Shown here: one piece after another, positions 1-64,000 of the stretch
Layout: each line of letters opens with the position of its first letter
Position numbering within the stretch: the first letter of the stretch is position 1
DNA from: Pseudomonas fluorescens NCIMB 11764
GTDB lineage: Bacteria; Pseudomonadota; Gammaproteobacteria; Pseudomonadales; Pseudomonadaceae
Length of the DNA: 64,000 bases
Reading direction: 5' to 3'
Assembly: GCF_000293885.2 (NCBI RefSeq)
Contig: NZ_CP010945.1
Span: 2,686,001-2,750,000, forward strand
The notes under the pieces: model-generated
What the model was told of the DNA's origin: nothing
Database searches by the model: none
The model's input: the letters and a program-made list of their open reading frames with translations, nothing else
Made by a program: the position numbers and the translations under genes

Positions 1-130
1 TTTTCGCGCGAGGACATGATGGGGACCGGAATTCAGGGTGATGGGAGATGGCTTCATCTAGCCACAAACCTCAGGGATAGCTCTGTTACAGCTGGGCGCA
101 GAGTTATCCGTACAGTTGCGAGTAATCCCG

Positions 131-160
131 GTGGTGAGGGAGCAAGCTCCCTCGCCACAA
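131..160. repeat. REP palindrome
   Basis: A short palindrome of the form GAGGGAGC-AAGCTCCCTC followed by GCCAC, matching the extragenic palindromes that recur elsewhere in this window. It lies upstream of the DJ-1/PfpI gene. Positions 1-130 hold no gene that I can support. Confidence 0.75.
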
Positions 161-253
161 AAGCTCATTGTTCGTAGTAGCTGGTTATTACCCACTCTCA
201 CGGATAAGGACTACCTTGAATACTCCTACGCATTTCCCAGAGGAGTCCTCCCC

Positions 254-835
254 ATGGCTGCCAAGAAAATCCTGATGCTGGTCGGCGATTACGTCGAAGA
301 CTATGAAGTGATGGTGCCATTCCAGGCCTTGCTGATGGTCGGTCACACGGTGCACGCCGTCTGCCCGGACAAATCCGCCGGCCAGACCGTGCGCACGGCG
401 ATCCATGACTTCGAAGGCGACCAGACCTACAGCGAAAAACCCGGCCACCGGTTTGCCCTGAACTTCGATTTTGCCAAGGTCGCCGAAGCCGACTACGACG
501 CGCTGCTGATCCCCGGCGGTCGTGCCCCGGAATACTTGCGCCTGAACGAAAAAGTCCTGGATCTGGTGCGCGCCTTCGACAAGGCCGGCAAGCCGATCGC
601 CGCCGTGTGTCACGGTGCACAATTGCTGGCAGCGGCAGGTGTCCTTGAAGGTCGCGAGTGCAGCGCCTATCCGGCCTGCGCGCCGGAAGTGCGCCTGGCG
701 GGCGGCACGTTCATCGATATCCCGGTGACGGAAGGTCACGTTCAAGGCAATCTGGCTACTGCTCCGGCCTGGCCGGCCCACCCGAGCTGGCTCGCCGGTT
801 TCCTCGGCTTGCTGGGCACCAAAATCACGCTGTAA
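254..835 (+). CDS. DJ-1/PfpI family protein
   Basis: A 193-residue protein of the DJ-1/PfpI superfamily, cytosolic enzymes that include deglycases, proteases and stress chaperones. The nucleophile elbow is visible as [10 protein letters not shown] (Cys in the middle), and the upstream acidic residue sits in [10 protein letters not shown], as in PfpI/YhbO-type members. The start at 254 is preceded by AGAGGAG at good spacing; the frame is open further upstream but without a ribosome site. The next gene follows after 14 bp and is probably co-transcribed. The substrate cannot be read from sequence; family assignment is firm, activity is not. Confidence 0.88.
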
Positions 836-849
836 CGAGGGACGATTCC

Positions 850-1155
850 ATGTGCGAGCTCTACGTCAAAGCCGATCCGATTCTCTACGAATCGCGCTCC
901 CGCTCGCTGCGCATCTGCGGGGTGGTCACCACCCTGCGGCTGGAGAATCAGTTCTGGGACATCCTCAGCGAAATCGCCGAGGTCGATGGCATGACCACCA
1001 ACCAGTTGATCACCAAACTGTATGAAGAGGTGATGGACTACCGCGGCGAAGTGGTTAATTTCGCCTCCTTCCTGCGGGTGAGTTGCACGCGGTATTTGAG
1101 TCAGCGGCGCGTGCAGGCGCCGGAGTTGTCGGTGGTGCGGACGGCTGCGAAGTAG
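850..1155 (+). CDS. Ribbon-helix-helix domain protein
   Basis: A 101-residue protein. The middle, from about residue 24 (VVTTLRLENQFWDILSEIAE), reads as a ribbon-helix-helix fold: a short beta strand (TLRLENQF) then two helices, with MTTNQLITKLYEE as the second helix region. It resembles the RHH_4 group, often annotated as DNA-binding or aryl-sulfate-sulfotransferase-like in Proteobacteria. It probably forms an operon with the DJ-1-like gene upstream. The target is unknown. A REPIN follows the stop codon. Confidence 0.75.
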   Translation: MCELYVKADPILYESRSRSLRICGVVTTLRLENQFWDILSEIAEVDGMTTNQLITKLYEEVMDYRGEVVNFASFLRVSCTRYLSQRRVQAPELSVVRTAAK

Positions 1156-1174
1156 CACAAACCGTGTTGCCACA

Positions 1175-1239
1175 TTCGCGAGCAAGCCCACTCCCACATT
1201 TGATCGCATTCCAAATATGGGAGCGGGCTTGCTCGCGAA
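1175..1239. repeat. REPIN (two inverted REPs)
   Basis: Two REP sequences in inverted orientation, TTCGCGAGCAAGCCC...CTCCCA and TGGGAG...GGGCTTGCTCGCGAA, enclosing a short loop. This is the REPIN arrangement known from P. fluorescens. It fills the gap between the RHH gene and the YegP-type gene and could form a stem-loop in RNA or single-stranded DNA. Confidence 0.85.
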
Positions 1240-1320
1240 GGGGGCCGTACAGGCGACAAAAATACAGGGCTGGTCTTTACTCTGAAGCGCGAAACCTCTC
1301 AATCGCCAAGGAGAAAGAGC

Positions 1321-1665
1321 ATGTCTGGATGGTATGAGTTAAGCAAAACCAGCAACGGCCAGTTTCGCTTCGTGCTGAAAGCGGCGAATGCCGAAACCAT
1401 TCTGAACAGCGAGCACTACACCACTCGCAGCGCCGCCGAAGGCGGCATAGCCTCGGTGCAGAAGAACAGCCCGCTGGATGAGCGCTATGAGAAAAAGACC
1501 ACCAAGGACGGTCAGCCGTACTTCAACCTCAAGGCTGGCAATCACGAAATTATCGGCAACAGCGAAACCTATTCCTCTGATGCCGCCCGGGACAAAGGCA
1601 TCGCGAGCGTGAAGGCCAACGGCCCGACGACGGTGATCAAGGACAAGACCTTGCCGGTGCTCTGA
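1321..1665 (+). CDS. YegP family protein (two DUF1508 repeats)
   Basis: A 114-residue protein made of two DUF1508 modules. The first contains GQFRFVLKAANAETILNSE, and the second repeats the pattern as GQPYFNLKAGNHEIIGNSE. Each module is followed by a (S/Y)-rich GIASV(Q/K)xN segment. YegP proteins are small, cytosolic and of uncertain role. The start at 1321 follows GGAGAAAGAGC. It is monocistronic, with a REPIN on either side; the downstream REPIN is broken by an IS element. Confidence 0.88.
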   Translation: MSGWYELSKTSNGQFRFVLKAANAETILNSEHYTTRSAAEGGIASVQKNSPLDERYEKKTTKDGQPYFNLKAGNHEIIGNSETYSSDAARDKGIASVKANGPTTVIKDKTLPVL

Positions 1666-1708
1666 TCGCACCCTTCAAACCCAATGCAAATCCACTGTGG
1701 GAGCTAGC

Positions 1709-2737
1709 TGTGATCTCTCTGTAGGTTGTTCACTCGGGGCTTTTCCGGGAAATTGGAGGTGCGAACCAAACCAAGCACCCGGAGGCCCCGAGTGAACGCT
1801 CATAAAAATGCCCGATTAACCGTTTCCGGTCGAGCCCTTCTTGTTCAACGAATCCTTAAGGAAGGCCTGAGACCTGTTGAGGTAGCTCAGTCTCAAGGAG
1901 TCAGTGTTCGCACTGCCTACAAGTGGCTTAATCGCTATCGAGCTGAAGGCGAGGAAGGACTGCAGGATCGTTCGTCCCGGCCCAAGTTCTGTCCGCACGC
2001 GCTTCCTGAGATGCGCCAGGAACAAGTGCTTGAGCTACGTCGCCAGCGAAAAACCTATCGCCAAATCAGCCAGGACTTGAAGGTGGGACACAGCACTGTG
2101 GGCAGGTTATTGAGCCGTAACGGCCTCAACCGTTTGGCATACCTGGAACCGCCACCGCCAGTGATTCGCTACGAATACTCTCAGCCCGGAGGTCTGCTTC
2201 ACCTGGACATCAAGAAGCTGGGGCGTTTTAACAAACCAGGTCATCGAGTGACGCGAGACCGCCTAAAAGGCCGCTCTTACCATGTCGGTTGGGAATACGC
2301 CCATGTTGCCATCGACGATAACAGTCGAGTGGCACACAGCGGTTTGTACGCAGACCAAAGTGGGCGTAGCGCCTGCCTCGCGCTGATCCGGGCCCTGCGC
2401 TACTACGCAAGCCTTGGCGTTTGCTTCGAGCGGGTAATGACCGATAACGGCCCTTGCTACAAGTCCGGACGTTTCAAGCGTCTATGTCGGCGGCTGGGGC
2501 TTAAACACATCTATACCAAACCTTACACGCCACGAACGAATGGCAAGGCAGAGCGATTTATCCAAACCGCTCTGCGCGAATGGGCCTACGCCAGAAGTTA
2601 CGAAAGCTCAGACCAACGTGCGACCTACCTGACGTCGTGGTTGCACGAGTACAACTGGCATCGCCCGCATGCCAGCCTGAGTTATTTGCCACCAATTAGC
2701 CGAATAGCATCCGTGAACAACGTGGTGGGTTTACACA
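1709..2737 (+). mobile_element. IS481-family insertion sequence, 1029 bp
   Basis: The ends read TGTG at 1709 and CACA at 2737. Both ends have the shared block GTTGTTCAC at the same internal distance (16 bp from each tip), which defines an imperfect terminal inverted repeat. The element is flanked by a direct repeat GCTAGC (1703-1708 and 2738-2743). IS481 of Bordetella is known to duplicate 6 bp with the consensus NCTAGN, and this site fits. One transposase gene fills the element. The gene appears uninterrupted, so the copy may be active. Confidence 0.9.
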
Positions 2738-2742
2738 GCTAG
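1792..2742 (+). CDS. IS481-family transposase
   Basis: A 316-residue DDE transposase. The N-terminus holds a helix-turn-helix region (VEVAQSQGVSVRTAYKWLNRY, then a second HTH near YRQISQDLKVGHSTVGRLL). The rve/RNase H-like core follows: first Asp in LHLDIKKLGRF, second Asp in VMTDNGPCYKS, and Glu in NGKAERFIQTALREW. I chose GTG at 1792 because GGAGG lies 6 bp upstream; the frame is open from TTG 1726. The last codon and the stop are partly outside the element: Ser (AGC) spans the IS end and TAG comes from the duplicated GCTAGC target. Confidence 0.9.
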   Translation: MNAHKNARLTVSGRALLVQRILKEGLRPVEVAQSQGVSVRTAYKWLNRYRAEGEEGLQDRSSRPKFCPHALPEMRQEQVLELRRQRKTYRQISQDLKVGHSTVGRLLSRNGLNRLAYLEPPPPVIRYEYSQPGGLLHLDIKKLGRFNKPGHRVTRDRLKGRSYHVGWEYAHVAIDDNSRVAHSGLYADQSGRSACLALIRALRYYASLGVCFERVMTDNGPCYKSGRFKRLCRRLGLKHIYTKPYTPRTNGKAERFIQTALREWAYARSYESSDQRATYLTSWLHEYNWHRPHASLSYLPPISRIASVNNVVGLHS

Positions 2743-2844
2743 CCTGCTAGCGATGTCTGCTTAACATTCGACGAAGATGTTGAGTGTCAGGCCGCTATCG
2801 CTGGCAGGCTTGCTCCCACATTGGTTTTTGTGTGTGCCCGGGGA

Positions 2845-3732
2845 TCAGCGCAATGCTTTCAACAAGCCTTGAAGCTGACCAAGCCCAGCCTCACCGAGCG
2901 CAAACACCGGCAACCGCGGATCACCCGCCTCCAGCCCGGTCGCGCGCAAGCCGGCCTTGATGGTCGCCGGCAACCCACCTTTCAAAATGAAATCCAGCAG
3001 CGGCAACTGGCGATAGAACAGGTCACGCGCCGTGCTCAAATCGTTGGCCAGGACCGCTTCATACAGCTCCAGGTTGAGCTGCGGAATCAGGTTCGGCGCC
3101 GCCGTGCACCAGCCCTTCGCACCTGCCGCGAAGGCTTCCAGCGCCAGCGGATTGCAGCCGTTGTAGAACGGCACCTGACCTTCGCCGAGCCGTTGCAGTT
3201 GGTGCATGCGCTGGATGTCGCCGGTGCTCTCCTTGACCATGGTCACGTTATCCACGGTGTTGACGATGCGCAGGATCAGGTCCACCGACATGTCGGTGCC
3301 GCTGGTGGCCGGGTTGTTGTAGAGCATGATCGGTACGCCGATGCTGTCGCTGATGGCGCGGTAGTGGGCGAGGATTTCCGCTTCGCTGAGTTTCCAGTAG
3401 GACGTCGGCAGTACCATCACCACATCGGCGCCGTGGGCTTCGGCAAACCGTGCGCGGCGCACGGCTTTGGCGGTGGTCAGGTCGGACACGCTGACGATGG
3501 TCGGCACTCGTTTGGCCACGTGCTTGATACTGAATTCGGCGACCTGATCCCATTCCGCATCGCTGAGGTAGGCACCTTCGCCGGTGCTGCCCAGCGGTGC
3601 GATCGAGTGGACGCCGCCGTCGATCAGGCGGTCGATGGAACGCCCGAGCGCGTCAAGATCAACGCCTTCGCCATTGGCGGTGAACGGAGTGATGGTGTAG
3701 CCGATGATGCCGTGAATCGTTGGGGTCGACAT
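2845..3732 (-). CDS. Dihydrodipicolinate synthase-family aldolase (DapA-like)
   Basis: A 295-residue class I aldolase of the DapA/NAL superfamily (TIM barrel, Schiff-base Lys). Visible motifs are GSTGEG at about residues 48-53, the catalytic Tyr in YNNPATSG (Y138) and the Schiff-base Lys in VKESTGD (K167). The start at 3732 follows GAGGAG; 14 more codons are open upstream without better signals. It lies 29 bp downstream of the class II aldolase on the same strand, so the two form an operon. It is probably catabolic (aldol cleavage of a 2-oxo acid) rather than lysine biosynthetic, because it is paired with an aldolase and a cupin-type regulator. The substrate is unknown. Confidence 0.85.
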   Translation of the reverse strand: MSTPTIHGIIGYTITPFTANGEGVDLDALGRSIDRLIDGGVHSIAPLGSTGEGAYLSDAEWDQVAEFSIKHVAKRVPTIVSVSDLTTAKAVRRARFAEAHGADVVMVLPTSYWKLSEAEILAHYRAISDSIGVPIMLYNNPATSGTDMSVDLILRIVNTVDNVTMVKESTGDIQRMHQLQRLGEGQVPFYNGCNPLALEAFAAGAKGWCTAAPNLIPQLNLELYEAVLANDLSTARDLFYRQLPLLDFILKGGLPATIKAGLRATGLEAGDPRLPVFALGEAGLGQLQGLLKALR

Positions 3733-3761
3733 GGCGACGCTCCTCTTCAAAGTGAGTGGGG

Positions 3762-4544
3762 TCAGTTCAGGCAATCGGCGTGTTGACGCAGGTTCTGCCG
3801 AGCGTAGTAGTTGAAAGCGGCGCCATGGCGCTTGGGTTTCGAGATCCAGTCATGGGCTTCACGACCCAGCTCCGCAATGATCGGCTTGATGGTCCCGGCG
3901 CTCATCGCCAGCAGCTGCAGCCTGGCGGCGCGTTCAATCAGTTGCGCGATGACACAGGCTTCCTCGATGGTCGTGCCCGTCGACAACTGGCCGTGGTGGG
4001 AAAGCAGGATCGCCCGTTTGTCGCCGAGTGCACCGGCAATCAGTTCACCTTCTTCGTTACCGACCGGCACACCCGGCCAGCCTTCGAGAAAGGCGCAATC
4101 GTCGTAGAGCGGGCAGAGGTCCATGTGGGAAATCTGCAGCGGCACTTCCAGCATCGACAGCGCCGCGACGTGGGTCGGGTGCGTGTGGATGATGCAGTTC
4201 ACGTCCGGCCGGGCGCGGTACACCCAGCTGTGGAAACGATTGGCCGGGTTGGGCATGCCGTGGCCTTCAAGCACTTCCAGGTCTTCGTTGACCAGCAGAA
4301 GGTTGCTGGCGGTGATTTCGTCGAAACCCAGGCCCAGTTGTTGAGTGTAGTAAGTGCCCGGTTGTGGGCCGCGGGCGGTGATTTGCCCGGCCAGGCCGGA
4401 GTCGTGACCGTTCTCGAACAGAATACGGCAGGTCAGGGCCAGCTTTTGCCGGTCGGTCCACGTATTATCCGCCAGGGTATTTTGCATCTGGGTCAGTGCT
4501 TGCTTGACCAGTTGCTCTTTGGGTAGTGCTAAGGTCTTCGCCAT
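3762..4544 (-). CDS. Class II aldolase/adducin family protein
   Basis: A 260-residue protein of the class II aldolase/adducin (fuculose-phosphate aldolase-like) family. Metal-binding His residues are visible in CIIHTHPTHVAALSML (HTHPTH) and in LLSHHGQLSTGTT; an acidic residue sits upstream in ASNLLLVNEDLEVLEG. The start at 4544 follows GAGGAC. It is first in a two-gene minus-strand operon with the DapA-like gene and is divergent from the XRE-cupin gene. The 108-bp divergent gap holds a palindromic operator. The pair may act in sequence on one growth substrate; that is inference. Confidence 0.85.
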   Translation of the reverse strand: MAKTLALPKEQLVKQALTQMQNTLADNTWTDRQKLALTCRILFENGHDSGLAGQITARGPQPGTYYTQQLGLGFDEITASNLLLVNEDLEVLEGHGMPNPANRFHSWVYRARPDVNCIIHTHPTHVAALSMLEVPLQISHMDLCPLYDDCAFLEGWPGVPVGNEEGELIAGALGDKRAILLSHHGQLSTGTTIEEACVIAQLIERAARLQLLAMSAGTIKPIIAELGREAHDWISKPKRHGAAFNYYARQNLRQHADCLN

Positions 4545-4590
4545 ATCAGTGTCCTCGGGTGTTTCACGCAAATGACACTAACGAGGCTAT

Positions 4591-4607
4591 ATGACACATT
4601 GTGTCAT
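4591..4607. promoter_or_regulatory. Palindromic operator in the divergent promoter
   Basis: ATGACACA-T-TGTGTCAT, a perfect 8-bp inverted repeat around one base, in the gap between the aldolase operon and the XRE-cupin gene. An extra half-site ATGACAC lies at 4572-4578. Size and position fit a dimeric HTH regulator, probably the adjacent XRE-cupin protein controlling both directions. Confidence 0.7.
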
Positions 4608-4652
4608 TGGCAAGCGCAAATCGTCGCCTCCTTGATGGGTTAATCGATCTCC

Positions 4653-5195
4653 ATGTCTATCCGTTTGAAATTATTGAGAAAAAAACTAGGCGTGACGCTC
4701 GAGGCCTTGGCCGAAAAATCCGGCATGACCAAGAGCTATCTGTCAAAAGTCGAGCGTGGGCTGAATACGCCGTCCATCGCGGCCGCGCTGAAACTGGCTA
4801 AGGCGCTGAACGTCAAGGTCGAGGAATTGTTCTCCGAGGACAGCGTCAGCCTCGATAGCTACAGCCTGGTGCGCAGCCATGAGCGCCAGTCGTTGGCGGC
4901 CAATGACGAAAGTCCTGGTTATGCGGTGCTGGCGCATCAGGTGAGTGAGCGCAGTCTGTTGCCGTTTATCATTTATCCGCCGTTCGAATTCGCGGACAAA
5001 ACCTTCAAGGAACACTTGGGGGAAGAGTTTCTGTTCGTCCACGAAGGGCAGGTGGAAGTGGATTTCATGAGCGAGCGCGTGCTGCTCGAGCGGGGGGATG
5101 CGCTGCACTTCAATGCGCAGAAACCGCACCGCATCCGCTCGGTAGGCGAGGTCAAGGCGCAGTTGCTGGTGGTGGTGCATAGCGCGGAAGAATGA
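4653..5195 (+). CDS. XRE-family regulator with C-terminal cupin sensor
   Basis: A 180-residue regulator. Residues about 5-60 form an XRE/Cro helix-turn-helix (LGVTLEALAEKSGMTKSYLSKVERG), and residues about 105-175 form a cupin_2 sensor barrel (HLGEEFLFVHEGQVEVDF, GDALHFNAQKPHRIRS). This architecture is that of PuuR/SutR-like regulators, which sense a small metabolite in the cupin pocket. It is transcribed divergently from the aldolase operon and most likely controls it through the palindrome at 4591. The start has no strong ribosome site, but alignment of the HTH supports it. Confidence 0.9.
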   Translation: MSIRLKLLRKKLGVTLEALAEKSGMTKSYLSKVERGLNTPSIAAALKLAKALNVKVEELFSEDSVSLDSYSLVRSHERQSLAANDESPGYAVLAHQVSERSLLPFIIYPPFEFADKTFKEHLGEEFLFVHEGQVEVDFMSERVLLERGDALHFNAQKPHRIRSVGEVKAQLLVVVHSAEE

Positions 5196-5207
5196 TTAGG
5201 CGCCTTG

Positions 5208-5326
5208 GTGGCGAGGGAGCTTGCTCCCGCTGGGCTGCGAAGCGGCCCCCTGCTTTTTTCAGAGAGAAAGCATCGTCCAGTTTTGTGGCTGCTGCGCACC
5301 CGAGCGGGGGCAAGCTCCCTCGCCAC
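5208..5326. repeat. Inverted REP pair
   Basis: TGGCGAGGGAGCTTGCTCCC at the left and the inverted form GGGGGCAAGCTCCCTCGCCAC at the right, about 70 bp apart. This is another REPIN-like pair, placed between the convergent XRE-cupin gene and the DUF4917 gene, where it may also help end transcription. Confidence 0.8.
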
Positions 5327-5342
5327 GGGTACGGTGTTTGCT

Positions 5343-6362
5343 TCAGACCTCGACGGGAACGGTCAGCTTTGGATTGCCAAGCGCATGCGTCTTCGAATCA
5401 AAAAACCGCAGTTCTGATCCGGTCCCTTCAAACACCTTCGCGTAATGCCGCTTCTGATGCTGGATAAACGCTTTGCTGCGCGGATAAATCGACACCGCCA
5501 CCACCTTCGGTTTCGCCTGGCGTAGCGCATGAACGATGTGGCTGTCCTGCTCACCCAACGCGTGGCCAAAGACGCACAACCCCTCGCCATGCCCCAAAAG
5601 CTGGTCATAGCAAAACGACAAATAATCCGAACTGCGGATGGTCTTGAGCTTGTCCGCGCTCGGCCCTTCGTTCACAAACAAGGGCACGTCATCCAGCGTC
5701 TTGATCGTGTTGTTGATCGCGAAACTGCCCAGCAACGTGCCCTCGGTCGACATCAGTTTGCGCGCCGTGCCGTCCTGATTGCGCACCAGATGCAAACCGC
5801 CGTGCAGGTACAGCAAGCGGGTTTTATCGGTCGCCGTGGCGCTCAGGTCAAAAACCGGCTCGGTGCCCTGGAAGAGGTCAGTGATGGCATCAGGCTGGTG
5901 TTGAATGGCCCAGTAGTTGAGCAAGTCGTAATTGGTGGTCAACACCGTCCGGTAACACCCCAGTTCCTGACTGATCGTCGCCAGCGTCGAGGGCACCACC
6001 AGCCGCCACGGGATGTGCACCGCGTGCACGGTGTTGATCAGCGCTTCCTTGATCGCATAGTAGCGATTGCGCGGCGCGGCGGAGCTGACAGCCAGGGCCT
6101 TGTTCACGCGGCTGGTGGTTTTCAGAGCGCCCAGCACCTGCTCGAAACTGCGTGTCTGCATCGCATCGAACACACTCAGTTCGGACTGGCTCAGTGGCTT
6201 TTCTTCCACGGTGCGGGCGTTTTCGAACAGCGAGTCGTAGCCGAAATCGTCCCAAACCGCACGGCTGGCACCGTTGCCCACCAGCAGGCCGCTGATCGAG
6301 GTGGTGGCGCGCAAGGCGTTCCAGTCTTCAAGCTGGGCATCGACATCCTGGAAATCGGTCAT
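5343..6362 (-). CDS. DUF4917 family protein with SIR2-like fold
   Basis: A 339-residue protein. Motifs match the SIR2-like Rossmann fold: GNGAS at 29-33 (nucleotide loop), TTNYD at 142-146, LHGG at 186-189 and FGHALGEQDSHI at 265-276. The zinc-binding and catalytic His arrangement of true sirtuins is absent, as in the SIR2-like domains of bacterial defence proteins that destroy NAD. The known Pseudomonas family is DUF4917, of unknown role. It is a single gene between REP pairs with no obvious partner. NAD hydrolysis and defence are only possibilities. The ribosome site is weak. Confidence 0.75.
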   Translation of the reverse strand: MTDFQDVDAQLEDWNALRATTSISGLLVGNGASRAVWDDFGYDSLFENARTVEEKPLSQSELSVFDAMQTRSFEQVLGALKTTSRVNKALAVSSAAPRNRYYAIKEALINTVHAVHIPWRLVVPSTLATISQELGCYRTVLTTNYDLLNYWAIQHQPDAITDLFQGTEPVFDLSATATDKTRLLYLHGGLHLVRNQDGTARKLMSTEGTLLGSFAINNTIKTLDDVPLFVNEGPSADKLKTIRSSDYLSFCYDQLLGHGEGLCVFGHALGEQDSHIVHALRQAKPKVVAVSIYPRSKAFIQHQKRHYAKVFEGTGSELRFFDSKTHALGNPKLTVPVEV

Positions 6363-6520
6363 TGCGGTCGTTGTCTCAAAAAAGCAAAAGGTCGGATGGG
6401 CGGCGACTTTATCACGACCCGGACTTGAGCCAGATCAAGTTAGCGTTTGGTCGATGAGGCGATCCTGTGAGTATTCGCCGAATCGAACAGCCGATACGGT
6501 CCTAGCCCTGGAGATTCGCC

Positions 6521-7669
6521 ATGAGCAGCACGTTTTTCATCCCCGCCGTGAACATCATGGGTATTGGTTGCCTCGACGAAGCCATGGACGCGATTGGCAA
6601 GTACGGCTTTCGCAAGGCGCTGATTGTTACTGACACCGGGCTGGCCAAGGCCGGCGTGGCGGCGATGATCGCCGAGAAACTGGCGATGAAGGACATCGAC
6701 TCGGTCATCTTCGACGGCGCCAAGCCCAACCCGAGCATCGCCAACGTCGAAAGTGGCCTGGGCCTGCTCAAGGAAAGTCGCTGTGATTTCGTCGTGTCGC
6801 TGGGTGGCGGTTCGCCCCACGACTGCGCCAAGGGCATCGCCTTGTGCGCGACCAACGGCGGGCAGATCCGCGATTACGAAGGCGTCGATCAATCCGAGAA
6901 GCCGCAATTGCCGCTGATCGCCATCAACACCACCGCGGGCACGGCCAGCGAGATGACGCGTTTCTGCATCATCACTGACGAATCGCGCCACGTGAAAATG
7001 GCCATCGTTGACCGCAACGTCACGCCGCTGCTGTCAGTCAACGACCCGGCGCTGATGGTCGCCATGCCCAAAAGCCTGACGGCCGCCACCGGCATGGACG
7101 CGCTGACCCACGCCATCGAAGCCTACGTGTCCACCGCCGCCAACCCGATCACCGATGCCTGTGCGTTGAAGGCCATCACGTTGATCAGCAACAACTTGCG
7201 CCTTGCCGTGCGAGATGGCAGCGACCTGTCCGCGCGGGAAAACATGGCTTACGCACAGTTCCTTGCGGGCATGGCGTTCAACAATGCGTCTCTTGGCTAC
7301 GTGCATGCCATGGCCCACCAGTTGGGTGGTTTCTACGACTTGCCCCACGGCGTCTGTAACGCCGTGCTGTTGCCGCATGTGCAAAGTTTCAACGCGTTGG
7401 TGTGCGCCGACCGCCTGACCGACGTGGCCCATGCAATGGGTGCCGATATCCGCGGCTTCAGCCCGGAAGAGGGCGCCCAGGCGGCCATCGCGGCGATTCG
7501 TAGCCTGGCGAAAGACGTCGAAATTCCCGCTGGCTTGCGCGAACTCGGTGCCCGGCTCAACGATATCCCGACCCTCGCCGCCAACGCCTTGAAAGACGCG
7601 TGTGGCGTGACCAATCCACGGGCCGCGGATCAGCGGCAGATCGAGGAGATTTTCCGCAGCGCGTTTTGA
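6521..7669 (+). CDS. Iron-containing alcohol dehydrogenase
   Basis: A 382-residue group III (iron-dependent) alcohol dehydrogenase like YiaY/AdhB. The NAD-binding [11 protein letters not shown] lies at 95-105, and the metal ligands are Asp193 and His197 ([12 protein letters not shown]), His262 and His276 ([17 protein letters not shown]). Length is normal for the family. The start follows CTGGAGATTCGCC. It oxidises a short alcohol or reduces an aldehyde; the exact substrate cannot be stated. It is the lone gene on this strand before a LysR gene that starts about 70 bp after its stop. Confidence 0.88.
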
Positions 7670-7738
7670 CGGTCGCACGGCTCGGGCGCAAAGGACGTTA
7701 TGCTGCGTCTTCGTCCGAGCCGACATCGCGAGTCCCAG

Positions 7739-8647
7739 ATGCTGCAAAAAAGCCTGATCCGCCGCCTCGACCTCATCACCCTCCAGCTATTCGTCGCCGT
7801 CCACGAAGAAGGCACGCTGACCCGTGCCGCGACCCGCGAGGCCATCGCGGTGTCGGCGGCGAGCAAGCGGTTGATGGAGTTGGAGGAGGCGCTGGGCATT
7901 AGCCTGTTCGTGCGTCAGGCCAAGGGCATGACCCTGACGCCGGCCGGCGAAACCCTGTTGCACCATGCTCGGCAGATGCTGTTCAACGTCGAGAAAATGG
8001 GCTTTGAACTGGGTGAACACAGCCATGGCATTCGTGGTTATGTGCGGATGCTCGCCAACCTGTCGGCGATCATTCAGTTTCTGCCGGAAGACCTGCGGGG
8101 CTTTTCCGAACGACATCCGCAGGTCAAGACCGATCTCGAAGAGCGTCCCAGCGGCGGTGTGATTCAAGGCGTGCTGGATGGCGTGGCGGACCTAGGGATC
8201 TGTTCCAGCGACAGCGATGTGAAAGGCCTGCACAGCGTGCTGTATCGCCAGGACAAACTGGTGGTGCTGATGCTGCCGGATCATCCATTGGCCAGCCGTT
8301 CCAGCCTGGCGTTCGCCGATACGCTGGGCAGCGATTACGTCGGCCTGCATTCCGCCAGTTCCATCAACATGCGCACCCACGCCGCCGCGCGTGAGGCGGG
8401 CAAGGTGTTGCGATTGCGGATTCATGTGCCGGGGTTCGATGCGATGTGCCGGATGGTCCAGGCCAACATGGGCATCGGGATTTTGCCGCAGAAGGCTTAC
8501 GAATTGTTTGGCCGGGCGCTGGGGTTGCGTGCGGTGCCGTTGACCGATGACTGGTCGGATCGGGCGTTGATTCTGGTCGTGCGCGATGAAGCGGCGTTGT
8601 CGCCGGTGAGCAGGATGTTGTTTGAGCAGTTGCGGGGGCAGGTCTGA
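7739..8647 (+). CDS. LysR-family transcriptional regulator
   Basis: A 302-residue LysR regulator. The N-terminal winged HTH (LDLITLQLFVAVHEEGTLTRAATREAIAVSAASKRLMELEEALG) occupies about residues 9-60, and the effector-binding domain fills the rest. The start at 7739 gives the usual short N-tail. An ATG 13 codons earlier (7700) has a better ribosome site (AAGGA) and is an alternative. It lies 235 bp upstream of the CoA-transferase/lyase/MFS operon on the same strand and is the likely regulator of that operon or of the dehydrogenase before it; neither is proven. Confidence 0.85.
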   Translation: MLQKSLIRRLDLITLQLFVAVHEEGTLTRAATREAIAVSAASKRLMELEEALGISLFVRQAKGMTLTPAGETLLHHARQMLFNVEKMGFELGEHSHGIRGYVRMLANLSAIIQFLPEDLRGFSERHPQVKTDLEERPSGGVIQGVLDGVADLGICSSDSDVKGLHSVLYRQDKLVVLMLPDHPLASRSSLAFADTLGSDYVGLHSASSINMRTHAAAREAGKVLRLRIHVPGFDAMCRMVQANMGIGILPQKAYELFGRALGLRAVPLTDDWSDRALILVVRDEAALSPVSRMLFEQLRGQV

Positions 8648-8671
8648 GATTTTCATTGCCGGGGCCGGCCT

Positions 8672-8748
8672 CATCGCGGGCAAGCCCGCTCCTACAGAGG
8701 ATTGGTGAACGCCGCAGATCACTGTGGGAGCTGGCCTGCCAGCGATGA
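8672..8748. repeat. Pair of REP sequences
   Basis: Two REPs, ATCGCGGGCAAGCCCGCTCC at the left and TGTGGGAGCTGGCCTGCC at the right, between the LysR gene and the CoA-transferase gene. The right copy is a useful intact reference for the REP broken by the IS near 1709. Confidence 0.8.
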
Positions 8749-8882
8749 CCGACCTGAGGTCGCGGTAATCTCCCCGAGCGTTCGCGTTTCACGAACGCCC
8801 GTTGCCAACAGAAGGTTGGATTCCAGTCCCCTCGCTCCTCTAGCCTTGGCGCATATTCCAAGAACAACAGAGGTACCCCGCG

Positions 8883-10076
8883 ATGACTGCCCCCCTGAGT
8901 GCAATCAAGGTGATCGAAATCGGCACGCTGATCGCCGCGCCGTTCGCCGCGCGCATGCTCGCCGAGTTCGGCGCCGAGGTGATCAAGATCGAAGCCATGG
9001 GCCAGGGCGATCCCCTGCGCAAATGGCGCAAGCTGCACGAAGGCACCTCGTTGTGGTGGTACCTGCAATCGCGCAACAAGAAGTCCCTGGCGCTGAATCT
9101 GAAATCCCCCGAAGGCATTGAACTGGTCAAGCAACTGGCGACCAGCGCCGACGTGCTGATCGAAAACCTGCGCCCTGGCGCTCTCGAGAAACTCGGTTTG
9201 GGCTGGGACGTGTTGCACGCCTTGAATCCCAACCTGACTCTGGTGCGCATTTCCGGCTACGGCCAGACCGGTCCGTACCGCGACCGTCCAGGATTCGGCG
9301 CCATCGGCGAGGCCATGGGCGGGATTCGCTACACCACCGGCACCCCCGGTTCACCACCGGCGCGGGTCGGTGTCAGCCTTGGCGATTCACTGGCGTCGCT
9401 GCACGCGGTGATCGGTGCCTTGATGTCGCTGCTGCGGGTCAAGACCGGGCAGGGCGGCGGGCAAGTGGTCGATGTGTCGCTGGCCGAAAGCGTGTTCAAC
9501 GTCATGGAAAGCCTGGTGCCGGAATACGACATGCTCGGTCATGTGCGTGAGCGCAGTGGCGGGGCATTGCCCGGCATCGCGCCGTCCAACACCTACCTGA
9601 CGGCCGATGGGGCCTACGTGGTGATCGCCGGCAACAGCGATCCGATCTACAAGCGCTTGATGGAAGTCGTCGGTCGCCGCGATCTGGCCGACGCGCCGGA
9701 GTTTGCCCACAACGATGGTCGCGCAGCCAAGAGCAATGTGCTGGATGCTGCCATCACTCACTGGACCAGCAGCCTGCCGATCGACGAAGTCCTGTCGGCG
9801 CTGGAAGCCGCTGAAGTACCGGCCGGACGCATCTATTCGGTGGCTGACATCGTCGCTGATCCGCACTATCAGGCGCGGGACATGCTGCTCAACGCCGACC
9901 TGCCTGGCGGCGCGACAGTGACGATGCCGGGCATCGTGCCCAAACTCTCCGAAACCCCCGGTGGCGTGAACTGGTCGGGGCCGAGCCTGGGCCAGCACAC
10001 CGACGGGATTCTCGCGGGGTTGGGCCTGACGGACGCAGACATCGAACGCCTGAAAACTGAAGGGGTGGTGCAATGA
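8883..10076 (+). CDS. CaiB/BaiF CoA-transferase family protein (class III)
   Basis: A 397-residue class III CoA-transferase. It opens with LSAIKVIEIGTLIAAPFAARMLAEFGAEVIKIE, the standard N-terminus, and has NKKSLALNLKSPEG, VLIENLRPGALEKLG and the catalytic-region Asp in GGGQVVDVSLAES. It moves CoA between carboxylic acids. It overlaps the HMG-CoA-lyase-like gene by 4 bp (ATGA), so the two are translationally coupled. Together they suggest activation of a 3-hydroxy-3-methyl dicarboxylate, then C-C cleavage. The substrate is inference. Confidence 0.9.
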   Translation: MTAPLSAIKVIEIGTLIAAPFAARMLAEFGAEVIKIEAMGQGDPLRKWRKLHEGTSLWWYLQSRNKKSLALNLKSPEGIELVKQLATSADVLIENLRPGALEKLGLGWDVLHALNPNLTLVRISGYGQTGPYRDRPGFGAIGEAMGGIRYTTGTPGSPPARVGVSLGDSLASLHAVIGALMSLLRVKTGQGGGQVVDVSLAESVFNVMESLVPEYDMLGHVRERSGGALPGIAPSNTYLTADGAYVVIAGNSDPIYKRLMEVVGRRDLADAPEFAHNDGRAAKSNVLDAAITHWTSSLPIDEVLSALEAAEVPAGRIYSVADIVADPHYQARDMLLNADLPGGATVTMPGIVPKLSETPGGVNWSGPSLGQHTDGILAGLGLTDADIERLKTEGVVQ

Positions 10077-10999
10077 TCACTGATTTTTCCGAGACCCTGA
10101 TCGTTCAGGAAGTCTCCCCCCGCGACGGCCTGCAGATCGAGCCGACGTGGGTTGAAACGGTCGACAAGATTGCCCTGATCGATCAGCTGTCGCTGGCCGG
10201 ATTCAGCCGCATCGAAGCCGGCTCGTTCGTGTCGCCCAAGGCCATTCCGGCGCTACGCGACGGCGAGCTGGTGTTCAAGGGCATCACCCGTCAACCGGGA
10301 GTGATTTACGTCGCGTTGATCCCCAACCTCAAAGGTGCGCAACGGGCGCTGGCGACAAGGGCCGATGAGCTGAACCTGGTGATGTCCGCCAGCCAGACCC
10401 ACAACCTGGCGAACATGCGCATGCGGTGCGAAGCCTCATTGGCCGCGTTCGGCGAGATCGTGCACTACGTGGGTGACACTCAGGTGCGACTGAACGGCAG
10501 CATCGCCACCACGTTCGGTTGCCCGTTCGAAGGCAGGATCGATGAGGACCGTGTACTGCAAATCGTCGAGGCCTATCAGGAACTCGGCATTCAGGGCATC
10601 ACCCTGGCCGACACCACCGGCATGGCCAATCCGCGTCAGGTCGACCGACTGGTGCGCCGGGTCTTGCAGCGGGTTTCGCCAGCGGACCTGACCCTGCATT
10701 TCCACAACACCCGCGGCCTCGGTTTGTGCAACGTGCTGGCCGCTTACGAGGCCGGCGCCCGACGCTTTGACGCAGCCCTCGGCGGCCTCGGCGGGTGCCC
10801 GTTTGCACCGGGTGCCTCGGGCAATATCTGCACCGAAGACCTGGTGAACCTGTGCGATGAAATCGGCATTCACACCGGCATCGACCTGCCGCTGTTGTTG
10901 AGGTTGTCGCAAGGATTACCCGCGCTGTTGGGGCACGAAGTGCCAGGCCAGTTGGCCAAGGCCGGACGCAATTGCGACTTGCACCCAACCCCTTTCTGA
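10073..10999 (+). CDS. Hydroxymethylglutaryl-CoA lyase family protein
   Basis: A 308-residue DRE-TIM metallolyase of the HMG-CoA lyase type. EVSPRDGLQIEP at residues 13-24 carries the metal/substrate residues (Arg-Asp), THNLANMRM lies mid-barrel, LHFHNTRGLGLCNVLAA gives the metal His pair, and GGLGGCPFAPGASGNICTEDLV holds the conserved Cys near the C-terminus. It cleaves 3-hydroxy-3-methylglutaryl-CoA or a close analogue to acetyl-CoA plus a keto acid. Start ATG overlaps the CoA-transferase stop. There is no leucine-degradation operon around it, so a dedicated substrate is likely. Confidence 0.9.
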   Translation: MITDFSETLIVQEVSPRDGLQIEPTWVETVDKIALIDQLSLAGFSRIEAGSFVSPKAIPALRDGELVFKGITRQPGVIYVALIPNLKGAQRALATRADELNLVMSASQTHNLANMRMRCEASLAAFGEIVHYVGDTQVRLNGSIATTFGCPFEGRIDEDRVLQIVEAYQELGIQGITLADTTGMANPRQVDRLVRRVLQRVSPADLTLHFHNTRGLGLCNVLAAYEAGARRFDAALGGLGGCPFAPGASGNICTEDLVNLCDEIGIHTGIDLPLLLRLSQGLPALLGHEVPGQLAKAGRNCDLHPTPF

Positions 11000-11088
11000 C
11001 ACACCGAACAACGCCCACAGAAGCTACATCTCAACCAGACAACAAAAACAATCGGACACCCAAGGGCAGTCCGCCTGGAGAAAGCACC

Positions 11089-12420
11089 ATGAGCCTCAAT
11101 GTACTGGAGGCGGGCGCGAGCCCGTCCGTTAGCAACGACGAAGAAAAAGCCCTGGTCAGCAAAGTCGCCTGGCGCCTGATGCCGCTGATCATGGTCTGCT
11201 ACCTGTTCGCGTTTTTCGACCGCATCAACATCAGCTTCGCCAAGTTCCAGTTGCAGACTGACCTGAGCCTGAGCGACACCGCTTACGGCCTCGGCGCCGG
11301 GCTGTTCGTGGTCGGTTACGTGATCTTCGAAGTGCCGAGCAACATGATGCTGTACAAAGTCGGCGCCCGCCGCTGGATCGCGCGGATCATGATGTCCTGG
11401 GGACTCGCGACGGCGGCGATGGTCTTCGTCAACAGCGAATGGCAGTTTTACGCGCTGCGCTTCGTGATCGGTGCGATGGAGGCCGGTTTTGCGCCGGGCG
11501 TGCTGTATTACCTGACGCTGTGGTTCCCGCAGCACTATCGCGGACGCATCACCTCGATGCTGTTCCTGTCATCGGCGTTTGCCGGGCTGGTCGGCGCACC
11601 GTTCTCCGGGCTGGTGCTGCAACACCTCGACGGCGTCCTCGACATGCGCGGCTGGCATTGGCTGTTTCTGCTCGGCGGCGTGCCCTGCATCGGCCTCGGA
11701 TTGCTGGTGCTGACCCTGCTCAAGGACCGCATTGAAGACGCCCACTGGCTGACACCGTCGGAGAAAACCCTGCTGGCCAGCCGCATCGCCCACCATGAAC
11801 CGCACAAGAGCGGCGGCTCGTTGCTCGCGGCGCTGCGGATTCCCGGTTTCCTCACGCTGGGGCTGATCTACTTCCTCATTCAAGTGGCGTCCTACGGCTT
11901 GAATTTCTGGGCGCCGCAACTGATCCGCAGCGCGGGCACCGAGAGCCCAGTGATGATCGGTTTGCTGACGGCGATTCCGTACATCTGCGGGGCAATCAGC
12001 ATGGTGGTGATCGGACGGTTGTCCGACTCGACCGGCGAGCGTCGCAAGTTTGTCGCAGGGTTGGTGGCAGCGGGTGCGCTGGGCTTCTTCTGCGCCGGTA
12101 TCTTCGCCAACCACACGACCTTCCTGATCGTCGCACTGGGCTTGCTCGGCGCCGGGATCATCGCCTCCATTCCGAGTTTCTGGACCCTGCCGCCGAAACT
12201 GCTGGCCGGTGCCGGCGCGGGGGCTGCGGGCGGGATCGCGGTGATCAACACCCTCGGCCAATTCGGCGGCATCGTCAGCCCTGTCATGGTCGGACGGATC
12301 AAGGACCTGACCGGCAGCACCACACCGGCGCTGTATGTCATCGGGGTCTGCGCGCTGATCGCTGTTGCCCTGCTGCTGTGGGGGTTGCCGCAGAAACTGC
12401 GCACGCTCGACAAGTTTTGA
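11089..12420 (+). CDS. MFS transporter (anion:cation symporter type)
   Basis: A 443-residue inner-membrane carrier with about 12 hydrophobic segments. It begins with a soluble stretch, then RLMPLIMVCYLFAFFDRINI, the signature start of the phthalate/tartrate/galactonate-like ACS family. The start at 11089 follows TGGAG; the longer frame from 10972 overlaps the lyase and lacks support. It is third in the operon after the CoA-transferase and lyase, so it probably imports their carboxylate substrate. Confidence 0.9.
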   Translation: MSLNVLEAGASPSVSNDEEKALVSKVAWRLMPLIMVCYLFAFFDRINISFAKFQLQTDLSLSDTAYGLGAGLFVVGYVIFEVPSNMMLYKVGARRWIARIMMSWGLATAAMVFVNSEWQFYALRFVIGAMEAGFAPGVLYYLTLWFPQHYRGRITSMLFLSSAFAGLVGAPFSGLVLQHLDGVLDMRGWHWLFLLGGVPCIGLGLLVLTLLKDRIEDAHWLTPSEKTLLASRIAHHEPHKSGGSLLAALRIPGFLTLGLIYFLIQVASYGLNFWAPQLIRSAGTESPVMIGLLTAIPYICGAISMVVIGRLSDSTGERRKFVAGLVAAGALGFFCAGIFANHTTFLIVALGLLGAGIIASIPSFWTLPPKLLAGAGAGAAGGIAVINTLGQFGGIVSPVMVGRIKDLTGSTTPALYVIGVCALIAVALLLWGLPQKLRTLDKF

Positions 12421-12494
12421 AAGATTGCAGCCTTCGGCAGCGCCTACAGGGACCACGCATCCCCGCAGGATCTACCGAAGGCTGCGATCTTTTG
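12420..12494. terminator. Inverted repeat between convergent genes
   Basis: GATTGCAGCCTTCGGCAG at the left pairs with CTACCGAAGGCTGCGATC at the right, followed by TTTT. It sits between the convergent MFS and YdcZ-type genes and probably terminates both. The sequence also resembles a second, common Pseudomonas intergenic repeat family. Confidence 0.7.
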
Positions 12495-12498
12495 ATTT

Positions 12499-12987
12499 TC
12501 AAGACGTCGCAATCACCGCTTTGGCGGGTGAATCACTGAACTGAATCAGCGCAACACCACCGATCAACAAAGCCGCCCCCAACACCCGCGGCACCGTCAT
12601 CTGCCGCTCCACCAACCCAAACCATCCAAAGTGATCCAGCACCAACGAGGCTACCACTTGCCCCGCCAGCGCCAAGGCAATAAACCCCGACGCTCCCAGC
12701 TTGGGCAGCAACATCAGCGCGAGTGAAATAAAACACACCCCCAACGCACCGCCTGCCCACATCCACAAGGGGGCCCGAGTGATGAAATCCAGTGACGGCA
12801 GCGGCAAGCGCAGCGCCAACATGATCGGCAACAGCACCGCAATACTCACCACCAGCGACGCAAAAGTCGCCCACAGCGGATGACCCAACCCACGTGTAAG
12901 GTTGGCGTTGATCGCACTCTGAAAAGGCACCACCGCTCCGGCAATCACTGCCAACAGCAACAAACCGGCCCAATGCAACGTACTCAT
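12499..12987 (-). CDS. DMT-superfamily YdcZ-type transporter (DUF606)
   Basis: A 162-residue membrane protein with five hydrophobic segments and the motif AGAVVPFQSAINANLTRGLGHPLWATFASLVVS, typical of the YdcZ/DUF606 half-size DMT family. I chose the ATG at 12987 because GGAG is 7 bp upstream; the ATG at 12993 is too close. It is divergent from a LysR gene 77 bp away, which is its likely regulator. Substrate unknown. Confidence 0.85.
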   Translation of the reverse strand: MSTLHWAGLLLLAVIAGAVVPFQSAINANLTRGLGHPLWATFASLVVSIAVLLPIMLALRLPLPSLDFITRAPLWMWAGGALGVCFISLALMLLPKLGASGFIALALAGQVVASLVLDHFGWFGLVERQMTVPRVLGAALLIGGVALIQFSDSPAKAVIATS

Positions 12988-13064
12988 GATCATTCTCCAA
13001 CAGGTTTTGCTGGACTCTAGAGTATTCGTCGCGCAGATTTAAATTCCAAATCGCTATCCAGAAC

Positions 13065-13970
13065 ATGCATCGGATGAATGATCTTCGGCGTATTGATCTT
13101 AACCTGTTGGTGATTCTCGACGCCTTGCTCAGCGAGCAACATGTCACTCGTGCGGCTGAGCGTTTGCACCTCAGTCAGCCGGCGGTCAGTCATGCGCTGG
13201 CGCGGTTGCGACATGTGCTTGGCGATCCATTGCTGGTCAGGGCAGGAGCTGGTCTGGTACCCACCCCACGCGCCCTCGAACTGATCGCACCGCTTGCGGA
13301 AGCCCTGGCCCAGGTGCAATCGCTGCTGGCGCCCAATGCCTTCGATCCGGCCACGGCCAAGCGCACGTTTCGCCTGGCGATGTCCGACTACGGCGCCGCC
13401 ATCGTCCTGCCGGGCCTGATCCGCACGTTACGCCGGGAAGCACCGGGCATCGACCTGCAAATCAGCCACGCCAGCCGCGAAGGCATGCTCGACGCAGTGC
13501 TCAACGGCGACATTGACGTGGCCGCGGGCGTCTTTCCAGAGCTGCCGAACGAGTTGCGCAGCACTCCTTTGTTCGAAGAACATTACGCCTGCCTCGTGGA
13601 CCGCAACAGCCTGCCCGCCGATGGCGTGCTCGACTTGCCAACCTACCTGTCGCGCCCGCATGTCTTGTTGGAAATGCGCGGCAGCGGCACTCCGGAGATC
13701 GAACGGGCGTTGACCGCGATACGTGAGCGCCGCCGCGTAGCGATCAGCCTGCCGCACTGGAGCGTGGCGCCGGAGTTCATCAGTGGCACGGACCTGATTC
13801 TCACGGTTGCATCGCGCGCCTTGCGCAATATTGATGAACAGTCGCTGGTCGTTGTTCCGCCGCCGTTTGCTATTCCGTCGTTTACGTTCGTGTTGGCGTG
13901 GCACAAGCGGCGAGGCGGGGATCAGGCGTTGAACTGGTTGAACGGGCGGATTGAGGTTGCCTCACCATGA
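13065..13970 (+). CDS. LysR-family transcriptional regulator
   Basis: A 301-residue LysR regulator of the NodD/PcaQ-like branch: [42 protein letters not shown] is the HTH. The effector domain carries [15 protein letters not shown] and [23 protein letters not shown]. It is divergent from the YdcZ-type exporter. ATG 13074 is an alternative start; neither has a strong ribosome site. fosA starts 47 bp downstream and could be in the same transcript. Confidence 0.85.
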
Positions 13971-14017
13971 CGGTAAAAACTACGTCGTGCCTGAAAAACT
14001 CAAGGGTTACTGAAAAA

Positions 14018-14482
14018 ATGTTATCTGGCCTCAACCACCTGACCCTCGCCGTCACCGACCTGAACCGCAGCGTGGCGTTCTATCACGACCTCCTGCAACT
14101 TCAGCTCGAAGCCACTTGGGATAGCGGCGCCTACCTCTCGCTGCCCGGCCTTTGGCTATGCCTTTCCCTCGACCCCCTGCGCAACGCCGGGCCCGCCGCC
14201 GATTACACCCACTACGCCTTCAACATCAGCACACCCGACTTCCCGCCCTTCGTCGAGCGCCTGCGAGCGGCCAATGTCCGGGAATGGCGCGACAACCGCA
14301 GCGAAGGCGCGTCGTTCTACTTCCTCGACCCGGAGGGTCACAAGCTTGAAGCCCATGTCGGCGATCTGGCCTCACGACTGGCAGCTTGCCGGCAGCGTCC
14401 CTATGCGGGAATGAAGTTCTTTGACGATCAGTCAGTCGATTCGCAAGGACCTGATATAGACTTGCGGCCATTCACCAAATAG
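14018..14482 (+). CDS. fosA: Fosfomycin resistance glutathione transferase FosA
   Basis: A 154-residue VOC-fold metalloenzyme that adds glutathione to fosfomycin with Mn2+ and K+. Metal ligands by alignment with the P. aeruginosa enzyme are His7 (GLNHLTLAV), His65 (ADYTHYAF) and Glu111 ([10 protein letters not shown]). The K+ loop [10 protein letters not shown] and the C-terminal [13 protein letters not shown](K/R)F are also present. Start ATG 14018 gives the family N-terminus MLSGLNHL. FosA genes are a normal part of many Pseudomonas chromosomes, so this is intrinsic, not clearly acquired. Confidence 0.95.
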
Positions 14483-14500
14483 TTCAACAGGATTTCCCCG

Positions 14501-15139
14501 ATGACCCCATCGCTGCTAATGGCCGTTCTCGCCTCGGGCTTCATTTACGGAATCACACCGGGGCCGGGGGTGTTGGCGGTGTTCGGCATCGGCGCGGCGC
14601 GTGGGCGGCGGGCAGGGGCGGGTTTTTTGTGCGGGCATTTGCTCGGGGACGTGATCTGGTGCAGCACTGCGCTGATCGCGATAGTCGGGGCACGGGAAAT
14701 CGGCAGTACGGCGTTTGACGTGCTGGGTGTGCTCAGCGGGTTGTATCTGTTCTGGCTCGGTTTACGCGCGGTACGGGCCAAACGCAGCGGCGCTGAAACG
14801 CCGCAGGGCCCGGCGCGGCAACCGTTCTGGCACGGCATTCTGTTCGGTCTGACCAATCCGAAGGCGTATCCGGTGGCGGTGGCGACCTTTACGGCGTTAC
14901 TGTCCAGCCGTGCGGAGTTGCTGCATTGGTCGATGCTGCCCTGGCTGATCGTTCTGAGCTTCGTCGGTGGTCTGATCGCCTACGCTATCCTCATTGGCAT
15001 CGTTGGTGCGCGGCAGGTGCGCAGCCTGTATCAACGCCATGAACTGGCGATCACCCGCCTGTGCGGGGTGATGTTTATCGGTTTTGCCATCAACGCCCTG
15101 GCGCATGCCTTGCCGGGGCTGATGCCGAACAAGGCTTGA
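14501..15139 (+). CDS. LysE/RhtB family amino-acid exporter
   Basis: A 212-residue inner-membrane protein with about six hydrophobic segments. The family signature YGITPGPGVLAVFGIGAARGRRAG lies near the N-terminus, and GLTNPKAYPVAVATF follows mid-protein. It lies 18 bp after fosA and may be co-transcribed. The exported compound is not readable; homologues export homoserine, threonine or other amino acids. Confidence 0.88.
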   Translation: MTPSLLMAVLASGFIYGITPGPGVLAVFGIGAARGRRAGAGFLCGHLLGDVIWCSTALIAIVGAREIGSTAFDVLGVLSGLYLFWLGLRAVRAKRSGAETPQGPARQPFWHGILFGLTNPKAYPVAVATFTALLSSRAELLHWSMLPWLIVLSFVGGLIAYAILIGIVGARQVRSLYQRHELAITRLCGVMFIGFAINALAHALPGLMPNKA

Positions 15140-15226
15140 AACTGATCGCAGGGACGCGTCAGCGGCTACATCACGGGTCAGGGATGGTTCTTTTTTGTTG
15201 CATTGTTCGGACATGCTCTCTGCACC

Positions 15227-16576
15227 ATGGCATCCAGGAATTCCGCGCCGCTGGCGAGTTACATCGATCTACTGCTGGACGCCGTTTGCGCGGTTGATAA
15301 ACAAGGTCGCTTTGTTTTTGTCAGCGCAGCCTGCGAACGCATTTTCGGTTACACGCCTGAAGAGCTGGTCGGCCTGCCAATGATCGATATGGTGCATCCC
15401 GCCGATCGCCAGCGCACCCTCGACGCTGCGCGGGAAATCATGGGCGGTGACCCCAAACTCAACTTCGAAAACCGCTACTTGCGCAAAGATGGCCGCGTGG
15501 TACACATCCTGTGGTCTGCGCGCTGGTCGGAAGTCGATCAACTGCGCATCGCCGTGGCCCGCGACATCACCGAGCGCAAGCAGGCCGAGTCCCGGCAAGC
15601 GGCGTTGTATGCGATCTCCGAAGCGGCCCACGCGGCAGAAGATTTGCTGGCGTTGTTCAAACGCATCCACTTGATCATCGGTGAATGGCTGCCGGCGCTG
15701 AATTTTTCCGTCGCGCTGTATGACGAGCACTGCGCGCAGCTCAATTTCCCTTACCACGTCGATGACAATGAACAGCAACCCGAGCAGCCCGGAACCGTCA
15801 CCGGACGGCTGTGTGCCGAGGTGATCCGAAGCGGCCAGCCGATTCTGCTGACCCCGGACCAGGACGACGCCCCGGCAGGATTCGAGCTACTGGTCGCCGG
15901 CCAGCACTCGCCCTGCTGGCTGGGCGTGCCGTTGAACTCGCAGAACGGCACCATCGGCGCGCTGATCGTAAAAAGCGTGGCGGGCGGCGAGCGCTACACC
16001 GAGCAAGACAAGGAACTGCTGCAGTTTGTGTGCGCCCAGGTCGCGACTGCCATCGAGCGCAAGCAATTACATGCCCGGCTGCAGCGCATGGCCCAGTACG
16101 ATCAACTGACCCAACTGCCCAATCGCGAGTTGCTCCGTGACCGGCTGAAAGCCTCGCTGACACTGGCCAAGTTGGAGTGCGGGCGCATGGCGCTGCTGTA
16201 CGTCGATCTCGACCGCTTCAAGGAAGTCAACGACACCCACGGCCATGCCGTCGGCGACATGCTGCTGCAAGCGGTCGCCAATCGTCTGAAAGGCTGCGTG
16301 CGGGAAACCGACACCGTAGCGCGCATCGGCGGTGATGAGTTTGTGGTGTTGTTGCACAGCATTCAGGCTGCGGAAGACGCTGACGGCGTTGCCGGAAAAA
16401 TCCGTCAGATCCTGGCTCAGCCGCTGCGGCTGGATGGCCACAACCTGAACATCCAGCCGAGCATCGGCGTTGCGCATTACCCCGAACACGGTTCGGAAGA
16501 AAAGCAATTGTTTCGCCATGCCGACGAGGCCATGTACAGCGCCAAACGCCAGAATCACCTGAAGTACAGGGCTTGA
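15227..16576 (+). CDS. Diguanylate cyclase with PAS and GAF domains
   Basis: About 449 residues. A PAS domain (DLLLDAVCAVDKQGRFVFVSAACERIFGYTPEEL onward, residues ~10-125), a GAF domain (~residues 135-285) and a GGDEF domain (~290-445) with intact active site RIGGDEFVVLLHS. No membrane segment and no EAL domain, so it is a cytosolic c-di-GMP synthase with two sensory inputs. There is no clear RxxD inhibitory site before GGDEF (the residues there are CVRETDTVAR). Start ATG 15227 is chosen; a TTG at 15203 is possible. Monocistronic. Confidence 0.9.
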   Translation: MASRNSAPLASYIDLLLDAVCAVDKQGRFVFVSAACERIFGYTPEELVGLPMIDMVHPADRQRTLDAAREIMGGDPKLNFENRYLRKDGRVVHILWSARWSEVDQLRIAVARDITERKQAESRQAALYAISEAAHAAEDLLALFKRIHLIIGEWLPALNFSVALYDEHCAQLNFPYHVDDNEQQPEQPGTVTGRLCAEVIRSGQPILLTPDQDDAPAGFELLVAGQHSPCWLGVPLNSQNGTIGALIVKSVAGGERYTEQDKELLQFVCAQVATAIERKQLHARLQRMAQYDQLTQLPNRELLRDRLKASLTLAKLECGRMALLYVDLDRFKEVNDTHGHAVGDMLLQAVANRLKGCVRETDTVARIGGDEFVVLLHSIQAAEDADGVAGKIRQILAQPLRLDGHNLNIQPSIGVAHYPEHGSEEKQLFRHADEAMYSAKRQNHLKYRA

Positions 16577-16692
16577 AAATCAGTCACCGTTCGTCGCATC
16601 GATCCCAGTTTTTCTAAACCTTTGCAGTGATCGAAATTCAGATTCTATGCGGGCTCCTGCTCGCCGCGATCATTACCAAGAGGTAGAGAATC

Positions 16693-16851
16693 ATGCCTAA
16701 CTCAAGAAACTCGAACTCGGGAAATTTCGCCAACGATCGAACGAAGGCGTCTGAAGCCGGTCGCAAAGGAGGGAAGACCACCACCACGACTGTCGATAAA
16801 GAGCCTGCGAAACCCGATATGGGCCGCAAAGGCGGCCAGAAATCCAAGTAG
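16693..16851 (+). CDS. KGG-motif small stress protein
   Basis: A 52-residue very hydrophilic protein. It contains two KGG repeats (SEAGRKGGKTTT and MGRKGGQKS), the hallmark of the con-10/YciG-like general stress proteins, thought to be disordered and induced in stationary phase or desiccation. GAGG... upstream (AAGAGGTAGAGAATC) serves as ribosome site. The neighbouring DUF4142 gene is also a stress-type small gene. Confidence 0.85.
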   Translation: MPNSRNSNSGNFANDRTKASEAGRKGGKTTTTTVDKEPAKPDMGRKGGQKSK

Positions 16852-16924
16852 TGGTGAAGGTGGTTTTGATTGAGAGGCGGGAGCGAAAGCTCCCGTTTGA
16901 ATTTATAGAGAGGAGGGCGCGACC

Positions 16925-17428
16925 ATGAGCCGGATGGCCACCCGATTACGCAATGCCAGTATTGCCACGTTACTGGGCCTGTGCGCCAGCACTGCCTTTG
17001 CCCAGTCCCCCGCCGAATTCATCAACGATGCCTCGGCCAAAGGCATGGCCGATATCGAGGCCAGTCGCCTGGCGCACCAGAAGTCCGAGTCCAAAGAGGT
17101 CAAGGATTACACCATCGTCGTCATCAACGACCGCACTACAGCCAACCAGCACCTGGCGAAAATCGCCAAGCAACTGGATCTGCCGGTGGCCCCACGGGAA
17201 GAGGTCGTCGACAAGGCCAAAGCCTTGATGCCGGAAGTTCAGGACGGCGCATCGTTTGATCAGGCGTACGCCGCCAGTCAGGTGAAGACCACGCAGGAAG
17301 CCATCGAGCAATTGCAGCAGACTGCGCAGACCACCGATGTGCCGGAAATCAAAGCCTTCGCCGAAGAGACCCTGCCCAAGCTGCAGAACCATCTGCAAAT
17401 GGCCAGGGCGCTGCAAGCGGGTCGATGA
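16925..17428 (+). CDS. DUF4142 periplasmic protein
   Basis: A 167-residue exported protein. Residues 1-26 form a signal peptide ending ...CASTAFAQ, and the mature part is an all-helical DUF4142 domain (FINDASAKGMADIEASRLA, YTIVVINDRTTANQHLAKIAKQL). Ferritin-like helical bundles of this family are periplasmic and often appear with stress genes; the function is unknown. The ribosome site GAGAGGAGG is strong. A terminator follows 24 bp after the stop. Confidence 0.9.
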   Translation: MSRMATRLRNASIATLLGLCASTAFAQSPAEFINDASAKGMADIEASRLAHQKSESKEVKDYTIVVINDRTTANQHLAKIAKQLDLPVAPREEVVDKAKALMPEVQDGASFDQAYAASQVKTTQEAIEQLQQTAQTTDVPEIKAFAEETLPKLQNHLQMARALQAGR

Positions 17429-17451
17429 CACCACGCTGACGGCGTTTAAAA

Positions 17452-17487
17452 AAAAACGGCGCGTGACTTACATCACGCGCCGTTTTT
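17452..17487. terminator. Bidirectional intrinsic terminator
   Basis: AAAAACGGCGCGTGA, loop CTTACA, TCACGCGCCGTTTTT: a long GC stem with A and T tracts on both sides. It ends the DUF4142 gene on the plus strand and the iron-permease-like gene on the minus strand. Confidence 0.92.
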
Positions 17488-17495
17488 GTTGGTGC

Positions 17496-17906
17496 TCAGC
17501 AGTCGTTCAGGTTCTGTTTGTGCTTGCCCTCGGTTGCCAGCCCCGCCAGGCCATGCACTTCGTTTTCGCCCATGGCACGGTAGTGTCTACGCAGCGCTTC
17601 CAGTTGCTTCAGGTCGAGTAACTCCAACCCGAGCATCGCGTTCTGCGCTTCCTTGTTCACCCGTAACAACTCATCGATTTTCAAATGCAGAATGTCGGTA
17701 TCGCGGTTCTGCGTGTTCTGGATCAGGAACACCATCAGGAACGTAATAATCGTGGTCGAGGTGTTGATGATCAGTTGCCAGGTGTCGTTGTAATCAAAAA
17801 TCGGCCCGCTCAACCCCCACAGACCGATGAGAATCAACGCCCCCATGAACGTCTTGGGACTGCCGGCCCACAAGGCGAGTTTCTGCGAGATTTTTGCGAA
17901 TTTCAT
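17496..17906 (-). CDS. Low-affinity iron permease family protein
   Basis: A 136-residue membrane protein with two hydrophobic helices (FMGALILIGLWGLSGPIF and INTSTTIITFLMVFLIQ), then NTQNRDTDILHLKIDELLR, the conserved core of the PF04120 family named after yeast Fet4. Bacterial members are short and their iron transport role is not proven. A single gene on the minus strand, sharing a terminator with the DUF4142 gene. Confidence 0.85.
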   Translation of the reverse strand: MKFAKISQKLALWAGSPKTFMGALILIGLWGLSGPIFDYNDTWQLIINTSTTIITFLMVFLIQNTQNRDTDILHLKIDELLRVNKEAQNAMLGLELLDLKQLEALRRHYRAMGENEVHGLAGLATEGKHKQNLNDC

Positions 17907-18011
17907 TGCCGTGTTCCTTATTGGATGCGCCTGAATGTCAGACAGCGACGGCGTGTTGAAAATTCTACTTACATCTTCATATTCGGCAGGCGACGCACGG
18001 TGCGTAAAGGG

Positions 18012-18554
18012 CTACTCCGTCAGCTTCATTTCAACTACCCAACTGAAGTAACCCAGCGCTTCACAGTTTTTATCAATCAGCATGAATCTCAGCTCACACG
18101 CCTCAACACCGGCGGCGAGTTTTCTGCACCTCCAGTAATGGTCATCGGCCCGGTGAGTACCCGGTTCAGACGGATTTTCAGGATCGGGTGCAGGCACTGC
18201 CAGGTCGCCTTGCACCACCAGTTCAGGCGCAGAAAGGACGCCGGCATCGCCAACGGACATGTCGTAAAACACCACGCTGTGCTCGGCGAGCAGGCTGACG
18301 GTTCTGCCACGGATATGGAAGGTCGCGGATTTGTCGGTGATCAAGGTAATTGAGCTGTCATTTATCGTACTTTGTGGCTTTGGCGATCCGTTGATGGCGA
18401 AAACAAATCCGTGAGAAATGGACGTTGGATTGTCCGCCTCCAGACTGGGCTGCGGATAACGTAAAAGCAGTGATTCGGCATCGACAACCAGCAACACATT
18501 GTTGGCGGTCGCGACGCTGGATGAAGGCGATTTGATCGGTTCGGAAGTCATCAT
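18012..18554 (-). CDS. AidA/PixA family protein (copy 1)
   Basis: A 180-residue protein of the AidA/PixA inclusion-body family, known from Burkholderia/Ralstonia (quorum-sensing-regulated AidA) and Xenorhabdus (PixA). Shared features with copy 2 are a short N-terminal strand with VDAESLLLRYPQ, central FHIRG..VSLLAEHSVVFYD, and C-terminal DDHYWRCRKLAAGVEACELRFML. There is no signal peptide. It lies 123 bp downstream of copy 2 on the same strand. The role is unknown; family members accumulate to high levels. Confidence 0.85.
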   Translation of the reverse strand: MMTSEPIKSPSSSVATANNVLLVVDAESLLLRYPQPSLEADNPTSISHGFVFAINGSPKPQSTINDSSITLITDKSATFHIRGRTVSLLAEHSVVFYDMSVGDAGVLSAPELVVQGDLAVPAPDPENPSEPGTHRADDHYWRCRKLAAGVEACELRFMLIDKNCEALGYFSWVVEMKLTE

Positions 18555-18677
18555 GGATTCCTTTCATGATGGTGACACATGACGGCAGCCGCTTCGGTGC
18601 ATGCAAGGCATCCCGTTCCTGTCGAGGCGGCAACGTAAGTCGGCAAAGCCCCTCGTTGCCAAGGGGCCGGACGCGCG

Positions 18678-19181
18678 TCAGTTACGGATAGTAATGAACG
18701 GGTCCCACGAGCAGCAGCCGACGATCTTGCAATCGCGGTCCACGATCAGGAAGTGGAAATGATACGTCACGCTGCCGCAGGACAGGGTTTCCGAAGACCA
18801 GTAATGGTTATCGACTTTCTGGCAGCTGGGCACCGACGGATTGCTGGTGTTGGGCACGGCCACGCAAGCGGTAGCCTTGCGCGGCGTGGGTGTGGAGATC
18901 AAGTCGTTGCCGACATTGCCGATGAACTTGTAGAAAATCACGGCGGTTTCGAAACTCTGCGACAGGCTGGTTTCACGCCAGCGAATCAGGTCGCCCACCT
19001 GGGCTTTCAAGTTGAGTTCGCCACCGGCCTGGCCGCTCACCACGTTGTTCTGGTTGGTCACCATGTACACGTGATTGACGTCGATCAGCGTCGGCGAAGC
19101 CGGGTTTTTGCTGATGTTCGGGTAGTTTTTCAGAATGGTTTCGGTGTCGATGGAAACCAGCACGTCCGTGACTCGAGACAT
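18678..19181 (-). CDS. AidA/PixA family protein (copy 2)
   Basis: A 167-residue paralogue of the gene just downstream. Matching blocks are VLVSIDTETILKNYPN, LKAQVGDLIRWRETSLS, ETAVIFYKF, and DNHYWSSETLSCGSVTYHFHFLIVDRDC. It is richer in Cys near the C-terminus (DCKIVGCCSW). The ribosome site is AAGGAGC. The two copies are diverged, so the duplication is old or the pair was inherited together. Confidence 0.87.
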   Translation of the reverse strand: MSRVTDVLVSIDTETILKNYPNISKNPASPTLIDVNHVYMVTNQNNVVSGQAGGELNLKAQVGDLIRWRETSLSQSFETAVIFYKFIGNVGNDLISTPTPRKATACVAVPNTSNPSVPSCQKVDNHYWSSETLSCGSVTYHFHFLIVDRDCKIVGCCSWDPFITIRN

Positions 19182-19574
19182 AGTAAAGCTCCTTGTTCAT
19201 AGTGAATGCCTGGCATCTTTCCAGGCACAACAACGCTTGCTTGCCTTGCGGTCGTTGCGCAAACACTACGGGCGGAACCCACCTGTCACGGGCATGAGCT
19301 GGCCTTGCTCCTTGAGTACAAACTGACGGGTTCGGGTTCCTTCCGATGGGCCGCGATTGGACTATAGAAGTGAAATTCAGGCTGTCAAAATTGCTTGGTG
19401 GGTAGCTCGACGAACGGTCGACTTTGGTTATGGCTTTCGATGATTTGGCGATAAGAAACTGCCTTCATATCCTTCGAGCATTCATAAGTCGGATTGGGCT
19501 GGCACACGGGGCGATGTATCGTAGCGAACCGGTTGTCGGCCCAGGTCCGGACAACGATTCGACAGGAGAACGCA
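19182..19574. other. Gene-free stretch between aidA-like and tam genes
   Basis: About 390 bp with no gene I can support. It must hold the divergent promoters of the AidA/PixA pair (minus) and tam (plus). I see no clear operator, repeat or RNA gene in it. Confidence 0.5.
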
Positions 19575-20345
19575 ATGAGTTGGTCCGCCAAGCAATACGT
19601 CGCTTTTGAAGATGAACGCACCCGCCCTGCACGCGACCTGCTTGCGGCGATCCCGCCTGTGGACGCACGCTCGGCCATCGACATCGGTTGCGGCCCCGGC
19701 AACTCGACCGAATTGCTGGTGGAGCGCTTCACGAACGCCACAGTGCGAGGCGTTGACAGTTCGACCGACATGATCGAAGCCGCCCGCAAGCGTTTGCCGC
19801 AATTGCAGTTCGATACCGTGGATATTGGCACCTGGAATGAGAGCGGCCCGTTCGACGTGATCTTCGCCAACGCGGTGCTGCAGTGGCTGCCCGATCACGC
19901 GACGTTGCTGCCTTCGCTGGCCGCCCGACTGACCCAGGGCGGCAGCCTGGCCATTCAGATGCCCGACAACCTCAACGAAGCGTCCCATCGCCTGATGCGC
20001 GAAGTGGCTGCCGATGGCCCGTGGGCCAGCAAGCTGGCGGACGCCGCCGGGCAACGCACGGAAATGGCCAGTGCCAGCGATTACTACTCGATGCTGCGAC
20101 CGCACTGCGCGCGCGTCGATGTATGGCGCACCACCTACCATCATCCGCTGGCGGGCGGGGCGTCCGGCGTGGTCGAGTGGTTCAAGGGCAGTGGTTTGCG
20201 GCCGTTTCTCGAACCGCTGGATGATGCGGAAAAGGCGCAATACCTCAAGCAATATCACGCCGCGATCGAGCAGGCGTATCCGGCCCTGAGTGATGGTTCG
20301 GTGCTGCTGCCGTTCCCGCGATTGTTCATCGTCGCGACCCGCTGA
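19575..20345 (+). CDS. tam: Trans-aconitate 2-methyltransferase
   Basis: A 256-residue SAM-dependent methyltransferase. Motif I is AIDIGCGPGNSTELL (residues ~35-49), and DVIFANAVLQWLPDHATLLP is the typical Tam sequence after motif II. The C-terminal half (YYSMLRPHCARVDVWRTTYHHPLAG...VEWFKGSGLRPFLEPL) is diagnostic. It methylates trans-aconitate, which otherwise inhibits aconitase. Start ATG 19575 follows AGGAGAACGCA. A palindromic terminator overlaps the end of the next small minus-strand gene. Confidence 0.93.
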   Translation: MSWSAKQYVAFEDERTRPARDLLAAIPPVDARSAIDIGCGPGNSTELLVERFTNATVRGVDSSTDMIEAARKRLPQLQFDTVDIGTWNESGPFDVIFANAVLQWLPDHATLLPSLAARLTQGGSLAIQMPDNLNEASHRLMREVAADGPWASKLADAAGQRTEMASASDYYSMLRPHCARVDVWRTTYHHPLAGGASGVVEWFKGSGLRPFLEPLDDAEKAQYLKQYHAAIEQAYPALSDGSVLLPFPRLFIVATR

Positions 20346-20352
20346 TGCCAGA

Positions 20353-20380
20353 AAGGGACAGATAACGTTATCTGTCCCTT
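20353..20380. terminator. 28-bp perfect palindrome between convergent genes
   Basis: AAGGGACAGATAAC followed directly by its reverse complement. It starts 8 bp after the tam stop and contains the stop codon of the small minus-strand gene. It probably ends transcription in both directions, although there is no long T run. Confidence 0.7.
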
Positions 20381-20472
20381 CGTTTGGCACTCAGGTAATC
20401 GAATAGAAACGACGCAAAGCCGAACAACCCAATCATTGAAATGATCATGATCCCCAACTCTGAATTGTCCAT
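20368..20472 (-). CDS. 34-residue single-helix membrane protein
   Basis: A small open frame, MDNSELGIMIISMIGLFGF... ending ...SAKRRDR. It has an acidic N-terminus, one hydrophobic helix (about residues 7-26) and a basic C-terminus, the shape of a small inner-membrane protein. The stop lies inside the palindromic terminator. The ribosome site is weak (AGAGATC). I do not recognise the family. Short length keeps confidence moderate. Confidence 0.5.
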   Translation of the reverse strand: MDNSELGIMIISMIGLFGFASFLFDYLSAKRRDR

Positions 20473-20601
20473 GCTGATCTCTGCGTGAAAGGTGAGAGGG
20501 CAGGGTAGGGGTTTTTTGGTTGGGGTTGATGCTGGGCTACGGCTTCTTTACTGGGGGGCGGGGATCTATACGGAAACTATACGTGGGGCGCCAAAAAAAC
20601 C

Positions 20602-20693
20602 TGTGGCGAGGGAGCTTGCTCCCGTTGGACTGCGCAGCAGTCCTTGTTTTGGGGCCGCTTCGCGACCCAGCGGGAGCAAGCTCCCTCGCCACA
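20602..20693. repeat. Inverted REP pair (REPIN)
   Basis: TGTGGCGAGGGAGCTTGCTCCC at the left and its inverted form GGGAGCAAGCTCCCTCGCCACA at the right, with an inner palindromic GCAGCAGTCC...GGGGCCGCTTCGCG segment. Same class as the pair at 5208. Confidence 0.85.
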
Positions 20694-20770
20694 TTATTGT
20701 TAAAGAAATTCACGGCGCAGCAGTTGATCTACAAATCAAAAGGGGCGTCAAAAAGACGCCCCTTTTGGTG

Positions 20771-21040
20771 TCAGGACGGTTCCGCATCCATACGTCGTGC
20801 AATGACATCCAGTACATCGCAGCCATCGCGCAAGGGGATGCTGCAGAGCATTGCGAAGTCGCTGAGAATCACCGAATCCGAATTGATTTCGCCGCGCATC
20901 GCGAGGTTTTCCAGGACCTGTGTCACCGCGCCGATTCTGTAACGGGCGGAGCTGAGAAGGGAATGCAGCGGTTGGGTGGTGTTGACGTAGAAGGTGGGAA
21001 GGTCGTCGGCGTTGCTGGTTAAAGCCATGTAGTCATTCAT
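20771..21040 (-). CDS. DUF3077-like small protein
   Basis: An 89-residue helical protein with an N-terminal extended piece (LPTFYVNTTQPLHSLLSSARYRI) and a C-terminal helix (ILSDFAMLCSIPLRDGCDVLDVI), the general pattern of the Pseudomonas DUF3077 family. Function unknown. It sits directly behind a structured leader (21063-21174) that also occurs ahead of a small gene in the prophage. The ribosome site is poor (GGTGATC), and the nearby in-frame ATGs leave the start uncertain. A 3' hairpin (GGGGCGTCAAAAAGACGCCCC) lies at 20740-20761. Confidence 0.65.
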   Translation of the reverse strand: MNDYMALTSNADDLPTFYVNTTQPLHSLLSSARYRIGAVTQVLENLAMRGEINSDSVILSDFAMLCSIPLRDGCDVLDVIARRMDAEPS

Positions 21041-21062
21041 GAGTGATCACCATATCGGAGGG

Positions 21063-21174
21063 AAGACCTACCACTCAATCGTCGCCAAACAATAGGGTGG
21101 TAGCTGTACGTGGGTTGGCGAACCGGGACATGGTAAAACCGGCAGACCGTGGGGTCTCCCACGCACAGCCACCA
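21063..21174 (-). ncRNA. Structured 5' leader, copy B (chromosomal)
   Basis: A 112-nt element upstream of the DUF3077-like gene, equal in length to the prophage copy (58816-58927). Given on the plus strand: stem P1 CTACCAC/GTGGTAG; pseudoknot TCGCCAA (in the P1 loop) with TTGGCGA; stem P2 CCGG/CCGG; stem P3 AGACC/GGTCT; and the invariant block CCCACGCACAGCC. Compared with the other copy, paired bases change together in P1, the pseudoknot and P3. This points to selection on RNA shape, most likely a cis-acting leader. Confidence 0.7.
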
Positions 21175-21510
21175 AAAAAAGAGGCAGCCAAGTGCGTTCA
21201 AAAGCACTCCGAGAAATTCTCGGAGGCTTCTGTACCAGTCATCGAGTCGCCAAACCCAATACGCCATTTGGGCGCGCTCGGACTATAGGTCTCATGACAA
21301 AGGCACAGCAATGCGCAAGTCTACGGACAATTCCCAGAGTAGTGTAGGACCTTGCCTTTTCCGCATACGGCCTCGTTTAAACCCCCGGAGAATGGGCATT
21401 GGCTCTGCGGCGTCAGTGACGGCAATCCTTTAATTCGCCAGCGAAAACGCTAACAAAACGCCGACTTCATGGGAAAACGTTAATTTCCGTGTTGAAACGG
21501 CTAATGATGC
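21175..21510. other. Gene-free stretch upstream of the leader
   Basis: About 335 bp with no supported gene. It contains a perfect hairpin CTCCGAGAA/TTCTCGGAG (21209-21227) and an A7/T7 run next to the leader, consistent with transcription signals for the minus-strand leader. Nothing else is recognised. Confidence 0.4.
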
Positions 21511-21819
21511 TCACGAGGCCGGTTGCTTCACGCCACCAGGATGGCTTTCACGTTGTTTTTTCTGGTACTCCTCCGCTTTGTGCGAAGAACCTGAGTCTTT
21601 CTCCAGCGTTTTCGAATCGGCTCCGGAATTTGCACCCGAAGACTCCTCGCCCTTTTTGCTGGCCTTCTCCTCGTTTGATTCAGCGCTTTGCCCCTGATTA
21701 AGACCGGGAAGAGCGGCAGGAGGAACGGCAGTTCCTGTCGTCTTCTCAGCCGCTAGCGCATAAAACGAGCAGGAAGACAGTAGGCCCGCAAGCGTCAGAG
21801 CAGCGATTTTGGTGTTCAT
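21511..21819 (-). CDS. Small exported protein, Ser/Glu/Lys-rich
   Basis: A 102-residue protein. Residues 1-24 form a signal sequence (MNTKIAALTLAGLLSSC...). LSSC could be a lipobox, making it a lipoprotein, or cleavage may occur after ALA at 24. The rest is low-complexity and very polar (ESNEEKASKKGEESSGANSG) and looks disordered. I chose ATG 21819, which follows a weak AAGG, over the longer open frame because only this start gives a signal peptide. Function unknown. Confidence 0.7.
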   Translation of the reverse strand: MNTKIAALTLAGLLSSCSFYALAAEKTTGTAVPPAALPGLNQGQSAESNEEKASKKGEESSGANSGADSKTLEKDSGSSHKAEEYQKKQRESHPGGVKQPAS

Positions 21820-21956
21820 GCTTAAGCCTTCCGTCCGAGGGATGTACTCATTGGAAGGCAGGTTCGAGGGAGTGTGCCGGACAGCTGACGAGCGGCAGGA
21901 TTTAACGGCAGGCGGAGCCGAGCAATGAATGCGGCGTGTCACCGAATCCGAACCAT

Positions 21957-21985
21957 AAAAAAACCGGCCGTTGGGGCCGGTTTTT
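21957..21985. terminator. Intrinsic terminator
   Basis: AAAAAAACCGGCC-GTTG-GGGCCGGTTTTT. It lies 20 bp after the hicB stop on the minus strand. A near-identical hairpin lies on the other side of hicAB at 22855. Confidence 0.9.
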
Positions 21986-22005
21986 GCTGTTTGGAAACAA
22001 GGGCA

Positions 22006-22413
22006 TCAGCTCTGCTGCAACACCTTCAGTGCTGCCGATGCCAGAAAACCTGAACGGCTTTTCTCTTCCGGGTGATGCAATACGTATTCGTCAATGCGGT
22101 TGAGCAGGTACCCCGGCAGGGTGATGTTCAGCTTCTGGGCTTTGCCCAGGTACTTGGTAACATCGATGTCCACCACCGCCCATGTACAACCGGCGTACTG
22201 CGGATTCGCCGCATGCAGGGTCACTTTATTCGCAGGTGGAATCGGTGAACCGTCTTCGGCAAGAATTTCGAAATGGCCCTCAATGGCTTCACGAGCCATG
22301 GCCATCGCATCATCCAGATCCTCACCTGCGGAGAAACACCCTGGAATATCCGGTACCTCCACGCCCCAAGCGTGTTCGTTATCGCCCATTGAAATCGCAA
22401 TCGGGTAAAGCAT
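22006..22413 (-). CDS. hicB: HicB-type antitoxin
   Basis: A 135-residue antitoxin. The N-terminal HicB fold is MLYPIAISMGDNEHAWGVEVPDIPGCFSAGEDLDDAMAMAREAIEGH, and the C-terminus carries a ribbon-helix-helix segment (LNITLPGYLLNRIDEYVL...RSGFLASAALKVL) for DNA binding and autoregulation. I chose ATG 22413; a GTG two codons earlier is possible. It follows hicA on the same strand with 36 bp between, the usual toxin-first order. Confidence 0.92.
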   Translation of the reverse strand: MLYPIAISMGDNEHAWGVEVPDIPGCFSAGEDLDDAMAMAREAIEGHFEILAEDGSPIPPANKVTLHAANPQYAGCTWAVVDIDVTKYLGKAQKLNITLPGYLLNRIDEYVLHHPEEKSRSGFLASAALKVLQQS

Positions 22414-22449
22414 CTTCACTGTCCTCTGAGGCGCTGCGCTTTGAATTCG

Positions 22450-22629
22450 TCAGAGCAGCGCCTGTTGCAAAATACTCAAGGCGGTTTTTTTGAGCAGGTC
22501 CTTTTTCGGATGAGGAACTGTCACCAGCCCCGGTTTGGTCGGGTGCTTGAAGTGATGATGACTGCCCTTGATACGCACCAGATACCAGCCATCCGCAACA
22601 ATTTGGCTTATCAAAAATCGGCTATTCAC
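22450..22629 (-). CDS. hicA: HicA-type mRNA interferase toxin
   Basis: A 59-residue toxin with a GTG start directly behind GGAGGTGAT. It has a double-stranded-RNA-binding-like fold: SRFLISQIVADGWYLVRIKGSHHHFKHP, with the catalytic His in GSHHHF, then LVTVPHPKKDLLKKTALSIL. It cleaves mRNA in translation-dependent fashion and is neutralised by HicB. The pair lies just outside the left end of the prophage and belongs to the chromosome. Confidence 0.92.
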   Translation of the reverse strand: MNSRFLISQIVADGWYLVRIKGSHHHFKHPTKPGLVTVPHPKKDLLKKTALSILQQALL

Positions 22630-22854
22630 ATCACCTCCGTGTGGTGTGCTTAGGTGGTTACTATACCCACTGAATTTATATGATCAACACTATAACCACT
22701 GAGCCTTCTCGGTCACGATGGAAAGGTGGTGTGAAAAACGAGTCTAGGAGGGCGTGAGGATAGAGTTCGGAGATGGCCGCAAATGAGGCGTTTTCTGTAT
22801 TGCAGGTTTTTGCCGCACCCCTTGAAGCGCTCCTGCAGCTCAATCGACGGGTAT

Positions 22855-22887
22855 AAAAAAACCGGCCACATGGGCCGGTTTTTTTCT
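22855..22887. terminator. Intrinsic terminator
   Basis: AAAAAAACCGGCC-ACAT-GGGCCGGTTTTTTT. The stem is the same as the terminator at 21957. It lies about 50 bp left of attL. In an uninterrupted chromosome it would be the terminator downstream of tRNA-Gly. Confidence 0.9.
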
Positions 22888-22935
22888 TTCTACATCCCCG
22901 TCAAAACCATCTTAACGCGAGACCAAAAATTCGAT

Positions 22936-22982
22936 TGGAGCGGGTGAAGGGAATCGAACCCTCGTTATCAGCTTGGGAAGCT
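22936..22982. repeat. attL (displaced tRNA-Gly 3' fragment)
   Basis: A 47-bp copy of the tRNA-Gly(CCC) 3' portion, starting TGGAGCGGGTG and ending GCTTGGGAAGCT, identical to 59968-60014. The sequence after it (TTTACTAG) departs from tRNA, so this is a fragment and not a gene. It marks the left prophage boundary. Confidence 0.95.
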
Positions 22983-23063
22983 TTTACTAGTGCAGTCTCA
23001 ACGCGTCACAGGGGATATCAATTTCTGTCTTTAGCCCAGTAAAATCGCGGCTCTTAGAGGGTG

Positions 23064-23080
23064 GTGTTCAATCGTGTTGT
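23064..23080. promoter_or_regulatory. Putative repressor operator in the integrase promoter
   Basis: GTGTTCAATCGTGTTGT, an exact 17-bp copy of 31219-31235 in the repressor/early-operon control region. Two GTGTT units sit 10 bp apart, one DNA turn. It lies 53 bp upstream of the integrase start and suggests that the prophage repressor also controls integrase. Confidence 0.65.
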
Positions 23081-23109
23081 TTCACGCGCTATCACCTTAG
23101 ATCTGGCCG

Positions 23110-23131
23110 ACTGTCACCAGGAACTGTCACC
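23110..23131. promoter_or_regulatory. Integrase arm-type sites, left
   Basis: Two ACTGTCACC repeats (23110-23118 and 23123-23131). The same pair occurs at 59900-59920 near attR, so both flank the core in attP. The sites overlap the ribosome-binding region of the integrase gene (AGGAA lies within), which would allow autoregulation. Confidence 0.65.
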
Positions 23132-23132
23132 A

Positions 23133-24368
23133 ATGCTCACGGAAAAGCAGATTCAAGCGCTGAAGCCTCGCGAAAGGGACTACGTCATGTCCGACGGCCG
23201 CACGGCCAAAGGCGAAGGGGTGCTCGTTCTCAAGGTCCGCCCCAGCGGGACGAAGGAGTTTTATTTTCAGCGGCATGTCGCTGGTAAAAAGAAGATGGCC
23301 AAGCTCGGTACATGGCCGGAGATGAAACTCACGATCGCCCGGGACAGGTGCCGAGAGGAAAAGGGGGTGCAAGCTTCACCAGGTACATTTCAGGATCTGC
23401 TCGATCTGTATGTGAAGAAGCTCGAAACCGAGGAAGCTGCATCGGCTGGTGATGTTAAGTGGTCGCTAAAGCATTACGTGAGCGATCCATTCCCCGACCT
23501 GGTCAGCAAACCCGCCTCGCTCATCGGCCCGGTCCAAATCCGCAACGTCATCGTGAAAATGATCGATGCCGGCATCACCACTTATTGCAACCGCGTCCGA
23601 TCTCAACTGCATGCAGCGTTTCAGGTAGGGCTGGAGCAGGAGTACAACCCTCGCAGTTACCTGACCGTTCAAGTGCGATTCGGCCTGATCAGTAACCCGG
23701 TGGCCAGCGTGCCGGTCCAGGACGACTGGGAGCAACCTGGTGATCGGGCTCTTTCAACGGAGGAACTGGCGACACTCTGGCAGCTGCTACCTGAGCATTT
23801 GAGTCTGGTGACGTCCGAGCTGCTGAAATTTCTTATCTCCTCCGGTGGCCAGCGACCGGAGCAGGTTCTGGCAACCGAGCGGCGCCACTATCTGAACGAT
23901 CATTTGATAATCCGTAACAGAAAGGGAAAGAGCGGGGGCAAGGGTATTGAGGGGGAGCGGTCACTACACGTCGTCCCGTTCAACAAGCTGATGCGCCAAA
24001 GCCTGAAAGTGATGGACGAAATCAGTGAGTCCAGCGCTTATCCCTTTGTAGGCAAGGCCGACGGCAAGTCCCTACACACGCAGTCGCTGTCCCGAGCAGT
24101 GACTAAGCTTTATGGCCGACATACGAAGAAATTCAACGGACCTTTCACACTGCGAGACATTCGCCGGACGTGCAAAACGTTGATGGGCGTAGCGGGGCTC
24201 GATAAGCAAATGAAGGACCGAATTCAAGGGCATGCGTTCGGCGATGTAGGATCGAAACATTATGACCGATACACGTATTTCAAAGAAAAGAAGGCAGGTC
24301 TGCAGCGTTGGTCACTATGGTTACTGAAAAACGTAGTGAAAAATGCTGCAGATCATGCTTCGGAATAG
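23133..24368 (+). CDS. int: Phage tyrosine integrase
   Basis: A 411-residue tyrosine recombinase. The N-terminal DUF4102 arm-binding domain runs to about residue 80 (TEKQIQALKPRERDYVMSDG...KMAKLGTWPEMKL), then a core-binding domain and a catalytic domain. Catalytic residues: Arg241 (GGQRPEQ), a variant Arg-x-x-Arg at 341-344 (LRDIRRT, in place of His-x-x-Arg), His367 (QGHAF) and Tyr377 (HYDRY). ATG 23133 is chosen over an upstream open frame because the family N-terminus begins there. It directs insertion at tRNA-Gly(CCC). Confidence 0.93.
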   Translation: MLTEKQIQALKPRERDYVMSDGRTAKGEGVLVLKVRPSGTKEFYFQRHVAGKKKMAKLGTWPEMKLTIARDRCREEKGVQASPGTFQDLLDLYVKKLETEEAASAGDVKWSLKHYVSDPFPDLVSKPASLIGPVQIRNVIVKMIDAGITTYCNRVRSQLHAAFQVGLEQEYNPRSYLTVQVRFGLISNPVASVPVQDDWEQPGDRALSTEELATLWQLLPEHLSLVTSELLKFLISSGGQRPEQVLATERRHYLNDHLIIRNRKGKSGGKGIEGERSLHVVPFNKLMRQSLKVMDEISESSAYPFVGKADGKSLHTQSLSRAVTKLYGRHTKKFNGPFTLRDIRRTCKTLMGVAGLDKQMKDRIQGHAFGDVGSKHYDRYTYFKEKKAGLQRWSLWLLKNVVKNAADHASE

Positions 24369-24403
24369 CTAGAAATGTTTAATAAAAAATAAGTGGCGGT
24401 TAT

Positions 24404-25681
24404 TTATTTTGTTGATTTTTTAATATGGATTTTTTCAGTGATCGTAATGTCTGATGCACTGTCGATTCGGTCGAATCGCCAGTTTTTTACTGCTGCATAG
24501 TGTTCTAGCCGGTTCCAGAAAGCTTCGAATTCGTTAGGAGCTACAAACTTTAAGTTGTCCTTTTCGGAGAAAGGAACTATGAAAACGTACACGAAGCTAC
24601 CAATTCTAAATTCTGAAAATAGATGTGGTAAGGTCTGGTCATCGCTTTTTCGAATGTAGTTGGTTATCTCTGGGTGCTTCGAGAAACCTGAGTGAATGAC
24701 ACTTCTGGCTATTTTTGGCAGTTCTACAGGGGTGATATCTGGGCTAGTAAGCCATTCAAATGTTGTCTTGAAATCGTGAATTGAGTTTGAATTAATAGTC
24801 GATAGGGATATTTTTACTAAAGCCTTATAAAGCTTTAATGGATTGAATTTGTTTTTAGTGTGTAGCGTGACTATAAATTCCTCATCGCTTATTTTTTCTA
24901 TGTCTTGAGTGATTAAGGTCGGTACATCGTCTTGGTGAGTGATTATAGCATTTTTGTAAGTGATAGTTGGAAGTCCGTTTTTACCCTTTATTCCCAAGAA
25001 AGCGCGATAAATATCTAAGTGTGTGATTAGCTGTGGTTCAATCTCATTGCCGAAGTACTCGTTGCATGAGTCGCACTCATCAGCAAGAATAATATTTTTA
25101 TTTCCGAGACCTTCAGAAATTGCGTGTGCTACCTTGCTAAAGGTTACTCCGTCTTTGAGTCCCTTACCGCAGAACCTGCATATCCTGTCAGATTTTTTTT
25201 TGTTGCCTATAATGGTTTTTCGATCTGTTCTTGGTTGGTCTATATTGTAGTTATGCAAAAGGTCGGAGAGGAAATCTCCAGATTGTTCTAATTCAGCTTG
25301 GAAGTCATCTGCAGTGAACTCCTGTCCTTTTTTCTCATTAATGAAGTTGAGATAAACTTCAAGTTGGTGTTTTATTTTTGTGTCCTGTGGTAGCCCTCTT
25401 AGGACCAGAAAATATTCATCTTCTTTTAGGTCTGAAATTTTTTTATTCAGTTTGTTAAGGTGTGGGAAGCGAGGCGCAAAATTATCTGTAAATGCTTGTA
25501 TCTTTGACTTGATATCTTTGCTTGCTTGCTGCTCAGCTTTTATATTGAGAACGCCATCAACTACTTCTCCAAAACACTGCATTAGGCTGTTGAATAAGTC
25601 TGCACTTTCATCAGTGATAGGATGCAGGCCAATTTCAAAGCCATCGTTAGATGTCATGAAAAATATTCTTAATTCTTGCAT
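24404..25681 (-). CDS. HNH_5-type nuclease protein, prophage cargo
   Basis: A 425-residue protein. Mid-protein carries a treble-clef HNH_5 motif: CRFC at 168-171, AHAISEGLGNK with His186, and ECDSCNEYFGNEIE (Cys203, Cys206, Asn207). Long N- and C-terminal regions (~165 and ~210 residues) do not resemble a known fold. The gene is clearly AT-richer than the phage genes and uses different codons, pointing to separate acquisition. It faces the integrase with a 35-bp gap and has a good ribosome site (AAAGGA). It is likely cargo for host or phage interference; that is inference. Confidence 0.75.
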   Translation of the reverse strand: MQELRIFFMTSNDGFEIGLHPITDESADLFNSLMQCFGEVVDGVLNIKAEQQASKDIKSKIQAFTDNFAPRFPHLNKLNKKISDLKEDEYFLVLRGLPQDTKIKHQLEVYLNFINEKKGQEFTADDFQAELEQSGDFLSDLLHNYNIDQPRTDRKTIIGNKKKSDRICRFCGKGLKDGVTFSKVAHAISEGLGNKNIILADECDSCNEYFGNEIEPQLITHLDIYRAFLGIKGKNGLPTITYKNAIITHQDDVPTLITQDIEKISDEEFIVTLHTKNKFNPLKLYKALVKISLSTINSNSIHDFKTTFEWLTSPDITPVELPKIARSVIHSGFSKHPEITNYIRKSDDQTLPHLFSEFRIGSFVYVFIVPFSEKDNLKFVAPNEFEAFWNRLEHYAAVKNWRFDRIDSASDITITEKIHIKKSTK

Positions 25682-25770
25682 GTGGGAGTCCTTTCTTCAG
25701 TGAGAGTTAGTGATGAGGTGAGAGGCTGAGATCTTAAACGCGTGAATTACCTGATGCCAGACTTAAATTT

Positions 25771-25805
25771 ATAAAACAACCGGAAGTGGATTCCGGTTTT
25801 AAAAA
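25771..25805. terminator. Hairpin between alpA and the HNH gene
   Basis: AACCGGAA-GTGGA-TTCCGGTT with A/T tracts on both sides. It separates the early operon from the HNH cargo gene. Confidence 0.7.
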
Positions 25806-25815
25806 CAGAACTGCA

Positions 25816-25837
25816 TAAAAAGCCGCTTACGCGGCTT
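25816..25837 (-). terminator. Terminator overlapping the alpA stop codon
   Basis: On the minus strand GCCGC-GTAA-GCGGC then TTTTTA. The stop codon TAA of alpA is the loop. It ends the leftward early operon. Confidence 0.85.
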
Positions 25838-26039
25838 CATCGGCTTTCCATCCAATCGGATTCTGCTGCCACGCTATGATCACAGATTCGCGCCAGCCGA
25901 CCCGCCCGGGGGAAATCAATACGGGCTTTGGAAAGCGCCCGACTTTCATTGACCGCCAAATCGTTGCGTGCGATAGAGATGTCACCTCGAGAACCTCTTT
26001 TTCTCTTAAAAAACGGTCTAGTTTGCTCAATGTTGTCAT
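25827..26039 (-). CDS. AlpA-family phage regulator
   Basis: A 70-residue MerR/AlpA-like winged-helix protein: FLREKEVLEVTSLSHATIWRSMKVGRFPKPVLISPGRVGWRESVIIAWQQ. AlpA proteins act as excisionase-like or transcriptional activators of integrase in P4/P2-type elements. It is last in the leftward early operon and closest to attL. It is a plausible directionality factor for the integrase. Confidence 0.88.
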   Translation of the reverse strand: MTTLSKLDRFLREKEVLEVTSLSHATIWRSMKVGRFPKPVLISPGRVGWRESVIIAWQQNPIGWKADEAA

Positions 26040-26140
26040 CCTAACTCAGCTTTTTTATTTGCGATTGTGTGGAGCTCATGCAAGTTGCTTCTCCTTGGGG
26101 GGCGGAGCTGAGGGGGCTGCCCCCGGCGCAATTTCATTGT

Positions 26141-26278
26141 TTACTTAGCGAGCCAAATCAGTACGTCAGGTACCTGCATGGCTGTTATAGCGATCAACGC
26201 GACGGTTACGATCGTGCTGAAAAGTTTGCTCAACAATTCCCTGCCAACTCGTTGGGCTGTTTCGTTGGTGCGCTGCAT
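26141..26278 (-). CDS. 45-residue single-helix membrane protein
   Basis: Frame starts MQRTNETAQRVGRELLSKLF, continues with a hydrophobic helix (STIVTVALIAITAMQVP) and ends ...VLIWLAK. A strong ribosome site (AAAGGAGAGG) lies 6 bp upstream. It is inside the early operon, between a small unknown gene and alpA. It may be a phage membrane protein (for example superinfection exclusion); no family is recognised. Confidence 0.65.
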   Translation of the reverse strand: MQRTNETAQRVGRELLSKLFSTIVTVALIAITAMQVPDVLIWLAK

Positions 26279-26317
26279 GTTTCCTCTCCTTTCAATGGTT
26301 GCCGGTTGCAGCCGGCG

Positions 26318-26626
26318 TTACAGGTTGCTGTCTGGCAGTCGCACCAGGTGCAGCACCAGGTCTTCGAATTCGGTCGTGTCTTCGCTGCATGACTGCCAGT
26401 CCAAAACCGCTTGGATCTGCAGCCGGGAGCAATTCAGCACCAGAATCTCGCGCTGACCGTCCGTAGCCCGAACCTCCAAAATGTCGACCAGTCCGTTTGC
26501 ACCGTAGGCTTCGGCCTGCACCGTTTTACGGTGATCGTTCCCAAGCTCACTGAGCAGCTGGGAGACGCGGTCCTGCAGGCTTTTCGCATCACTACGATCA
26601 GTGCCGGCAACGACTTGAATCTGCAT
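26318..26626 (-). CDS. Hypothetical phage protein
   Basis: A 102-residue acidic, soluble protein (MQIQVVAGTDRSDAKSLQDR...) with alternating strands and helices. The ribosome site GGAGAG is good. It follows the primase by 40 bp. I do not recognise a family. Its place in the operon points to a role near replication. Confidence 0.7.
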   Translation of the reverse strand: MQIQVVAGTDRSDAKSLQDRVSQLLSELGNDHRKTVQAEAYGANGLVDILEVRATDGQREILVLNCSRLQIQAVLDWQSCSEDTTEFEDLVLHLVRLPDSNL

Positions 26627-26665
26627 GGTTCTCTCCTTTCAGGGCTGTCGACGCGGGTTGCAGCC

Positions 26666-29473
26666 CTACGCCTGGAACATCCAGCACTTGACGGTGGGTG
26701 ACTTGGTGATCGTGTTGTTACTGCGCGTGGCCTGGTAAGCGCGCACTGCGCTGTCGACGGCCTTGTTCGATTCAAGGAATTTGCGGCAGCGGGATTCCTT
26801 CAGGCGATCGCGCAACTCGCTGACGTCGGCCAGCTTCTGGCGGTGTTCTGCAGCGCGCTCGACGAATTCGTTAAGGTTGATAGCGATGACGTTGTCTTTC
26901 TTGCTGTGGTTGACCACTGGACCGTCAGCATCTAGGCCCTGCAGGTAGTCGTAGACTTCCCAGAATTCCGCGACAACAGGATGGTCTGCGCTGATCGAGC
27001 TCTGGCGCTCAATCGCCATCGAGACAATGCAACGCTGGGTTGCGCTGATCTGGGCATCTGTCAGCGGTACCAGGGAGCGAATGCAGTCGACCAGGCCAAG
27101 CAGTTGGGCGTGGTTTTTTACGATGCGCTCGACGCGGATGTAGCCTCGCAACTGATTGCCGCACTGCTGGCATGCGGCCTTTTCGTTAATCGCTGGGAAT
27201 TCGGTATCGCAGGTAATGCAGTGAGTGTGTAGCCGACGCAGGCGCGCCTCATGAGCCGGAATCTTGTCGGCAAGGGTGCCCATGACATCGCTTTCACGCT
27301 TCACCGCCTGCAGCAGGAAGTGGCTCAGCTTCGAGCCATCCAAGGCTGTTAGCCGATCAGCCGCGGCTCGGCTGTCTGGTGTCACGTTCGGCCGCACGAA
27401 ATGCAGCTTCACTATCCGCGTCATGATGGCCTCGGAGGCAATCACCGGCGCGTTCTGGCTGATGGCGATCGTGCCCCGGAACGGAGGCTCGTAGGTTTCG
27501 TTGCCGGCGGTTTTAACGCCCTTCGTCGCCAGGGTGCCGCCACCGAAATAGTCCTTCAGCTCGTCCCATTCGAAGTTTTTCGCGTGGGATTTGTCGTCGC
27601 CGCTCCGATCGGACTCAAGCAGCACCACCGGCATACCGGACACCTGGCCCATCAATCGGCTACGGCCGGCCTTCGTAGATTTCGACGGGTCAAATCCTTC
27701 ATAGCCGGCGCGGCCGAGCAACTTCCAAAGCAAGTTGAGCAGGGTGGTTTTACCGGCCCCGGCCTCGCCGGTGGCTTCTAGGAAGGGAAAGGACTGGTAG
27801 CGAGCGCGGATCTGCTCGGCGAACAGCGAGCCGAACCAGAACGTCAGCGCGACAACACCTTGGGCACCGAAGCACGTCCACAGCAATTTCGCCCATTCGT
27901 CGCTGTATTCCTTCGGATCACGCTGGATCCGCACCGGCACCGCACGTTGCAAGGTTTTCAGGCGCAGCTTGCCGAACTCGAAAAACTCTTCGTCGTTGAC
28001 GTCCACCACCTGGCCATCCTTTACGGCCAGGTCGCCATACACGTAGCAGGCGTATTCCTTGCTGTACCCAACAAAGTCGATCGTCTGAACCGTTTTGATC
28101 GCGAACAACTGGTCCTTCATGATCTTGTCGAGCTGCTGGCCGCTGCCGGTGAATACTGCGCCGGCGGCCATGCCCAGCAGGCGCTTCTTGAATTCGCTTG
28201 CGGCGGCGACCTGCCCACCGGTGAAGGTGTTCTTCACAGAGCCGCCGTCGTGTGGAAAGTCGACGCGGAAGAAGTACCAGGACTCGTCCGTGATTTCGTT
28301 GCGCTGGAAGTACAGCGCCTGGGGGTAGCAGTTGGCGATCTCGACCACGCAGCCCGACATGCGCAACGCTTTCTCACGCATGGCTTTGTTGTTCAGCTGC
28401 TGCTCTTCATGGTTTTCGCTTGTTTCCAGCGCCTGCATGGCGTTGTTGAATTTGCTGATGTCCAGCTTCCACCAGTAAAGACGGGACTCAAACCCGAAGT
28501 GGAACTCCTCGCGCTCGCGCCAGTTGTACATCAGCAGTGCTTTTTCAGACGCGCTCTCGGCTATAAGCAGGGCACCGTGGTGGCGGGCCTCGTCGAGGTC
28601 CGCTTCTGTGCGCTTGCGGCGCTCGGCCTCATCACTGATGAATGCCCAGCGCTGATGCAGGTCGTTCCAGTCAACCTTTCGCGCGTCGCGTTGCGGAATC
28701 TGAGCCGCAGTGCATTCAAAGCCCAGAGCCCGGGCCATGGCGACCCATTTGCGGGTGTACCGGTGTGCGCCAGGCTCGTTGTCCAGTGCCCACACGAGTC
28801 TCGGTAGATTGCCCGCTCGATCGACTGCGAGTGCTTTCAGCGAGGCCTCGGGAAAAGCATTTGACGACATTGCTGCGACCGCATCGATCGCGTTGTGCTC
28901 GAGCGCGATCGCATCAAAAATGCCTTCGACGATCCACAGCTCCTCGGTCTGCGATAGATCGATATTCGGCGAACACCACCAATAGCCCTTGTAAGACTCC
29001 CCGGGTTTGAATCGGGCTTTCTTCTTGCCGAAACGCTGGGGCTGGTCAATCAGGCGCTCCCAGTAACCGCCGCGCTCCAAGGGGAAGCGGACCGTTGCCG
29101 ACCCGATATTCAGGACGCGATCAAAATAGTTTTCCTGGGTGAACAGTCCGGCGACCAGCTCGATTTTGAAGCCCCGGGCGAACTCCATATAAGCGCGGGC
29201 GCTTGCTGTTGGTTGATCGTCCGTGGCCGGCGCACGTTTGCTCCAATCGTCAAACAGATCCGCGTAAAGCTCTTTTACATGCCACTGCTGACCGCATTTG
29301 CTCTCACGGCCGCACTTGATGAACCACGGATTTTCGAAGCTCGAATACAGTTCCTTCTTCGAGCAGGCAGGGCAGGTACCACCGCGCATGAAGTCGGTGC
29401 CTGTGCGATGCCGCAAGCCATAGTCGAATTCGAGTCGGGTCAGTACATCACCCCGGATTTGCTGTTCCATCAT
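26666..29473 (-). CDS. Phage primase-helicase (TOPRIM plus P-loop)
   Basis: About 935 residues. The N-terminal zinc finger has CPACSKK and CGRESKC (residues ~34-60). A TOPRIM domain follows with IVEGIFDAIAL (~183) and ALDNEPGAHR (~230). A P-loop helicase domain has GEAGAGKTT (Walker A, ~570) and LLESDRSGDD as probable Walker B. A second Cys cluster (CITCDTEF...CQQCG) lies at ~745. The C-terminal ~65 residues (VVNHSKKDNVIAINL...KAVDSAVR...TVKCWMF) match the antirepressor at 57581. Start ATG 29473 overlaps the previous stop as TGATG; GTG 29476 and ATG 29470 are alternatives. It replaces the P2 A protein. Confidence 0.9.
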   Translation of the reverse strand: MMEQQIRGDVLTRLEFDYGLRHRTGTDFMRGGTCPACSKKELYSSFENPWFIKCGRESKCGQQWHVKELYADLFDDWSKRAPATDDQPTASARAYMEFARGFKIELVAGLFTQENYFDRVLNIGSATVRFPLERGGYWERLIDQPQRFGKKKARFKPGESYKGYWWCSPNIDLSQTEELWIVEGIFDAIALEHNAIDAVAAMSSNAFPEASLKALAVDRAGNLPRLVWALDNEPGAHRYTRKWVAMARALGFECTAAQIPQRDARKVDWNDLHQRWAFISDEAERRKRTEADLDEARHHGALLIAESASEKALLMYNWREREEFHFGFESRLYWWKLDISKFNNAMQALETSENHEEQQLNNKAMREKALRMSGCVVEIANCYPQALYFQRNEITDESWYFFRVDFPHDGGSVKNTFTGGQVAAASEFKKRLLGMAAGAVFTGSGQQLDKIMKDQLFAIKTVQTIDFVGYSKEYACYVYGDLAVKDGQVVDVNDEEFFEFGKLRLKTLQRAVPVRIQRDPKEYSDEWAKLLWTCFGAQGVVALTFWFGSLFAEQIRARYQSFPFLEATGEAGAGKTTLLNLLWKLLGRAGYEGFDPSKSTKAGRSRLMGQVSGMPVVLLESDRSGDDKSHAKNFEWDELKDYFGGGTLATKGVKTAGNETYEPPFRGTIAISQNAPVIASEAIMTRIVKLHFVRPNVTPDSRAAADRLTALDGSKLSHFLLQAVKRESDVMGTLADKIPAHEARLRRLHTHCITCDTEFPAINEKAACQQCGNQLRGYIRVERIVKNHAQLLGLVDCIRSLVPLTDAQISATQRCIVSMAIERQSSISADHPVVAEFWEVYDYLQGLDADGPVVNHSKKDNVIAINLNEFVERAAEHRQKLADVSELRDRLKESRCRKFLESNKAVDSAVRAYQATRSNNTITKSPTVKCWMFQA

Positions 29474-29706
29474 CACGCCTGCTTTCTGATGGCGACCTGT
29501 AGGGCGCCGAGAGTTGTTTTTTGAGCCGCCAAAGCGGGGTAGGCAGACAGGATTGCGCTAGTCCGCGAGCCATCAGGAACGCGTCGAAACTCGTCCGAGT
29601 ACCAATGCTCCTGAATGCCCAACCGAAGGCGCTCACGTAGCTCCTGGTGCAGGGCTTCAGCGAGGTTCTTGCTGAGGTCCATTCGGATGGAAAGTGCTGA
29701 ATTCAT
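29473..29706 (-). CDS. Hypothetical phage protein
   Basis: A 77-residue protein, helical at the N-terminus (SIRMDLSKNLAEALHQELRERLRLGIQEHWYS) then IL(S)AYPALAAQKTTLGALQVAIRKQA. Its stop codon overlaps the primase start, so the two are coupled. Function unknown. ATG 29706 is chosen; a longer frame to 29754 has no better signal. Confidence 0.7.
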   Translation of the reverse strand: MNSALSIRMDLSKNLAEALHQELRERLRLGIQEHWYSDEFRRVPDGSRTSAILSAYPALAAQKTTLGALQVAIRKQA

Positions 29707-29771
29707 GGCTTTTTCCCCTGATTTCGGGCGCAACTTGCCCAAACCCACTCGCAAAAGGTGGTGCTATACGG

Positions 29772-30146
29772 TCAGTTGAAAGGGGGTGTTGATTGAGGCT
29801 CGGTAGCGTCGACCAGGTATTGAAAGATCTGCGCAACAGGTATGGCGAAAGACTTTCCGACGGCTGGGTCGATGAGGACTGCGACCGATTCACTGCTTCG
29901 TTTCAGGTCGATGCGTCGCTGGCCTGCGCCTGATCGCAGCTCGACGTACGCTAAGCCCGTTAGTTTTTCGGCAAGGTAAACCGGCACCTCCAGCGTGGCC
30001 TGCAGGTGCGACACGGTACGGGTGAATAGCTGCTGGTCGTTGCCCAGGTGTTCCGCCTGATGGCGTTGCATGTAGGTGAGTGCGGCACTCTGCAAGGCGG
30101 CGCGGTATTCGCATTCGGGGTTTTGCTCGCGGATCATGATGTTCAT
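29772..30146 (-). CDS. Hypothetical phage protein
   Basis: A 124-residue soluble protein (CEYRAALQSAALTYMQRHQAEHLG...SHLQATLEVPVYLAEKL...). The start overlaps the ogr stop codon (TGATG), so it is translated with ogr. I recognise no family. It is conserved in place within the replication operon. Confidence 0.7.
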   Translation of the reverse strand: MNIMIREQNPECEYRAALQSAALTYMQRHQAEHLGNDQQLFTRTVSHLQATLEVPVYLAEKLTGLAYVELRSGAGQRRIDLKRSSESVAVLIDPAVGKSFAIPVAQIFQYLVDATEPQSTPPFN

Positions 30147-30427
30147 CAGGCCGTCTCCAGTCCAAGTAGGTCCATCTGTTGCTCGCCTTCCTTCTTCATC
30201 GCGTGACGCCGTATTGCCACCGGTGCGACCGGTAGGGACACCGATGGATTTGGCATACCGGAAGGACTCATTTCGTGAGTCATTTCGAACTCAGCTCGAA
30301 CCGACCAGCCACAGGCCTCGTTGATGCATTGCAGGTAGGCGATACGCAAAAAGATGTGCGTGCCTTCGCTCGTTCGGATGCGCATTCGCTCCAGGCAGTG
30401 CGGACATACCAGCTTGTAAGTGCTCAC
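30146..30427 (-). CDS. ogr: Ogr/Delta-family late activator
   Basis: A 93-residue zinc-finger activator. Metal-binding Cys residues are CPHCLERM near residue 8 and CINEACGW near 34, the Ogr/Delta pattern, with MSPSGMPNPSVSLP after them as in P2 Ogr. It turns on the late operons by binding TGT...ACA boxes near -55 and contacting RNA polymerase alpha. Start GTG 30427 has GGGGAGAGA upstream. Unlike P2, where ogr is beside gene D and att, here it lies inside the early replication operon. Confidence 0.92.
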   Translation of the reverse strand: MSTYKLVCPHCLERMRIRTSEGTHIFLRIAYLQCINEACGWSVRAEFEMTHEMSPSGMPNPSVSLPVAPVAIRRHAMKKEGEQQMDLLGLETA

Positions 30428-30491
30428 TCTCTCTCCCCGCCGCTAATCGCGGCCTTCGGCTTACGCCGAGAAATGGCGACGCTTCCAGCGC

Positions 30492-30977
30492 CTATTTCGA
30501 TTCCTGGCTGCCCGGGTTTTCCCGGTGCAGAACGATCACTGCAGTGATCTCTTCATGTCGGGCCGCTACGTGTGCACGGTGAGCCGCGAGAATCGCCTGC
30601 ACCTCATCGTCCTGGATGACGCCGTCTTGGAGTGCTTTGGAAATGATGGCGTCGACGAGCCCACGCTTTACCGCGGTGTTTATGGACCGAGCGTACAGGT
30701 CGACATTGTCGAGTTGTCCAGCCTCAGCGACGGGAACAAAAACGCCGCCGTACAGGTTGCAAACGAAGTCGGGGAGGTGAGTGGTCCCGGTTTGGGATTC
30801 GAGTAGGCAGATCTGTTCGTCCGTCAGTGGCCGGCTGCCGGCGTTTTCGTAGGCGTGGTTGTCGAATTTTTTCACCGACATACCCAAACGCGGAGCTGCG
30901 CAATCGCGGCCACCTGGATACGCACAAATCACTGCGCTTACGACCTGCCTGCGGGTTTCTAGAACGGTGCGTTTCAT
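30492..30977 (-). CDS. Phage regulatory protein CII
   Basis: A 161-residue protein of the phage CII/YmfL family: HTH-like PRLGMSVKKFDNHAYENAGSRPLTDEQICLLESQTG, then a helical C-terminal part. Such proteins bind DNA in the early region and help set lysis or lysogeny. It is the second gene of the leftward early operon. Confidence 0.85.
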   Translation of the reverse strand: MKRTVLETRRQVVSAVICAYPGGRDCAAPRLGMSVKKFDNHAYENAGSRPLTDEQICLLESQTGTTHLPDFVCNLYGGVFVPVAEAGQLDNVDLYARSINTAVKRGLVDAIISKALQDGVIQDDEVQAILAAHRAHVAARHEEITAVIVLHRENPGSQESK

Positions 30978-31006
30978 CTTCTGGTTTCTCGCCGAGCCAA
31001 CTGCAA

Positions 31007-31216
31007 TTAATTTGGAATCACGCCGTCTTTGATTCTCAGGAGCACAGCTGCTCGTCGGGCCTCACCACGCACGCCCTTCTTGCGACCGTTCAACAAATCG
31101 CTGACCAAATTTTTGTTCAAGCCGTGCTCACGGCAGAAATGCGCAATGGTGATCCCGTTGCGGTCAAGTTCTGCGCGGGCTTGCTCGGCTGTAAGGAGGA
31201 CGGGCATAGTGTTCAT
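31007..31216 (-). CDS. BcepMu gp16-like DNA-binding protein
   Basis: A 69-residue HTH protein: TAEQARAELDRNGITIAHFCREHGLNKNLVSDLLNGRKKGVRGEARRAAVLLRI. It matches the phage-associated BcepMu gp16 family and occupies the Cro position, divergent from the repressor. An inner ATG at 31207 is a possible start, because the first ATG lies inside the operator repeats. Likely the first early gene, opposing the repressor. Confidence 0.85.
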   Translation of the reverse strand: MNTMPVLLTAEQARAELDRNGITIAHFCREHGLNKNLVSDLLNGRKKGVRGEARRAAVLLRIKDGVIPN

Positions 31217-31235
31217 GTGTGTTCAATCGTGTTGT
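31209..31235. promoter_or_regulatory. Tandem operator repeats, repressor/early control region
   Basis: Three GTGTT units at 31209, 31219 and 31229, exactly 10 bp apart, one DNA turn. The last two form the 17-bp block shared with the integrase promoter at 23064. Direct-repeat operators are known for P2-like C repressors. It lies between the Cro-position gene and the repressor gene. Confidence 0.7.
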
Positions 31236-31280
31236 GTGTGCCATCATTATGCCCAAGAATTTGGCTGTGTAAAGCGATGC

Positions 31281-31667
31281 ATGCCAAAAAATTGTGTGTC
31301 TGGAGAATCCTTGGATAAGACTTTGGGCGAGAGGCTCCGGGAAGAGCGCGACCGGCTTGGCAGAAATCAGAACGAGTTCGCTGATATAGGCGGTGTTAAA
31401 CGCAACTCCCAAGGCAATTACGAGAACGATCGACAGAGACCGGATACGGCATATCTGTTGGCAATCTCGAAGATTGGTGTGGACGTGATGTATGTGCTTT
31501 TCGGTCGGAGGGACACAGCCGCTGGAACGCAGACAACGGTCGAAAACGAGGTGTTGAATTGCTTTCGTTCTCTGAGTCCTGGTGATCAAATTGTTGTGCA
31601 CCGGGTGGCTACTGGCTTGGCCGAAATGGCAGCGAAAGAAGCTCAGGGCACGCTTCCACTGGAGTGA
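31281..31667 (+). CDS. Prophage repressor (XRE family)
   Basis: About 128 residues. The HTH is TLGERLREERDRLGRNQNEFADIGGVKRNSQGNYENDRQRPDTAYLLAISKIGVDVMYVLFG; a helical C-terminal part (residues ~75-128) may be for dimerisation. There is no LexA-like protease domain, so induction would not go through self-cleavage, as in P2 C. ATG 31281 is chosen; TTG 31311 has a better ribosome site (GGAG 5 bp upstream) and is a real alternative. It is the only rightward gene in the early region besides the next small one. Confidence 0.87.
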   Translation: MPKNCVSGESLDKTLGERLREERDRLGRNQNEFADIGGVKRNSQGNYENDRQRPDTAYLLAISKIGVDVMYVLFGRRDTAAGTQTTVENEVLNCFRSLSPGDQIVVHRVATGLAEMAAKEAQGTLPLE

Positions 31668-31771
31668 TGCTCCATCATTTTCACCACTGCAACGATACGA
31701 AAGAGTGCTCATAGGGGGCTTCGGAAAGTTGCGATTTGGACGATCCTCTGCGGCTTTTAGGAGTAGTGAGC

Positions 31772-31945
31772 ATGTTGGATCGAGGCGTTTTGGAGCAACT
31801 TGAACAGGACGTTCGGGACAAGGAGTGTTCCAGTTCCCAGCTGACGCAGCTGGAGTGTATTTTGCTAAGCACGTACCGAAAAATGTCGGAGGCGGACCAG
31901 AGCCACCTGCGACGCTTGGCGGAAATGATGGCCGATACGGAGTAG
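31772..31945 (+). CDS. Small phage protein downstream of the repressor
   Basis: A 57-residue helical protein (MLDRGVLEQLEQDVRDKECS...TYRKMSEADQSHLRRLAEMM). AGGAG is 8 bp upstream. It is probably expressed with the repressor in the lysogen. No family recognised. Confidence 0.65.
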   Translation: MLDRGVLEQLEQDVRDKECSSSQLTQLECILLSTYRKMSEADQSHLRRLAEMMADTE

Positions 31946-31975
31946 CTCCCGGCCAGTGTCCCGCACCCCGGCTGA

Positions 31976-33262
31976 TCACGCTGGGGTTCCTGTAGTAACC
32001 GTACCGTTCTTGGCCTGCAGCCGCTTGTACTCTCTGTCCACCGCACGCTGTGCTGAAGCCTTGCTCTCATACAGGTGCGTCAGTCTTTTAGGCTTGCTCT
32101 GATCTCCCTCGGTAAGTTTCTGCTGCTTACCGTCTTTATCGCGGTACCACGCCTCGATACCTGAATAGTCTTTGGCCTGGTCGGCCAGATCCTCTACCTC
32201 GTCACCATCCGGCAGCTTTGATTCAAGTTCGAGACTCGTGGTGAATGAGTCCGACGAGAAGCTGTGTTTGACGTTGCCACCCAGCCAGATAATGTCCGAG
32301 ATTTCCTGCTTGATTCCCGTCAGGGAATAGGTGAGCTCAGGCATCAGATCCGGACGACCACGCGCCAGTGTATAGCTGAGTGTCGCGGTACCGCGTTGCA
32401 GCTTATTCCACTCAGCCCGGGCGGCAACGAGCGCGCTTTGTTGGTCGGTGTAAGAGTGGCGGAGGTCCTTGATGTTTTCTCCACCGCCCGATATTGCTTC
32501 TTTTTTTTCGGCACTGTTGACGTCGTAGTAGAACGCTCGTACGCCCGTGTAACTGTCTCGGTCAGCTTGTAGGAACCGGTGCTGGTCGCCGTCCCGGCGG
32601 GTCAGAGTGACATGTGGCAAATTCAGTCCACTGGCGCTGGTAGCGTTACCGATCGGCATGAACAGAAGCCTGCCGGCTTTCACTGTGGCGATCGCATCAT
32701 GCTCCTGTCCCAAGCGGGAGAGCAGGTTAGCGTCTGATTCATTGGCCTGATCAAGATGCACCAGTTTGATTGCACTGAGAGCGGCGCTCACCAAAGGGCC
32801 AAGACCGTATGCGCCCGCAATGGCCTGCACGACTGATTCGATCGTCTCGTTATGCCAGCTTCGTTCCCGTTTGACCTTCAAGCCCGCGCTCATGTCGACG
32901 CTGCGCGCTCGAATATTCAACTGGTCCGGAGCACCGCTGTGTTCGGTCTCGTCGACGGTGTAAGTGCCTTTGTCGACCAACCCCGTATCACTCCAGCCAA
33001 GCCACAGCCTCAGGGTTGCGCCTTTCGGAGGAATTACCAGGCGCCCGTCATGATCCGAAAGCGTGACATCGAGCTGGTCGGCGGTAAGCCCGCGGTTGTC
33101 GGTAAGATCGATGCTCATCAGACGCTTTTCGATAGCCGCTGTAATGTCGCGCCCATCGACCTCCAGCCGACAGATCGGGCGTGGGTAGGCTCTCGCTTCG
33201 CGCATGGAGGCCTGCGCATCCTTCATAAAGCCATCGATCTGGCTCAGTGCCTGATCGATCAC
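31976..33262 (-). CDS. D: Late control protein D (baseplate hub)
   Basis: A 428-residue protein of the phage late control D/gp27-like hub family. Starts with a P2 D-like N-terminus (RPICRLEVDGRDITAAIEKRLMSI), then NESDANLLSRLGQEHDAIATVKAGRLLFM, a D signature. The C-terminus has a LysM-like repeat region (AQRAVDREYKRLQAKNGTVTTG). It forms the hub at the tail tip. Last gene of the F-E-T-U-D operon; overlaps gpU by 4 bp. Confidence 0.92.
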   Translation of the reverse strand: MIDQALSQIDGFMKDAQASMREARAYPRPICRLEVDGRDITAAIEKRLMSIDLTDNRGLTADQLDVTLSDHDGRLVIPPKGATLRLWLGWSDTGLVDKGTYTVDETEHSGAPDQLNIRARSVDMSAGLKVKRERSWHNETIESVVQAIAGAYGLGPLVSAALSAIKLVHLDQANESDANLLSRLGQEHDAIATVKAGRLLFMPIGNATSASGLNLPHVTLTRRDGDQHRFLQADRDSYTGVRAFYYDVNSAEKKEAISGGGENIKDLRHSYTDQQSALVAARAEWNKLQRGTATLSYTLARGRPDLMPELTYSLTGIKQEISDIIWLGGNVKHSFSSDSFTTSLELESKLPDGDEVEDLADQAKDYSGIEAWYRDKDGKQQKLTEGDQSKPKRLTHLYESKASAQRAVDREYKRLQAKNGTVTTGTPA

Positions 33263-33699
33263 AGGATTTTCCTCAGGATGTTGCCGGCTGTACTGACGCC
33301 TGCGCCGAGGAGATCGACGCGGCCGTCATCGATCCGTTTAAGCGCGATGGTGAATTCAATTCGACGTGCTGCGCCGTCCGAGAAGAACAGGGTTTTGGTT
33401 TCGCTGATGTTATCGATCACCCAGATGCCCAAGATCCTGCCCGTGCCTTCAATCAACGGCCACGCCTTCCCCGTATCGGCCATGGCGCGGAGCGTGTCGA
33501 GGCTGAGTGGCGTTCCTGCGAGTGCCGGCAGCAGAATACCTGGCATGGTGATGGAGTCGTCCCCACGGCCCAGAAACTGGCGTGCTGGATTGGTGCCGAT
33601 ACGGGACGTTGAGCCGTGGCGCCATTCTGTCTGGCGTTGCAGCTCCTGGTACGCCAGGGTTTCGAGGCTGAAAATGAACATACCGAGAGCCATCATCAT
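33259..33699 (-). CDS. U: Phage tail protein U
   Basis: A 146-residue gpU-family tail terminator/tail-end protein. Signature: YQELQRQTEWRHGSTSRIG...RQFLGRGDDSITMPGILLP, and IWVIDNISETKTLFFSDGAARRIEFTIALKRIDD. It lies between T and D as in P2. Confidence 0.92.
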   Translation of the reverse strand: MMMALGMFIFSLETLAYQELQRQTEWRHGSTSRIGTNPARQFLGRGDDSITMPGILLPALAGTPLSLDTLRAMADTGKAWPLIEGTGRILGIWVIDNISETKTLFFSDGAARRIEFTIALKRIDDGRVDLLGAGVSTAGNILRKIL

Positions 33700-33705
33700 G
33701 GCCGT

Positions 33706-36393
33706 TTACTCCTGGTCAAAAAGGGCGCTGCGCCCCTTGGCTTGTTTTGCCTGCTGGCGCTTGTCCAGTTCTGCAGACACCGCTCGGGCGATCGCAGCGG
33801 CATCCATCCCCTGGGCAGCATGAATATTGATGACGATTTGATCGGGTGCCATCTGCATCGCCGCTGGAGCTGCTGCGGCACCTATCGGCGGGCGATTGTC
33901 TACGGCGATCGCGCCCTGTGCACCGCCCAAACCCACGGCAAGGGCACCCACCTGGGCCGCGCGTTTACCCATGCCCATGATCGAATCGAGCATGCCGCCA
34001 CCATCCCCGTTGGCACCGATTGTCACTGTGCCTGCCTGGGTCATCAGCGCACCCACGGCCTTGACGGCTTCAAGCGGCCCGCCCTGTGCCTGAGAAACGC
34101 CCTGCGCTAGGCCGGCCATGGTGAAACCGCCGAGCTCGGCAAAAACCCGGGACGGACTGTGAATACCCAGCTTTTCCTTGAACCAGTCGACGGTGTTGCT
34201 ACCAGCGTCAGAGATGGCCGTCTTCACAGTGCTCATCGCGTTCGTGATGCCGTTGACGAGTCCCGCGATGATCATTCCCCCGAACTCGGTGAATCGACCT
34301 GGCATCTCGACGCCCATGTAATTCATCACCGCCGAGAAGGCCTGGTAGAACAGTCCAATGGGACTGAAGTTGGCGAGCGTCGTCAGGATGCCGCTGATTC
34401 CGCCGCTGAACCCTGCTTTGATTTCCGCCCAGGCACCGATGAAGTAAGCCTTCACCTTGTCCCAGTTCGCATAGATCAGATACGCCGCAGCGGCAATGGC
34501 CGTGATGGCCAGGCCAATTGGGTTGGCCATGAACAGTCGGCCGACCCACATGAGCGCCTGGCCGACAAAGGGCAATGCTTTCGAGCCGAGATTGACCAGC
34601 AGCCCGATCAAGGATGGAAGGCGGATCCCGATCAGTGACAGCATGTAACGCACCGCGAGGAATGGTCCGAGGGTTGTCGCCAGACCCAGAGCAACCGTGC
34701 TGAAACCGATCGATAACGCGGCGATGCCGGCGCCGACCTTCAGTATCCCCAGAACCAGCCCAGGGTTGGCGGTCGCCCACGCGTTCACGCGCTCGAGGAC
34801 GCCGTTAAATCCGCTAATCAGTTGAACTAGTGCTGGTTTAAGGGTCTCGCCCAATGCACTGCTCAAGTTGAACATGCGGTTTTGGGACATCTCCCAGCGG
34901 GCAGACAGTTGGTCCCCACGGATATCCCCTTCGCGCTGCATCGATCCTTCGCGCTTGGGTGCGCTGTCCGTCCCGTTCACCAGTTCCAGCTGACGCCGAT
35001 ACTCACCCATGTTGGCGGCAAGCTTTGCTGCGTCGTCGCCGTACTCTTTGCCAAACAGCTCGGTCATCGCACCGAGCTGCTGGTTTTTAGGCAGCAGGTT
35101 GACGGCATCCAGCACCTTTTGAATGGTGCCGGTCGCATCTTTGGCCATGCCGTCTTGCACGGCCTGTGCCTCCAGCCCGATCGACTTCAACCCCTCAACG
35201 AACCGCTTCGGCTGTTTGGTGGCGATCGCCAATTCTCTGATCATGGCGTTTGTAGCGGAGCCCGCGATTTCCGCCGACGCGCCCAGCGACAAGAACGTCG
35301 AGCCCAACGCGGCGGCGTCCTTGAAGGACATGCCGACCGACGCGGTAATGCCCGCCGTACGTTGCATGACGTCAATGATGTCTCCCCCTTTCGACATGGC
35401 GTTGTCGTCCAGGAAGTTGATCGCGTCACCGAGCTGGTTGACGTTCTTGATTGGCAGCTTGTACAGGTTCGCGATCCGCGCCAGGTTCTCGCCGACTTCC
35501 TGTGCCGGCAGGTCGAAGGCCGTTGCGGCTGTGGCCGCAACGCGGGCGAACTCCAGGAGGTCATCCTTGCCTTGGATGCCCATTCGCGCGCCTCCTTCCA
35601 CCAGGGCAGCGATATCGGTCGTTGCCATGGGGATGGTTTCAGACATCTTCTTGATGGCAGTGGCCATCTCGTAATAGGTCTGGGTGAGCTGGCCGTTTCC
35701 ATCCCGGGCGCCGTCCACCTGTTTGGCCACGCCGGCCATGGCGTCTTCAAAGCGCGAGTAGTCTTTGACCATGCTGATGATCGGCATGCCGGTTGCTGCT
35801 CCCACGGCACCGGCGCTCGCACCGGCGACAGCGGCATTGCCGGCTAGCTCGCGGCCCTTGGAATAATTTTTCTGTGCGCGAGAGACGCGCTCCTGCTGCT
35901 TGGCGAGTGCGGTGAGCTTGTCTTTTTGCGACTGGATGGCCTTGTTGGCCGCCTCGATCTCAGTCTTCAAGCGGCGCTCGGTAGTTCCCAGGTTACGGGT
36001 GTCGACGCCGGCCGACTTGATGAGGGGAATCAGCCGCTGCAGCTCCGATCGCTGGGCGGTGTGCTTATTCGTCAGTTTTTCAACCGCTGCAGTGGCGTTG
36101 ACGAAGGATTTTTGGAAGGCCGCAGAGGGGGCGTCCATCTTCTGCAGCTGCTCGCGCAAGCCGCGCAGTTTGTCCTGTGCGCGAGCCAGTTCCTCTGAGG
36201 ACTGGCGGACGGCTTCGCGCTGCTTGGTATAGCTGGAAATGTTCGACTGCTGGGCGTTGAGCTCCTTCAGCTGGTCCCGCGCCGCTTTCAAGGCGCGAGA
36301 GGTGGCATTGCTCCCAGCGCTGATCTGTTTGAGAGGGGCGGTGACCTTGTCGATCGCCGACAGCAGGAATTCCAGCCGCAGCTTGTCAGTCAT
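33706..36393 (-). CDS. T: Tail tape measure protein T
   Basis: An 895-residue tape measure protein. N-terminal coiled-coil region (~residues 10-190), then GRELAGNAAVAGASAGAVGAATGMPI and the conserved YSRFEDAMAGVAKQVDG block, central hydrophobic segments (~560-660) for membrane penetration and a C-terminal GAFTMAGLAQGV-like region. It sets tail length. Start ATG 36393 overlaps the end of the E' gene by 8 bp. Confidence 0.93.
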   Translation of the reverse strand: MTDKLRLEFLLSAIDKVTAPLKQISAGSNATSRALKAARDQLKELNAQQSNISSYTKQREAVRQSSEELARAQDKLRGLREQLQKMDAPSAAFQKSFVNATAAVEKLTNKHTAQRSELQRLIPLIKSAGVDTRNLGTTERRLKTEIEAANKAIQSQKDKLTALAKQQERVSRAQKNYSKGRELAGNAAVAGASAGAVGAATGMPIISMVKDYSRFEDAMAGVAKQVDGARDGNGQLTQTYYEMATAIKKMSETIPMATTDIAALVEGGARMGIQGKDDLLEFARVAATAATAFDLPAQEVGENLARIANLYKLPIKNVNQLGDAINFLDDNAMSKGGDIIDVMQRTAGITASVGMSFKDAAALGSTFLSLGASAEIAGSATNAMIRELAIATKQPKRFVEGLKSIGLEAQAVQDGMAKDATGTIQKVLDAVNLLPKNQQLGAMTELFGKEYGDDAAKLAANMGEYRRQLELVNGTDSAPKREGSMQREGDIRGDQLSARWEMSQNRMFNLSSALGETLKPALVQLISGFNGVLERVNAWATANPGLVLGILKVGAGIAALSIGFSTVALGLATTLGPFLAVRYMLSLIGIRLPSLIGLLVNLGSKALPFVGQALMWVGRLFMANPIGLAITAIAAAAYLIYANWDKVKAYFIGAWAEIKAGFSGGISGILTTLANFSPIGLFYQAFSAVMNYMGVEMPGRFTEFGGMIIAGLVNGITNAMSTVKTAISDAGSNTVDWFKEKLGIHSPSRVFAELGGFTMAGLAQGVSQAQGGPLEAVKAVGALMTQAGTVTIGANGDGGGMLDSIMGMGKRAAQVGALAVGLGGAQGAIAVDNRPPIGAAAAPAAMQMAPDQIVINIHAAQGMDAAAIARAVSAELDKRQQAKQAKGRSALFDQE

Positions 36394-36505
36394 CTTTTGC
36401 CCCACTTCGCTTGCGGGCGCGTTCGCGCCATTCCATCAGTTCGGTCAGGGGAAGCGGATCCATCTCCGCTGGCCCCCAGTGAAAAATCACGGCGATGTCC
36501 GCCAT
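36386..36505 (-). CDS. E': GpE' family tail protein
   Basis: A 39-residue frame, MADIAVIFHWGPAEMDPLPL... with WRERARKRS, matching the short GpE family. In P2 this sequence is also made as a -1 frameshift extension of gpE. It overlaps the tape measure start. See the slippery site at 36556. Confidence 0.85.
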   Translation of the reverse strand: MADIAVIFHWGPAEMDPLPLTELMEWRERARKRSGAKDD

Positions 36506-36513
36506 GGCGTCAT

Positions 36514-36858
36514 CTACGCAACGAGGGATGCATCCACCTTCGCCGACTTCGGCAGCAAAAAACCGGCGACCTCGGTGGCCATTTGCACCAGGTCGGCCGG
36601 GTCCATGTTGCCGATTTCGTGGTCGTTCAAAGTCGGCGTAGTGATTCGCGGCAAGACCTTGCGCAACGCGAGCACGTCCATCTGTAGCAGATCGGTCAGC
36701 GTGACGCCGCGCAGCTCGCCGGAGACTGGTTTGCGCAGCGTGACTTCGGTGATTTCGGTCGAACCTCTGATAATGGGCGTATCCAGGGTGATGACTGGAC
36801 GGTTTGGATTCTTCTCGGCGGTGGCGTCTGCAGCTTCGTTTTTTTCAGCAGTTTTCAT
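36514..36858 (-). CDS. E: Phage tail assembly protein E
   Basis: A 114-residue gpE-type tail assembly chaperone (ITLDTPIIRGSTEITEVTLRKPVSGELRGVTLTDLLQMD...). It ends just upstream of E' in another frame; a slippery heptamer near its 3' end allows a fused E+E' protein. Both forms help assemble the tape measure in P2. Confidence 0.9.
   Translation of the reverse strand: MKTAEKNEAADATAEKNPNRPVITLDTPIIRGSTEITEVTLRKPVSGELRGVTLTDLLQMDVLALRKVLPRITTPTLNDHEIGNMDPADLVQMATEVAGFLLPKSAKVDASLVA
36556..36562 (-). other. Slippery heptamer for -1 frameshift (E to E+E')
   Basis: T TTT TTG on the minus strand, in phase with gpE codons Phe-Leu of GFLLPKS. A -1 slip there continues as AAEVGEGG... through the stop of E and into the E' frame without a stop. 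The same heptamer is used in P2. Confidence 0.8.
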
Positions 36859-36911
36859 GTCTGTAGCCTTTTCAATAGAGGGGGCCGGGTGTGCCGGCGG
36901 GAATGTATCGC

Positions 36912-37427
36912 TTACAGGCCGATCGCCTTCCGGTGCTCTGCCAGCATGTCTTTGCCGTTGACGTTGAAGATGAAGTTCAGCAGGTCTATTTCGACTTCCA
37001 CATTTCCATCGATCGTCAGCTTGTAATAGCTGCAGGTGGTGGTGAACTTGTGTTCCGTGTCCTCACCACTCTCCGAGTCGCCCATGTCGATTTCTTCGTG
37101 CCGGCCGCGCACGACGACCTCCACGGCGGAAACCTCACCGGTATCGTCGCGCTGAATTGAGCCAGCCCACCGCAGCATGATCCCGCTTGCCGATACGGCA
37201 CCGTACTGACGCAGTGCCGTCAGGTCCCAGCCGCCGAGGGTCCATTCCAACTGGATGCCGTCATCGCCATGACCCAGGTCGACCTTCACCGCCCCATCCA
37301 TGCCGCCGCCCCGGAAGGCTTCGAGCTTGCGGGCGAGTTTGGGCAGGGTGACGCTCTTGCACGCGCCGACGTAGCTGACACCGTCGTTGTACAAGTTCAT
37401 GTTCTTGAGCTTTTTGGGCAGAGCCAT
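36912..37427 (-). CDS. FII: Major tail tube protein FII
   Basis: A 171-residue tail tube protein: MALPKKLKNMNLYNDGVSYVGACKSVTLPKLARKLEAFRGGGMDG... and C-terminal NFIFNVNGKDMLAEHRKAIGL, as in P2 FII. It polymerises inside the sheath. It lies 50 bp after FI. Confidence 0.93.
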   Translation of the reverse strand: MALPKKLKNMNLYNDGVSYVGACKSVTLPKLARKLEAFRGGGMDGAVKVDLGHGDDGIQLEWTLGGWDLTALRQYGAVSASGIMLRWAGSIQRDDTGEVSAVEVVVRGRHEEIDMGDSESGEDTEHKFTTTCSYYKLTIDGNVEVEIDLLNFIFNVNGKDMLAEHRKAIGL

Positions 37428-37476
37428 TTGGGCGCTCTCCTAAATGCGCGGCCGACGCCGCGCGGATGAATGAATA

Positions 37477-38649
37477 TCAGGCGTTGACGCGGCTGGCGAA
37501 GTCGACCAGGTAGCGATCGGTGATCCGCTGACGCAGGTTCAAGTTCTCCAGCGGTGGTACCGGCGTGTAGTCGTAGTCCAGGTAAAGCTTGCCGGCCTTG
37601 AGGGTGTCCTTGTCGTTGACCGCTTCGTCGTACCAGCACTCGCCACCGATCAGATAACCCAGACGCACCAGCTCGCGGAACTTGGCGTTGATCCCTTCGA
37701 CGATGTCGCGCACCAGGCTTGCGTGCATCGGCTTGTCGACTGCCCAGAATTGACCTTCGGCCATGGTGTCGGCCAATACCTGGGCGGTACGGGTGTAGTT
37801 TTCGAAGGCGAACAACGGGTCGTCGCTGCACGTGCGCGAGCCCCAGAAACGGAAGCCTTCACGACGGATCAGCGTGGTGACGTCCGCCGCGTTTAGCAGG
37901 CCGGCGTCGGTGGCCGGGTTCTGCAGATCCCAGTAAATGTCCCGGCTCAGTCCGGACACGCCATTGACCGCCACGTTGGAAAGGGTTTTGTGCCAGCCGA
38001 CCTGCTCATCGAGCTTGGCGCGCAGGCCCAGCGCGCGGGCGATCGCCGAAGCGGGCGCGTCGGCATTCAACGTGGTATCCCAGTTCACGAAATCCGGCCA
38101 GATGGTCATCAGTTCGCGGGCACCGAAGTTCTCGCGGTAGGCGATGGCGTCGGAGACGGTTTCGCAATCCCAGGCGCTGGCGTAAGCGAAGCCACGCAGC
38201 TTCTGTGCGGTGAGGACCAATTCAGTGGCCACCGCCAGCGAGTCGAGACCAGGTACGCCGAGGATGCGTGGCCGCACGCCCAACTGCGCCTCGGCCGCCA
38301 GCAGAGCCTTGAGCCCGGTGTACTGGCCACCGGCGGTCACACCGCCGATGACGTTGGTGGTGGTCTCGGCCGCATCCTGCCCTTGGGCGACGCGAACGAC
38401 GACGGTGATCGGGCTGGATTGGTCAGCGATGGCGTCCAGGCTTTTGGCCAGCGTGCCTTGTACACCAGCCTTACCACTGGCGGTAAGCACGTCGGTCAGC
38501 AGAACCGGGCGATTGAGCGGAAACGCGATTGGATCGGCATCTTCGGCGGTGCAAACCATGCCGACAACGGCGGTTGCGACGGTGCGGATCGGGCGGGTGC
38601 CTTCGTTGATTTCGACAACTCGGACGCCGTGGTGATAATCAGTTGGCAT
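37477..38649 (-). CDS. FI: Tail sheath protein FI
   Basis: A 390-residue contractile sheath protein: [34 protein letters not shown] at the N-terminus, [43 protein letters not shown] centrally and a P2-type C-terminus. ATG 38649 starts the family sequence; the open frame upstream is not supported. It heads the F operon, 84 bp downstream of an Ogr-type box. Confidence 0.94.
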
Positions 38650-38723
38650 GCGGAATTCCTGCGCGTTGGTGGCGATGAAGAGCAGGGTGACGCGCGCGCG
38701 ATGCAGCGGCGAGCATCTGGGGT

Positions 38724-38742
38724 TGTAGGAACGACTGGCACA
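38724..38742 (-). promoter_or_regulatory. Ogr-type box of the F operon
   Basis: TGT-N13-ACA, in the context TTGTAGGAACGACTGGCACA. Centre is 84 bp upstream of the sheath start. It matches the boxes at 44133 and 50512 in spacing and in the TGTAG start. Confidence 0.7.
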
Positions 38743-38818
38743 ACAAGCACACAGCGGTATCGACGTAAGTCGACACATGGGCAATGTAGGGATGGAAACC
38801 GAAGGCATCCCTAGAGGA

Positions 38819-38846
38819 GAAAAAGCCCCACATGAGCGAGGCTTTG
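38819..38846 (-). terminator. Terminator after the tail fibre assembly gene
   Basis: On the minus strand AGCCTC...GTGGGGCT then TTTTTC. It closes the V-W-J-I-H-assembly operon just before the F operon promoter. Confidence 0.75.
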
Positions 38847-38900
38847 AAGGGAGTTGCGTTGCGCGTAGGAGTAAAGAGTCCGGCACGCCAGTGCGGGCGT

Positions 38901-39260
38901 TTAGTCGGCTAGTGCTTCATCTGGAGATAGCGGCCAGTCGATATCGGTCGGGAACGTTGCCTGCTCCTCAATCCGGTTAAGGTCGATTCGGTAACCTTTC
39001 CACAGCACCAGGCGGGCCGCTTCGTCAGCGGAGGCCTGATCGGTGTCGATGGCGTCCTGAAGCGGCCCCATGCGATTAGCGGCGACGGCCAATAGCTTGT
39101 CGCGCTGCACCTTCGCTAGCTTGGCTACCTCTTCGACAGAAGGCGGCAGCGGTAGCGTTTCTGCCGGCTTCACGTCAGTAAGCACCTCCCCCAGCAACAG
39201 GTCGCTTTCGCCATTGACCGACCGCCAGCCCTGCCCATCTATACGTACGGCAAAATTCAT
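38901..39260 (-). CDS. Tail fibre assembly protein
   Basis: A 119-residue chaperone of the tail fibre assembly family; the C-terminal signature is [29 protein letters not shown]. It helps fold the fibre encoded just upstream, overlapping it by 4 bp. Confidence 0.88.
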
Positions 39261-41674
39261 ACATCATCCTCATAACCATGAATGACAACAGCCCCGGCTG
39301 CGGTCTGCGAGACTACAAAAACACTCATGCTTTCGAGCATGATGTCGGCCGACATGACGTCAGGCGCGGCACCTGTGCCGCCGGCCAGCGTGGTGGAAAT
39401 CGGTGGCGGCACTTGAGTCCTTGAGCCCAGATAAGCCGCATTCGGCGCAATGCAGACGTTCGACTGCGCGGTGCCGTTGTAGCTGGCAATGGCCGTGAAC
39501 GATGCGGATACCGCCGTGATGGGCACGAAGTTGACCAGCGACGCTTCCGCCCAAACCGGTGCGGTGGCGCTCCAGGTGCCGACAATGCCGCCGGTCACAC
39601 TGCGCGACGACACCACGTTTGTGCCGGGCGCGATCAACCATTTCACCTGGCGCCCACGCTGCCGGTAGCGCAGCGGGTATTTGTTAGTGGCATCGGTGAA
39701 AAACGCGGTGACACGTACAGCGGTGTACCCAGCGGGCAACACCGGCTCATACATGAACAGTAAGGCGGCCGCTGCTGACGTCGTAATCGCGGGCTGGCTG
39801 GCCGTGATTTGGCTGGGTGAATCCACCGAACTAATCACAGTGCCCGGCGGGAACGCCGCGCCGCCGAATGGCATGCCCGCGCGCATGGAAGCAGTGTTGG
39901 CAATGCCGGTCACCACAGGCGAGCCGGCCGTCGTCGCGCAGATTACAGACGGCATGGCCACCGCAATTCCCGCACGAACTGCACCATTGGTAGCCACCCA
40001 ACCGCTGTACCAGCTGGATGCCGCAAGGACGCCAGAGTCCAGGCCACCAAGTCCAACGGTCGCGAGATTGATGCCAACGTCCACATTGTCCAGGGCCAGC
40101 GCCGGTCCGCCGCTACCCACAATCAAACGCCGTGCCTTGATCGCCAGTTGCGCAGCGGTGCCTGTAGCAGAAACAAACAAGCCCTTATGCCGGGAAACCG
40201 CCAAATTCCGAAGCGTCTGGACTTCGGCCGCCAACGCAGAAATATCAATGGTCCCCTGATTGACCGGAGTGTTCCAGGCCTTGATGCACCACATAACCGC
40301 CAAGTTGCGCGGGCGGGTTTCAGTGCCGCCTACAGATGATGTGTCGTAGTTGATTGACGCACTTGGGTTCACACCAATAACACCGGTCGAGCTCAGACCG
40401 TAGGTAGCGTTGTGCGTGTTGCCGTACTTGTGCGTGTGCGCTTTCAGATCATCGGCTTGGAAACTGCCGATTGCTCGGCCAGCATCCACCCCGCGCCCAT
40501 GGTCCCAACCACGCAGGAACTCTCCGCGCGATTCGGGCAGCCGGAAATTCCCTGCGCCTTCGTTACCCTGGTTGAAGGCCGTGCCAAGGAATGCGGCCAG
40601 GTCAGGATAGGTCGCAATGCTTTGCACACTCCCGTCAATCTCCAGAAACCCGGGAGCGATCTTGTTCACTGGGAAACCGACCATGGTGCCGACCGGCAAT
40701 GCCGAGGCCTGGGCGATCATCGCCGCGACTTCTGTCTTGGTATAGGCATCCACAATCCCGTTGCCAGCCAGGGTTGTGGGGTTGGTGGCACCGATCACGC
40801 GGCCGTTCTTGTCGACGCTCACGCTCCGGTAGGTACCGGCGGTGATGCCGGTGCGACCGACGATCATTTCAAAGCTCAGTGCCGTGATTCCCAGGACAAT
40901 GGGTGAGTCCGTTGTGAGCTGCCAGATACTGTCGCTGCTGGCTGTACCTTGTTCAACGTGAACAAAGAGGCCAGGAGTTATTTCAGTGCTCGCATCTGCA
41001 TCCTCGCTACGCGACCATGCCCCCGCAGCTGCCACGTAGAGGCCATTGTCTTTGCCTGCAGCCTGATCCTTGACCAACACCCGCTTTCCAGCCGTTACGG
41101 CTATTCCGTCGATGCTCTGCAGCCCGTTCAGTGCAATAGGGCCCGTTGTGGCTACCAGTACCGAATGCTTGAAATCCTGCTTGTTCAGCTCTTCGAGGAC
41201 CTTTGAATCCACATATGCCCGGGTCGCCAGTACCACGCTCGGATCGATCTTGAGTTCGACACTGCTGCTGTTGCTGACGATGAGGTTCATGCGAACGACT
41301 TGCGTACGCCCTGATCCCTGGGTGAGCAGCGGCTTGAAGGATGGCGCGCAGTTGGCAATTGCCACTAGGTCGTTGTCCGCATCGTACAAGCCGATTTCGC
41401 GGATCCACCAGCCACCGACCTCAGCTGGAATAACCTGCTCGGCAATGATGACGGCGGTGTTGGCTGGGTCGACCTTGAGCTGGTTCAACGGAGCACGGCG
41501 GCGCTCATTGATCAACGCTGTTTGTGTTGCTGCAGGGATTGGGTCCGCACCATTGGCGTCCCCCACGCCCATCTGTGTGATCTTCCAAGGGATGCCCAAG
41601 GCATCAGCGTTCGCCTGTTTGGCGGCACCGATGTTGGTCAGAATGGCGAAGAACTGCGAGTTCTGGTCGATCAT
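39257..41674 (-). CDS. H: Tail fibre protein H
   Basis: An 805-residue fibre. The N-terminal DUF3751 base-attachment domain (~residues 1-160: FAILTNIGAAKQANADALGIPWKITQMGVGDANG) is followed by a repeat-like stalk, a tail collar domain (~345-400: GFPVNKIAPGFLEIDGSVQSIATYPDLAAFLG) and a C-terminal receptor-binding part from ~480 without a recognised fold. The tip determines host range and is the part most likely to vary between strains. Confidence 0.9.
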   Translation of the reverse strand: MIDQNSQFFAILTNIGAAKQANADALGIPWKITQMGVGDANGADPIPAATQTALINERRRAPLNQLKVDPANTAVIIAEQVIPAEVGGWWIREIGLYDADNDLVAIANCAPSFKPLLTQGSGRTQVVRMNLIVSNSSSVELKIDPSVVLATRAYVDSKVLEELNKQDFKHSVLVATTGPIALNGLQSIDGIAVTAGKRVLVKDQAAGKDNGLYVAAAGAWSRSEDADASTEITPGLFVHVEQGTASSDSIWQLTTDSPIVLGITALSFEMIVGRTGITAGTYRSVSVDKNGRVIGATNPTTLAGNGIVDAYTKTEVAAMIAQASALPVGTMVGFPVNKIAPGFLEIDGSVQSIATYPDLAAFLGTAFNQGNEGAGNFRLPESRGEFLRGWDHGRGVDAGRAIGSFQADDLKAHTHKYGNTHNATYGLSSTGVIGVNPSASINYDTSSVGGTETRPRNLAVMWCIKAWNTPVNQGTIDISALAAEVQTLRNLAVSRHKGLFVSATGTAAQLAIKARRLIVGSGGPALALDNVDVGINLATVGLGGLDSGVLAASSWYSGWVATNGAVRAGIAVAMPSVICATTAGSPVVTGIANTASMRAGMPFGGAAFPPGTVISSVDSPSQITASQPAITTSAAAALLFMYEPVLPAGYTAVRVTAFFTDATNKYPLRYRQRGRQVKWLIAPGTNVVSSRSVTGGIVGTWSATAPVWAEASLVNFVPITAVSASFTAIASYNGTAQSNVCIAPNAAYLGSRTQVPPPISTTLAGGTGAAPDVMSADIMLESMSVFVVSQTAAGAVVIHGYEDDV

Positions 41675-42282
41675 GGGTAAATTTCCAGGGTGTCGATTGT
41701 GTGGTCACGCCCACCACGGCCAATAATCCCCGAGACTTCAATGTCTCGCGGCACCGGCGGGTAAACGTCGATTTCGTCGCCTTCATGCACCGCTGCGGCA
41801 AGGTGAAAGCCGCCCGACGATTCCAGGCTGATGGCTAAACCTGTCAGGTGACGGCTGACTGGTTTGGCGTCATCGATCAGCCGCTCCAGCTCCTGATACA
41901 TTTCTTCAGTGATGCCCGTGTCCAGCACGCCGACTTTCAGCGCGAATGTGCCTGGTACGCCGGTTGGCACGGTCTGCCACCATTCCAGGACGTCGATCAA
42001 ATAACCGAGGGGCTCGACCACGCGCCTCAGCGCGCCGATCGTTCCTTTGCGGGAATGGATGAAGTACGAACCTTTGATGACCTGGCGTTTGGTTGACTCC
42101 GACCAGGTGCTGTCCCAGCGGTCGACGGAGAATGCCCACGCGAGGTAGGGCAGAAGCTGCACCGGGCATCGATCGGGGTTCAGCAAATCCCTGATCGGAA
42201 CAGGAACGCGCTCGAGCTGAGCGAGGGCTTCAGCCGCAAGCCGCTCAAGCTGTTTAGCGTTCGGTGGCAATAGCCCCGTCAT
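41671..42282 (-). CDS. I: Phage tail protein I
   Basis: A 203-residue baseplate protein: LLPPNAKQLERLAAEALAQLERVPVPIRDLLNPDRCPVQLLPYLAWAFSVDRWD is the P2 I signature. ATG 42282 overlaps the J stop (ATGA). Wedge component next to J and H. Confidence 0.93.
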   Translation of the reverse strand: MTGLLPPNAKQLERLAAEALAQLERVPVPIRDLLNPDRCPVQLLPYLAWAFSVDRWDSTWSESTKRQVIKGSYFIHSRKGTIGALRRVVEPLGYLIDVLEWWQTVPTGVPGTFALKVGVLDTGITEEMYQELERLIDDAKPVSRHLTGLAISLESSGGFHLAAAVHEGDEIDVYPPVPRDIEVSGIIGRGGRDHTIDTLEIYP

Positions 42283-43193
42283 GACAGCGCACCAATGGCT
42301 ACGGTGTATCCGGTGCAAAACGCCGCTTCGGCCTCGCTTGGCGATATATCGGTCCAGTTGTGAAGCGTCACCTTGCGCACACCCTCGACGTGCAGCGCGG
42401 CATGAACGGCTGATTCAGAGATCTCAACGCCCAGGCGCCGCCGCTGAGTGATCAACTTGAGCAGGCGTGCTTGCGCCGCTTCGCGGATGGGCTCTGCTTC
42501 GGGTCCGGTCGTGGCGAGATAGAGCACCGCGTCGACTTGGTAAGGCAGCACAGTCGCTGGCTGCACCGTCAGCCGATCGGCAACCGGGCGACGATCATCG
42601 TCGCTGAGGTATCGGCTGACGATATCCAGCAATGCCTGGTCGACGCTTCCGTCTCCGACCAAACCTTGAACAGTGACGACGACTTCTGCTGGCGACGGGC
42701 TTTCAGCCGTTGCATCGGCGACGCGGCCGTCAGCGCTGCGCGCGTGCAGGATGTAACTGTTACGGGGCCCTGCGGTGGATAGCCCCTCCCATGCCATCTG
42801 CGCGCGCTCGCGCAGCGAGTCGTCCGACTCCATGACCGTAACGATGGGCGGGACGGCCGAGCTATTGCCCGGGGTCACGACCAAGCGTTCGACGTTAACG
42901 TTGCCGGCGAGCTGCTCGAGGTCTTTGCCTTTGGCCTTTGCCAGCATGTTGGCCAGGGACGCTTCGTTCACACGTTGGCGCAGCAGCATCTCGCGATAGG
43001 CATTCTCCTGCAGGAGCTTGGTCAGAGGTTCCGATTCGACTGCCAATGTCGCGGCGACTTCGGTTTGCTGCTCGACTGGCCAGAGGCTGACTGCGTAGGC
43101 CTTGCGTTCGGCGAGGATCTGCTCGTAGTCGATCTGCTCGACGACGTCAGGGTCCGGCAACTGAGCCAGGTCGATGGGGGTAAAGGTTTTCAT
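42279..43193 (-). CDS. J: Baseplate assembly protein J
   Basis: A 304-residue baseplate wedge protein with the J-family pattern: FTPIDLAQLPDPDVVEQIDYEQILAERK at the N-terminus and DSVHAR-like GPRNSYILHARSADGRVADATAESPSPAEVVVTV in the middle. Overlaps W and I by 4 bp each. Confidence 0.93.
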   Translation of the reverse strand: MKTFTPIDLAQLPDPDVVEQIDYEQILAERKAYAVSLWPVEQQTEVAATLAVESEPLTKLLQENAYREMLLRQRVNEASLANMLAKAKGKDLEQLAGNVNVERLVVTPGNSSAVPPIVTVMESDDSLRERAQMAWEGLSTAGPRNSYILHARSADGRVADATAESPSPAEVVVTVQGLVGDGSVDQALLDIVSRYLSDDDRRPVADRLTVQPATVLPYQVDAVLYLATTGPEAEPIREAAQARLLKLITQRRRLGVEISESAVHAALHVEGVRKVTLHNWTDISPSEAEAAFCTGYTVAIGALS

Positions 43194-43543
43194 GCTGTTG
43201 CTCCCAGGCTTAAAGGCACGCTCAGGCTCAATGGCTCGTTGGTGTCCACCAGGCTGCCCTCGATGTCGAGGATTGCCTGGCCCGCGACATCACCCAATGT
43301 CAGCTGGACGCGACTCAGGCGAATCCGCGGCTCCCATCGCATCAGCGCGATGGCAGTGGCCGCGTAGGCCTGCAGCCGGGTTGAACTGTTGAGCGGCCAA
43401 TCGATCAGGTCGGCGAGCTGACTGCCGTATTCACGCCGCATTACCCGGGTGCCGATCGGTGTAGTCAGGATGTCGGCGATCGATTGCACCAGGTGATCGG
43501 TGCCCACGATGGCGCGGCCGGAATTGCTGTTCATGCCGATCAT
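43190..43543 (-). CDS. W: Baseplate assembly protein W (gp25-like)
   Basis: A 117-residue gp25/GPW lysozyme-like baseplate protein: DHLVQSIADILTTPIGTRVMRREYGSQLADLIDWPLN. It is the usual sheath-initiating wedge piece. It overlaps V by 4 bp; ATG 43534 is an alternative start. Confidence 0.92.
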   Translation of the reverse strand: MIGMNSNSGRAIVGTDHLVQSIADILTTPIGTRVMRREYGSQLADLIDWPLNSSTRLQAYAATAIALMRWEPRIRLSRVQLTLGDVAGQAILDIEGSLVDTNEPLSLSVPLSLGATA

Positions 43544-44085
43544 GGGATAGGTCCATCGGAAACAGCATTGCCACGCATCACGCCGGAGGTGCGGTGATTG
43601 ACCAGGCTGATTTCCTGCTCGCCGGCGACGACGTCCTTGGTCACGTTTACCAGGCCGTCGATATCGACATCACCCTTAATTTTCAGGCCGCCGGGTACGA
43701 TCAGCTCGACCTTTCCATCCGCCGGCAACGTCGCCGTCAGCGTGTGGCTCGCGGTGTCGTAGTCAACGATTGCGCCGTCGCGGTAGCGGCGCCGGCGGCG
43801 TGTTGGCACGTTGTCCGGAGCGTTGAAACGGTCGCTGTACAGGCCGAAAATGACGAAGCCGTGTGCCGGATTACCGGAAGGCGAAAGCACCAGGCATTGT
43901 TCGTGGATGCTCGGCGGATCCCAGTCGCTGTCCTCCCCAGCACGCAGGGCAAAAAATGGAAGCCAACCGGTCAGCAAACCGCCGGTTTTCACACGGCAAC
44001 GCGGCTTCTCCAGATCGAGCTCGGCGATGGTGCCGGCACGAATCAGGTTTTCAAGGCGTCGAGTCAGTTCAGTAAGAGAGTCCAT
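43540..44085 (-). CDS. V: Baseplate spike protein V
   Basis: A 181-residue gpV-type spike: RRLENLIRAGTIAELDLEKPRCRVKTGGLLTGWLPFFALRAGEDSDWDPPSIHEQCLVLSPSG is the OB-fold region; the C-terminal part (TLPADGKVELIVPGGLKIKGDVDIDG) forms the beta-prism. It pierces the outer membrane. ATG 44085 is chosen; the frame is open 12 codons earlier. Confidence 0.92.
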   Translation of the reverse strand: MDSLTELTRRLENLIRAGTIAELDLEKPRCRVKTGGLLTGWLPFFALRAGEDSDWDPPSIHEQCLVLSPSGNPAHGFVIFGLYSDRFNAPDNVPTRRRRRYRDGAIVDYDTASHTLTATLPADGKVELIVPGGLKIKGDVDIDGLVNVTKDVVAGEQEISLVNHRTSGVMRGNAVSDGPIP

Positions 44086-44132
44086 GCCGCCGATGTTGCA
44101 GGTCGCGCGTGCGAGCTGCATCGGCGGGCGGC

Positions 44133-44151
44133 TGTAGCGCGAGTGCGTACA
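44133..44151 (-). promoter_or_regulatory. Ogr-type box of the V operon
   Basis: TGT-N13-ACA, TGTAGCGCGAGTGCGTACA, with centre 57 bp upstream of the V start. Same spacing and TGTAG start as the other two late boxes. Confidence 0.7.
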
Positions 44152-44159
44152 AGCGAGAG

Positions 44160-44612
44160 TTAGCCAGCGAGGTGATCGATGAACAGATTCCGGATGTTTT
44201 CCAGCTCGTCGCCGCTGAATCCCAGCAGCTGGCGTGTTTCGTATTGCACATCCGCTTGGCCGCGATCCGGTCGATCCTTGAGGCCGTACTGGTGAACCCG
44301 GGCAATACGACTCACACGCCCGACGAATCCGACAGACAGGCCATTGGCTGTGACTTCGGTGCGCAGGTAGCGGGCCGTTTTCAACTTACCGAACATCTTG
44401 CCCTTGATCCTGCCTTTTTTCCCGCGCAGGTCCTTGGGTTTGCGTGGCGCGAACGCCGAACCATCAGGATTGCGCTGGGTCGTTATGCGTTTTGACTGGC
44501 TCCGGCGAAGATCGCGGGCAACAACGCCCAGCAGCTTGCGGCGTTCGCCCTCATCCAGCTTGGCTAGCAAAACTGAAACCCACGTTTCCAGCGCCTGCAG
44601 GTCATTGCTCAT
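44160..44612 (-). CDS. S: Tail completion/virion morphogenesis protein S
   Basis: A 150-residue gpS-type protein (phage virion morphogenesis family): ALETWVSVLLAKLDEGERRKLLGVVARDLRRSQSKRITTQRNPDGSAFAPRK. It closes the tail. Overlaps R by 4 bp; last gene of the O operon. Confidence 0.9.
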   Translation of the reverse strand: MSNDLQALETWVSVLLAKLDEGERRKLLGVVARDLRRSQSKRITTQRNPDGSAFAPRKPKDLRGKKGRIKGKMFGKLKTARYLRTEVTANGLSVGFVGRVSRIARVHQYGLKDRPDRGQADVQYETRQLLGFSGDELENIRNLFIDHLAG

Positions 44613-45091
44613 GGTTTATCCCATTGGGCGATCGGATTACCGCTGGGGGTTATCAGCTCAAGCCCAGGCGTGAAGAACACCTCATCATCGACTACTGGTT
44701 CTGGTGGATGATTGACGACCAGGCTGCCGTCGTCCTGGCGTTTAACGATTACACGCTCAGTGAGCGGAAGCTTTATCGACAGGTCGACCTTGCTGTTATC
44801 CAGAAGGTCGACTTCGAACGCGACGGCGTCCTTGCTGCGCTCCAGGTTCTCCATCAGTTCGCGCTGATTCACCAGGATCCAGGCGAACAGTGGAATGGCG
44901 ATCGCATCGGGGTGGCCAGCGTAATCCGTGAAAATCAGGTTCAGCGTATAGCTGTATTCGAACGACAGGCCGGGGGCCGCGGTGCCGCGCATGGTGCCGT
45001 TGTCGATGAATATCATCATGCGGTCAGGGTTTTTCTTCAGCTCTGGCACAGAGGCCAGCAGATGGGCGCGCAGCGATTCTGGTTTGTTCAT
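44609..45091 (-). CDS. R: Tail completion protein R
   Basis: A 160-residue gpR-type tail completion protein: ESLRAHLLASVPELKKNPDRMMIFIDNGTMRGTAAPGLSFEYSYTLNLIF. It lies between the lysis genes and S as in P2 and overlaps both neighbours by 4 bp. Confidence 0.9.
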   Translation of the reverse strand: MNKPESLRAHLLASVPELKKNPDRMMIFIDNGTMRGTAAPGLSFEYSYTLNLIFTDYAGHPDAIAIPLFAWILVNQRELMENLERSKDAVAFEVDLLDNSKVDLSIKLPLTERVIVKRQDDGSLVVNHPPEPVVDDEVFFTPGLELITPSGNPIAQWDKP

Positions 45092-45354
45092 GGTTTACCC
45101 GCCTGGGACTGCTGACACTGGTAGACCATATCGACCTGCGCAGCGCATTGCGCCCAGTCGCCCTCGGTAACGTCCTGGTCGTTGAGCAGGGCGCCGTTGT
45201 TGTCCGGTTTAGTCGCCGACAGCGTGCAAGGCACCACGGCCGGACACCCAGTCGCGATAAGCAGCGGCTCCGGTGATGGCGGGTCGTTCGCGCAACCGGC
45301 GAGCAGCGTCAGGCAGAGGCTGATCAGCCCATAAGCGAAGGTCGGCATTCTCAC
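45088..45354 (-). CDS. lysC: Rz1-like spanin lipoprotein (LysC)
   Basis: An 88-residue outer-membrane lipoprotein with lipobox LLAGC near residue 21. It begins inside the Rz-like gene in another frame and extends past its end, with 146 bp overlap, the classic embedded Rz/Rz1 layout. With the i-spanin it disrupts the outer membrane. Confidence 0.87.
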   Translation of the reverse strand: MRMPTFAYGLISLCLTLLAGCANDPPSPEPLLIATGCPAVVPCTLSATKPDNNGALLNDQDVTEGDWAQCAAQVDMVYQCQQSQAGKP

Positions 45355-45640
45355 GTTTCAAGTCCTCGATCGTTTGTTGACGGGTGGCGAGCCCTTGGCG
45401 CAATTGGTCTTGCACGCTGCGCAGCTTGATCTGGGCGGTTCGTTCTTCCTGCAGTGAGGCCTGAAGATGAATGGCGGTCGCCTCGCTACGCGTTGCCCGA
45501 TCGCGGGCGGCATCTGCTGCTTGATTAGCCAGCTCAGCATTTTTGTCAGCGACCTCGATCCGTTGGGACTGAGTCCAGACCAGAAGCGCGATCGCGGCGA
45601 GCAAGGCCACGCCATAAAGCGCCTGCCGCAGCGTGCTCAC
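45209..45640 (-). CDS. lysB: Rz-like spanin (LysB family)
   Basis: A 143-residue inner-membrane spanin: one N-terminal helix (YGVALLAAIALLVWTQSQRIE) then a long coiled coil (~residues 30-110) spanning the periplasm. It contains the Rz1 start in another frame. Confidence 0.87.
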   Translation of the reverse strand: MSTLRQALYGVALLAAIALLVWTQSQRIEVADKNAELANQAADAARDRATRSEATAIHLQASLQEERTAQIKLRSVQDQLRQGLATRQQTIEDLKRENADLRLWADQPLPDAARRLRERPAITGAAAYRDWVSGRGALHAVGD

Positions 45641-45843
45641 GCGCGGTACCAGCCGGCTGCGTTCATTGCTGCGGTATCGAGCTTGCGGACATCGCCACAG
45701 ACGACCACAGCCTTTACGCCCGGTTTCGCAACTGCGATCGCTTCGCCGAGTGCCCGAGCCAGCTCGAAGGGAGAGCCCGCTGGCAGTAGAAAGACATCGC
45801 CATCTGCGGGTGAGAGTTTGCGGATCTGATCATGGTCAATCAT
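45637..45843 (-). CDS. Small phage protein in the lysis cassette
   Basis: A 68-residue soluble protein (MIDHDQIRKLSPADGDVFLLPAGSPFELARALGEAIAVAKPGVKAVVVCGDVRKLD...). The start overlaps the endolysin stop by 4 bp and the stop overlaps lysB. Function unknown; small genes at this place occur in related Pseudomonas phages. Confidence 0.7.
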   Translation of the reverse strand: MIDHDQIRKLSPADGDVFLLPAGSPFELARALGEAIAVAKPGVKAVVVCGDVRKLDTAAMNAAGWYRA

Positions 45844-46679
45844 GCGGCCTCCGGTACAGAGCAGCCTGCAGCGTGACGCTGATAGGCGCGCTCCAGCTTG
45901 GTGTCGTACAGGTTGCGGGCGAAGTCGGGGCCGTTGTAAGCCCTGGCAAACGCCGCCCATTTTTTGCCTTTTAATGCTTTGAGCAACGCCGCCTCGGCTT
46001 CGATAAAGCGCACGAAAGCTTCGAATTGCTCGTTCTCATTGCGGGCCATCCGATCGGTAAAGTCCGTCACGCTCGCGTACCCGAGGCGCACGGCGTGATA
46101 GCCCATCACCTGGAAGGCGCCCCAGCTGGCCGACTCCAACGCGCAAACATCGTCGATCAATCGGGCGTTCGCCAGGCGCTGGTGCTCTGCCGAACCGCCG
46201 GCGTAACCACCGCTTTTGGGATTTACCAGGTTGGGCTGGACCGCCGCCAATTGATCGGCGTGGTTCTTCAATTCGGCGGGATCATCACTAGGTGCGCGCG
46301 GCGTGGCCAGCTGGCGATACATGATGTGTCGCTCGAAAAGAATCTTCGGCTTGCCATTGTCGAGGAAGCCGCTGCCTTGGCTTTCGACTTCGTTGACGGC
46401 CAAGATCGTCGCGAGCTCAACGCCGAGGCGTCCCGCAGCGTTCACCAGCAGGGCGTGCTGCAGCAGGTTCGAACAATCGGCGCCGGCCAGCGCGAGAGCG
46501 GTTTTCGAGCCCGCAATACCATCAATTACCAACCCAACCTGCCGCTGGTAATTACGCACTGCGGACTCTGTGGTGTCCCCGAAATCGCCGTCTGGCTCAA
46601 GACCGGCACCGTACAGGTTGAGCCGCTGTTGCAGTGTGCGGACATCTTGCCCGCGATCGCCGTGGCGCAGAACAGTCAT
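45840..46679 (-). CDS. Endolysin (N-acetylmuramidase with PG-binding domain)
   Basis: A 279-residue endolysin. The N-terminal peptidoglycan-binding_1 domain (~residues 8-65: GQDVRTLQQRLNLYGAGLEPDGDFGDTTESAVRNYQ) is followed by a DUF3380/N-acetylmuramidase catalytic domain (~80-270) with the catalytic Glu in ATILAVNEVESQGSGF. No signal peptide, so it needs the holin. Confidence 0.9.
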   Translation of the reverse strand: MTVLRHGDRGQDVRTLQQRLNLYGAGLEPDGDFGDTTESAVRNYQRQVGLVIDGIAGSKTALALAGADCSNLLQHALLVNAAGRLGVELATILAVNEVESQGSGFLDNGKPKILFERHIMYRQLATPRAPSDDPAELKNHADQLAAVQPNLVNPKSGGYAGGSAEHQRLANARLIDDVCALESASWGAFQVMGYHAVRLGYASVTDFTDRMARNENEQFEAFVRFIEAEAALLKALKGKKWAAFARAYNGPDFARNLYDTKLERAYQRHAAGCSVPEAA

Positions 46680-46990
46680 AGCTGATCCACCTTGCGGTTG
46701 AAGAATTGTTTGGCCAGGGCGCGCGTGCCCTCAACCCCGAGCAGTCCGATCACACCACCGAAGAACGGGCCGGTGGTCGCCGGAATGCCCAGCAGAAAAA
46801 GCCCGTGACTTGCCGAGAGTGCCAAGGCGCCGCACAACGGTGCCTCGAGCAAGACTCTGCGCCATGTGCCGCCGCCGTAGATGATCCGCAGCGCGGCGAT
46901 CACGCAGGCAAGCCCGCCCGCGTAGAAGGCAGGCCAGTTAAGTTCGAGCCAGGCAGCTAACCAGGCCCATGTATCCGGTTTGTCAGGCAT
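46676..46990 (-). CDS. Phage holin
   Basis: A 104-residue holin with about three hydrophobic segments: NWPAFYAGGLACVIAALRIIYGGG, LLEAPLCGALALSASHGLFLLG and TGPFFGGVIGLLGVEGTRALAKQF. ATG 46990 gives the usual MPDKPDTW start; a longer start at 47062 overlaps the X stop and could be used through coupling. It overlaps the endolysin by 4 bp. Confidence 0.87.
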   Translation of the reverse strand: MPDKPDTWAWLAAWLELNWPAFYAGGLACVIAALRIIYGGGTWRRVLLEAPLCGALALSASHGLFLLGIPATTGPFFGGVIGLLGVEGTRALAKQFFNRKVDQL

Positions 46991-47052
46991 GCGCGTGATT
47001 CCGCTGTCCGAGGTTGAAGGTGGTGGAGCGTCAGTGCGTGTTGTCCGGTGGA

Positions 47053-47265
47053 TCAGTCCCATAGGTTCACCATTTGCAGTTCGGGGGCCTGCGGTGCGAT
47101 ATCCGGAAGTGCCACCCGGGTGCCGTGCGGAATGATCGTGCCGAGATCAGATAGCCCCGGGTTTACCTCGAGCACGGCCTCGGTGATGCCGGCTGTGCGG
47201 CCGTAGACTCGCCAGCAGATGGCGTCGACGGTGTCGCCCTGGGCGGCATACACGGAGGTCGTCAT
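47053..47265 (-). CDS. X: Tail protein X
   Basis: A 70-residue LysM-like tail protein: VYAAQGDTVDAICWRVYGRTAGITEAVLEVNPGLSDLGTIIPHGTRVALP. Typical P2 X. It starts at the last base of the L stop codon. Confidence 0.93.
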   Translation of the reverse strand: MTTSVYAAQGDTVDAICWRVYGRTAGITEAVLEVNPGLSDLGTIIPHGTRVALPDIAPQAPELQMVNLWD

Positions 47266-47729
47266 CAGATGAGCTCCACGGTGGAATGGCCTACGCCCAA
47301 CAGATCGCGAATGGCGAAACGGGCGTCACGACGGTATTCATCGACCGAAGGTGTCAGCTCGTCTGCGTTTTTGTTGCCTTCAACGCTGGAGTCGTAACTG
47401 CGATAGCGCTCAGCGAGCTCAGCTCCAACGCCGCAGTAGATTGAACGGCGGTAAAGGTGGATGAGGTGGCTTTCGCCGTTGACTTCAAACGCCGGCACAG
47501 CCCCGATCGTGGTGTATCCGTTCGCGACATGGCCCGACTTCACCGCAGCCAGTTCGCTGTTCACCTGGATTAACGCGTTGACGGTCACGACTTCAATGCG
47601 CGCATCAGTGATGCTGCCATCCAGGCGAATGGATGTGCGCAGGTGCACGACATCAATGTCAGGCCAGAACCCGTCATTTGTGATTACGTAGGGTTCGTCA
47701 GTGCTGCCGGTGGCAATAAATCCGCTCAT
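47265..47729 (-). CDS. L: Head completion protein L
   Basis: A 154-residue head completion/stabilisation protein: TNDGFWPDIDVVHLRTSIRLDGSITDARIEVVTVNALIQVNSEL, then HLYRRSIYCGVGAELAERYRSYDSS, as in P2 L. It follows M after about 100 bp. Confidence 0.92.
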   Translation of the reverse strand: MSGFIATGSTDEPYVITNDGFWPDIDVVHLRTSIRLDGSITDARIEVVTVNALIQVNSELAAVKSGHVANGYTTIGAVPAFEVNGESHLIHLYRRSIYCGVGAELAERYRSYDSSVEGNKNADELTPSVDEYRRDARFAIRDLLGVGHSTVELI

Positions 47730-47829
47730 GGTTCAGCCCTAAGTCGGCGGTGGCCGGGGCGTCACAGCGAGGAAAGGGGATAAACCTGCTGTTCGGCCCC
47801 GGGCCGCCGGGGTTGCGGGGTACGCTCGG

Positions 47830-48534
47830 TCAGCTCCCTGGTGGGGGAGCAATCTTTTTCTGAAGGCGCTCAGCACCTTCCAGGTCCTTCTTGCCGCCAC
47901 AGCTATTATCGAGCTCGATGGCGCGTTTTAGCAGTTCGATAGCGGCCATTACCTGACCGGGTTGGCCCGGGTTATCAGCCGTCAGCCCTGCTACTGTGGC
48001 GCGTCCTGTAGCCAGGTACAGCTTGGCCTTGACTTGGTCCGGCATGTCCTGGTTAGCGGTCAGCTCCATAGTCCTGTGCAAAATAGCCAGATCGAACCCG
48101 CCGCTGGCTTTTTGGGAGATCAGTGCGCATTCGGCAATTTCCTCGGCAATCAGGCAGCCGGTGGTCCGCTCGAAGCGATCGGGCATCAGCAGGTTGTGCT
48201 GCAACACATACGCTGCGATGTCGAGCGCACCGGAATAATCGGATGCATCCACGCGCCAGATCATGATGGTGGTGAGTACTTCGTCTTGAGCACCGTTCCC
48301 CGCCGCCAGAACACCATCGACGTAAGGCACGTAGGCCGGCAGGAGCTGCAACTTAAGCGCGGCTTTGCCTTCGTTCGACTGGATTTGCTTCAGGCGCAGA
48401 CGATCTTGCAGCAGCTGGGCCAGCTGCATTTCGTAGGCCGTCCCGCCCGCCATGGAGACGGCGGGCGAAGCGGCGGCCGCCTCTTGAGAGGCAAGCGCTT
48501 TCATCCGGTGACGCTGGGCGAGCGAGAGAGCCAT
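47830..48534 (-). CDS. M: Terminase small subunit M
   Basis: A 234-residue gpM-type terminase endonuclease subunit (QRHRMKALASQEAAAASP...; VPYVDGVLAAGNGAQDEVLTTIMIWRVDASDYSGALDIAAYVL). It recognises cos with the large subunit P. Lies directly after N. Confidence 0.92.
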   Translation of the reverse strand: MALSLAQRHRMKALASQEAAAASPAVSMAGGTAYEMQLAQLLQDRLRLKQIQSNEGKAALKLQLLPAYVPYVDGVLAAGNGAQDEVLTTIMIWRVDASDYSGALDIAAYVLQHNLLMPDRFERTTGCLIAEEIAECALISQKASGGFDLAILHRTMELTANQDMPDQVKAKLYLATGRATVAGLTADNPGQPGQVMAAIELLKRAIELDNSCGGKKDLEGAERLQKKIAPPPGS

Positions 48535-48536
48535 GG

Positions 48537-49541
48537 TTATGCGGCCTCTTCGATGTTTTCGACCAGGGCGCCGAGACCGAAGTCTTCGATCACGTAGTCT
48601 TCGTTCGACGACTGGTAGTCGGCGACACGATCGCGCTCCGGCTCGTCTTTGGTCATGCGACGACGGCTGCTGATCTGGAAATAGATCGACAGGTTTTTCA
48701 GCGTGGTGATCATGATGCCGCCGTCAATGAAGAACGGTGCATCCTCGATCGGTAGGCCGCCCAGCGTGCCGTTGGCGATGATGCGTGCGGCAGCCAGCTC
48801 GTTCTCGTTATCGGCCGCACCTTCGATGTTGGCCAGGAACTTCGCGTGCAACAAATTGCGGTCGACCAGGACGACCAAATCGGGACGTTTGCGATGCCAT
48901 GGGTCCAGCAGCTGGATCGCGTCGTAGACCAGACCGTCCAAGGTCTTGTAGTCGCCGGTCGGGCCGATGGTGACTTTGCCGGCAACCTTGCCGCTGCTCA
49001 ACACACGCTCTGGTGCCTTGGTGCGGTACTTCTCAAGCCAGCCCACGTTTACGTCTTCCAGCAACGGATGGGCGGTCCGATCGGTGGTCTCAGCAGCACT
49101 GGTGCCGTTGAAGCCGATCATGATGCGATCGAGCGCCTGGCGCTCAACGATTGCTCCCGACAAGCGAGCCTGAAAGTCCGGGAATTTTGCCCATGCATCC
49201 AGCAGTGCGTAAGGAATCGCGGTGTCGAAGTCGGTTTTTTTGCAGCTGTAGGTGTCGTTCTTCAGCGAGCTCACACCGCGAGGGTTGCGGGCGGTCTGAT
49301 TGGTGTTGGTACGGCCCGCAATGGTCGAGCCAACGCCCAGAACAATGGCCTCGCCGTCTTTTTCGTCGACGCCCAGCACGTTGATTTTTTTCAGGAATGC
49401 GCTGGATTCCTGAATAGCCGTTTCCAGCTTCTGCTGGACAGAAGGGGTGACGGTGAATTTCTCCGCCACCGACCCGACGGCGTTGATCGATGCAACCTGT
49501 TTGGTGAAGCCGTTGAAGGCAAGCCGTGTTTCGTTACGCAT
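48537..49541 (-). CDS. N: Major capsid protein N
   Basis: A 334-residue P2-family capsid protein (MRNETRLAFNGFTKQVASINAV... FTVTPSVQQKLETAIQESSAFLKKINV). The C-terminus NYVIEDFG-like segment (YQSSNEDYVIEDFGLGALVENI) is standard. It is cleaved and assembled on the O scaffold. Confidence 0.95.
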   Translation of the reverse strand: MRNETRLAFNGFTKQVASINAVGSVAEKFTVTPSVQQKLETAIQESSAFLKKINVLGVDEKDGEAIVLGVGSTIAGRTNTNQTARNPRGVSSLKNDTYSCKKTDFDTAIPYALLDAWAKFPDFQARLSGAIVERQALDRIMIGFNGTSAAETTDRTAHPLLEDVNVGWLEKYRTKAPERVLSSGKVAGKVTIGPTGDYKTLDGLVYDAIQLLDPWHRKRPDLVVLVDRNLLHAKFLANIEGAADNENELAAARIIANGTLGGLPIEDAPFFIDGGIMITTLKNLSIYFQISSRRRMTKDEPERDRVADYQSSNEDYVIEDFGLGALVENIEEAA

Positions 49542-49579
49542 GGTGTTCTCCTGTGGAGCTCGTTAGGGGGCCGACGTGA

Positions 49580-50422
49580 TCAGTAGGCGGTCAGCACAGC
49601 GCCGTCGCCGCCAGGCATTGCTGGGCGTTTGGTCTGGCTGTGGTCCTGGGTTTCGCCCAGGCGCTTGATCAAGTCCGCGAAATCGGTGGTCAGCTTTTCA
49701 TGTTTGCCGGAGAGGGCTTTCAGCGCTTCATCGGCTGACGCGACGACTTTGGCCTGATCGGCGGCGTGGCCGGCCAGCGCCTCGACGGCGTCGTTCAATT
49801 CGGAGAACTGAGCGTCGTCCTTGTTGGCTTTGGCCTTGCTGCGGCCGAGCAAATCGGAAACGCGGGAGAACAGGCCGTCGATCACGCTCGGGGTTTCGAC
49901 GACTTCGTCAAACTCCAGCTGCGCTTCGACGAGCTCCGAGAACAAGTTGTCCGGTTTGCTCTTGCGCGCCTTCAGCGGTGAGGCGTCGGGGTTTTGCGCG
50001 CTGAATGTGAGCATCTCGGTGCCCAGGCTCGCCGGCGAATCGGTGACAGCTAACCCATCAAGGTAAGCGCGGCCGGTGTCGGCAAACTTCGGCGAGATCT
50101 CGATGCTGGTGTACAGCTTCTGGCGCGCCTTGTTCATGGCGATCAGGTCGTCGGTCGGCTCGATCTGAACGAACAGGGCCAGCTTCTTCGTGCCGTTGAC
50201 GTCGACTTCTTCAGTCTTCGCCGCCAACACATCGCCGTAAGCACGGAACGGGCTGTCCGGCAGGACGCTGCGGTAGTGCTCCACCCAGACACGAGCGCCG
50301 TAGGTGTTCGGGTTATAAGTCTCGGCTGCATCGACCAGCCATTGGCGCTCGATCTGACGACCATCAGTGGTCGCACCTTCTACGGCGACGCGGAACCATT
50401 TGGAGCGAAACTTTTTCTTCAT
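49580..50422 (-). CDS. O: Capsid scaffolding protease O
   Basis: A 280-residue scaffold and serine protease. N-terminal protease domain with His in VWVEHYRS and Ser in QKLYTSIEISPKF; Asp is probably in the WLVDAAETYNP region. The C-terminus (~residues 190-270) is coiled-coil scaffold. ATG 50422 starts the family sequence. First gene of the O operon, divergent from P. Confidence 0.92.
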   Translation of the reverse strand: MKKKFRSKWFRVAVEGATTDGRQIERQWLVDAAETYNPNTYGARVWVEHYRSVLPDSPFRAYGDVLAAKTEEVDVNGTKKLALFVQIEPTDDLIAMNKARQKLYTSIEISPKFADTGRAYLDGLAVTDSPASLGTEMLTFSAQNPDASPLKARKSKPDNLFSELVEAQLEFDEVVETPSVIDGLFSRVSDLLGRSKAKANKDDAQFSELNDAVEALAGHAADQAKVVASADEALKALSGKHEKLTTDFADLIKRLGETQDHSQTKRPAMPGGDGAVLTAY

Positions 50423-50511
50423 GGGGCGGATCCTCAAAGCTGTGCTGCTGGGTGCAGTTGCGTTGAGGTACATCCTCGGCAGTCGCGCGATCGCGAGCAA
50501 TCAACGCCAGT

Positions 50512-50530
50512 TGTAGGCCCACGCGCTACA
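50512..50530. promoter_or_regulatory. Ogr-type box between O and P
   Basis: TGTAGGCCCACGCGCTACA, TGT-N13-ACA, with a perfect TGTAG/CTACA dyad. The centre is 58 bp upstream of P (plus) and 99 bp upstream of O (minus), so it may serve one or both operons. Confidence 0.72.
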
Positions 50531-50578
50531 TGGCACATCACTACGCCTTCACGCGCGCGAGGCGTCAGCATCGCCGCC

Positions 50579-52339
50579 ATGACTACAACCGACGCCACTC
50601 CCATCCGCGATAACCGCCGTCAGGCCAAGTTCCTCTACTGGACTGGCCTGCGGATCTGCGCGATCGCAGAAATGCTGGGTGAAAAGGAAAAGACCGTTCA
50701 TGCGTGGAAAACGCGTGATGAATGGGATCGGGCCGATAACGTCGAGCGCATAGGCGGCGCCCTGGAAGCGCGACTGGTGCAACTGATCCTGAAGGACGGC
50801 AAGAGCGGTGGTGACTTCAAGGAAATCGACCTGCTGCACCGTCAATTGGAGCGGCAAGCAAGGATCGAACGGTACAAGGCCGGCGGTACCGACGCTGACC
50901 TCAACCCCAACCTGGCCAAACGCAACGAGGGACCGAAGAAGAAAGCGGCTCGCAATGAGTTCAGCGAAGAGCAGATCGAGCAACTGACCGAAGCGTTTAA
51001 AGAGGGGTGCTTTGGCTATCAGTTGGACTGGTATCGGGCGAGCAATCAGCGCACCAGGGCGATCCTGAAAAGCCGGCAGATCGGCGCCACTTACTACTTT
51101 GCCCGGGAAGCGTTTATCGACGCCCTGGTCACCGGGCGCAATCAGATATTCCTATCCGCATCGAAGAACCAGGCGCACATCTTCAAGGCCTACATTCAAG
51201 GCTTCGCCCGCGAGGTTTGCGGTGTGGAGCTCACCGGTGACCCGATCATTCTGGCGAACGGCGCCGAGCTGCATTTCCTCGGTACTAACGCCCGAACCGC
51301 TCAGGGTTACCACGGTAATTTCTACTTCGACGAATTCTTCTGGACGTTCAAGTTCAACGAGCTGAACAAGGTCGCCAGCGGCATGGCGATGCAGAAGCAA
51401 TACCGCCGCACCTACTTCTCGACACCATCGAGCATGGCGCATGAGGCCTACACGTTTTGGACCGGCGAGCGCTTCAACAAGGGCAAGCCGGTGGCCCAGC
51501 GGTTGAAACTCGACGTTTCGCACGATGCGCTGCAGCAAGGCCGTTTGTGCGAGGACCGGATCTGGCGCCAGATCGTCACCATCCTGGATGCCGAGCAGCG
51601 GGGATGCGATCTATTTGACCTGGAAGAACTGCGCCTCGAGTACAACGCGGACGCCTTCGCGAACCTGCTCATGTGCCAGTTCGTCGACGACGGGGCGAGC
51701 ATCTTTCCTCTCAATGTCCTGCAGCCCTGCATGGTCGACAGCTGGGTCGAGTGGTCCGAGGACTACAAACCTTTCGCTGCGCGTCCGTTTGCCGATCGGC
51801 AGGTGTGGATCGGCTACGACCCAGCGGAAACAGGCGACAGTTCTGGCTTGGTGGTCGTGGCACCGCCTTTGGTACCGGGTGGGAAATTCCGCGTGCTCGA
51901 GCGCCATCAGTTCCGAGGGATGGACTTCGCCGCGCAGGCCGAGGCGATTCGCCAGGTCACGATGCGCTACTGGGTGACGTATATCGGGATCGATATCACA
52001 GGCATGGGCTCTGGCGTGGCCCAGCTGGTGCGCCAATTCTTCCCCAATGTAACGACCTTCAGCTATTCCCCCGAGGTCAAAACGCGCCTGGTGCTGAAGG
52101 CCTACGACGTGATCCACAAAGGGCGCCTGGAGTTCGACGCCGGCTGGATCGACATGGCCCAGTCGCTGATGGCGATTCGCAAGACCATCACGGCCAGCGG
52201 CCGGCAGTTCACCTACACGGCAGGTCGCACCGACGAGACCGGACACGCGGATCTCGCCTGGGCGCTTTTCCACGCATTACAGAACGAACCGCTTGAGGGC
52301 CAAACCTCAACGAATACCGGCTTCATGGAGATTTACTGA
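50579..52339 (+). CDS. P: Terminase large subunit P
   Basis: A 586-residue terminase ATPase/nuclease. N-terminal HTH (FLYWTGLRICAIAEMLGEKEKTVHAWKTRDEWD), then the ATPase with a Walker-A-like ILKSRQIGATYYFAREA, Walker B FYFDEFFWT, and the nuclease region with GYDPAETGDSSGLVVV (Asp) and IGIDITGMGSGVAQLV. ATG 50579 is chosen. It forms an operon with Q (TGATG overlap). Confidence 0.95.
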   Translation: MTTTDATPIRDNRRQAKFLYWTGLRICAIAEMLGEKEKTVHAWKTRDEWDRADNVERIGGALEARLVQLILKDGKSGGDFKEIDLLHRQLERQARIERYKAGGTDADLNPNLAKRNEGPKKKAARNEFSEEQIEQLTEAFKEGCFGYQLDWYRASNQRTRAILKSRQIGATYYFAREAFIDALVTGRNQIFLSASKNQAHIFKAYIQGFAREVCGVELTGDPIILANGAELHFLGTNARTAQGYHGNFYFDEFFWTFKFNELNKVASGMAMQKQYRRTYFSTPSSMAHEAYTFWTGERFNKGKPVAQRLKLDVSHDALQQGRLCEDRIWRQIVTILDAEQRGCDLFDLEELRLEYNADAFANLLMCQFVDDGASIFPLNVLQPCMVDSWVEWSEDYKPFAARPFADRQVWIGYDPAETGDSSGLVVVAPPLVPGGKFRVLERHQFRGMDFAAQAEAIRQVTMRYWVTYIGIDITGMGSGVAQLVRQFFPNVTTFSYSPEVKTRLVLKAYDVIHKGRLEFDAGWIDMAQSLMAIRKTITASGRQFTYTAGRTDETGHADLAWALFHALQNEPLEGQTSTNTGFMEIY

Positions 52340-53379
52340 TGAGCAACAGCCGCAGCGAAACCACGCAATCGTCCACTTCAGCCCCGGCCGAGGGACAGGT
52401 GCTACCGGCAACGGGCGGCAAAATGGAGGCCTTCACCTTCGGTGACCCCACGCCAGTCCTTGATGAGCGGGGGATTCTCGACTACCTGGAGTGCTGGCTG
52501 AACGGCCGGTGGTATGAACCGCCGATGTCCCTTGATGGGCTGGCCAAATCCTCCCGGGCCAGTGTGTTCCTGCAATCTGGCTTGAATTTCAAACGCAATA
52601 TGCTTGCCCGCACCTTCATTCCCCACAAGCTGTTGTCCCGTCAGACCTTCGAGCAATTCGCCCTGGACTTCCTGTGGTGCGGCAATGGCTATCTGGAAAA
52701 GCGGGAAAACATGCTGCGCAGCACGTTGGGCCTGCAGCCGGCGCTGGGTAAGTACATGCGGCGAGGCGGTGACCTCGAAACCTATTACCAGGTGCGCGGA
52801 TGGCGCGACGAGTACGAGTTCAAGCGTGGGACGGTTTACCACCAGCGCGAGGCGGACATTAACCAGGAAATCTATGGCCTGCCGGAATGGCTCCCGGCGC
52901 TGCAAAGCGCGCTGCTGAACGAGTCCGCCACCTTGTTTCGGCGCAAGTACTACAACAACGGCAGTCACGCCGGTTTCATCATGTACATGACCGACACCGC
53001 GCAGAACGAGACCGACGTTGCCGCGTTGCGCAGCGCGCTGAAGTCCGCCAAAGGACCAGGAAATTTCCGGAACCTGTTCATGTACGCCCCGGGCGGAAAG
53101 AAGGATGGGATTCAGTTAATCCCCGTCAGTGAGGTCGCGGCGAAAGACGAATTCGGCTCGATCAAGAACATCAGCCGCGACGACATGCTCGCGGCGCTAC
53201 GCATCCCACCTCAGTTGATGGGCATCGTGCCGCAAAACGCAGGCGGTTTCGGCTCGATCAAAGAGGCCGCGCAGATCTGGGCAATGAACGAGCTCGAGCC
53301 GATCCAGGCACGCCTGCAGCAGGTCAACGAATGGCTGGGCGAAGAGGTTGTTCGTTTCCGGCCGCTTGAACCGAGTTAA
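52339..53379 (+). CDS. Q: Portal protein Q
   Basis: A 346-residue P2-family portal. Signature parts: VLDERGILDYLECWLNGRWYEPPMSLDGLAKSSRASVFLQSGLNFKRNML, NGYLEKRENMLR, and SKNISRDDML-like SIKNISRDDMLAALRIPPQLMGI. It forms the DNA entry ring. The stop is followed 42 bp later by the convergent methyltransferase gene. Confidence 0.95.
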   Translation: MSNSRSETTQSSTSAPAEGQVLPATGGKMEAFTFGDPTPVLDERGILDYLECWLNGRWYEPPMSLDGLAKSSRASVFLQSGLNFKRNMLARTFIPHKLLSRQTFEQFALDFLWCGNGYLEKRENMLRSTLGLQPALGKYMRRGGDLETYYQVRGWRDEYEFKRGTVYHQREADINQEIYGLPEWLPALQSALLNESATLFRRKYYNNGSHAGFIMYMTDTAQNETDVAALRSALKSAKGPGNFRNLFMYAPGGKKDGIQLIPVSEVAAKDEFGSIKNISRDDMLAALRIPPQLMGIVPQNAGGFGSIKEAAQIWAMNELEPIQARLQQVNEWLGEEVVRFRPLEPS

Positions 53380-53420
53380 ATTAAACCGCTTGCTATCGAG
53401 GCGCGAGCTAACTCTGAGGA

Positions 53421-54590
53421 TTACATGCGGAAGCAGACGATGCTTTCTTGGCAAGCTAATCGGGCACTTCGAGTTTTAGCATTACCGCCCAACGTGCTGA
53501 AGTCTGAATCCACTTCAAACTGTTCTATCGAGGAAAATAGTTTTCTACCGGCGTCGATGAAGTCTGTAGCTGACAGTCCGTTGCTTGCGCTATACGAAGG
53601 GAAGGTTAGTACTAATCCTACTTTTTTCCTGTAGCAAGTTTCGATCAGGTCGAGTGCAGCGAATCTCGATTTTGCTCGTAAGCTAAACATAGAGCTCGGT
53701 CGCTCAGCGATGTCTGGATATCGACCCCTTCCGGTAACTTCCACTTCTGCACCTTTCGCCAAAGTTTCGAGCACATGGTAAAAACGGCTGTAGTGAACAT
53801 CCGAGTAAGGTGGATCAGCAAAGACTAGATCACCTTCTTGCAACAGTTCGATTGTATTGACAAAGTCTCCCGCAGCCGCGTGACCAATGGCGTGAGCGTG
53901 CTTAGTGGATATGCTCTCAATCGATTCTATAAGTAATTTTTCGACTGATCGTTGCCAAGCTTCCAACACGTATTTCGCGGAGGTGATAGTAGGTTGGAAC
54001 GGCTGGGCGGTATGCCCTGGCGAAGCTGCGCAGCGGCTCGCAGTTTCGATCAGGGCGGCCAAAGCAATTGATCGATCCGGTTCAGTCTTGGGCAGCGTCG
54101 ACCTCAGTGCATCCAAAAGCAATGCCTGCATTGGCGAAAAATAGTGGCCGCCGTACGCCTTTGTCATTGGAAACGGGCGTCGCAAATTTTTCAGAAGCCC
54201 TGGCAGAACCTGCTCGCAGAACGATCTTGATCGAACAATTAGCTTAATGATGTCTTCAGTCCGCGATACATCCGGTTCAATAGAGCGTTCGGCGTTCGGA
54301 AATTTTTCAATGATAGTTGACAGAGCTCGCTTCGCCCGTTTTAGCCAAGGTCCGTGAATGGACGAAGCATTTACCGGCGCTGTGCGTGTGGTAACTGAAG
54401 CCGCTCTACATATCGCAAATTCTTGCAGGTCACCGGAAATAACAGATTTTTTGGTGTTTTGCGCTAAAAACCAAGAAACTGCTCCTGATCCGCAAAACGG
54501 ATCTCCGATAGAAGCTGAGTTTTTTGACTCCTCAATCAAAATGTCGCCTAGGAAATTCAGGAGTTTTCCTTTGTGACCCATATATTTCAT
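53421..54590 (-). CDS. D12-class DNA adenine methyltransferase
   Basis: A 389-residue DNA N6-adenine methyltransferase. Motif I is IGDPFCGSGAVSWFL (~residues 28-42), motif IV DPPY at 259-262 (FADPPYSDVHYSRFYHVL), and the N-terminal MKYMGHKGKLLNFL resembles the Dam/D12 entry motif. About 80 residues longer than Dam. AT-richer than phage genes. Start ATG overlaps the previous stop as TGATG. Last gene of a three-gene cassette with no linked restriction nuclease in sight; it may protect self DNA. Confidence 0.85.
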   Translation of the reverse strand: MKYMGHKGKLLNFLGDILIEESKNSASIGDPFCGSGAVSWFLAQNTKKSVISGDLQEFAICRAASVTTRTAPVNASSIHGPWLKRAKRALSTIIEKFPNAERSIEPDVSRTEDIIKLIVRSRSFCEQVLPGLLKNLRRPFPMTKAYGGHYFSPMQALLLDALRSTLPKTEPDRSIALAALIETASRCAASPGHTAQPFQPTITSAKYVLEAWQRSVEKLLIESIESISTKHAHAIGHAAAGDFVNTIELLQEGDLVFADPPYSDVHYSRFYHVLETLAKGAEVEVTGRGRYPDIAERPSSMFSLRAKSRFAALDLIETCYRKKVGLVLTFPSYSASNGLSATDFIDAGRKLFSSIEQFEVDSDFSTLGGNAKTRSARLACQESIVCFRM

Positions 54591-55852
54591 CAGATAACGT
54601 TCCAGACCATGCACGCATCGGGCCGAGTGAGCCTAATCGTATTGCTGAGTGTTGGCGCCTGCCATAATGCTGAAGGACTAACAGGCGTTAAATAAAACTG
54701 ATCTATCGCTTCGCTGTAATCGACGGATAGATCATACGGATCGATGTCGTCAGTGCGCGCCCACAATCCTGCGTGCTCAAACCAATTAGATAACCATTCC
54801 GAAGCTGGTTTATTGGCGTTGAGGCTGATACTGGATTTAGTAGCCAGCATGGCAAGTCTCAAAAGAAAAAACGCTCGACACATTACATTTTTTGGTTGCG
54901 TGTCTTTGGCAGATGCTAATTCAAATGGAAGGGTGTCGTATTTTGTAGTGTCCAAGCGGCGGGCAATATGTTCTGGGTCGAGGCCTGTATTAGTGCTAAT
55001 TTCCAGGGAGATTATCTCCATTGCTTCTGCAATGGATGTTAAGCCCGCAGCTGGCTTCAATGCATCTATTTGGGAAAGCATCCCAGGGAGGGCTTGCTTT
55101 ACAAAATACGAGATCAGTGAACCATCAAATACCAAGCCCGCTTCTTCCGGGAGGAGGAGCTTCCAAAGGGATAAGACGAGGTCTAAATCCTCTGGTTTCA
55201 TTTTCGACAGAGGAGCTTTCATCCAAAAAGCTTCGTAACTGGAAATATTACGCGCCAATCGGTCGTCTTTGATTTTCGCTAGATCTAAACCCCATCCTTT
55301 TAGTGTCTGAGTAGGTCGTATATATTGAAGTGCGGTTAATACTTGTGAGAGAGATACGCCCGTGGTTAGTCTGATGTTGTCACTGAATAAGGCCTGAGCG
55401 TCGCTTCTGGTTACCCAGTTCTGCCACAAGCCCCAAACTGCGGTGTGAGTAGGAGACTGTGGTACGGGAGTTTTGACTCCTTTATCAGTCATGTAATAGT
55501 TGCTGTTCTGCTTTACTCGTATACCGCTCCAGCTTAAAAGCGATAACGCCGCTCTGAGTTCGGCGTAGTAAGCAAAGTGTAGAGCCGTATGTTGCGAGTT
55601 GTTGAGAAAGGCTGTAGTCGCGGCTGACGCGTATCTCCAGCCTTCGATCATGTGAAAGACCTGCTCTGCAGCAAGCTCTGTCGGACCAACCAACTTCCCC
55701 GGCGGACACAGTAAATCTTCAAAAGCGTTTATCGGGCCGAGTTTATTGAAAGCTTGCTGTACCGTAACCCCGCTTGCATTTTTACATATTGCGGCATAGT
55801 CGACAGTGGGCTTCGGTTTAGCAGGTCTTTTCTTCGAGTGGAGAGGCGGCAT
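54590..55852 (-). CDS. Unknown 420-residue cassette protein
   Basis: I recognise no family. The protein is soluble and mostly helical, with a basic Pro/Lys-rich N-terminus (PPLHSKKRPAKPKP). A region from ~70 to 110 (HMIEGWRYASAATTAFLNNSQHTALHFAYYAELRAALSLLSW) looks like a helical bundle. Its start overlaps the upstream DGQHR gene end by one base and its stop overlaps the methyltransferase start by one base, so the three are translated as a unit. Base composition is AT-rich. It is the best candidate for the effector of the cassette, but this is inference. Confidence 0.75.
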   Translation of the reverse strand: MPPLHSKKRPAKPKPTVDYAAICKNASGVTVQQAFNKLGPINAFEDLLCPPGKLVGPTELAAEQVFHMIEGWRYASAATTAFLNNSQHTALHFAYYAELRAALSLLSWSGIRVKQNSNYYMTDKGVKTPVPQSPTHTAVWGLWQNWVTRSDAQALFSDNIRLTTGVSLSQVLTALQYIRPTQTLKGWGLDLAKIKDDRLARNISSYEAFWMKAPLSKMKPEDLDLVLSLWKLLLPEEAGLVFDGSLISYFVKQALPGMLSQIDALKPAAGLTSIAEAMEIISLEISTNTGLDPEHIARRLDTTKYDTLPFELASAKDTQPKNVMCRAFFLLRLAMLATKSSISLNANKPASEWLSNWFEHAGLWARTDDIDPYDLSVDYSEAIDQFYLTPVSPSALWQAPTLSNTIRLTRPDACMVWNVI

Positions 55853-57414
55853 TATGCATTACCTTGTAAATACATGGCCTGCTGCGCTTTCTCCGAAATT
55901 AATTTTATGTCTGATTCCGCCAGCTTTTTGAAACATTCACGTTGAAGCAATGAGTAGCCGCTACTGCCTCTATAAGCAGCTTGCATTTGGCTCTGTTGCG
56001 GCGTCAGGCTTTTAGCGCCACTTGTACGCCAATCCATTCCGCTATTAACTAAAGTTTCGCATATTTCTTTAATGTATTTGTTGGGTTTTGGGAATTCAGA
56101 AAACTGATCAAGTGCAACCGATACATCTATGTCGCTTGGTTTGTCAGAGACTTCATCGGAATCCCATTTTTCCAACTCAAGCTCTTCATAGGCCAGCTGG
56201 CTCATAGCGTTGAACACAATGAACATCACGCGACATCCTTGGTCAGTCGAGATCAATGTGTTCGCGCCGGAAAATGCTGCGTTTTTTTCGAATTCACTTT
56301 GCTCAAGAAGTTGTTCGTTTCGCGATCTTTCATCGCGAAGCGCTACGACCCAAGGTGCCGTTGACTTTTTTACTGCGAGGTGCAGATGCGTCCAGCACGA
56401 AATCAAAAAAGCCGCTTGCTGGGAACGTTTCCAAGGAAGAACCTTTTCCACGCCGTTCCCGTCAATTGACCCAAACAATCCACCGATCTTATTATCTTTA
56501 CCCCAGCGCCTTACAAAGCTTGCTGTAAGAGATCGTATAAATGCGGCGTTAGAAACATGACCTTCTTTTCTCCCGCCATGCAATTCGATCCGATCTTTCC
56601 ATGGGCTGCGATCATGTCGCCAAAGGACTTCTGTTAACTCTTGAGCTCGGTGCTCTTGGTAAACTTTTACGCCTTCGCCGCTCTCTAGCCATGATTGGCT
56701 TCTGAGTTCAGGGTATAAGTCAAAAGCTAAGCTGGTATTGATTTTGCGTGGTTCAACGTTGATAACCCAAAACAAATAGGCTTGCCATGACTCGGTTAGT
56801 CCATTGAAGAAGACAACTGGTACTTCATAGTTGTCGTCATATATATCTTTTCCCAGTTCATCAACGGCAAAAAGCCTATGTTGTCCGTCGATGATTTCAA
56901 TAGGCTCCAGATTGGTTTCTTGATTTTTCTGTCGCGACGACTCAACAGTGTCAGGTATATCAAGAACGTGAAAAGAACCTTCAGTCGTTATCTTAAGAGC
57001 CTGTGACTCTTGCAAGGTTGTATCTTTTCCCGCGCGACGCCTTACCTCTCCCGGTTGGATAATATTTACTAGGATTGATGTTGGCAGCCAGCCCGGATGA
57101 ACGAGTTGCCGGTGTTCATCAGGGTCAAGATTATTCTGGTTAGAGAGTGGATAACCATACTGGATGTAGCGAGCAATGTTTTTAGATCGACTTAGCTGGT
57201 GGGCACGCTGATAGCCCGCATGCTTTTCGCTTGCTTTCCGGTTTTCTAGCGTCCGTCGGCTAACCCCTGCAAGAGCTCGCAGCACTCGCAGGGGCACGGA
57301 TGCAATATAAAATTCATGCGGAGGCTCAGGAAGATCTGGAGCCCAATCGCTCAATTCCCAAGACTTCAGCCACTGGTTGACTTTGAGGAGCGGAATTTTC
57401 TTGGCATTTGACAT
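55852..57414 (-). CDS. DGQHR-domain protein (DndB/DpdB-like superfamily)
   Basis: A 520-residue protein with the motif IIDGQHRLFAVDEL (DGQHR at 176-180), as in ParB/Srx-fold proteins of the DndB and DpdB groups that act with DNA modification. Further family features are ILVNIIQPGE (~115-124) and FWVINVEPRKINTSLAFDLYP (~217-237). The C-terminal 250 residues are unassigned. First gene of the AT-rich cassette, which ends next to portal gene Q. It probably binds or modifies DNA or a nucleotide; the exact role is unknown. Confidence 0.82.
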   Translation of the reverse strand: MSNAKKIPLLKVNQWLKSWELSDWAPDLPEPPHEFYIASVPLRVLRALAGVSRRTLENRKASEKHAGYQRAHQLSRSKNIARYIQYGYPLSNQNNLDPDEHRQLVHPGWLPTSILVNIIQPGEVRRRAGKDTTLQESQALKITTEGSFHVLDIPDTVESSRQKNQETNLEPIEIIDGQHRLFAVDELGKDIYDDNYEVPVVFFNGLTESWQAYLFWVINVEPRKINTSLAFDLYPELRSQSWLESGEGVKVYQEHRAQELTEVLWRHDRSPWKDRIELHGGRKEGHVSNAAFIRSLTASFVRRWGKDNKIGGLFGSIDGNGVEKVLPWKRSQQAAFLISCWTHLHLAVKKSTAPWVVALRDERSRNEQLLEQSEFEKNAAFSGANTLISTDQGCRVMFIVFNAMSQLAYEELELEKWDSDEVSDKPSDIDVSVALDQFSEFPKPNKYIKEICETLVNSGMDWRTSGAKSLTPQQSQMQAAYRGSSGYSLLQRECFKKLAESDIKLISEKAQQAMYLQGNA

Positions 57415-57538
57415 GATAGTCCCTTATGGCCAGCCATTTAATTTATGAGCCGCACAACGGCGTTCAGCGCCAGGCGTAGCGCGTGATTCTATCAGCTCGG
57501 CAGAAGTAAACACTGGGGTTTCTTTCATTTTGCCGTAG

Positions 57539-57572
57539 ACCCTTACCACGCGATTACCAGCGAGGTAAGGGT
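57539..57572. terminator. Hairpin after the antirepressor gene
   Basis: ACCCTTACC...GGTAAGGGT, a 9-bp stem, 9 bp beyond the antirepressor stop on the minus strand. It separates the antirepressor operon from the DGQHR cassette, though the T run on that strand is poor. Confidence 0.55.
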
Positions 57573-57580
57573 TTCATTCG

Positions 57581-58414
57581 CTACGACGCTTGGATCTGGG
57601 CCGGCTTCTTGAACACCCAGCATTTGGTCGTGGTTTTGCGAATGATGCTGTCCACCGCCTTTTGCCCCAAGAACTCTGGCTCGGTGCAGCGCTTCAATGC
57701 GGTGGTGACGTCGGTACCAATGACGGTCTGGATGCCATTGGCAGCGAACAGTTCGACCAGGTGCGGCATGTTCAACGCGATCAGTTGCGAGTCCTTGGAG
57801 TGGTTGTAGGCGACGCCCTTGGTGTCCAGCTGCAGGAGCGCACCCCAGAAGTCTGCGACCACGTCCGCTTGGGGCGGCTCGACGGTGCCGAGGGCGTCCA
57901 GATCAGGGACGGGCAGGCCCATGGCGTTGGAGAGGTTTGTGATCTCGACGCCAAGCAAATCCCGCATCGACCGATTGCGGCTGCGCATCAGCTCCTTCAG
58001 CAATACCAGACGATGTTTCGACAGGCTGATTTGCTGGGCGATGGTGACAGCACCAGGTCGAACGGCCGCGCCCTTGGTCCAGTAGTTCCACAGCACCTCG
58101 TCGCACTCTTCCTGGTACTGGATGATCTTGTCACGCAGTTCGGGCGCCACCTTGTTCGGACTGATCGAGTAGAGCCAGGCGACCAGCTTGCGCAGAGGAA
58201 GGCAGGTCATCCCGTATTGCTTGCCGTCGGCACCAGTTGTGTCGATTTCCGACACAACTGAATCGAAGCGTTCCACGATCTTGATACGTTGAGCGGACCA
58301 TCCAAGCCCCATGTTTTCTACGATCGGCCTCATAGCCACGTACGGCTCGTTGTCTTTGCCGACCAGGACAATGGTGTCACCGTAAAACGGAACGGGCATA
58401 AGTTGGGTGTTCAT
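57581..58414 (-). CDS. Phage antirepressor (P22_AR_N domain)
   Basis: A 277-residue protein. The N-terminal P22 antirepressor domain (~residues 5-115) has MPVPFYGDTIVLVGKDNEPYVAMRPIVENMGLGWSAQRIKI and LPLRKLVAWLYSISPNKVAPELRDKIIQYQEECDEVLWNYW. The C-terminal ~100 residues (VAYNHSKDSQLIALNMPHLVELF...KAVDSIIRKTTTKCWVF) match the C-terminus of the primase at 26666. It likely inactivates a repressor. Third gene of an operon behind the structured leader. Confidence 0.88.
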   Translation of the reverse strand: MNTQLMPVPFYGDTIVLVGKDNEPYVAMRPIVENMGLGWSAQRIKIVERFDSVVSEIDTTGADGKQYGMTCLPLRKLVAWLYSISPNKVAPELRDKIIQYQEECDEVLWNYWTKGAAVRPGAVTIAQQISLSKHRLVLLKELMRSRNRSMRDLLGVEITNLSNAMGLPVPDLDALGTVEPPQADVVADFWGALLQLDTKGVAYNHSKDSQLIALNMPHLVELFAANGIQTVIGTDVTTALKRCTEPEFLGQKAVDSIIRKTTTKCWVFKKPAQIQAS

Positions 58415-58434
58415 GATGTGAGTCCTTTCAGTAG

Positions 58435-58641
58435 TTAGATGCGGGATGGGGTGCTGAGGGCTGAGCGAATGACGCTATCCAGGTCAGTGCAGATCTTGTC
58501 CAGGAAGCCGGCCAGCATCTGCGGCTGATACAACCCGGGATGATCAGCCTGCTGGGCGAGCGCATGCACCAGGGCAAGTGAATCCCGCACCCGTTCCAAA
58601 TCAAACAGATCGGCATGAGTGAGACCGTAGGACTTTCTCAT
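58435..58641 (-). CDS. DUF3077-like small phage protein
   Basis: A 68-residue helical protein (MRKSYGLTHADLFDLERVRD...; YQPQMLAGFLDKICTDLDSVI). The two-helix layout resembles DUF3077 and the chromosomal gene at 20771, which also lies behind a copy of the leader. Start overlaps the previous stop (ATGA). Function unknown. Confidence 0.65.
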   Translation of the reverse strand: MRKSYGLTHADLFDLERVRDSLALVHALAQQADHPGLYQPQMLAGFLDKICTDLDSVIRSALSTPSRI

Positions 58642-58796
58642 AGGGCACCGCCGTGCGTTTCCAGAACGCGCACCTGGTGCATGTGGTGGTTGTAGCGCTT
58701 CAGTCGGCTGGAGAGGGAGGAATCAGCGTGCAGTGCAGCGAGAGCCATGCGGCGATGGGCAAGTGCGCGGATTTTGGACGGAATGAGAGCGGTCAT
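58638..58796 (-). CDS. Small basic phage protein behind the leader
   Basis: A 52-residue basic protein (MTALIPSKIRALAHRRMALA...; SSRLKRYNHHMHQVRVLETHGG). It is the first gene of the leader-controlled operon. The ribosome site AAGGAG (58804-58809 region) is 7 bp upstream and lies within a hairpin that competes with leader stem P1. No family recognised. Confidence 0.7.
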   Translation of the reverse strand: MTALIPSKIRALAHRRMALAALHADSSLSSRLKRYNHHMHQVRVLETHGGAL

Positions 58797-58801
58797 CGTG
58801 T

Positions 58802-58927
58802 AGCTCCTTGAATTTAGGAGCTGCCACCGATCGCGACCAAGCAATTGGGGTGGCAGCTGTACGCAGGTTGGTCGACCGGGGATCAAGGAACCCGGCAGGG
58901 CCGAAGCCCTCCCACGCACAGCCGCCA
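58802..58927 (-). ncRNA. Structured 5' leader, copy A (prophage), with SD hairpin
   Basis: Contains the 112-nt element (58816-58927) shared with 21063-21174. On the plus strand: P1 AGCTGCCACC/GGTGGCAGCT; pseudoknot CGACCAA/TTGGTCG; P2 CCGGG/CCCGG; P3 AGGGC/GCCCT; invariant CCCACGCACAGCC. Next to it AGCTCCT (58802-58808) pairs with AGGAGCT (58816-58822), hiding the Shine-Dalgarno of the next gene. That hairpin and P1 share AGCT at 58819-58822, so they cannot form together. This is a switch-like layout. Confidence 0.72.
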
Positions 58928-58946
58928 TAACATGAAGTTGCGGACA

Positions 58947-58980
58947 CAAAAAAAGCGCCTGCAATCGTTACGGGGCGCTG
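58947..58980 (-). terminator. Hairpin with T run upstream of the leader
   Basis: On the minus strand AGCGCC...GGCGCT followed by TTTTTTT. It would stop leftward transcription coming from the cos side before the leader, or act as part of a longer leader. Confidence 0.6.
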
Positions 58981-59334
58981 TTGCGCCTTGATTTATCCCG
59001 GCGACCAAACCGGATCGCTGAATTGGCAGCGACGCCCACAATCTACTGACGAACCGAATACCGGTCAATCATTTGTTTACAGGTATTCGTGCTGGCACAA
59101 CGAAGATGCATCGCCGGGCGGACGAAAATAACCCAGTCCAACATATCATTTAGTCCTTGTCCCGTCCATCGATCAAAGCCCTGTGGGCCAGTAAACACGG
59201 GGCTTTGACGTCGCGAAAGAGTGATGCGATCGGCCAGCGGTGCCGTCACGACGAGTCCCGGGAAGGTTAGGTCGGCACGCACCCTTTTGGGGCGCGACCG
59301 GTCGGGCAGGGTGGGTCTTCACCTGGCGCGCGCC

Positions 59335-59353
59335 GTCGTCCCCCCGCCACGCC
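59335..59353 (-). other. Putative cos site
   Basis: On the minus strand GGCGTGGCGGGGGGACGAC, very close to the P2 cohesive end GGCGAGGCGGGGAAAGCAC from memory. It lies in gene-free sequence on the far side of Q and the cargo, as expected for a cos-packaged P2-like phage with P/M terminase. Confidence 0.7.
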
Positions 59354-59520
59354 TGCGGGCTAAATCGGTCTTAATTTCTACACACCTGCAACCCACCAGC
59401 GACAGCGCCCGATGGGCCTCTCCTGCGCGAATAGGGGGCTGATAAAAACCTACAGATCCCTGCACGCATACCCTCTTTTTGAGGTGTCGGAGAGCGCTTC
59501 TCCAGAGGTCTTTTTTCAGG

Positions 59521-59824
59521 TGACCCAAGGGAAACAAGTAATTTAGGTATGTGGTGGTTAGAAAGCAGTTACAGCCCGCACGCGATGCGGTTTTGAGCAC
59601 TTACTTGGTACTGGCTTTTTGGAGTAAGAAGGGGAGTAATTTTTTAATAACTATATGATTTATATAGATATTTTATTTTCGTTTTCTGACCATGATGAAA
59701 GGTAATGTTATTTCTAGATATTACTTAAAACTTACCTAATCAAATCGTCTACAAGCCTTGTGTTCTTTGGCTTTCAGAAGGGGGGAGGAAAAACTTACCA
59801 AAAATACCTGTTTCCCGTGGGTCA
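59521..59824. repeat. 32-bp imperfect inverted repeat, ~240 bp apart
   Basis: The left copy (59521-59552) and the reverse complement of the right copy (59793-59824) match at 27 of 32 positions, including GTTTCCC(T/G)TGGGTCA. The spacer is AT-rich. Role unknown. Confidence 0.7.
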
Positions 59825-59899
59825 ACATAAAAACGGGACTGGCTATAGAGGGAGGGCGGCGGCAGGTTCTCGCTCATGCAACAGCTCGCTTACACGCAA

Positions 59900-59920
59900 A
59901 CTGTCACCGGAACTGTCACC
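59900..59920. promoter_or_regulatory. Integrase arm-type sites, right
   Basis: Two ACTGTCACC repeats (59900-59908 and 59912-59920), matching the pair at 23110-23131. They lie 48 bp from the attR core. Confidence 0.65.
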
Positions 59921-59967
59921 AAACACGCTAAGGCTCAAACTGACACGTCTGGAGCCCTTGAAAATAG

Positions 59968-60014
59968 TGGAGCGGGTGAAGGGAATCGAACCCTCGTTAT
60001 CAGCTTGGGAAGCT
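59968..60014. repeat. attR core (47 bp)
   Basis: The 3' 47 bp of tRNA-Gly(CCC), identical to attL. Integration restored the 3' end of the gene at this side. Confidence 0.95.
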
Positions 60015-60041
60015 GGAGTAATGCCATTATACGACACCCGC
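59968..60041 (-). tRNA. tRNA-Gly(CCC)
   Basis: A 74-nt gene including encoded CCA. Acceptor stem GCGGGTG/CACCCGC, anticodon loop TTCCCAA with anticodon CCC (reads GGG), T-loop GGTTCGATTCC. The 3' end lies in attR. Confidence 0.95.
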
Positions 60042-60148
60042 TCAGAGCGGCTGACTTTGTACCAGATGTGCGCGTGGAAATGAAGTTTTTCTTTGCGCGG
60101 GATGGCTTTAGCGCAGGTGAATCAAGACATCGGACCGGGTGACGGTCG

Positions 60149-60216
60149 TTCGCGGGCAAGCCTCGCGCCTACAGGAATGCGTTTAACGCTATAGGGCGAA
60201 GCTTGCTCGCGATGAC
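60149..60216. repeat. REP pair
   Basis: TTCGCGGGCAAGCCTCGCGC and the inverted GCGAAGCTTGCTCGCGATGAC, between tRNA-Gly and phaG. Back in chromosomal sequence. Confidence 0.75.
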
Positions 60217-60222
60217 GCTGTT

Positions 60223-61107
60223 TCAGATTGCGAATGCATGGTGGTCCTGGACGTAGTGGTAACGCGGTCGGCTTGCCTGTTGCTCAGGTTTCAGGAAACC
60301 CAGCAATGCGTTGCGACTGTCTCGGCAGGCGGCTTTGTGTTCCATGTCGAGAAAGTGGCCCGTCGCATCCAGCGTCGTGAAGGTGGCTTGTTTCACGTGG
60401 TCGGCGAACAACCGGGCACCATCGGCGGCGGTGTATTCGTCCCATTCGCCGTTCATGAACAGCACTGGCACGTTGATTTGCTCAGCGGCTTTGAAGAAGC
60501 ATTGGCGGTCGCTGTGCAGCAGGTCGCTGATGTGGAAGTGCATCTGCCCGTATTCATGATCGGCCAGGCTGCTGACGTGCCGGTAGTTGAAGCGCTTGAA
60601 CAGGGTCGGCAGGTGTTTGCCGATGGTGCTGTTCACCAGGTTGCCGACCCGGTCGCCGTCACGGCTGCCGAGGTAGTCAACACCGCGCTCGAGGTAGTCG
60701 AGCATGTGCGCGTTGATCTCCGGGGAGAACGAGCTGATCACGGCTTTTTCGATGCGCCGTGGCCGTTGGGCGAGGGCGACCAGGGTCGCGGCGCCGCCCC
60801 AGGAAAACGACAGCACGTGTTCGGCGGCGAAGTGGTCGATCAGCTCCAGGAGGATCTGCCCTTCGACTTCCTTGGTCAGCAATTTCTCATGCAGGTTGTG
60901 GGCTTTTGACTTGCCCGCGTAGGGCTGGTCGTAGCAGACCACATTGAACTGCGGGTGCAGGTTTTTCACGGTTTGTGCAAACGACGCAGTCGTGGCCATC
61001 GAGCCGTTGACCAAGATAATGGTCTTCTCTGCGGCGTCTGCGCGATAGAACTCCGTGTAAACCCGATACTGACCCTGTATATCCAGCACAGCGATTTCTG
61101 GCCTCAT
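60223..61107 (-). CDS. phaG: PhaG, (R)-3-hydroxyacyl-ACP:CoA transacylase/thioesterase
   Basis: A 294-residue alpha/beta-hydrolase that links fatty-acid synthesis to medium-chain polyhydroxyalkanoate precursors. It starts MRPEIAVLDIQGQYRVYTEF, as in P. putida PhaG. The nucleophile is in LSFSWGGAATLVAL, the acid in NGEWDEYTAADGA and the His in DATGHFLDMEHKAAC. The HX4D-like segment around KHLPTLFKRFNYRHVSSL is family-typical. ATG 61107 follows CAGGAG. RhlA is the close relative; the N-terminus and C-terminal HHAFAI favour PhaG. Confidence 0.93.
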   Translation of the reverse strand: MRPEIAVLDIQGQYRVYTEFYRADAAEKTIILVNGSMATTASFAQTVKNLHPQFNVVCYDQPYAGKSKAHNLHEKLLTKEVEGQILLELIDHFAAEHVLSFSWGGAATLVALAQRPRRIEKAVISSFSPEINAHMLDYLERGVDYLGSRDGDRVGNLVNSTIGKHLPTLFKRFNYRHVSSLADHEYGQMHFHISDLLHSDRQCFFKAAEQINVPVLFMNGEWDEYTAADGARLFADHVKQATFTTLDATGHFLDMEHKAACRDSRNALLGFLKPEQQASRPRYHYVQDHHAFAI

Positions 61108-61421
61108 GTCATAAGACTCCTGGCAAGCGGGTATGCGCGCAAATGAGATTGCACGAGCTTTGTGACAGGTAGGCATACGCCTGGAATTTTGGAGGCCCAT
61201 GTCGATCCATTGCAGTCCGGTCGACGGGTATTGTTATTGGCGGGCAGTCTGCCGGTCTGAGGCGGAACCTGAGGGTTCTCTAACCGACAAAAAGTTTCTT
61301 AGAAGTATGTTGTGACTCGTCAGTCACATTTCGGCTGACGACCTGATTCAAGCAGGGGAGAGGGGTTCGCGCAAGTGCCATTGGTAAATTGTTCGACAAC
61401 TTCTGCTGAGCGGTAGGCTGC
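61108..61421. other. Gene-free stretch upstream of phaG
   Basis: About 310 bp between rsuA and phaG. It should hold the phaG promoter. It contains small inverted pieces (CTCGTCAGTCACATTTCGGCTGACGA), but no operator or RNA I can name. Confidence 0.4.
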
Positions 61422-62114
61422 TTAGATCAAATGGATCTCTTCGGTGCGCAACGCGCGGTATTCGCCCGGTTTTAGCGCGTTATCGAGCACCAGCGGGCCC
61501 ATGCGTTCGCGGTGCAGGCGCAGCACTTTGTTGTCGAAGTGGCCGAACATCCGCTTCACCTGGTGATAACGGCCTTCGACGATGCTCAGTCGTGCCGATG
61601 TCGGCCCGAGCACGATCAGCTCGGCCGGTTGGGTAGTGAGGTCTTCAAAGGCGAAGTACAGGCCTTCTGTGAATTTCAGTGCGTATTCCGGGCCGATCTC
61701 CTGTTCCGTCTCGACGTAATAGACCTTGGGCAGTTTGGTCTGCGGTTGAGTCAGGCGTCGCGACCAGCTGCCGTCGTTGGTGATCAGCATCAGACCGGTG
61801 GTGTTGAAGTCGAGGCGGCCGGCGATGTGCAGGTCTTGCTTGTCCGGTTCGTGGATCAGATCGAGGACGGTCGGGTGTTCCGTGTCGCGGGTGGCGCTGA
61901 CGCATCCGGGCGGTTTGTGCAGCATGAAGTAGCGGGCGGGTTTGCCGACTTGCAGAACTTCTTCATCGACCTCGACACGGCTGAATTCCAGCACCTCGGC
62001 ATGCGGGTCGCTGACGACTTTTCCGTCAACCCGCACGCGCTTTTCCACCAGCAACAGGCGAACCTGCTGACGGTTGAAGCGGGGCAGGTTGCTGAGGAAG
62101 CGGTCAACGCGCAT
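61422..62114 (-). CDS. rsuA: 16S rRNA pseudouridine(516) synthase
   Basis: A 230-residue pseudouridine synthase of the RsuA/RluB/E/F family. N-terminal S4 domain (MRVDRFLSNLPRFNRQQVRLLLVEKRVRVDGKVV), catalytic motif GRLDFNTTGLMLITNDG with the Asp, and KLPKVYYVET. It modifies U516 of 16S rRNA. Single gene. Confidence 0.9.
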   Translation of the reverse strand: MRVDRFLSNLPRFNRQQVRLLLVEKRVRVDGKVVSDPHAEVLEFSRVEVDEEVLQVGKPARYFMLHKPPGCVSATRDTEHPTVLDLIHEPDKQDLHIAGRLDFNTTGLMLITNDGSWSRRLTQPQTKLPKVYYVETEQEIGPEYALKFTEGLYFAFEDLTTQPAELIVLGPTSARLSIVEGRYHQVKRMFGHFDNKVLRLHRERMGPLVLDNALKPGEYRALRTEEIHLI

Positions 62115-62171
62115 GAATTGAGATCGGCAGGAAAAGGGCCGCGCATCTTACGCGATCCGCCGGGCCGCTGC

Positions 62172-62366
62172 TTACAACTGCGACTCGACCTGCGCGCAGC
62201 GTGGGCACAGGCAGGATTGGTCGCGCAGCTCGGCGGGCAGCGCTTCGAGTACCGCCGGGTCGATGCTGACGCTGTAGCACCAGCAGGGCCGATCGGCGGT
62301 TCGCGGGTCGGCCAGGGTGCAGGCATTGGAGGCGCCGCAAGCGGGGCAGATTTCAGGCTTGTTCAT
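62172..62366 (-). CDS. Cysteine-rich CWC family protein
   Basis: A 64-residue protein with Cys pairs in CPACGASNACTLADPRTADRPCWCYSV and CLCPRC, the Cys-rich CWC pattern; probably binds zinc. Lies between rsuA and the cyclase gene, same strand, likely co-transcribed with one of them. Function unknown. Confidence 0.85.
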   Translation of the reverse strand: MNKPEICPACGASNACTLADPRTADRPCWCYSVSIDPAVLEALPAELRDQSCLCPRCAQVESQL

Positions 62367-62372
62367 GTAGGA

Positions 62373-63860
62373 CTATGCATAACTGGTGTGAGGCATTTCC
62401 GCGCAGGTACGGTTACGGCCGGATTGCTTGGCCCGATACATCGCATGATCGGCCCGAGAGAGCAGGGTGTGCAAGGTGTCATCCGGTTGCAAAGTGGTCA
62501 AGCCGATGCTCACGGTCAAGTGCAAGGCCTGATCGTTGTAGGCATAACGCTGTTCCTCGACATGTTGGCGAATTTTCTCGGCGATCTTCAGACCGGTCTC
62601 ACCGTCCGTGTCCTTGAGCAACACGATGAACTCTTCACCGCCCCAGCGACAAACAATGTCGGAATGGCGCAGGCAACTCTCCAGGTCCCGTGCGAAGCCG
62701 ATCAGCACCTGATCGCCGGCGAGGTGACCGTAGGTGTCGTTCAAGGCCTTGAAGTGGTCCAGGTCCAGCAGCAACGCGGTCAGCGGTTTCGGTTCGCGTT
62801 GGGCTTCGTGCATGGCTTGCGCGGCCAGCAGGTCGAAGCCGCGACGGTTCGGCAGTTCGGTGAGGCTGTCGAGCGTCGCCTGCGCCTGGATCTTGCCCTG
62901 ATAGCGTTTGATCACCCGGTTGAGCAGCATCAGCACGATCAGCGTGACGAGCAGGCAGATCAGCAGGTTGAGGTACAGCGACTGACGGATTTCACTCAGG
63001 GCGCCGTCTTCGCGCTTGTCGACGAACAGGTACCAGTTCAGCTCCGGAATGAACCGCACGTTGAGGAAATGCCCCTGGCCCTGGACGGAATATTCGTAGC
63101 TGCCGCTGTGGGGCTTGGGCAACTGGCTAACCAGGCCCGTCATGCTCTCGAGTTCGCTGAGTTTTTGCCCGATATGCGCACCCTGGGGGCCACCCTCGGC
63201 GCCGGTGAGCACCAGTCGACCGAAGCTGTCGACGAAATACACACTGCGTTGATAGCGCTGTTGATACTTGTCGATCAGCTTGATCACCGCATCCACCGTC
63301 AGGCCGACGCCCGCCGCACCGATGAAACGGTTGTTGTAGTCGTAGACCTTGTAGTTGATGAAGAAGGTCAGGTTGTCCTTGTTGGCAAGATCCGGGTCGA
63401 CGTTGATCTCGTAGGGATCGGCCATGTCACGCACGCGGAAATACCAGGCGTCGCGCGGTTCATTGGCCTTGACCTGCTTGAGCACGCCTTTGGCGTGGTA
63501 GTAGGTGAGCGTGCCGTTGGAGACGAAAAATGCGGTGTAGGCGCCGTAGTGGGTCATGACCTCGTTGAGGTAGCGGGTCATCTGGTCGGGGTCGTTTTCG
63601 CCGTTGACCACCCAGTCGCGCATGAAGGTATCGCGGGACATCATCGAGGAAATCAGGATCGGTCTGACGAGGTCTTTCTGGATTTCCGAATAGACCGTGT
63701 CCGACGTCAGCGGCAGCTCGGTGTTGACGATGTTGTCGCGGATCGAGGCGCGCGAGGCGTAGTAGCTCAGGAATGACGTGGCGAGAAACCCCGCGCCCAG
63801 CAGCGCGATCAGCGTGAGGACCAGCGAACGTTGCGAATACAGCGGCGAGTGAAGCGGCAT
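62373..63860 (-). CDS. Membrane diguanylate cyclase with Cache sensor
   Basis: A 495-residue inner-membrane c-di-GMP synthase. One N-terminal helix (LVLTLIALLGAGFLATSFLSY), a periplasmic dCache-like domain (~40-290, INYKVYDYNNRFIGAAGVGLTVD), a second helix (LYLNLLICLLVTLIVLMLLN, ~300), and a GGDEF domain (~330-490) with active site RWGGEEFIVLL. Inhibitory-site-like residues SCLRHSD precede it. No EAL domain. A periplasmic small molecule is the likely input. Confidence 0.9.
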   Translation of the reverse strand: MPLHSPLYSQRSLVLTLIALLGAGFLATSFLSYYASRASIRDNIVNTELPLTSDTVYSEIQKDLVRPILISSMMSRDTFMRDWVVNGENDPDQMTRYLNEVMTHYGAYTAFFVSNGTLTYYHAKGVLKQVKANEPRDAWYFRVRDMADPYEINVDPDLANKDNLTFFINYKVYDYNNRFIGAAGVGLTVDAVIKLIDKYQQRYQRSVYFVDSFGRLVLTGAEGGPQGAHIGQKLSELESMTGLVSQLPKPHSGSYEYSVQGQGHFLNVRFIPELNWYLFVDKREDGALSEIRQSLYLNLLICLLVTLIVLMLLNRVIKRYQGKIQAQATLDSLTELPNRRGFDLLAAQAMHEAQREPKPLTALLLDLDHFKALNDTYGHLAGDQVLIGFARDLESCLRHSDIVCRWGGEEFIVLLKDTDGETGLKIAEKIRQHVEEQRYAYNDQALHLTVSIGLTTLQPDDTLHTLLSRADHAMYRAKQSGRNRTCAEMPHTSYA

Positions 63861-63978
63861 GACGATTCCGTTGGCAGTGACCCGTTGGGGAGCATTCTAG
63901 TGGGACTGCGGGGAAATAACTGCGGGATTTGTGGGGTGAATCGGTCGGGATCAGGTGCGATAGCGTCTGTGCGGACGC

Positions 63979-64000
63979 CATCGCGGGCAAGCCCGCTCCC
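63979..64000. repeat. REP sequence cut by the window edge
   Basis: CATCGCGGGCAAGCCCGCTCCC, the same REP type as at 8672. Continues beyond the window. Confidence 0.75.

Follow-up and report, generated by a model that had tools for sequence, protein, structure and literature searches.

A prophage-borne cassette of DGQHR, HEPN-like and DNA methyltransferase genes from Pseudomonas fluorescens that looks like an undescribed mobile anti-virus system

Results

Organization of the three genes

The window analysed was a stretch of 64,000 nucleotides from Pseudomonas fluorescens NCIMB 11764. ORF calls in this window placed three genes in a row on the minus strand, in the order DGQHR protein, middle protein and D12 methyltransferase. 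The DGQHR protein gene (55852..57414) encodes 520 amino acids with the DGQHR motif at residues 176-180. The middle protein gene (54590..55852) encodes 420 amino acids, and the gene of the D12-class DNA adenine methyltransferase (53421..54590) encodes 389 amino acids from its ATG, with DPPY at residues 259-262. With ATG starts both junctions were one-base overlaps; an alternative in-frame GTG at 54614 would give a methyltransferase of 397 amino acids and a longer overlap. The three genes had a GC content of 46.1-48.2%, whereas phage genes Q and P reached 59.8% and 59.6% and the window as a whole 57.8%. The ORFs and GC figures agree with the first-pass annotation of this DNA, which had described a minus-strand trio of genes, each overlapping the next by one base and AT-richer than the surrounding phage. 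Promoter and terminator scans gave site numbers that were not above those of shuffled sequence.

The prophage and its cargo site

Two copies of a 47-bp, att-like direct repeat, at 22936 and 59968, enclosed 37.1 kb and bounded a prophage at 22936..60014. The integrase adjoined the left copy, and the right copy was located inside tRNA-Gly (59968-60041). The element is apparently a complete phiCTX-like prophage of 37 kb. The portal gene Q (52339..53379, plus strand; phrog_68, 5.3e-152) was convergent with the cassette, and the terminase large subunit gene was also found upstream on the plus strand. An antirepressor-like gene with a P22_AR_N domain (57581..58414, minus strand) adjoined the cassette at its other end; it belongs to the phage context and lies outside the system. 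Beyond it followed a conserved element (59320..59390), shared by 19 of the 20 prophage stretches compared, which from its position and conservation is probably cos. The first-pass annotation had put the antiviral genes of P2-like prophages between the replication genes and Q, next to cos; the cassette lies between Q and the cos-like element, and the antirepressor-like gene separates it from the latter.

Different ORFs occupied the interval from Q to the cos-like element in the 20 related prophage stretches, none of which contained the cassette. In one of the related prophages (L088) the segment 53375..57587 was exchanged for other genes, the shared sequence ending at 53374 and restarting at 57588. 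This comparison supports the proposal that the cassette occupies a site of phiCTX/P2-like prophages at which the cargo varies. A methyltransferase-like ORF was present alone at the same site in some of the 20 stretches (for example L087, judged from its opening letters). The cos-adjacent hotspot of E. coli P2-like phages, described in passages of PMC9122126 as rich in anti-phage systems, likewise carries variable cargo beside cos and Q, whereas the phage considered here is phiCTX-like and of another genus. The portions of PMC9122126 consulted contained no mention of a cassette of DGQHR, HEPN-like and methyltransferase genes. Location in a prophage cargo site is in itself no proof of defence.

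The DGQHR protein and the methyltransferase

The DGQHR protein exceeded the cut-offs of two broad models, TIGR03187 (1.6e-24; 87.1 bits, cut-off 58.85) and Pfam DndB (PF14072; 8.1e-9; 35.4 bits, cut-off 29.1). The link of DGQHR proteins to Dnd and Dpd systems made in the first-pass annotation thus holds for this protein at the broad DGQHR/DndB level, but not at the specific one: it scored 58.4 bits with TIGR04172 (Dnd-associated DGQHR protein; cut-off 450) and 32.0 bits with NF041060 (DpdB; cut-off 300), and because these values are far below the cut-offs, membership of Dnd or Dpd was rejected. A ParB/Srx-like fold was modelled for approximately residues 30-222, and the protein is predicted to be an NTPase sensor or switch. 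A sequence search of solved structures returned one weak row, and SspE was a weak match. No nuclease domain was matched in Pfam, NCBIfam, PADLOC or PHROGs, the C-terminal part being scarcely covered.

The methyltransferase exceeded the cut-off of PF02086 (1.5e-12; 48.2 bits, cut-off 22), and its DPPY motif was invariant across 34 aligned relatives, which places it among the D12-class adenine methyltransferases. Its solved-structure match by sequence was Dam.

Fold and candidate site of the middle protein

The middle protein matched no family in Pfam, NCBIfam or PHROGs at E<=1 or in PADLOC at E<=10, no solved structure by sequence at E<=5 and none of 50,697 phage records, and BFVD gave nothing informative. 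Kinship with a phage structural or metabolic family, which the first-pass annotation had named as speaking against its reading, was rejected on the PHROGs and BFVD results. The AlphaFold2 model was confident and had the helical fold of HEPN proteins, with the HEPN protein AF0298 as best structural match. The Foldseek HEPN row had a probability of 0.85 and an E value of 1.1 and ranked under many unrelated rows, and in structure comparison helical bundles reach middling Z scores by chance. From the model, the middle protein looks like an HEPN fold. The first-pass annotation had proposed foreign DNA as the target of the DGQHR and/or middle protein; with a protein that looks like an HEPN fold, RNA is the likelier target.

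Conservation was assessed in an alignment of 110 rows (49 locus rows and 61 others; L018, L036 and L042 left out), and H136, R201, N202, Y206 and E98 were identified as candidate site residues. H136 was invariant (110/110) and opens helix 135-146, past the insert that follows helix 87-108; it corresponds to the conserved His that members of the AF0298/AbiV-like subgroup have, as an alternative, in the insert between helices 2 and 3. R201 was also invariant. The Rx4-6H motif was absent, the sequence being R201-N202-x-x-S-Y206, in which the Arg and its polar neighbour are retained. All 110 rows had Tyr at the position of the motif His, and 106 of them had no His at R+4 to R+8. AF0298 and AbiV are listed in passages of PMC3710099 as HEPN members likewise without this His. 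The helix-2 acidic motif was not in the Ex3[KR] form (E98-x-R100). E98 and R100 lie inside the peptide pattern YYAELRAA by which loci were found, so that their invariance in the 49 locus rows is by construction; the residues of the pattern, these two included, were invariant in the remaining 61 rows as well. The pattern does not include H136, R201, N202 or Y206.

The middle protein is predicted to be an RNase-like effector; since the canonical His and the Ex3[KR] form are both absent, it may also be a non-catalytic HEPN protein. There was no Pfam match to HEPN_MAE_28990 (PF18737) at E<=1, and profile kinship with this family was rejected, the hhalign score being no better than that of a reversed control. 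A search with the AbiV profile gave a value above the cut-off in 1 of 299 genomes.

Occurrence and co-variation

The pattern YYAELRAA alone identified 52 genome loci, among at least 80 pattern matches listed, and 7,998 candidates were scored in a protein search for relatives of the middle protein. The 55 related loci include L001, the single locus from IMG/VR. It nearly duplicates the window and, its middle protein being 100% identical, is not independent. In every one of the 53 loci with sufficient contig, the DGQHR gene preceded the middle gene (one copy was interrupted). Of the 55 loci, 49 had a neighbouring DNA methyltransferase, which belonged to one of three kinds (two D12 types and a beta-class, assigned partly by motif); three loci in which both flanks were visible had none. 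As the order recurs in distant genomes, it is more than chance. The suggestion that the three genes travel as a unit was thereby supported, and the opposite outcome, that they would not be found together elsewhere, did not occur. The relatives came from one archaeon and at least 10 named phyla of bacteria; as several loci are from metagenome assemblies, individual organism assignments may be in error. Copies were found on plasmids and in one prophage. Five plasmid records matched, none of them over more than 35% of the query, and two were opened.

In the 33 loci with the window-type methyltransferase, the DGQHR and HEPN-like proteins co-varied tightly and the methyltransferase less tightly; permutation and bootstrap were used because the pairwise values are not independent. 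On a quick tree, which omitted L001, L018 and two loci lacking DGQHR, the type of methyltransferase changed at least 3 times when rows without methyltransferase were left out and 7 times with those rows. The constant part of the cassette is the DGQHR-HEPN pair, not the methyltransferase.

Genomic neighbourhood

The DGQHR-HEPN pair adjoined Pbe/Dnd-type genes in two loci (L036 and L051), both without methyltransferase. Known defence genes were found near cassette relatives in some other genomes, without enrichment control. The neighbours comprised 133 proteins (144 of at least 150 and less than 1200 amino acids, minus 12 adjacent methyltransferases, plus one added manually). R-M, Abi and Pbe families were among the best 25 families per list, and no enrichment is claimed because there was no control and only the best 25 per list were considered. 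No model for the cassette was present in PADLOC-DB 2.0.0, and the literature searched contained no description of it.

Discussion

The repeated occurrence of these three genes in one order across distant microbes suggests a mobile anti-virus system that has not been described before. The basis computed here consists of the conserved unit, the predicted folds, the site residues, co-variation, methyltransferase swaps, the cargo location and some defence neighbours.

The closest precedent is the group of ParB-fold/HEPN(MAE_28990)/methylase operons that were pointed out in 2013. Passages of Anantharaman et al. 2013 (PMC3710099) describe them as combining HEPN, a ParB nuclease and a DNA methylase, with the ParB-fold protein directly ahead of HEPN and a methylase beside some pairs, as in the cassette; their HEPN family is different and shorter and keeps Rx4-6H, which the middle protein lacks. 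All 8 MAE_28990-type HEPN genes over the cut-off followed a GmrSD_N gene. The ParB-fold branch of these operons is GmrSD_N/DUF262, and that of the cassette is DGQHR. The restriction-modification system linked to PrrC is EcoprrI. PrrC, with its restriction-modification system, and RloC are described in PMC3710099 as HEPN RNases tied to DNA modification; they have no DGQHR protein and a different HEPN family, and in the cassette we infer the coupling. DndB and DpdB share the DGQHR motif and a ParB-related family with the DGQHR protein; no dnd or dpd modification genes were among the window neighbours examined. In L036 and L051 PbeABCD (CxC/DndD-type) genes adjoin the pair; in the window their place is taken by a D12 methyltransferase. 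Hma and Type-1 BR, the HEPN-DUF499 ATPase/methyltransferase/helicase systems, couple an HEPN RNase to an N6 methyltransferase (as outlined in PMC12839542), similar to what is predicted for the cassette; the cassette has no DUF499 ATPase or helicase. SspE and GmrSD, according to sections of PMC4619093, have an NTPase domain of ParB fold that bears a DGQ(Q/H)R-type motif, and the predicted NTPase of the cassette resembles them in this. GmrSD has its own HNH-type nuclease domain, whereas the DGQHR protein had no nuclease match. SspE also carries an HNH-type nuclease domain of its own.

The reading we favour, at somewhat less than even confidence, is a phage-borne defence similar to restriction-modification in which an HEPN effector held by DGQHR attacks RNA and the methyltransferase marks self. 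A defence role, RNase activity, an NTPase switch and methylation sensing are what we infer for the cassette. The D12 methyltransferase would mark host and prophage DNA, and the DGQHR protein (ParB/Srx fold, predicted NTPase) would pair with the HEPN-like protein and silence it in the normal cell. The cue read by DGQHR may be how the DNA is methylated or whether the methyltransferase is intact. Once incoming DNA without methylation, or disturbed methylation, is sensed, the HEPN protein would be released and cut cellular and/or phage RNA, and the infection would be halted through dormancy or death. A more specific form is possible but rather doubtful: a restriction-modification system with an RNase as restriction arm, in which the methylation state, read by the DGQHR NTPase, directly licenses or releases the HEPN RNase (non-canonical His136/Arg201), the pair being plugged into two D12 types, beta-class methyltransferases or Pbe/Dnd-type machinery.

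It is somewhat unlikely that the cassette restricts DNA, with DGQHR nicking or cutting unmethylated foreign DNA (as GmrS, Osa and SspE do in outline), the middle protein acting as a non-catalytic adaptor of HEPN fold and self DNA protected by the methyltransferase. The freer swapping of the methyltransferase than of the other two genes would be awkward for a strictly sequence-matched nuclease, and the missing nuclease match in DGQHR (with its C-terminal part scarcely covered) and the invariant H136 and R201 also argue against it.

A counter-defence or regulatory cassette, whose methyltransferase would hide phage DNA from host restriction or tune expression while DGQHR and the middle protein regulate methylation, appears improbable. 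The lone methyltransferase-like ORF in prophages such as L087 fits it, as does the regulatory role over the dnd operon that passages of PMC12704722 and PMC10853773 ascribe to DndB; against it stand the constancy of the DGQHR-HEPN pair, rather than of the methyltransferase, and the occurrence of this pair without methyltransferase beside Pbe/Dnd-type genes. Least probable of all is a toxin-antitoxin-like addiction module that retains the prophage and has no antiviral role (HEPN being the toxin and either the methyltransferase or DGQHR its antitoxin): HEPN proteins frequently serve as toxins according to parts of PMC3710099 and copies occur on plasmids and a prophage, but the locus is long and three-part and defence genes adjoin it in some genomes.

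If the favoured reading, an RNA-targeting defence coupled to DNA methylation, is true, the cassette would add a mobile defence system with relatives in one archaeon and at least 10 named phyla of bacteria. What DGQHR proteins do is a matter of debate even for Dnd systems, and these proteins would gain a constant partner and a testable job. With its exchangeable methyltransferase, the cassette would be a test case for turning DNA methylation state into RNA cleavage, and the parallel of the GmrSD_N-HEPN gene pairs (8/8) suggests that the pairing of a ParB fold with HEPN may be a general design.

Organization of the cassette and its carrier prophage

The three minus-strand genes described in the first-pass annotation were confirmed as ORFs at 57414-53421, with one-base overlaps at both junctions if ATG starts are taken. 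The DGQHR protein gene (57414-55852, minus strand) matched the profile TIGR03187 (1.6e-24), and the D12 methyltransferase gene (54590-53421, or from a GTG start at 54614, minus strand) matched PF02086 (1.5e-12). The ORF between them (55852-54590, minus strand) encodes the middle protein, which matched no family in profile searches of four libraries, one of them PADLOC-DB 2.0.0 (no model at E<=10). The GC content of the cassette was 46.1-48.2%, compared with 59.8% for the portal gene Q and 59.6% for the terminase gene P.

Direct repeats of 47 bp (22936 and 59968) enclose 37.1 kb; an integrase gene adjoins the left copy, and the second copy lies within tRNA-Gly. Primase, tail, sheath, baseplate, endolysin, capsid, terminase and portal families were found between the repeats, and the closest phage records by Q were Pseudomonas phages of about 74% identity, including Dobby (Citexvirus, 37,152 bp). 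Because of these boundaries, contents and nearest relatives, the prophage looks complete and phiCTX-like, phiCTX being the name that we take to apply to its phage group. A 425-aa protein encoded beside the integrase (24404-25681, minus strand) matched only phrog_26663 (unknown function; 5e-26) and is possibly a second cargo.

The Q query was matched in 44 of 199 genomes of the genus, including that of the window, and one stretch downstream of Q was compared from each of 20 Q-matching genomes. An element of about 70 bp (59320-59390 in the window), which is probably cos, was present in 19 of the 20 stretches and was not found in L093. In the related prophages this element lay between 246 bp and about 5.3 kb beyond the Q match and the intervening ORFs differed; none of the three cassette proteins had a matching ORF in the 20 stretches at E<=1e-5. 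The cassette occupies a replaceable segment, since the sequence common to the window and the relative L088 ends at 53374 and restarts at 57588. Related prophages (L087, L097, L102 and L106) carry other cargo at the same site after Q: in several, a plus-strand ORF whose start resembles that of a Dam-like methyltransferase, judged by the opening letters only, and in others different genes. The site resembles the cos-adjacent cargo hotspot between gpA and gpQ of E. coli P2-like phages, reported in PMC9122126 as the home of tin and old.

Occurrence of the cassette at other loci

Among 7,998 scored candidates, 72 relatives of the middle protein were found at E<=0.01, and their alignment, scanned against species genomes, gave at least 52 loci. 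With two plasmid records and one viral contig, a near-copy of the window locus, 55 loci were compared. In 53 of them a same-strand DGQHR gene lay upstream of the middle gene; the other two (L023 and L046) begin at a contig start. The gap between the DGQHR and middle genes was at most 20 nt in 51 of 52 loci, leaving out L018 (4213-9958), an interrupted copy whose fragmented DGQHR gene is separated from the middle gene by 2.2 kb of other sequence. In genome G584 (L131 and L136) DGQHR is encoded by two adjoining ORFs with a four-base overlap beside an intact middle gene, either a natural split or a frameshift.

The gene order of the cassette was also present on plasmids pRt932 (Rhizobium tumorigenes) and pZZM405 (Zymomonas mobilis). 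A pair of DUF4433 and macro-domain genes, which we take to be DarTG-like, lies close to the Zymomonas copy (L003, 9857-11580). On the Rhizobium plasmid the cassette is directly followed by a gene for a 503-aa protein (L002, 8295-9806) that gave no Pfam or NCBIfam match and may be a fourth component or unrelated cargo.

The methyltransferase differed among the 55 loci. A window-type D12 gene directly followed the middle gene in 35 and a Dam-like D12 gene in 10, and a beta-class gene directly preceded DGQHR in four (confirmed by PF01555 in L030 and L054, from motif only in L042 and L045). No methyltransferase was seen in six loci, of which L023, L027 and L052 are cut upstream by a contig end and L036, L037 and L051 are covered on both sides. 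Near the pairs in L036 (Pseudanabaena) and L051 (the archaeon Methanoregula) were a DndD-like ABC ATPase (TIGR03185, below cut-off) and dnd_assoc_4 (TIGR04062, above cut-off in L036 only); L051 additionally had dnd_restrict_1 (TIGR04095, 7e-138, below cut-off). These genes correspond to Pbe-type machinery, and matches to PbeA and PbeC were also obtained.

Distribution and coevolution

The DGQHR tree (52 rows, many of them from metagenome assemblies) contained Pseudomonadota, Bacteroidota, Chloroflexota, Actinomycetota, Armatimonadota, Planctomycetota, Verrucomicrobiota, Campylobacterota, Cyanobacteriota, Ignavibacteriota, several candidate phyla and one methanogen. At least three changes of methyltransferase type are required on it. 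The cassette occurs rarely: of 298 genomes of the genus, only the window's own carried the middle protein, and in draws of 398 genomes from the phylum it occurred in the same two genomes as the DGQHR clade (matched over most of its length), counting the two adjoining ORFs of G584 as DGQHR. Four further genomes gave partial and weak DGQHR matches.

In the 33 loci whose methyltransferase is of the window type, the correlation of pairwise identities was 0.85 between DGQHR and the middle protein, 0.41 between DGQHR and the methyltransferase, and 0.42 between the middle protein and the methyltransferase. All three values exceeded 300 Mantel permutations, and the DGQHR-middle correlation was higher than the DGQHR-methyltransferase correlation in 300 of 300 bootstrap draws. 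When the window's clade was left out (26 loci remaining), the correlations were 0.76 for DGQHR-middle, 0.40 for DGQHR-methyltransferase and 0.37 for middle-methyltransferase. By these correlations, DGQHR and the middle protein evolve as a single unit, and the methyltransferase is exchanged more freely.

Proposed mechanism

The computed features of the cassette are its conservation as a unit, its predicted folds and its site residues; its role in defence, RNase activity and sensing we infer. We favour a logic like that of PrrC but with another sensor, in which the methyltransferase would mark self, DGQHR would watch either the DNA or the methyltransferase itself, and the middle protein, a predicted HEPN protein, would be the RNase effector. 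In the main rival reading the system cuts DNA and DGQHR would be its nuclease. The loose coupling of the methyltransferase makes a strictly sequence-matched DNase less likely.

A parallel to the cassette is provided by the MAE_28990 HEPN genes, for which Table 1 of the HEPN survey (Anantharaman et al. 2013, PMC3710099) gives ParB nuclease and DNA methylase genes as operon partners. Of 299 genomes of the phylum, eight had a gene matching PF18737 (HEPN_MAE_28990) above cut-off, and a GmrSD_N (DUF262) gene directly preceded it in all eight (L122-L129; 5.2e-26 or better), so that the two form a recurring ParB-fold/HEPN module. A Pfam DNA methylase preceded the pair in two cases (L125 and L126), the remaining six being judged by motif only. 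Profile comparison of the middle protein with the MAE_28990 HEPN family revealed no similarity. Two unrelated-looking combinations thus place a HEPN gene after a ParB-fold gene, in some cases with a methylase beside them, and this speaks for a mechanism common to both.

No description of the cassette was found in the open-access literature searched; subscription papers and preprints, outside that scope, may describe it. As PrrC and MAE_28990 are existing precedents, we rate the cassette as belonging with the modification-coupled HEPN systems.
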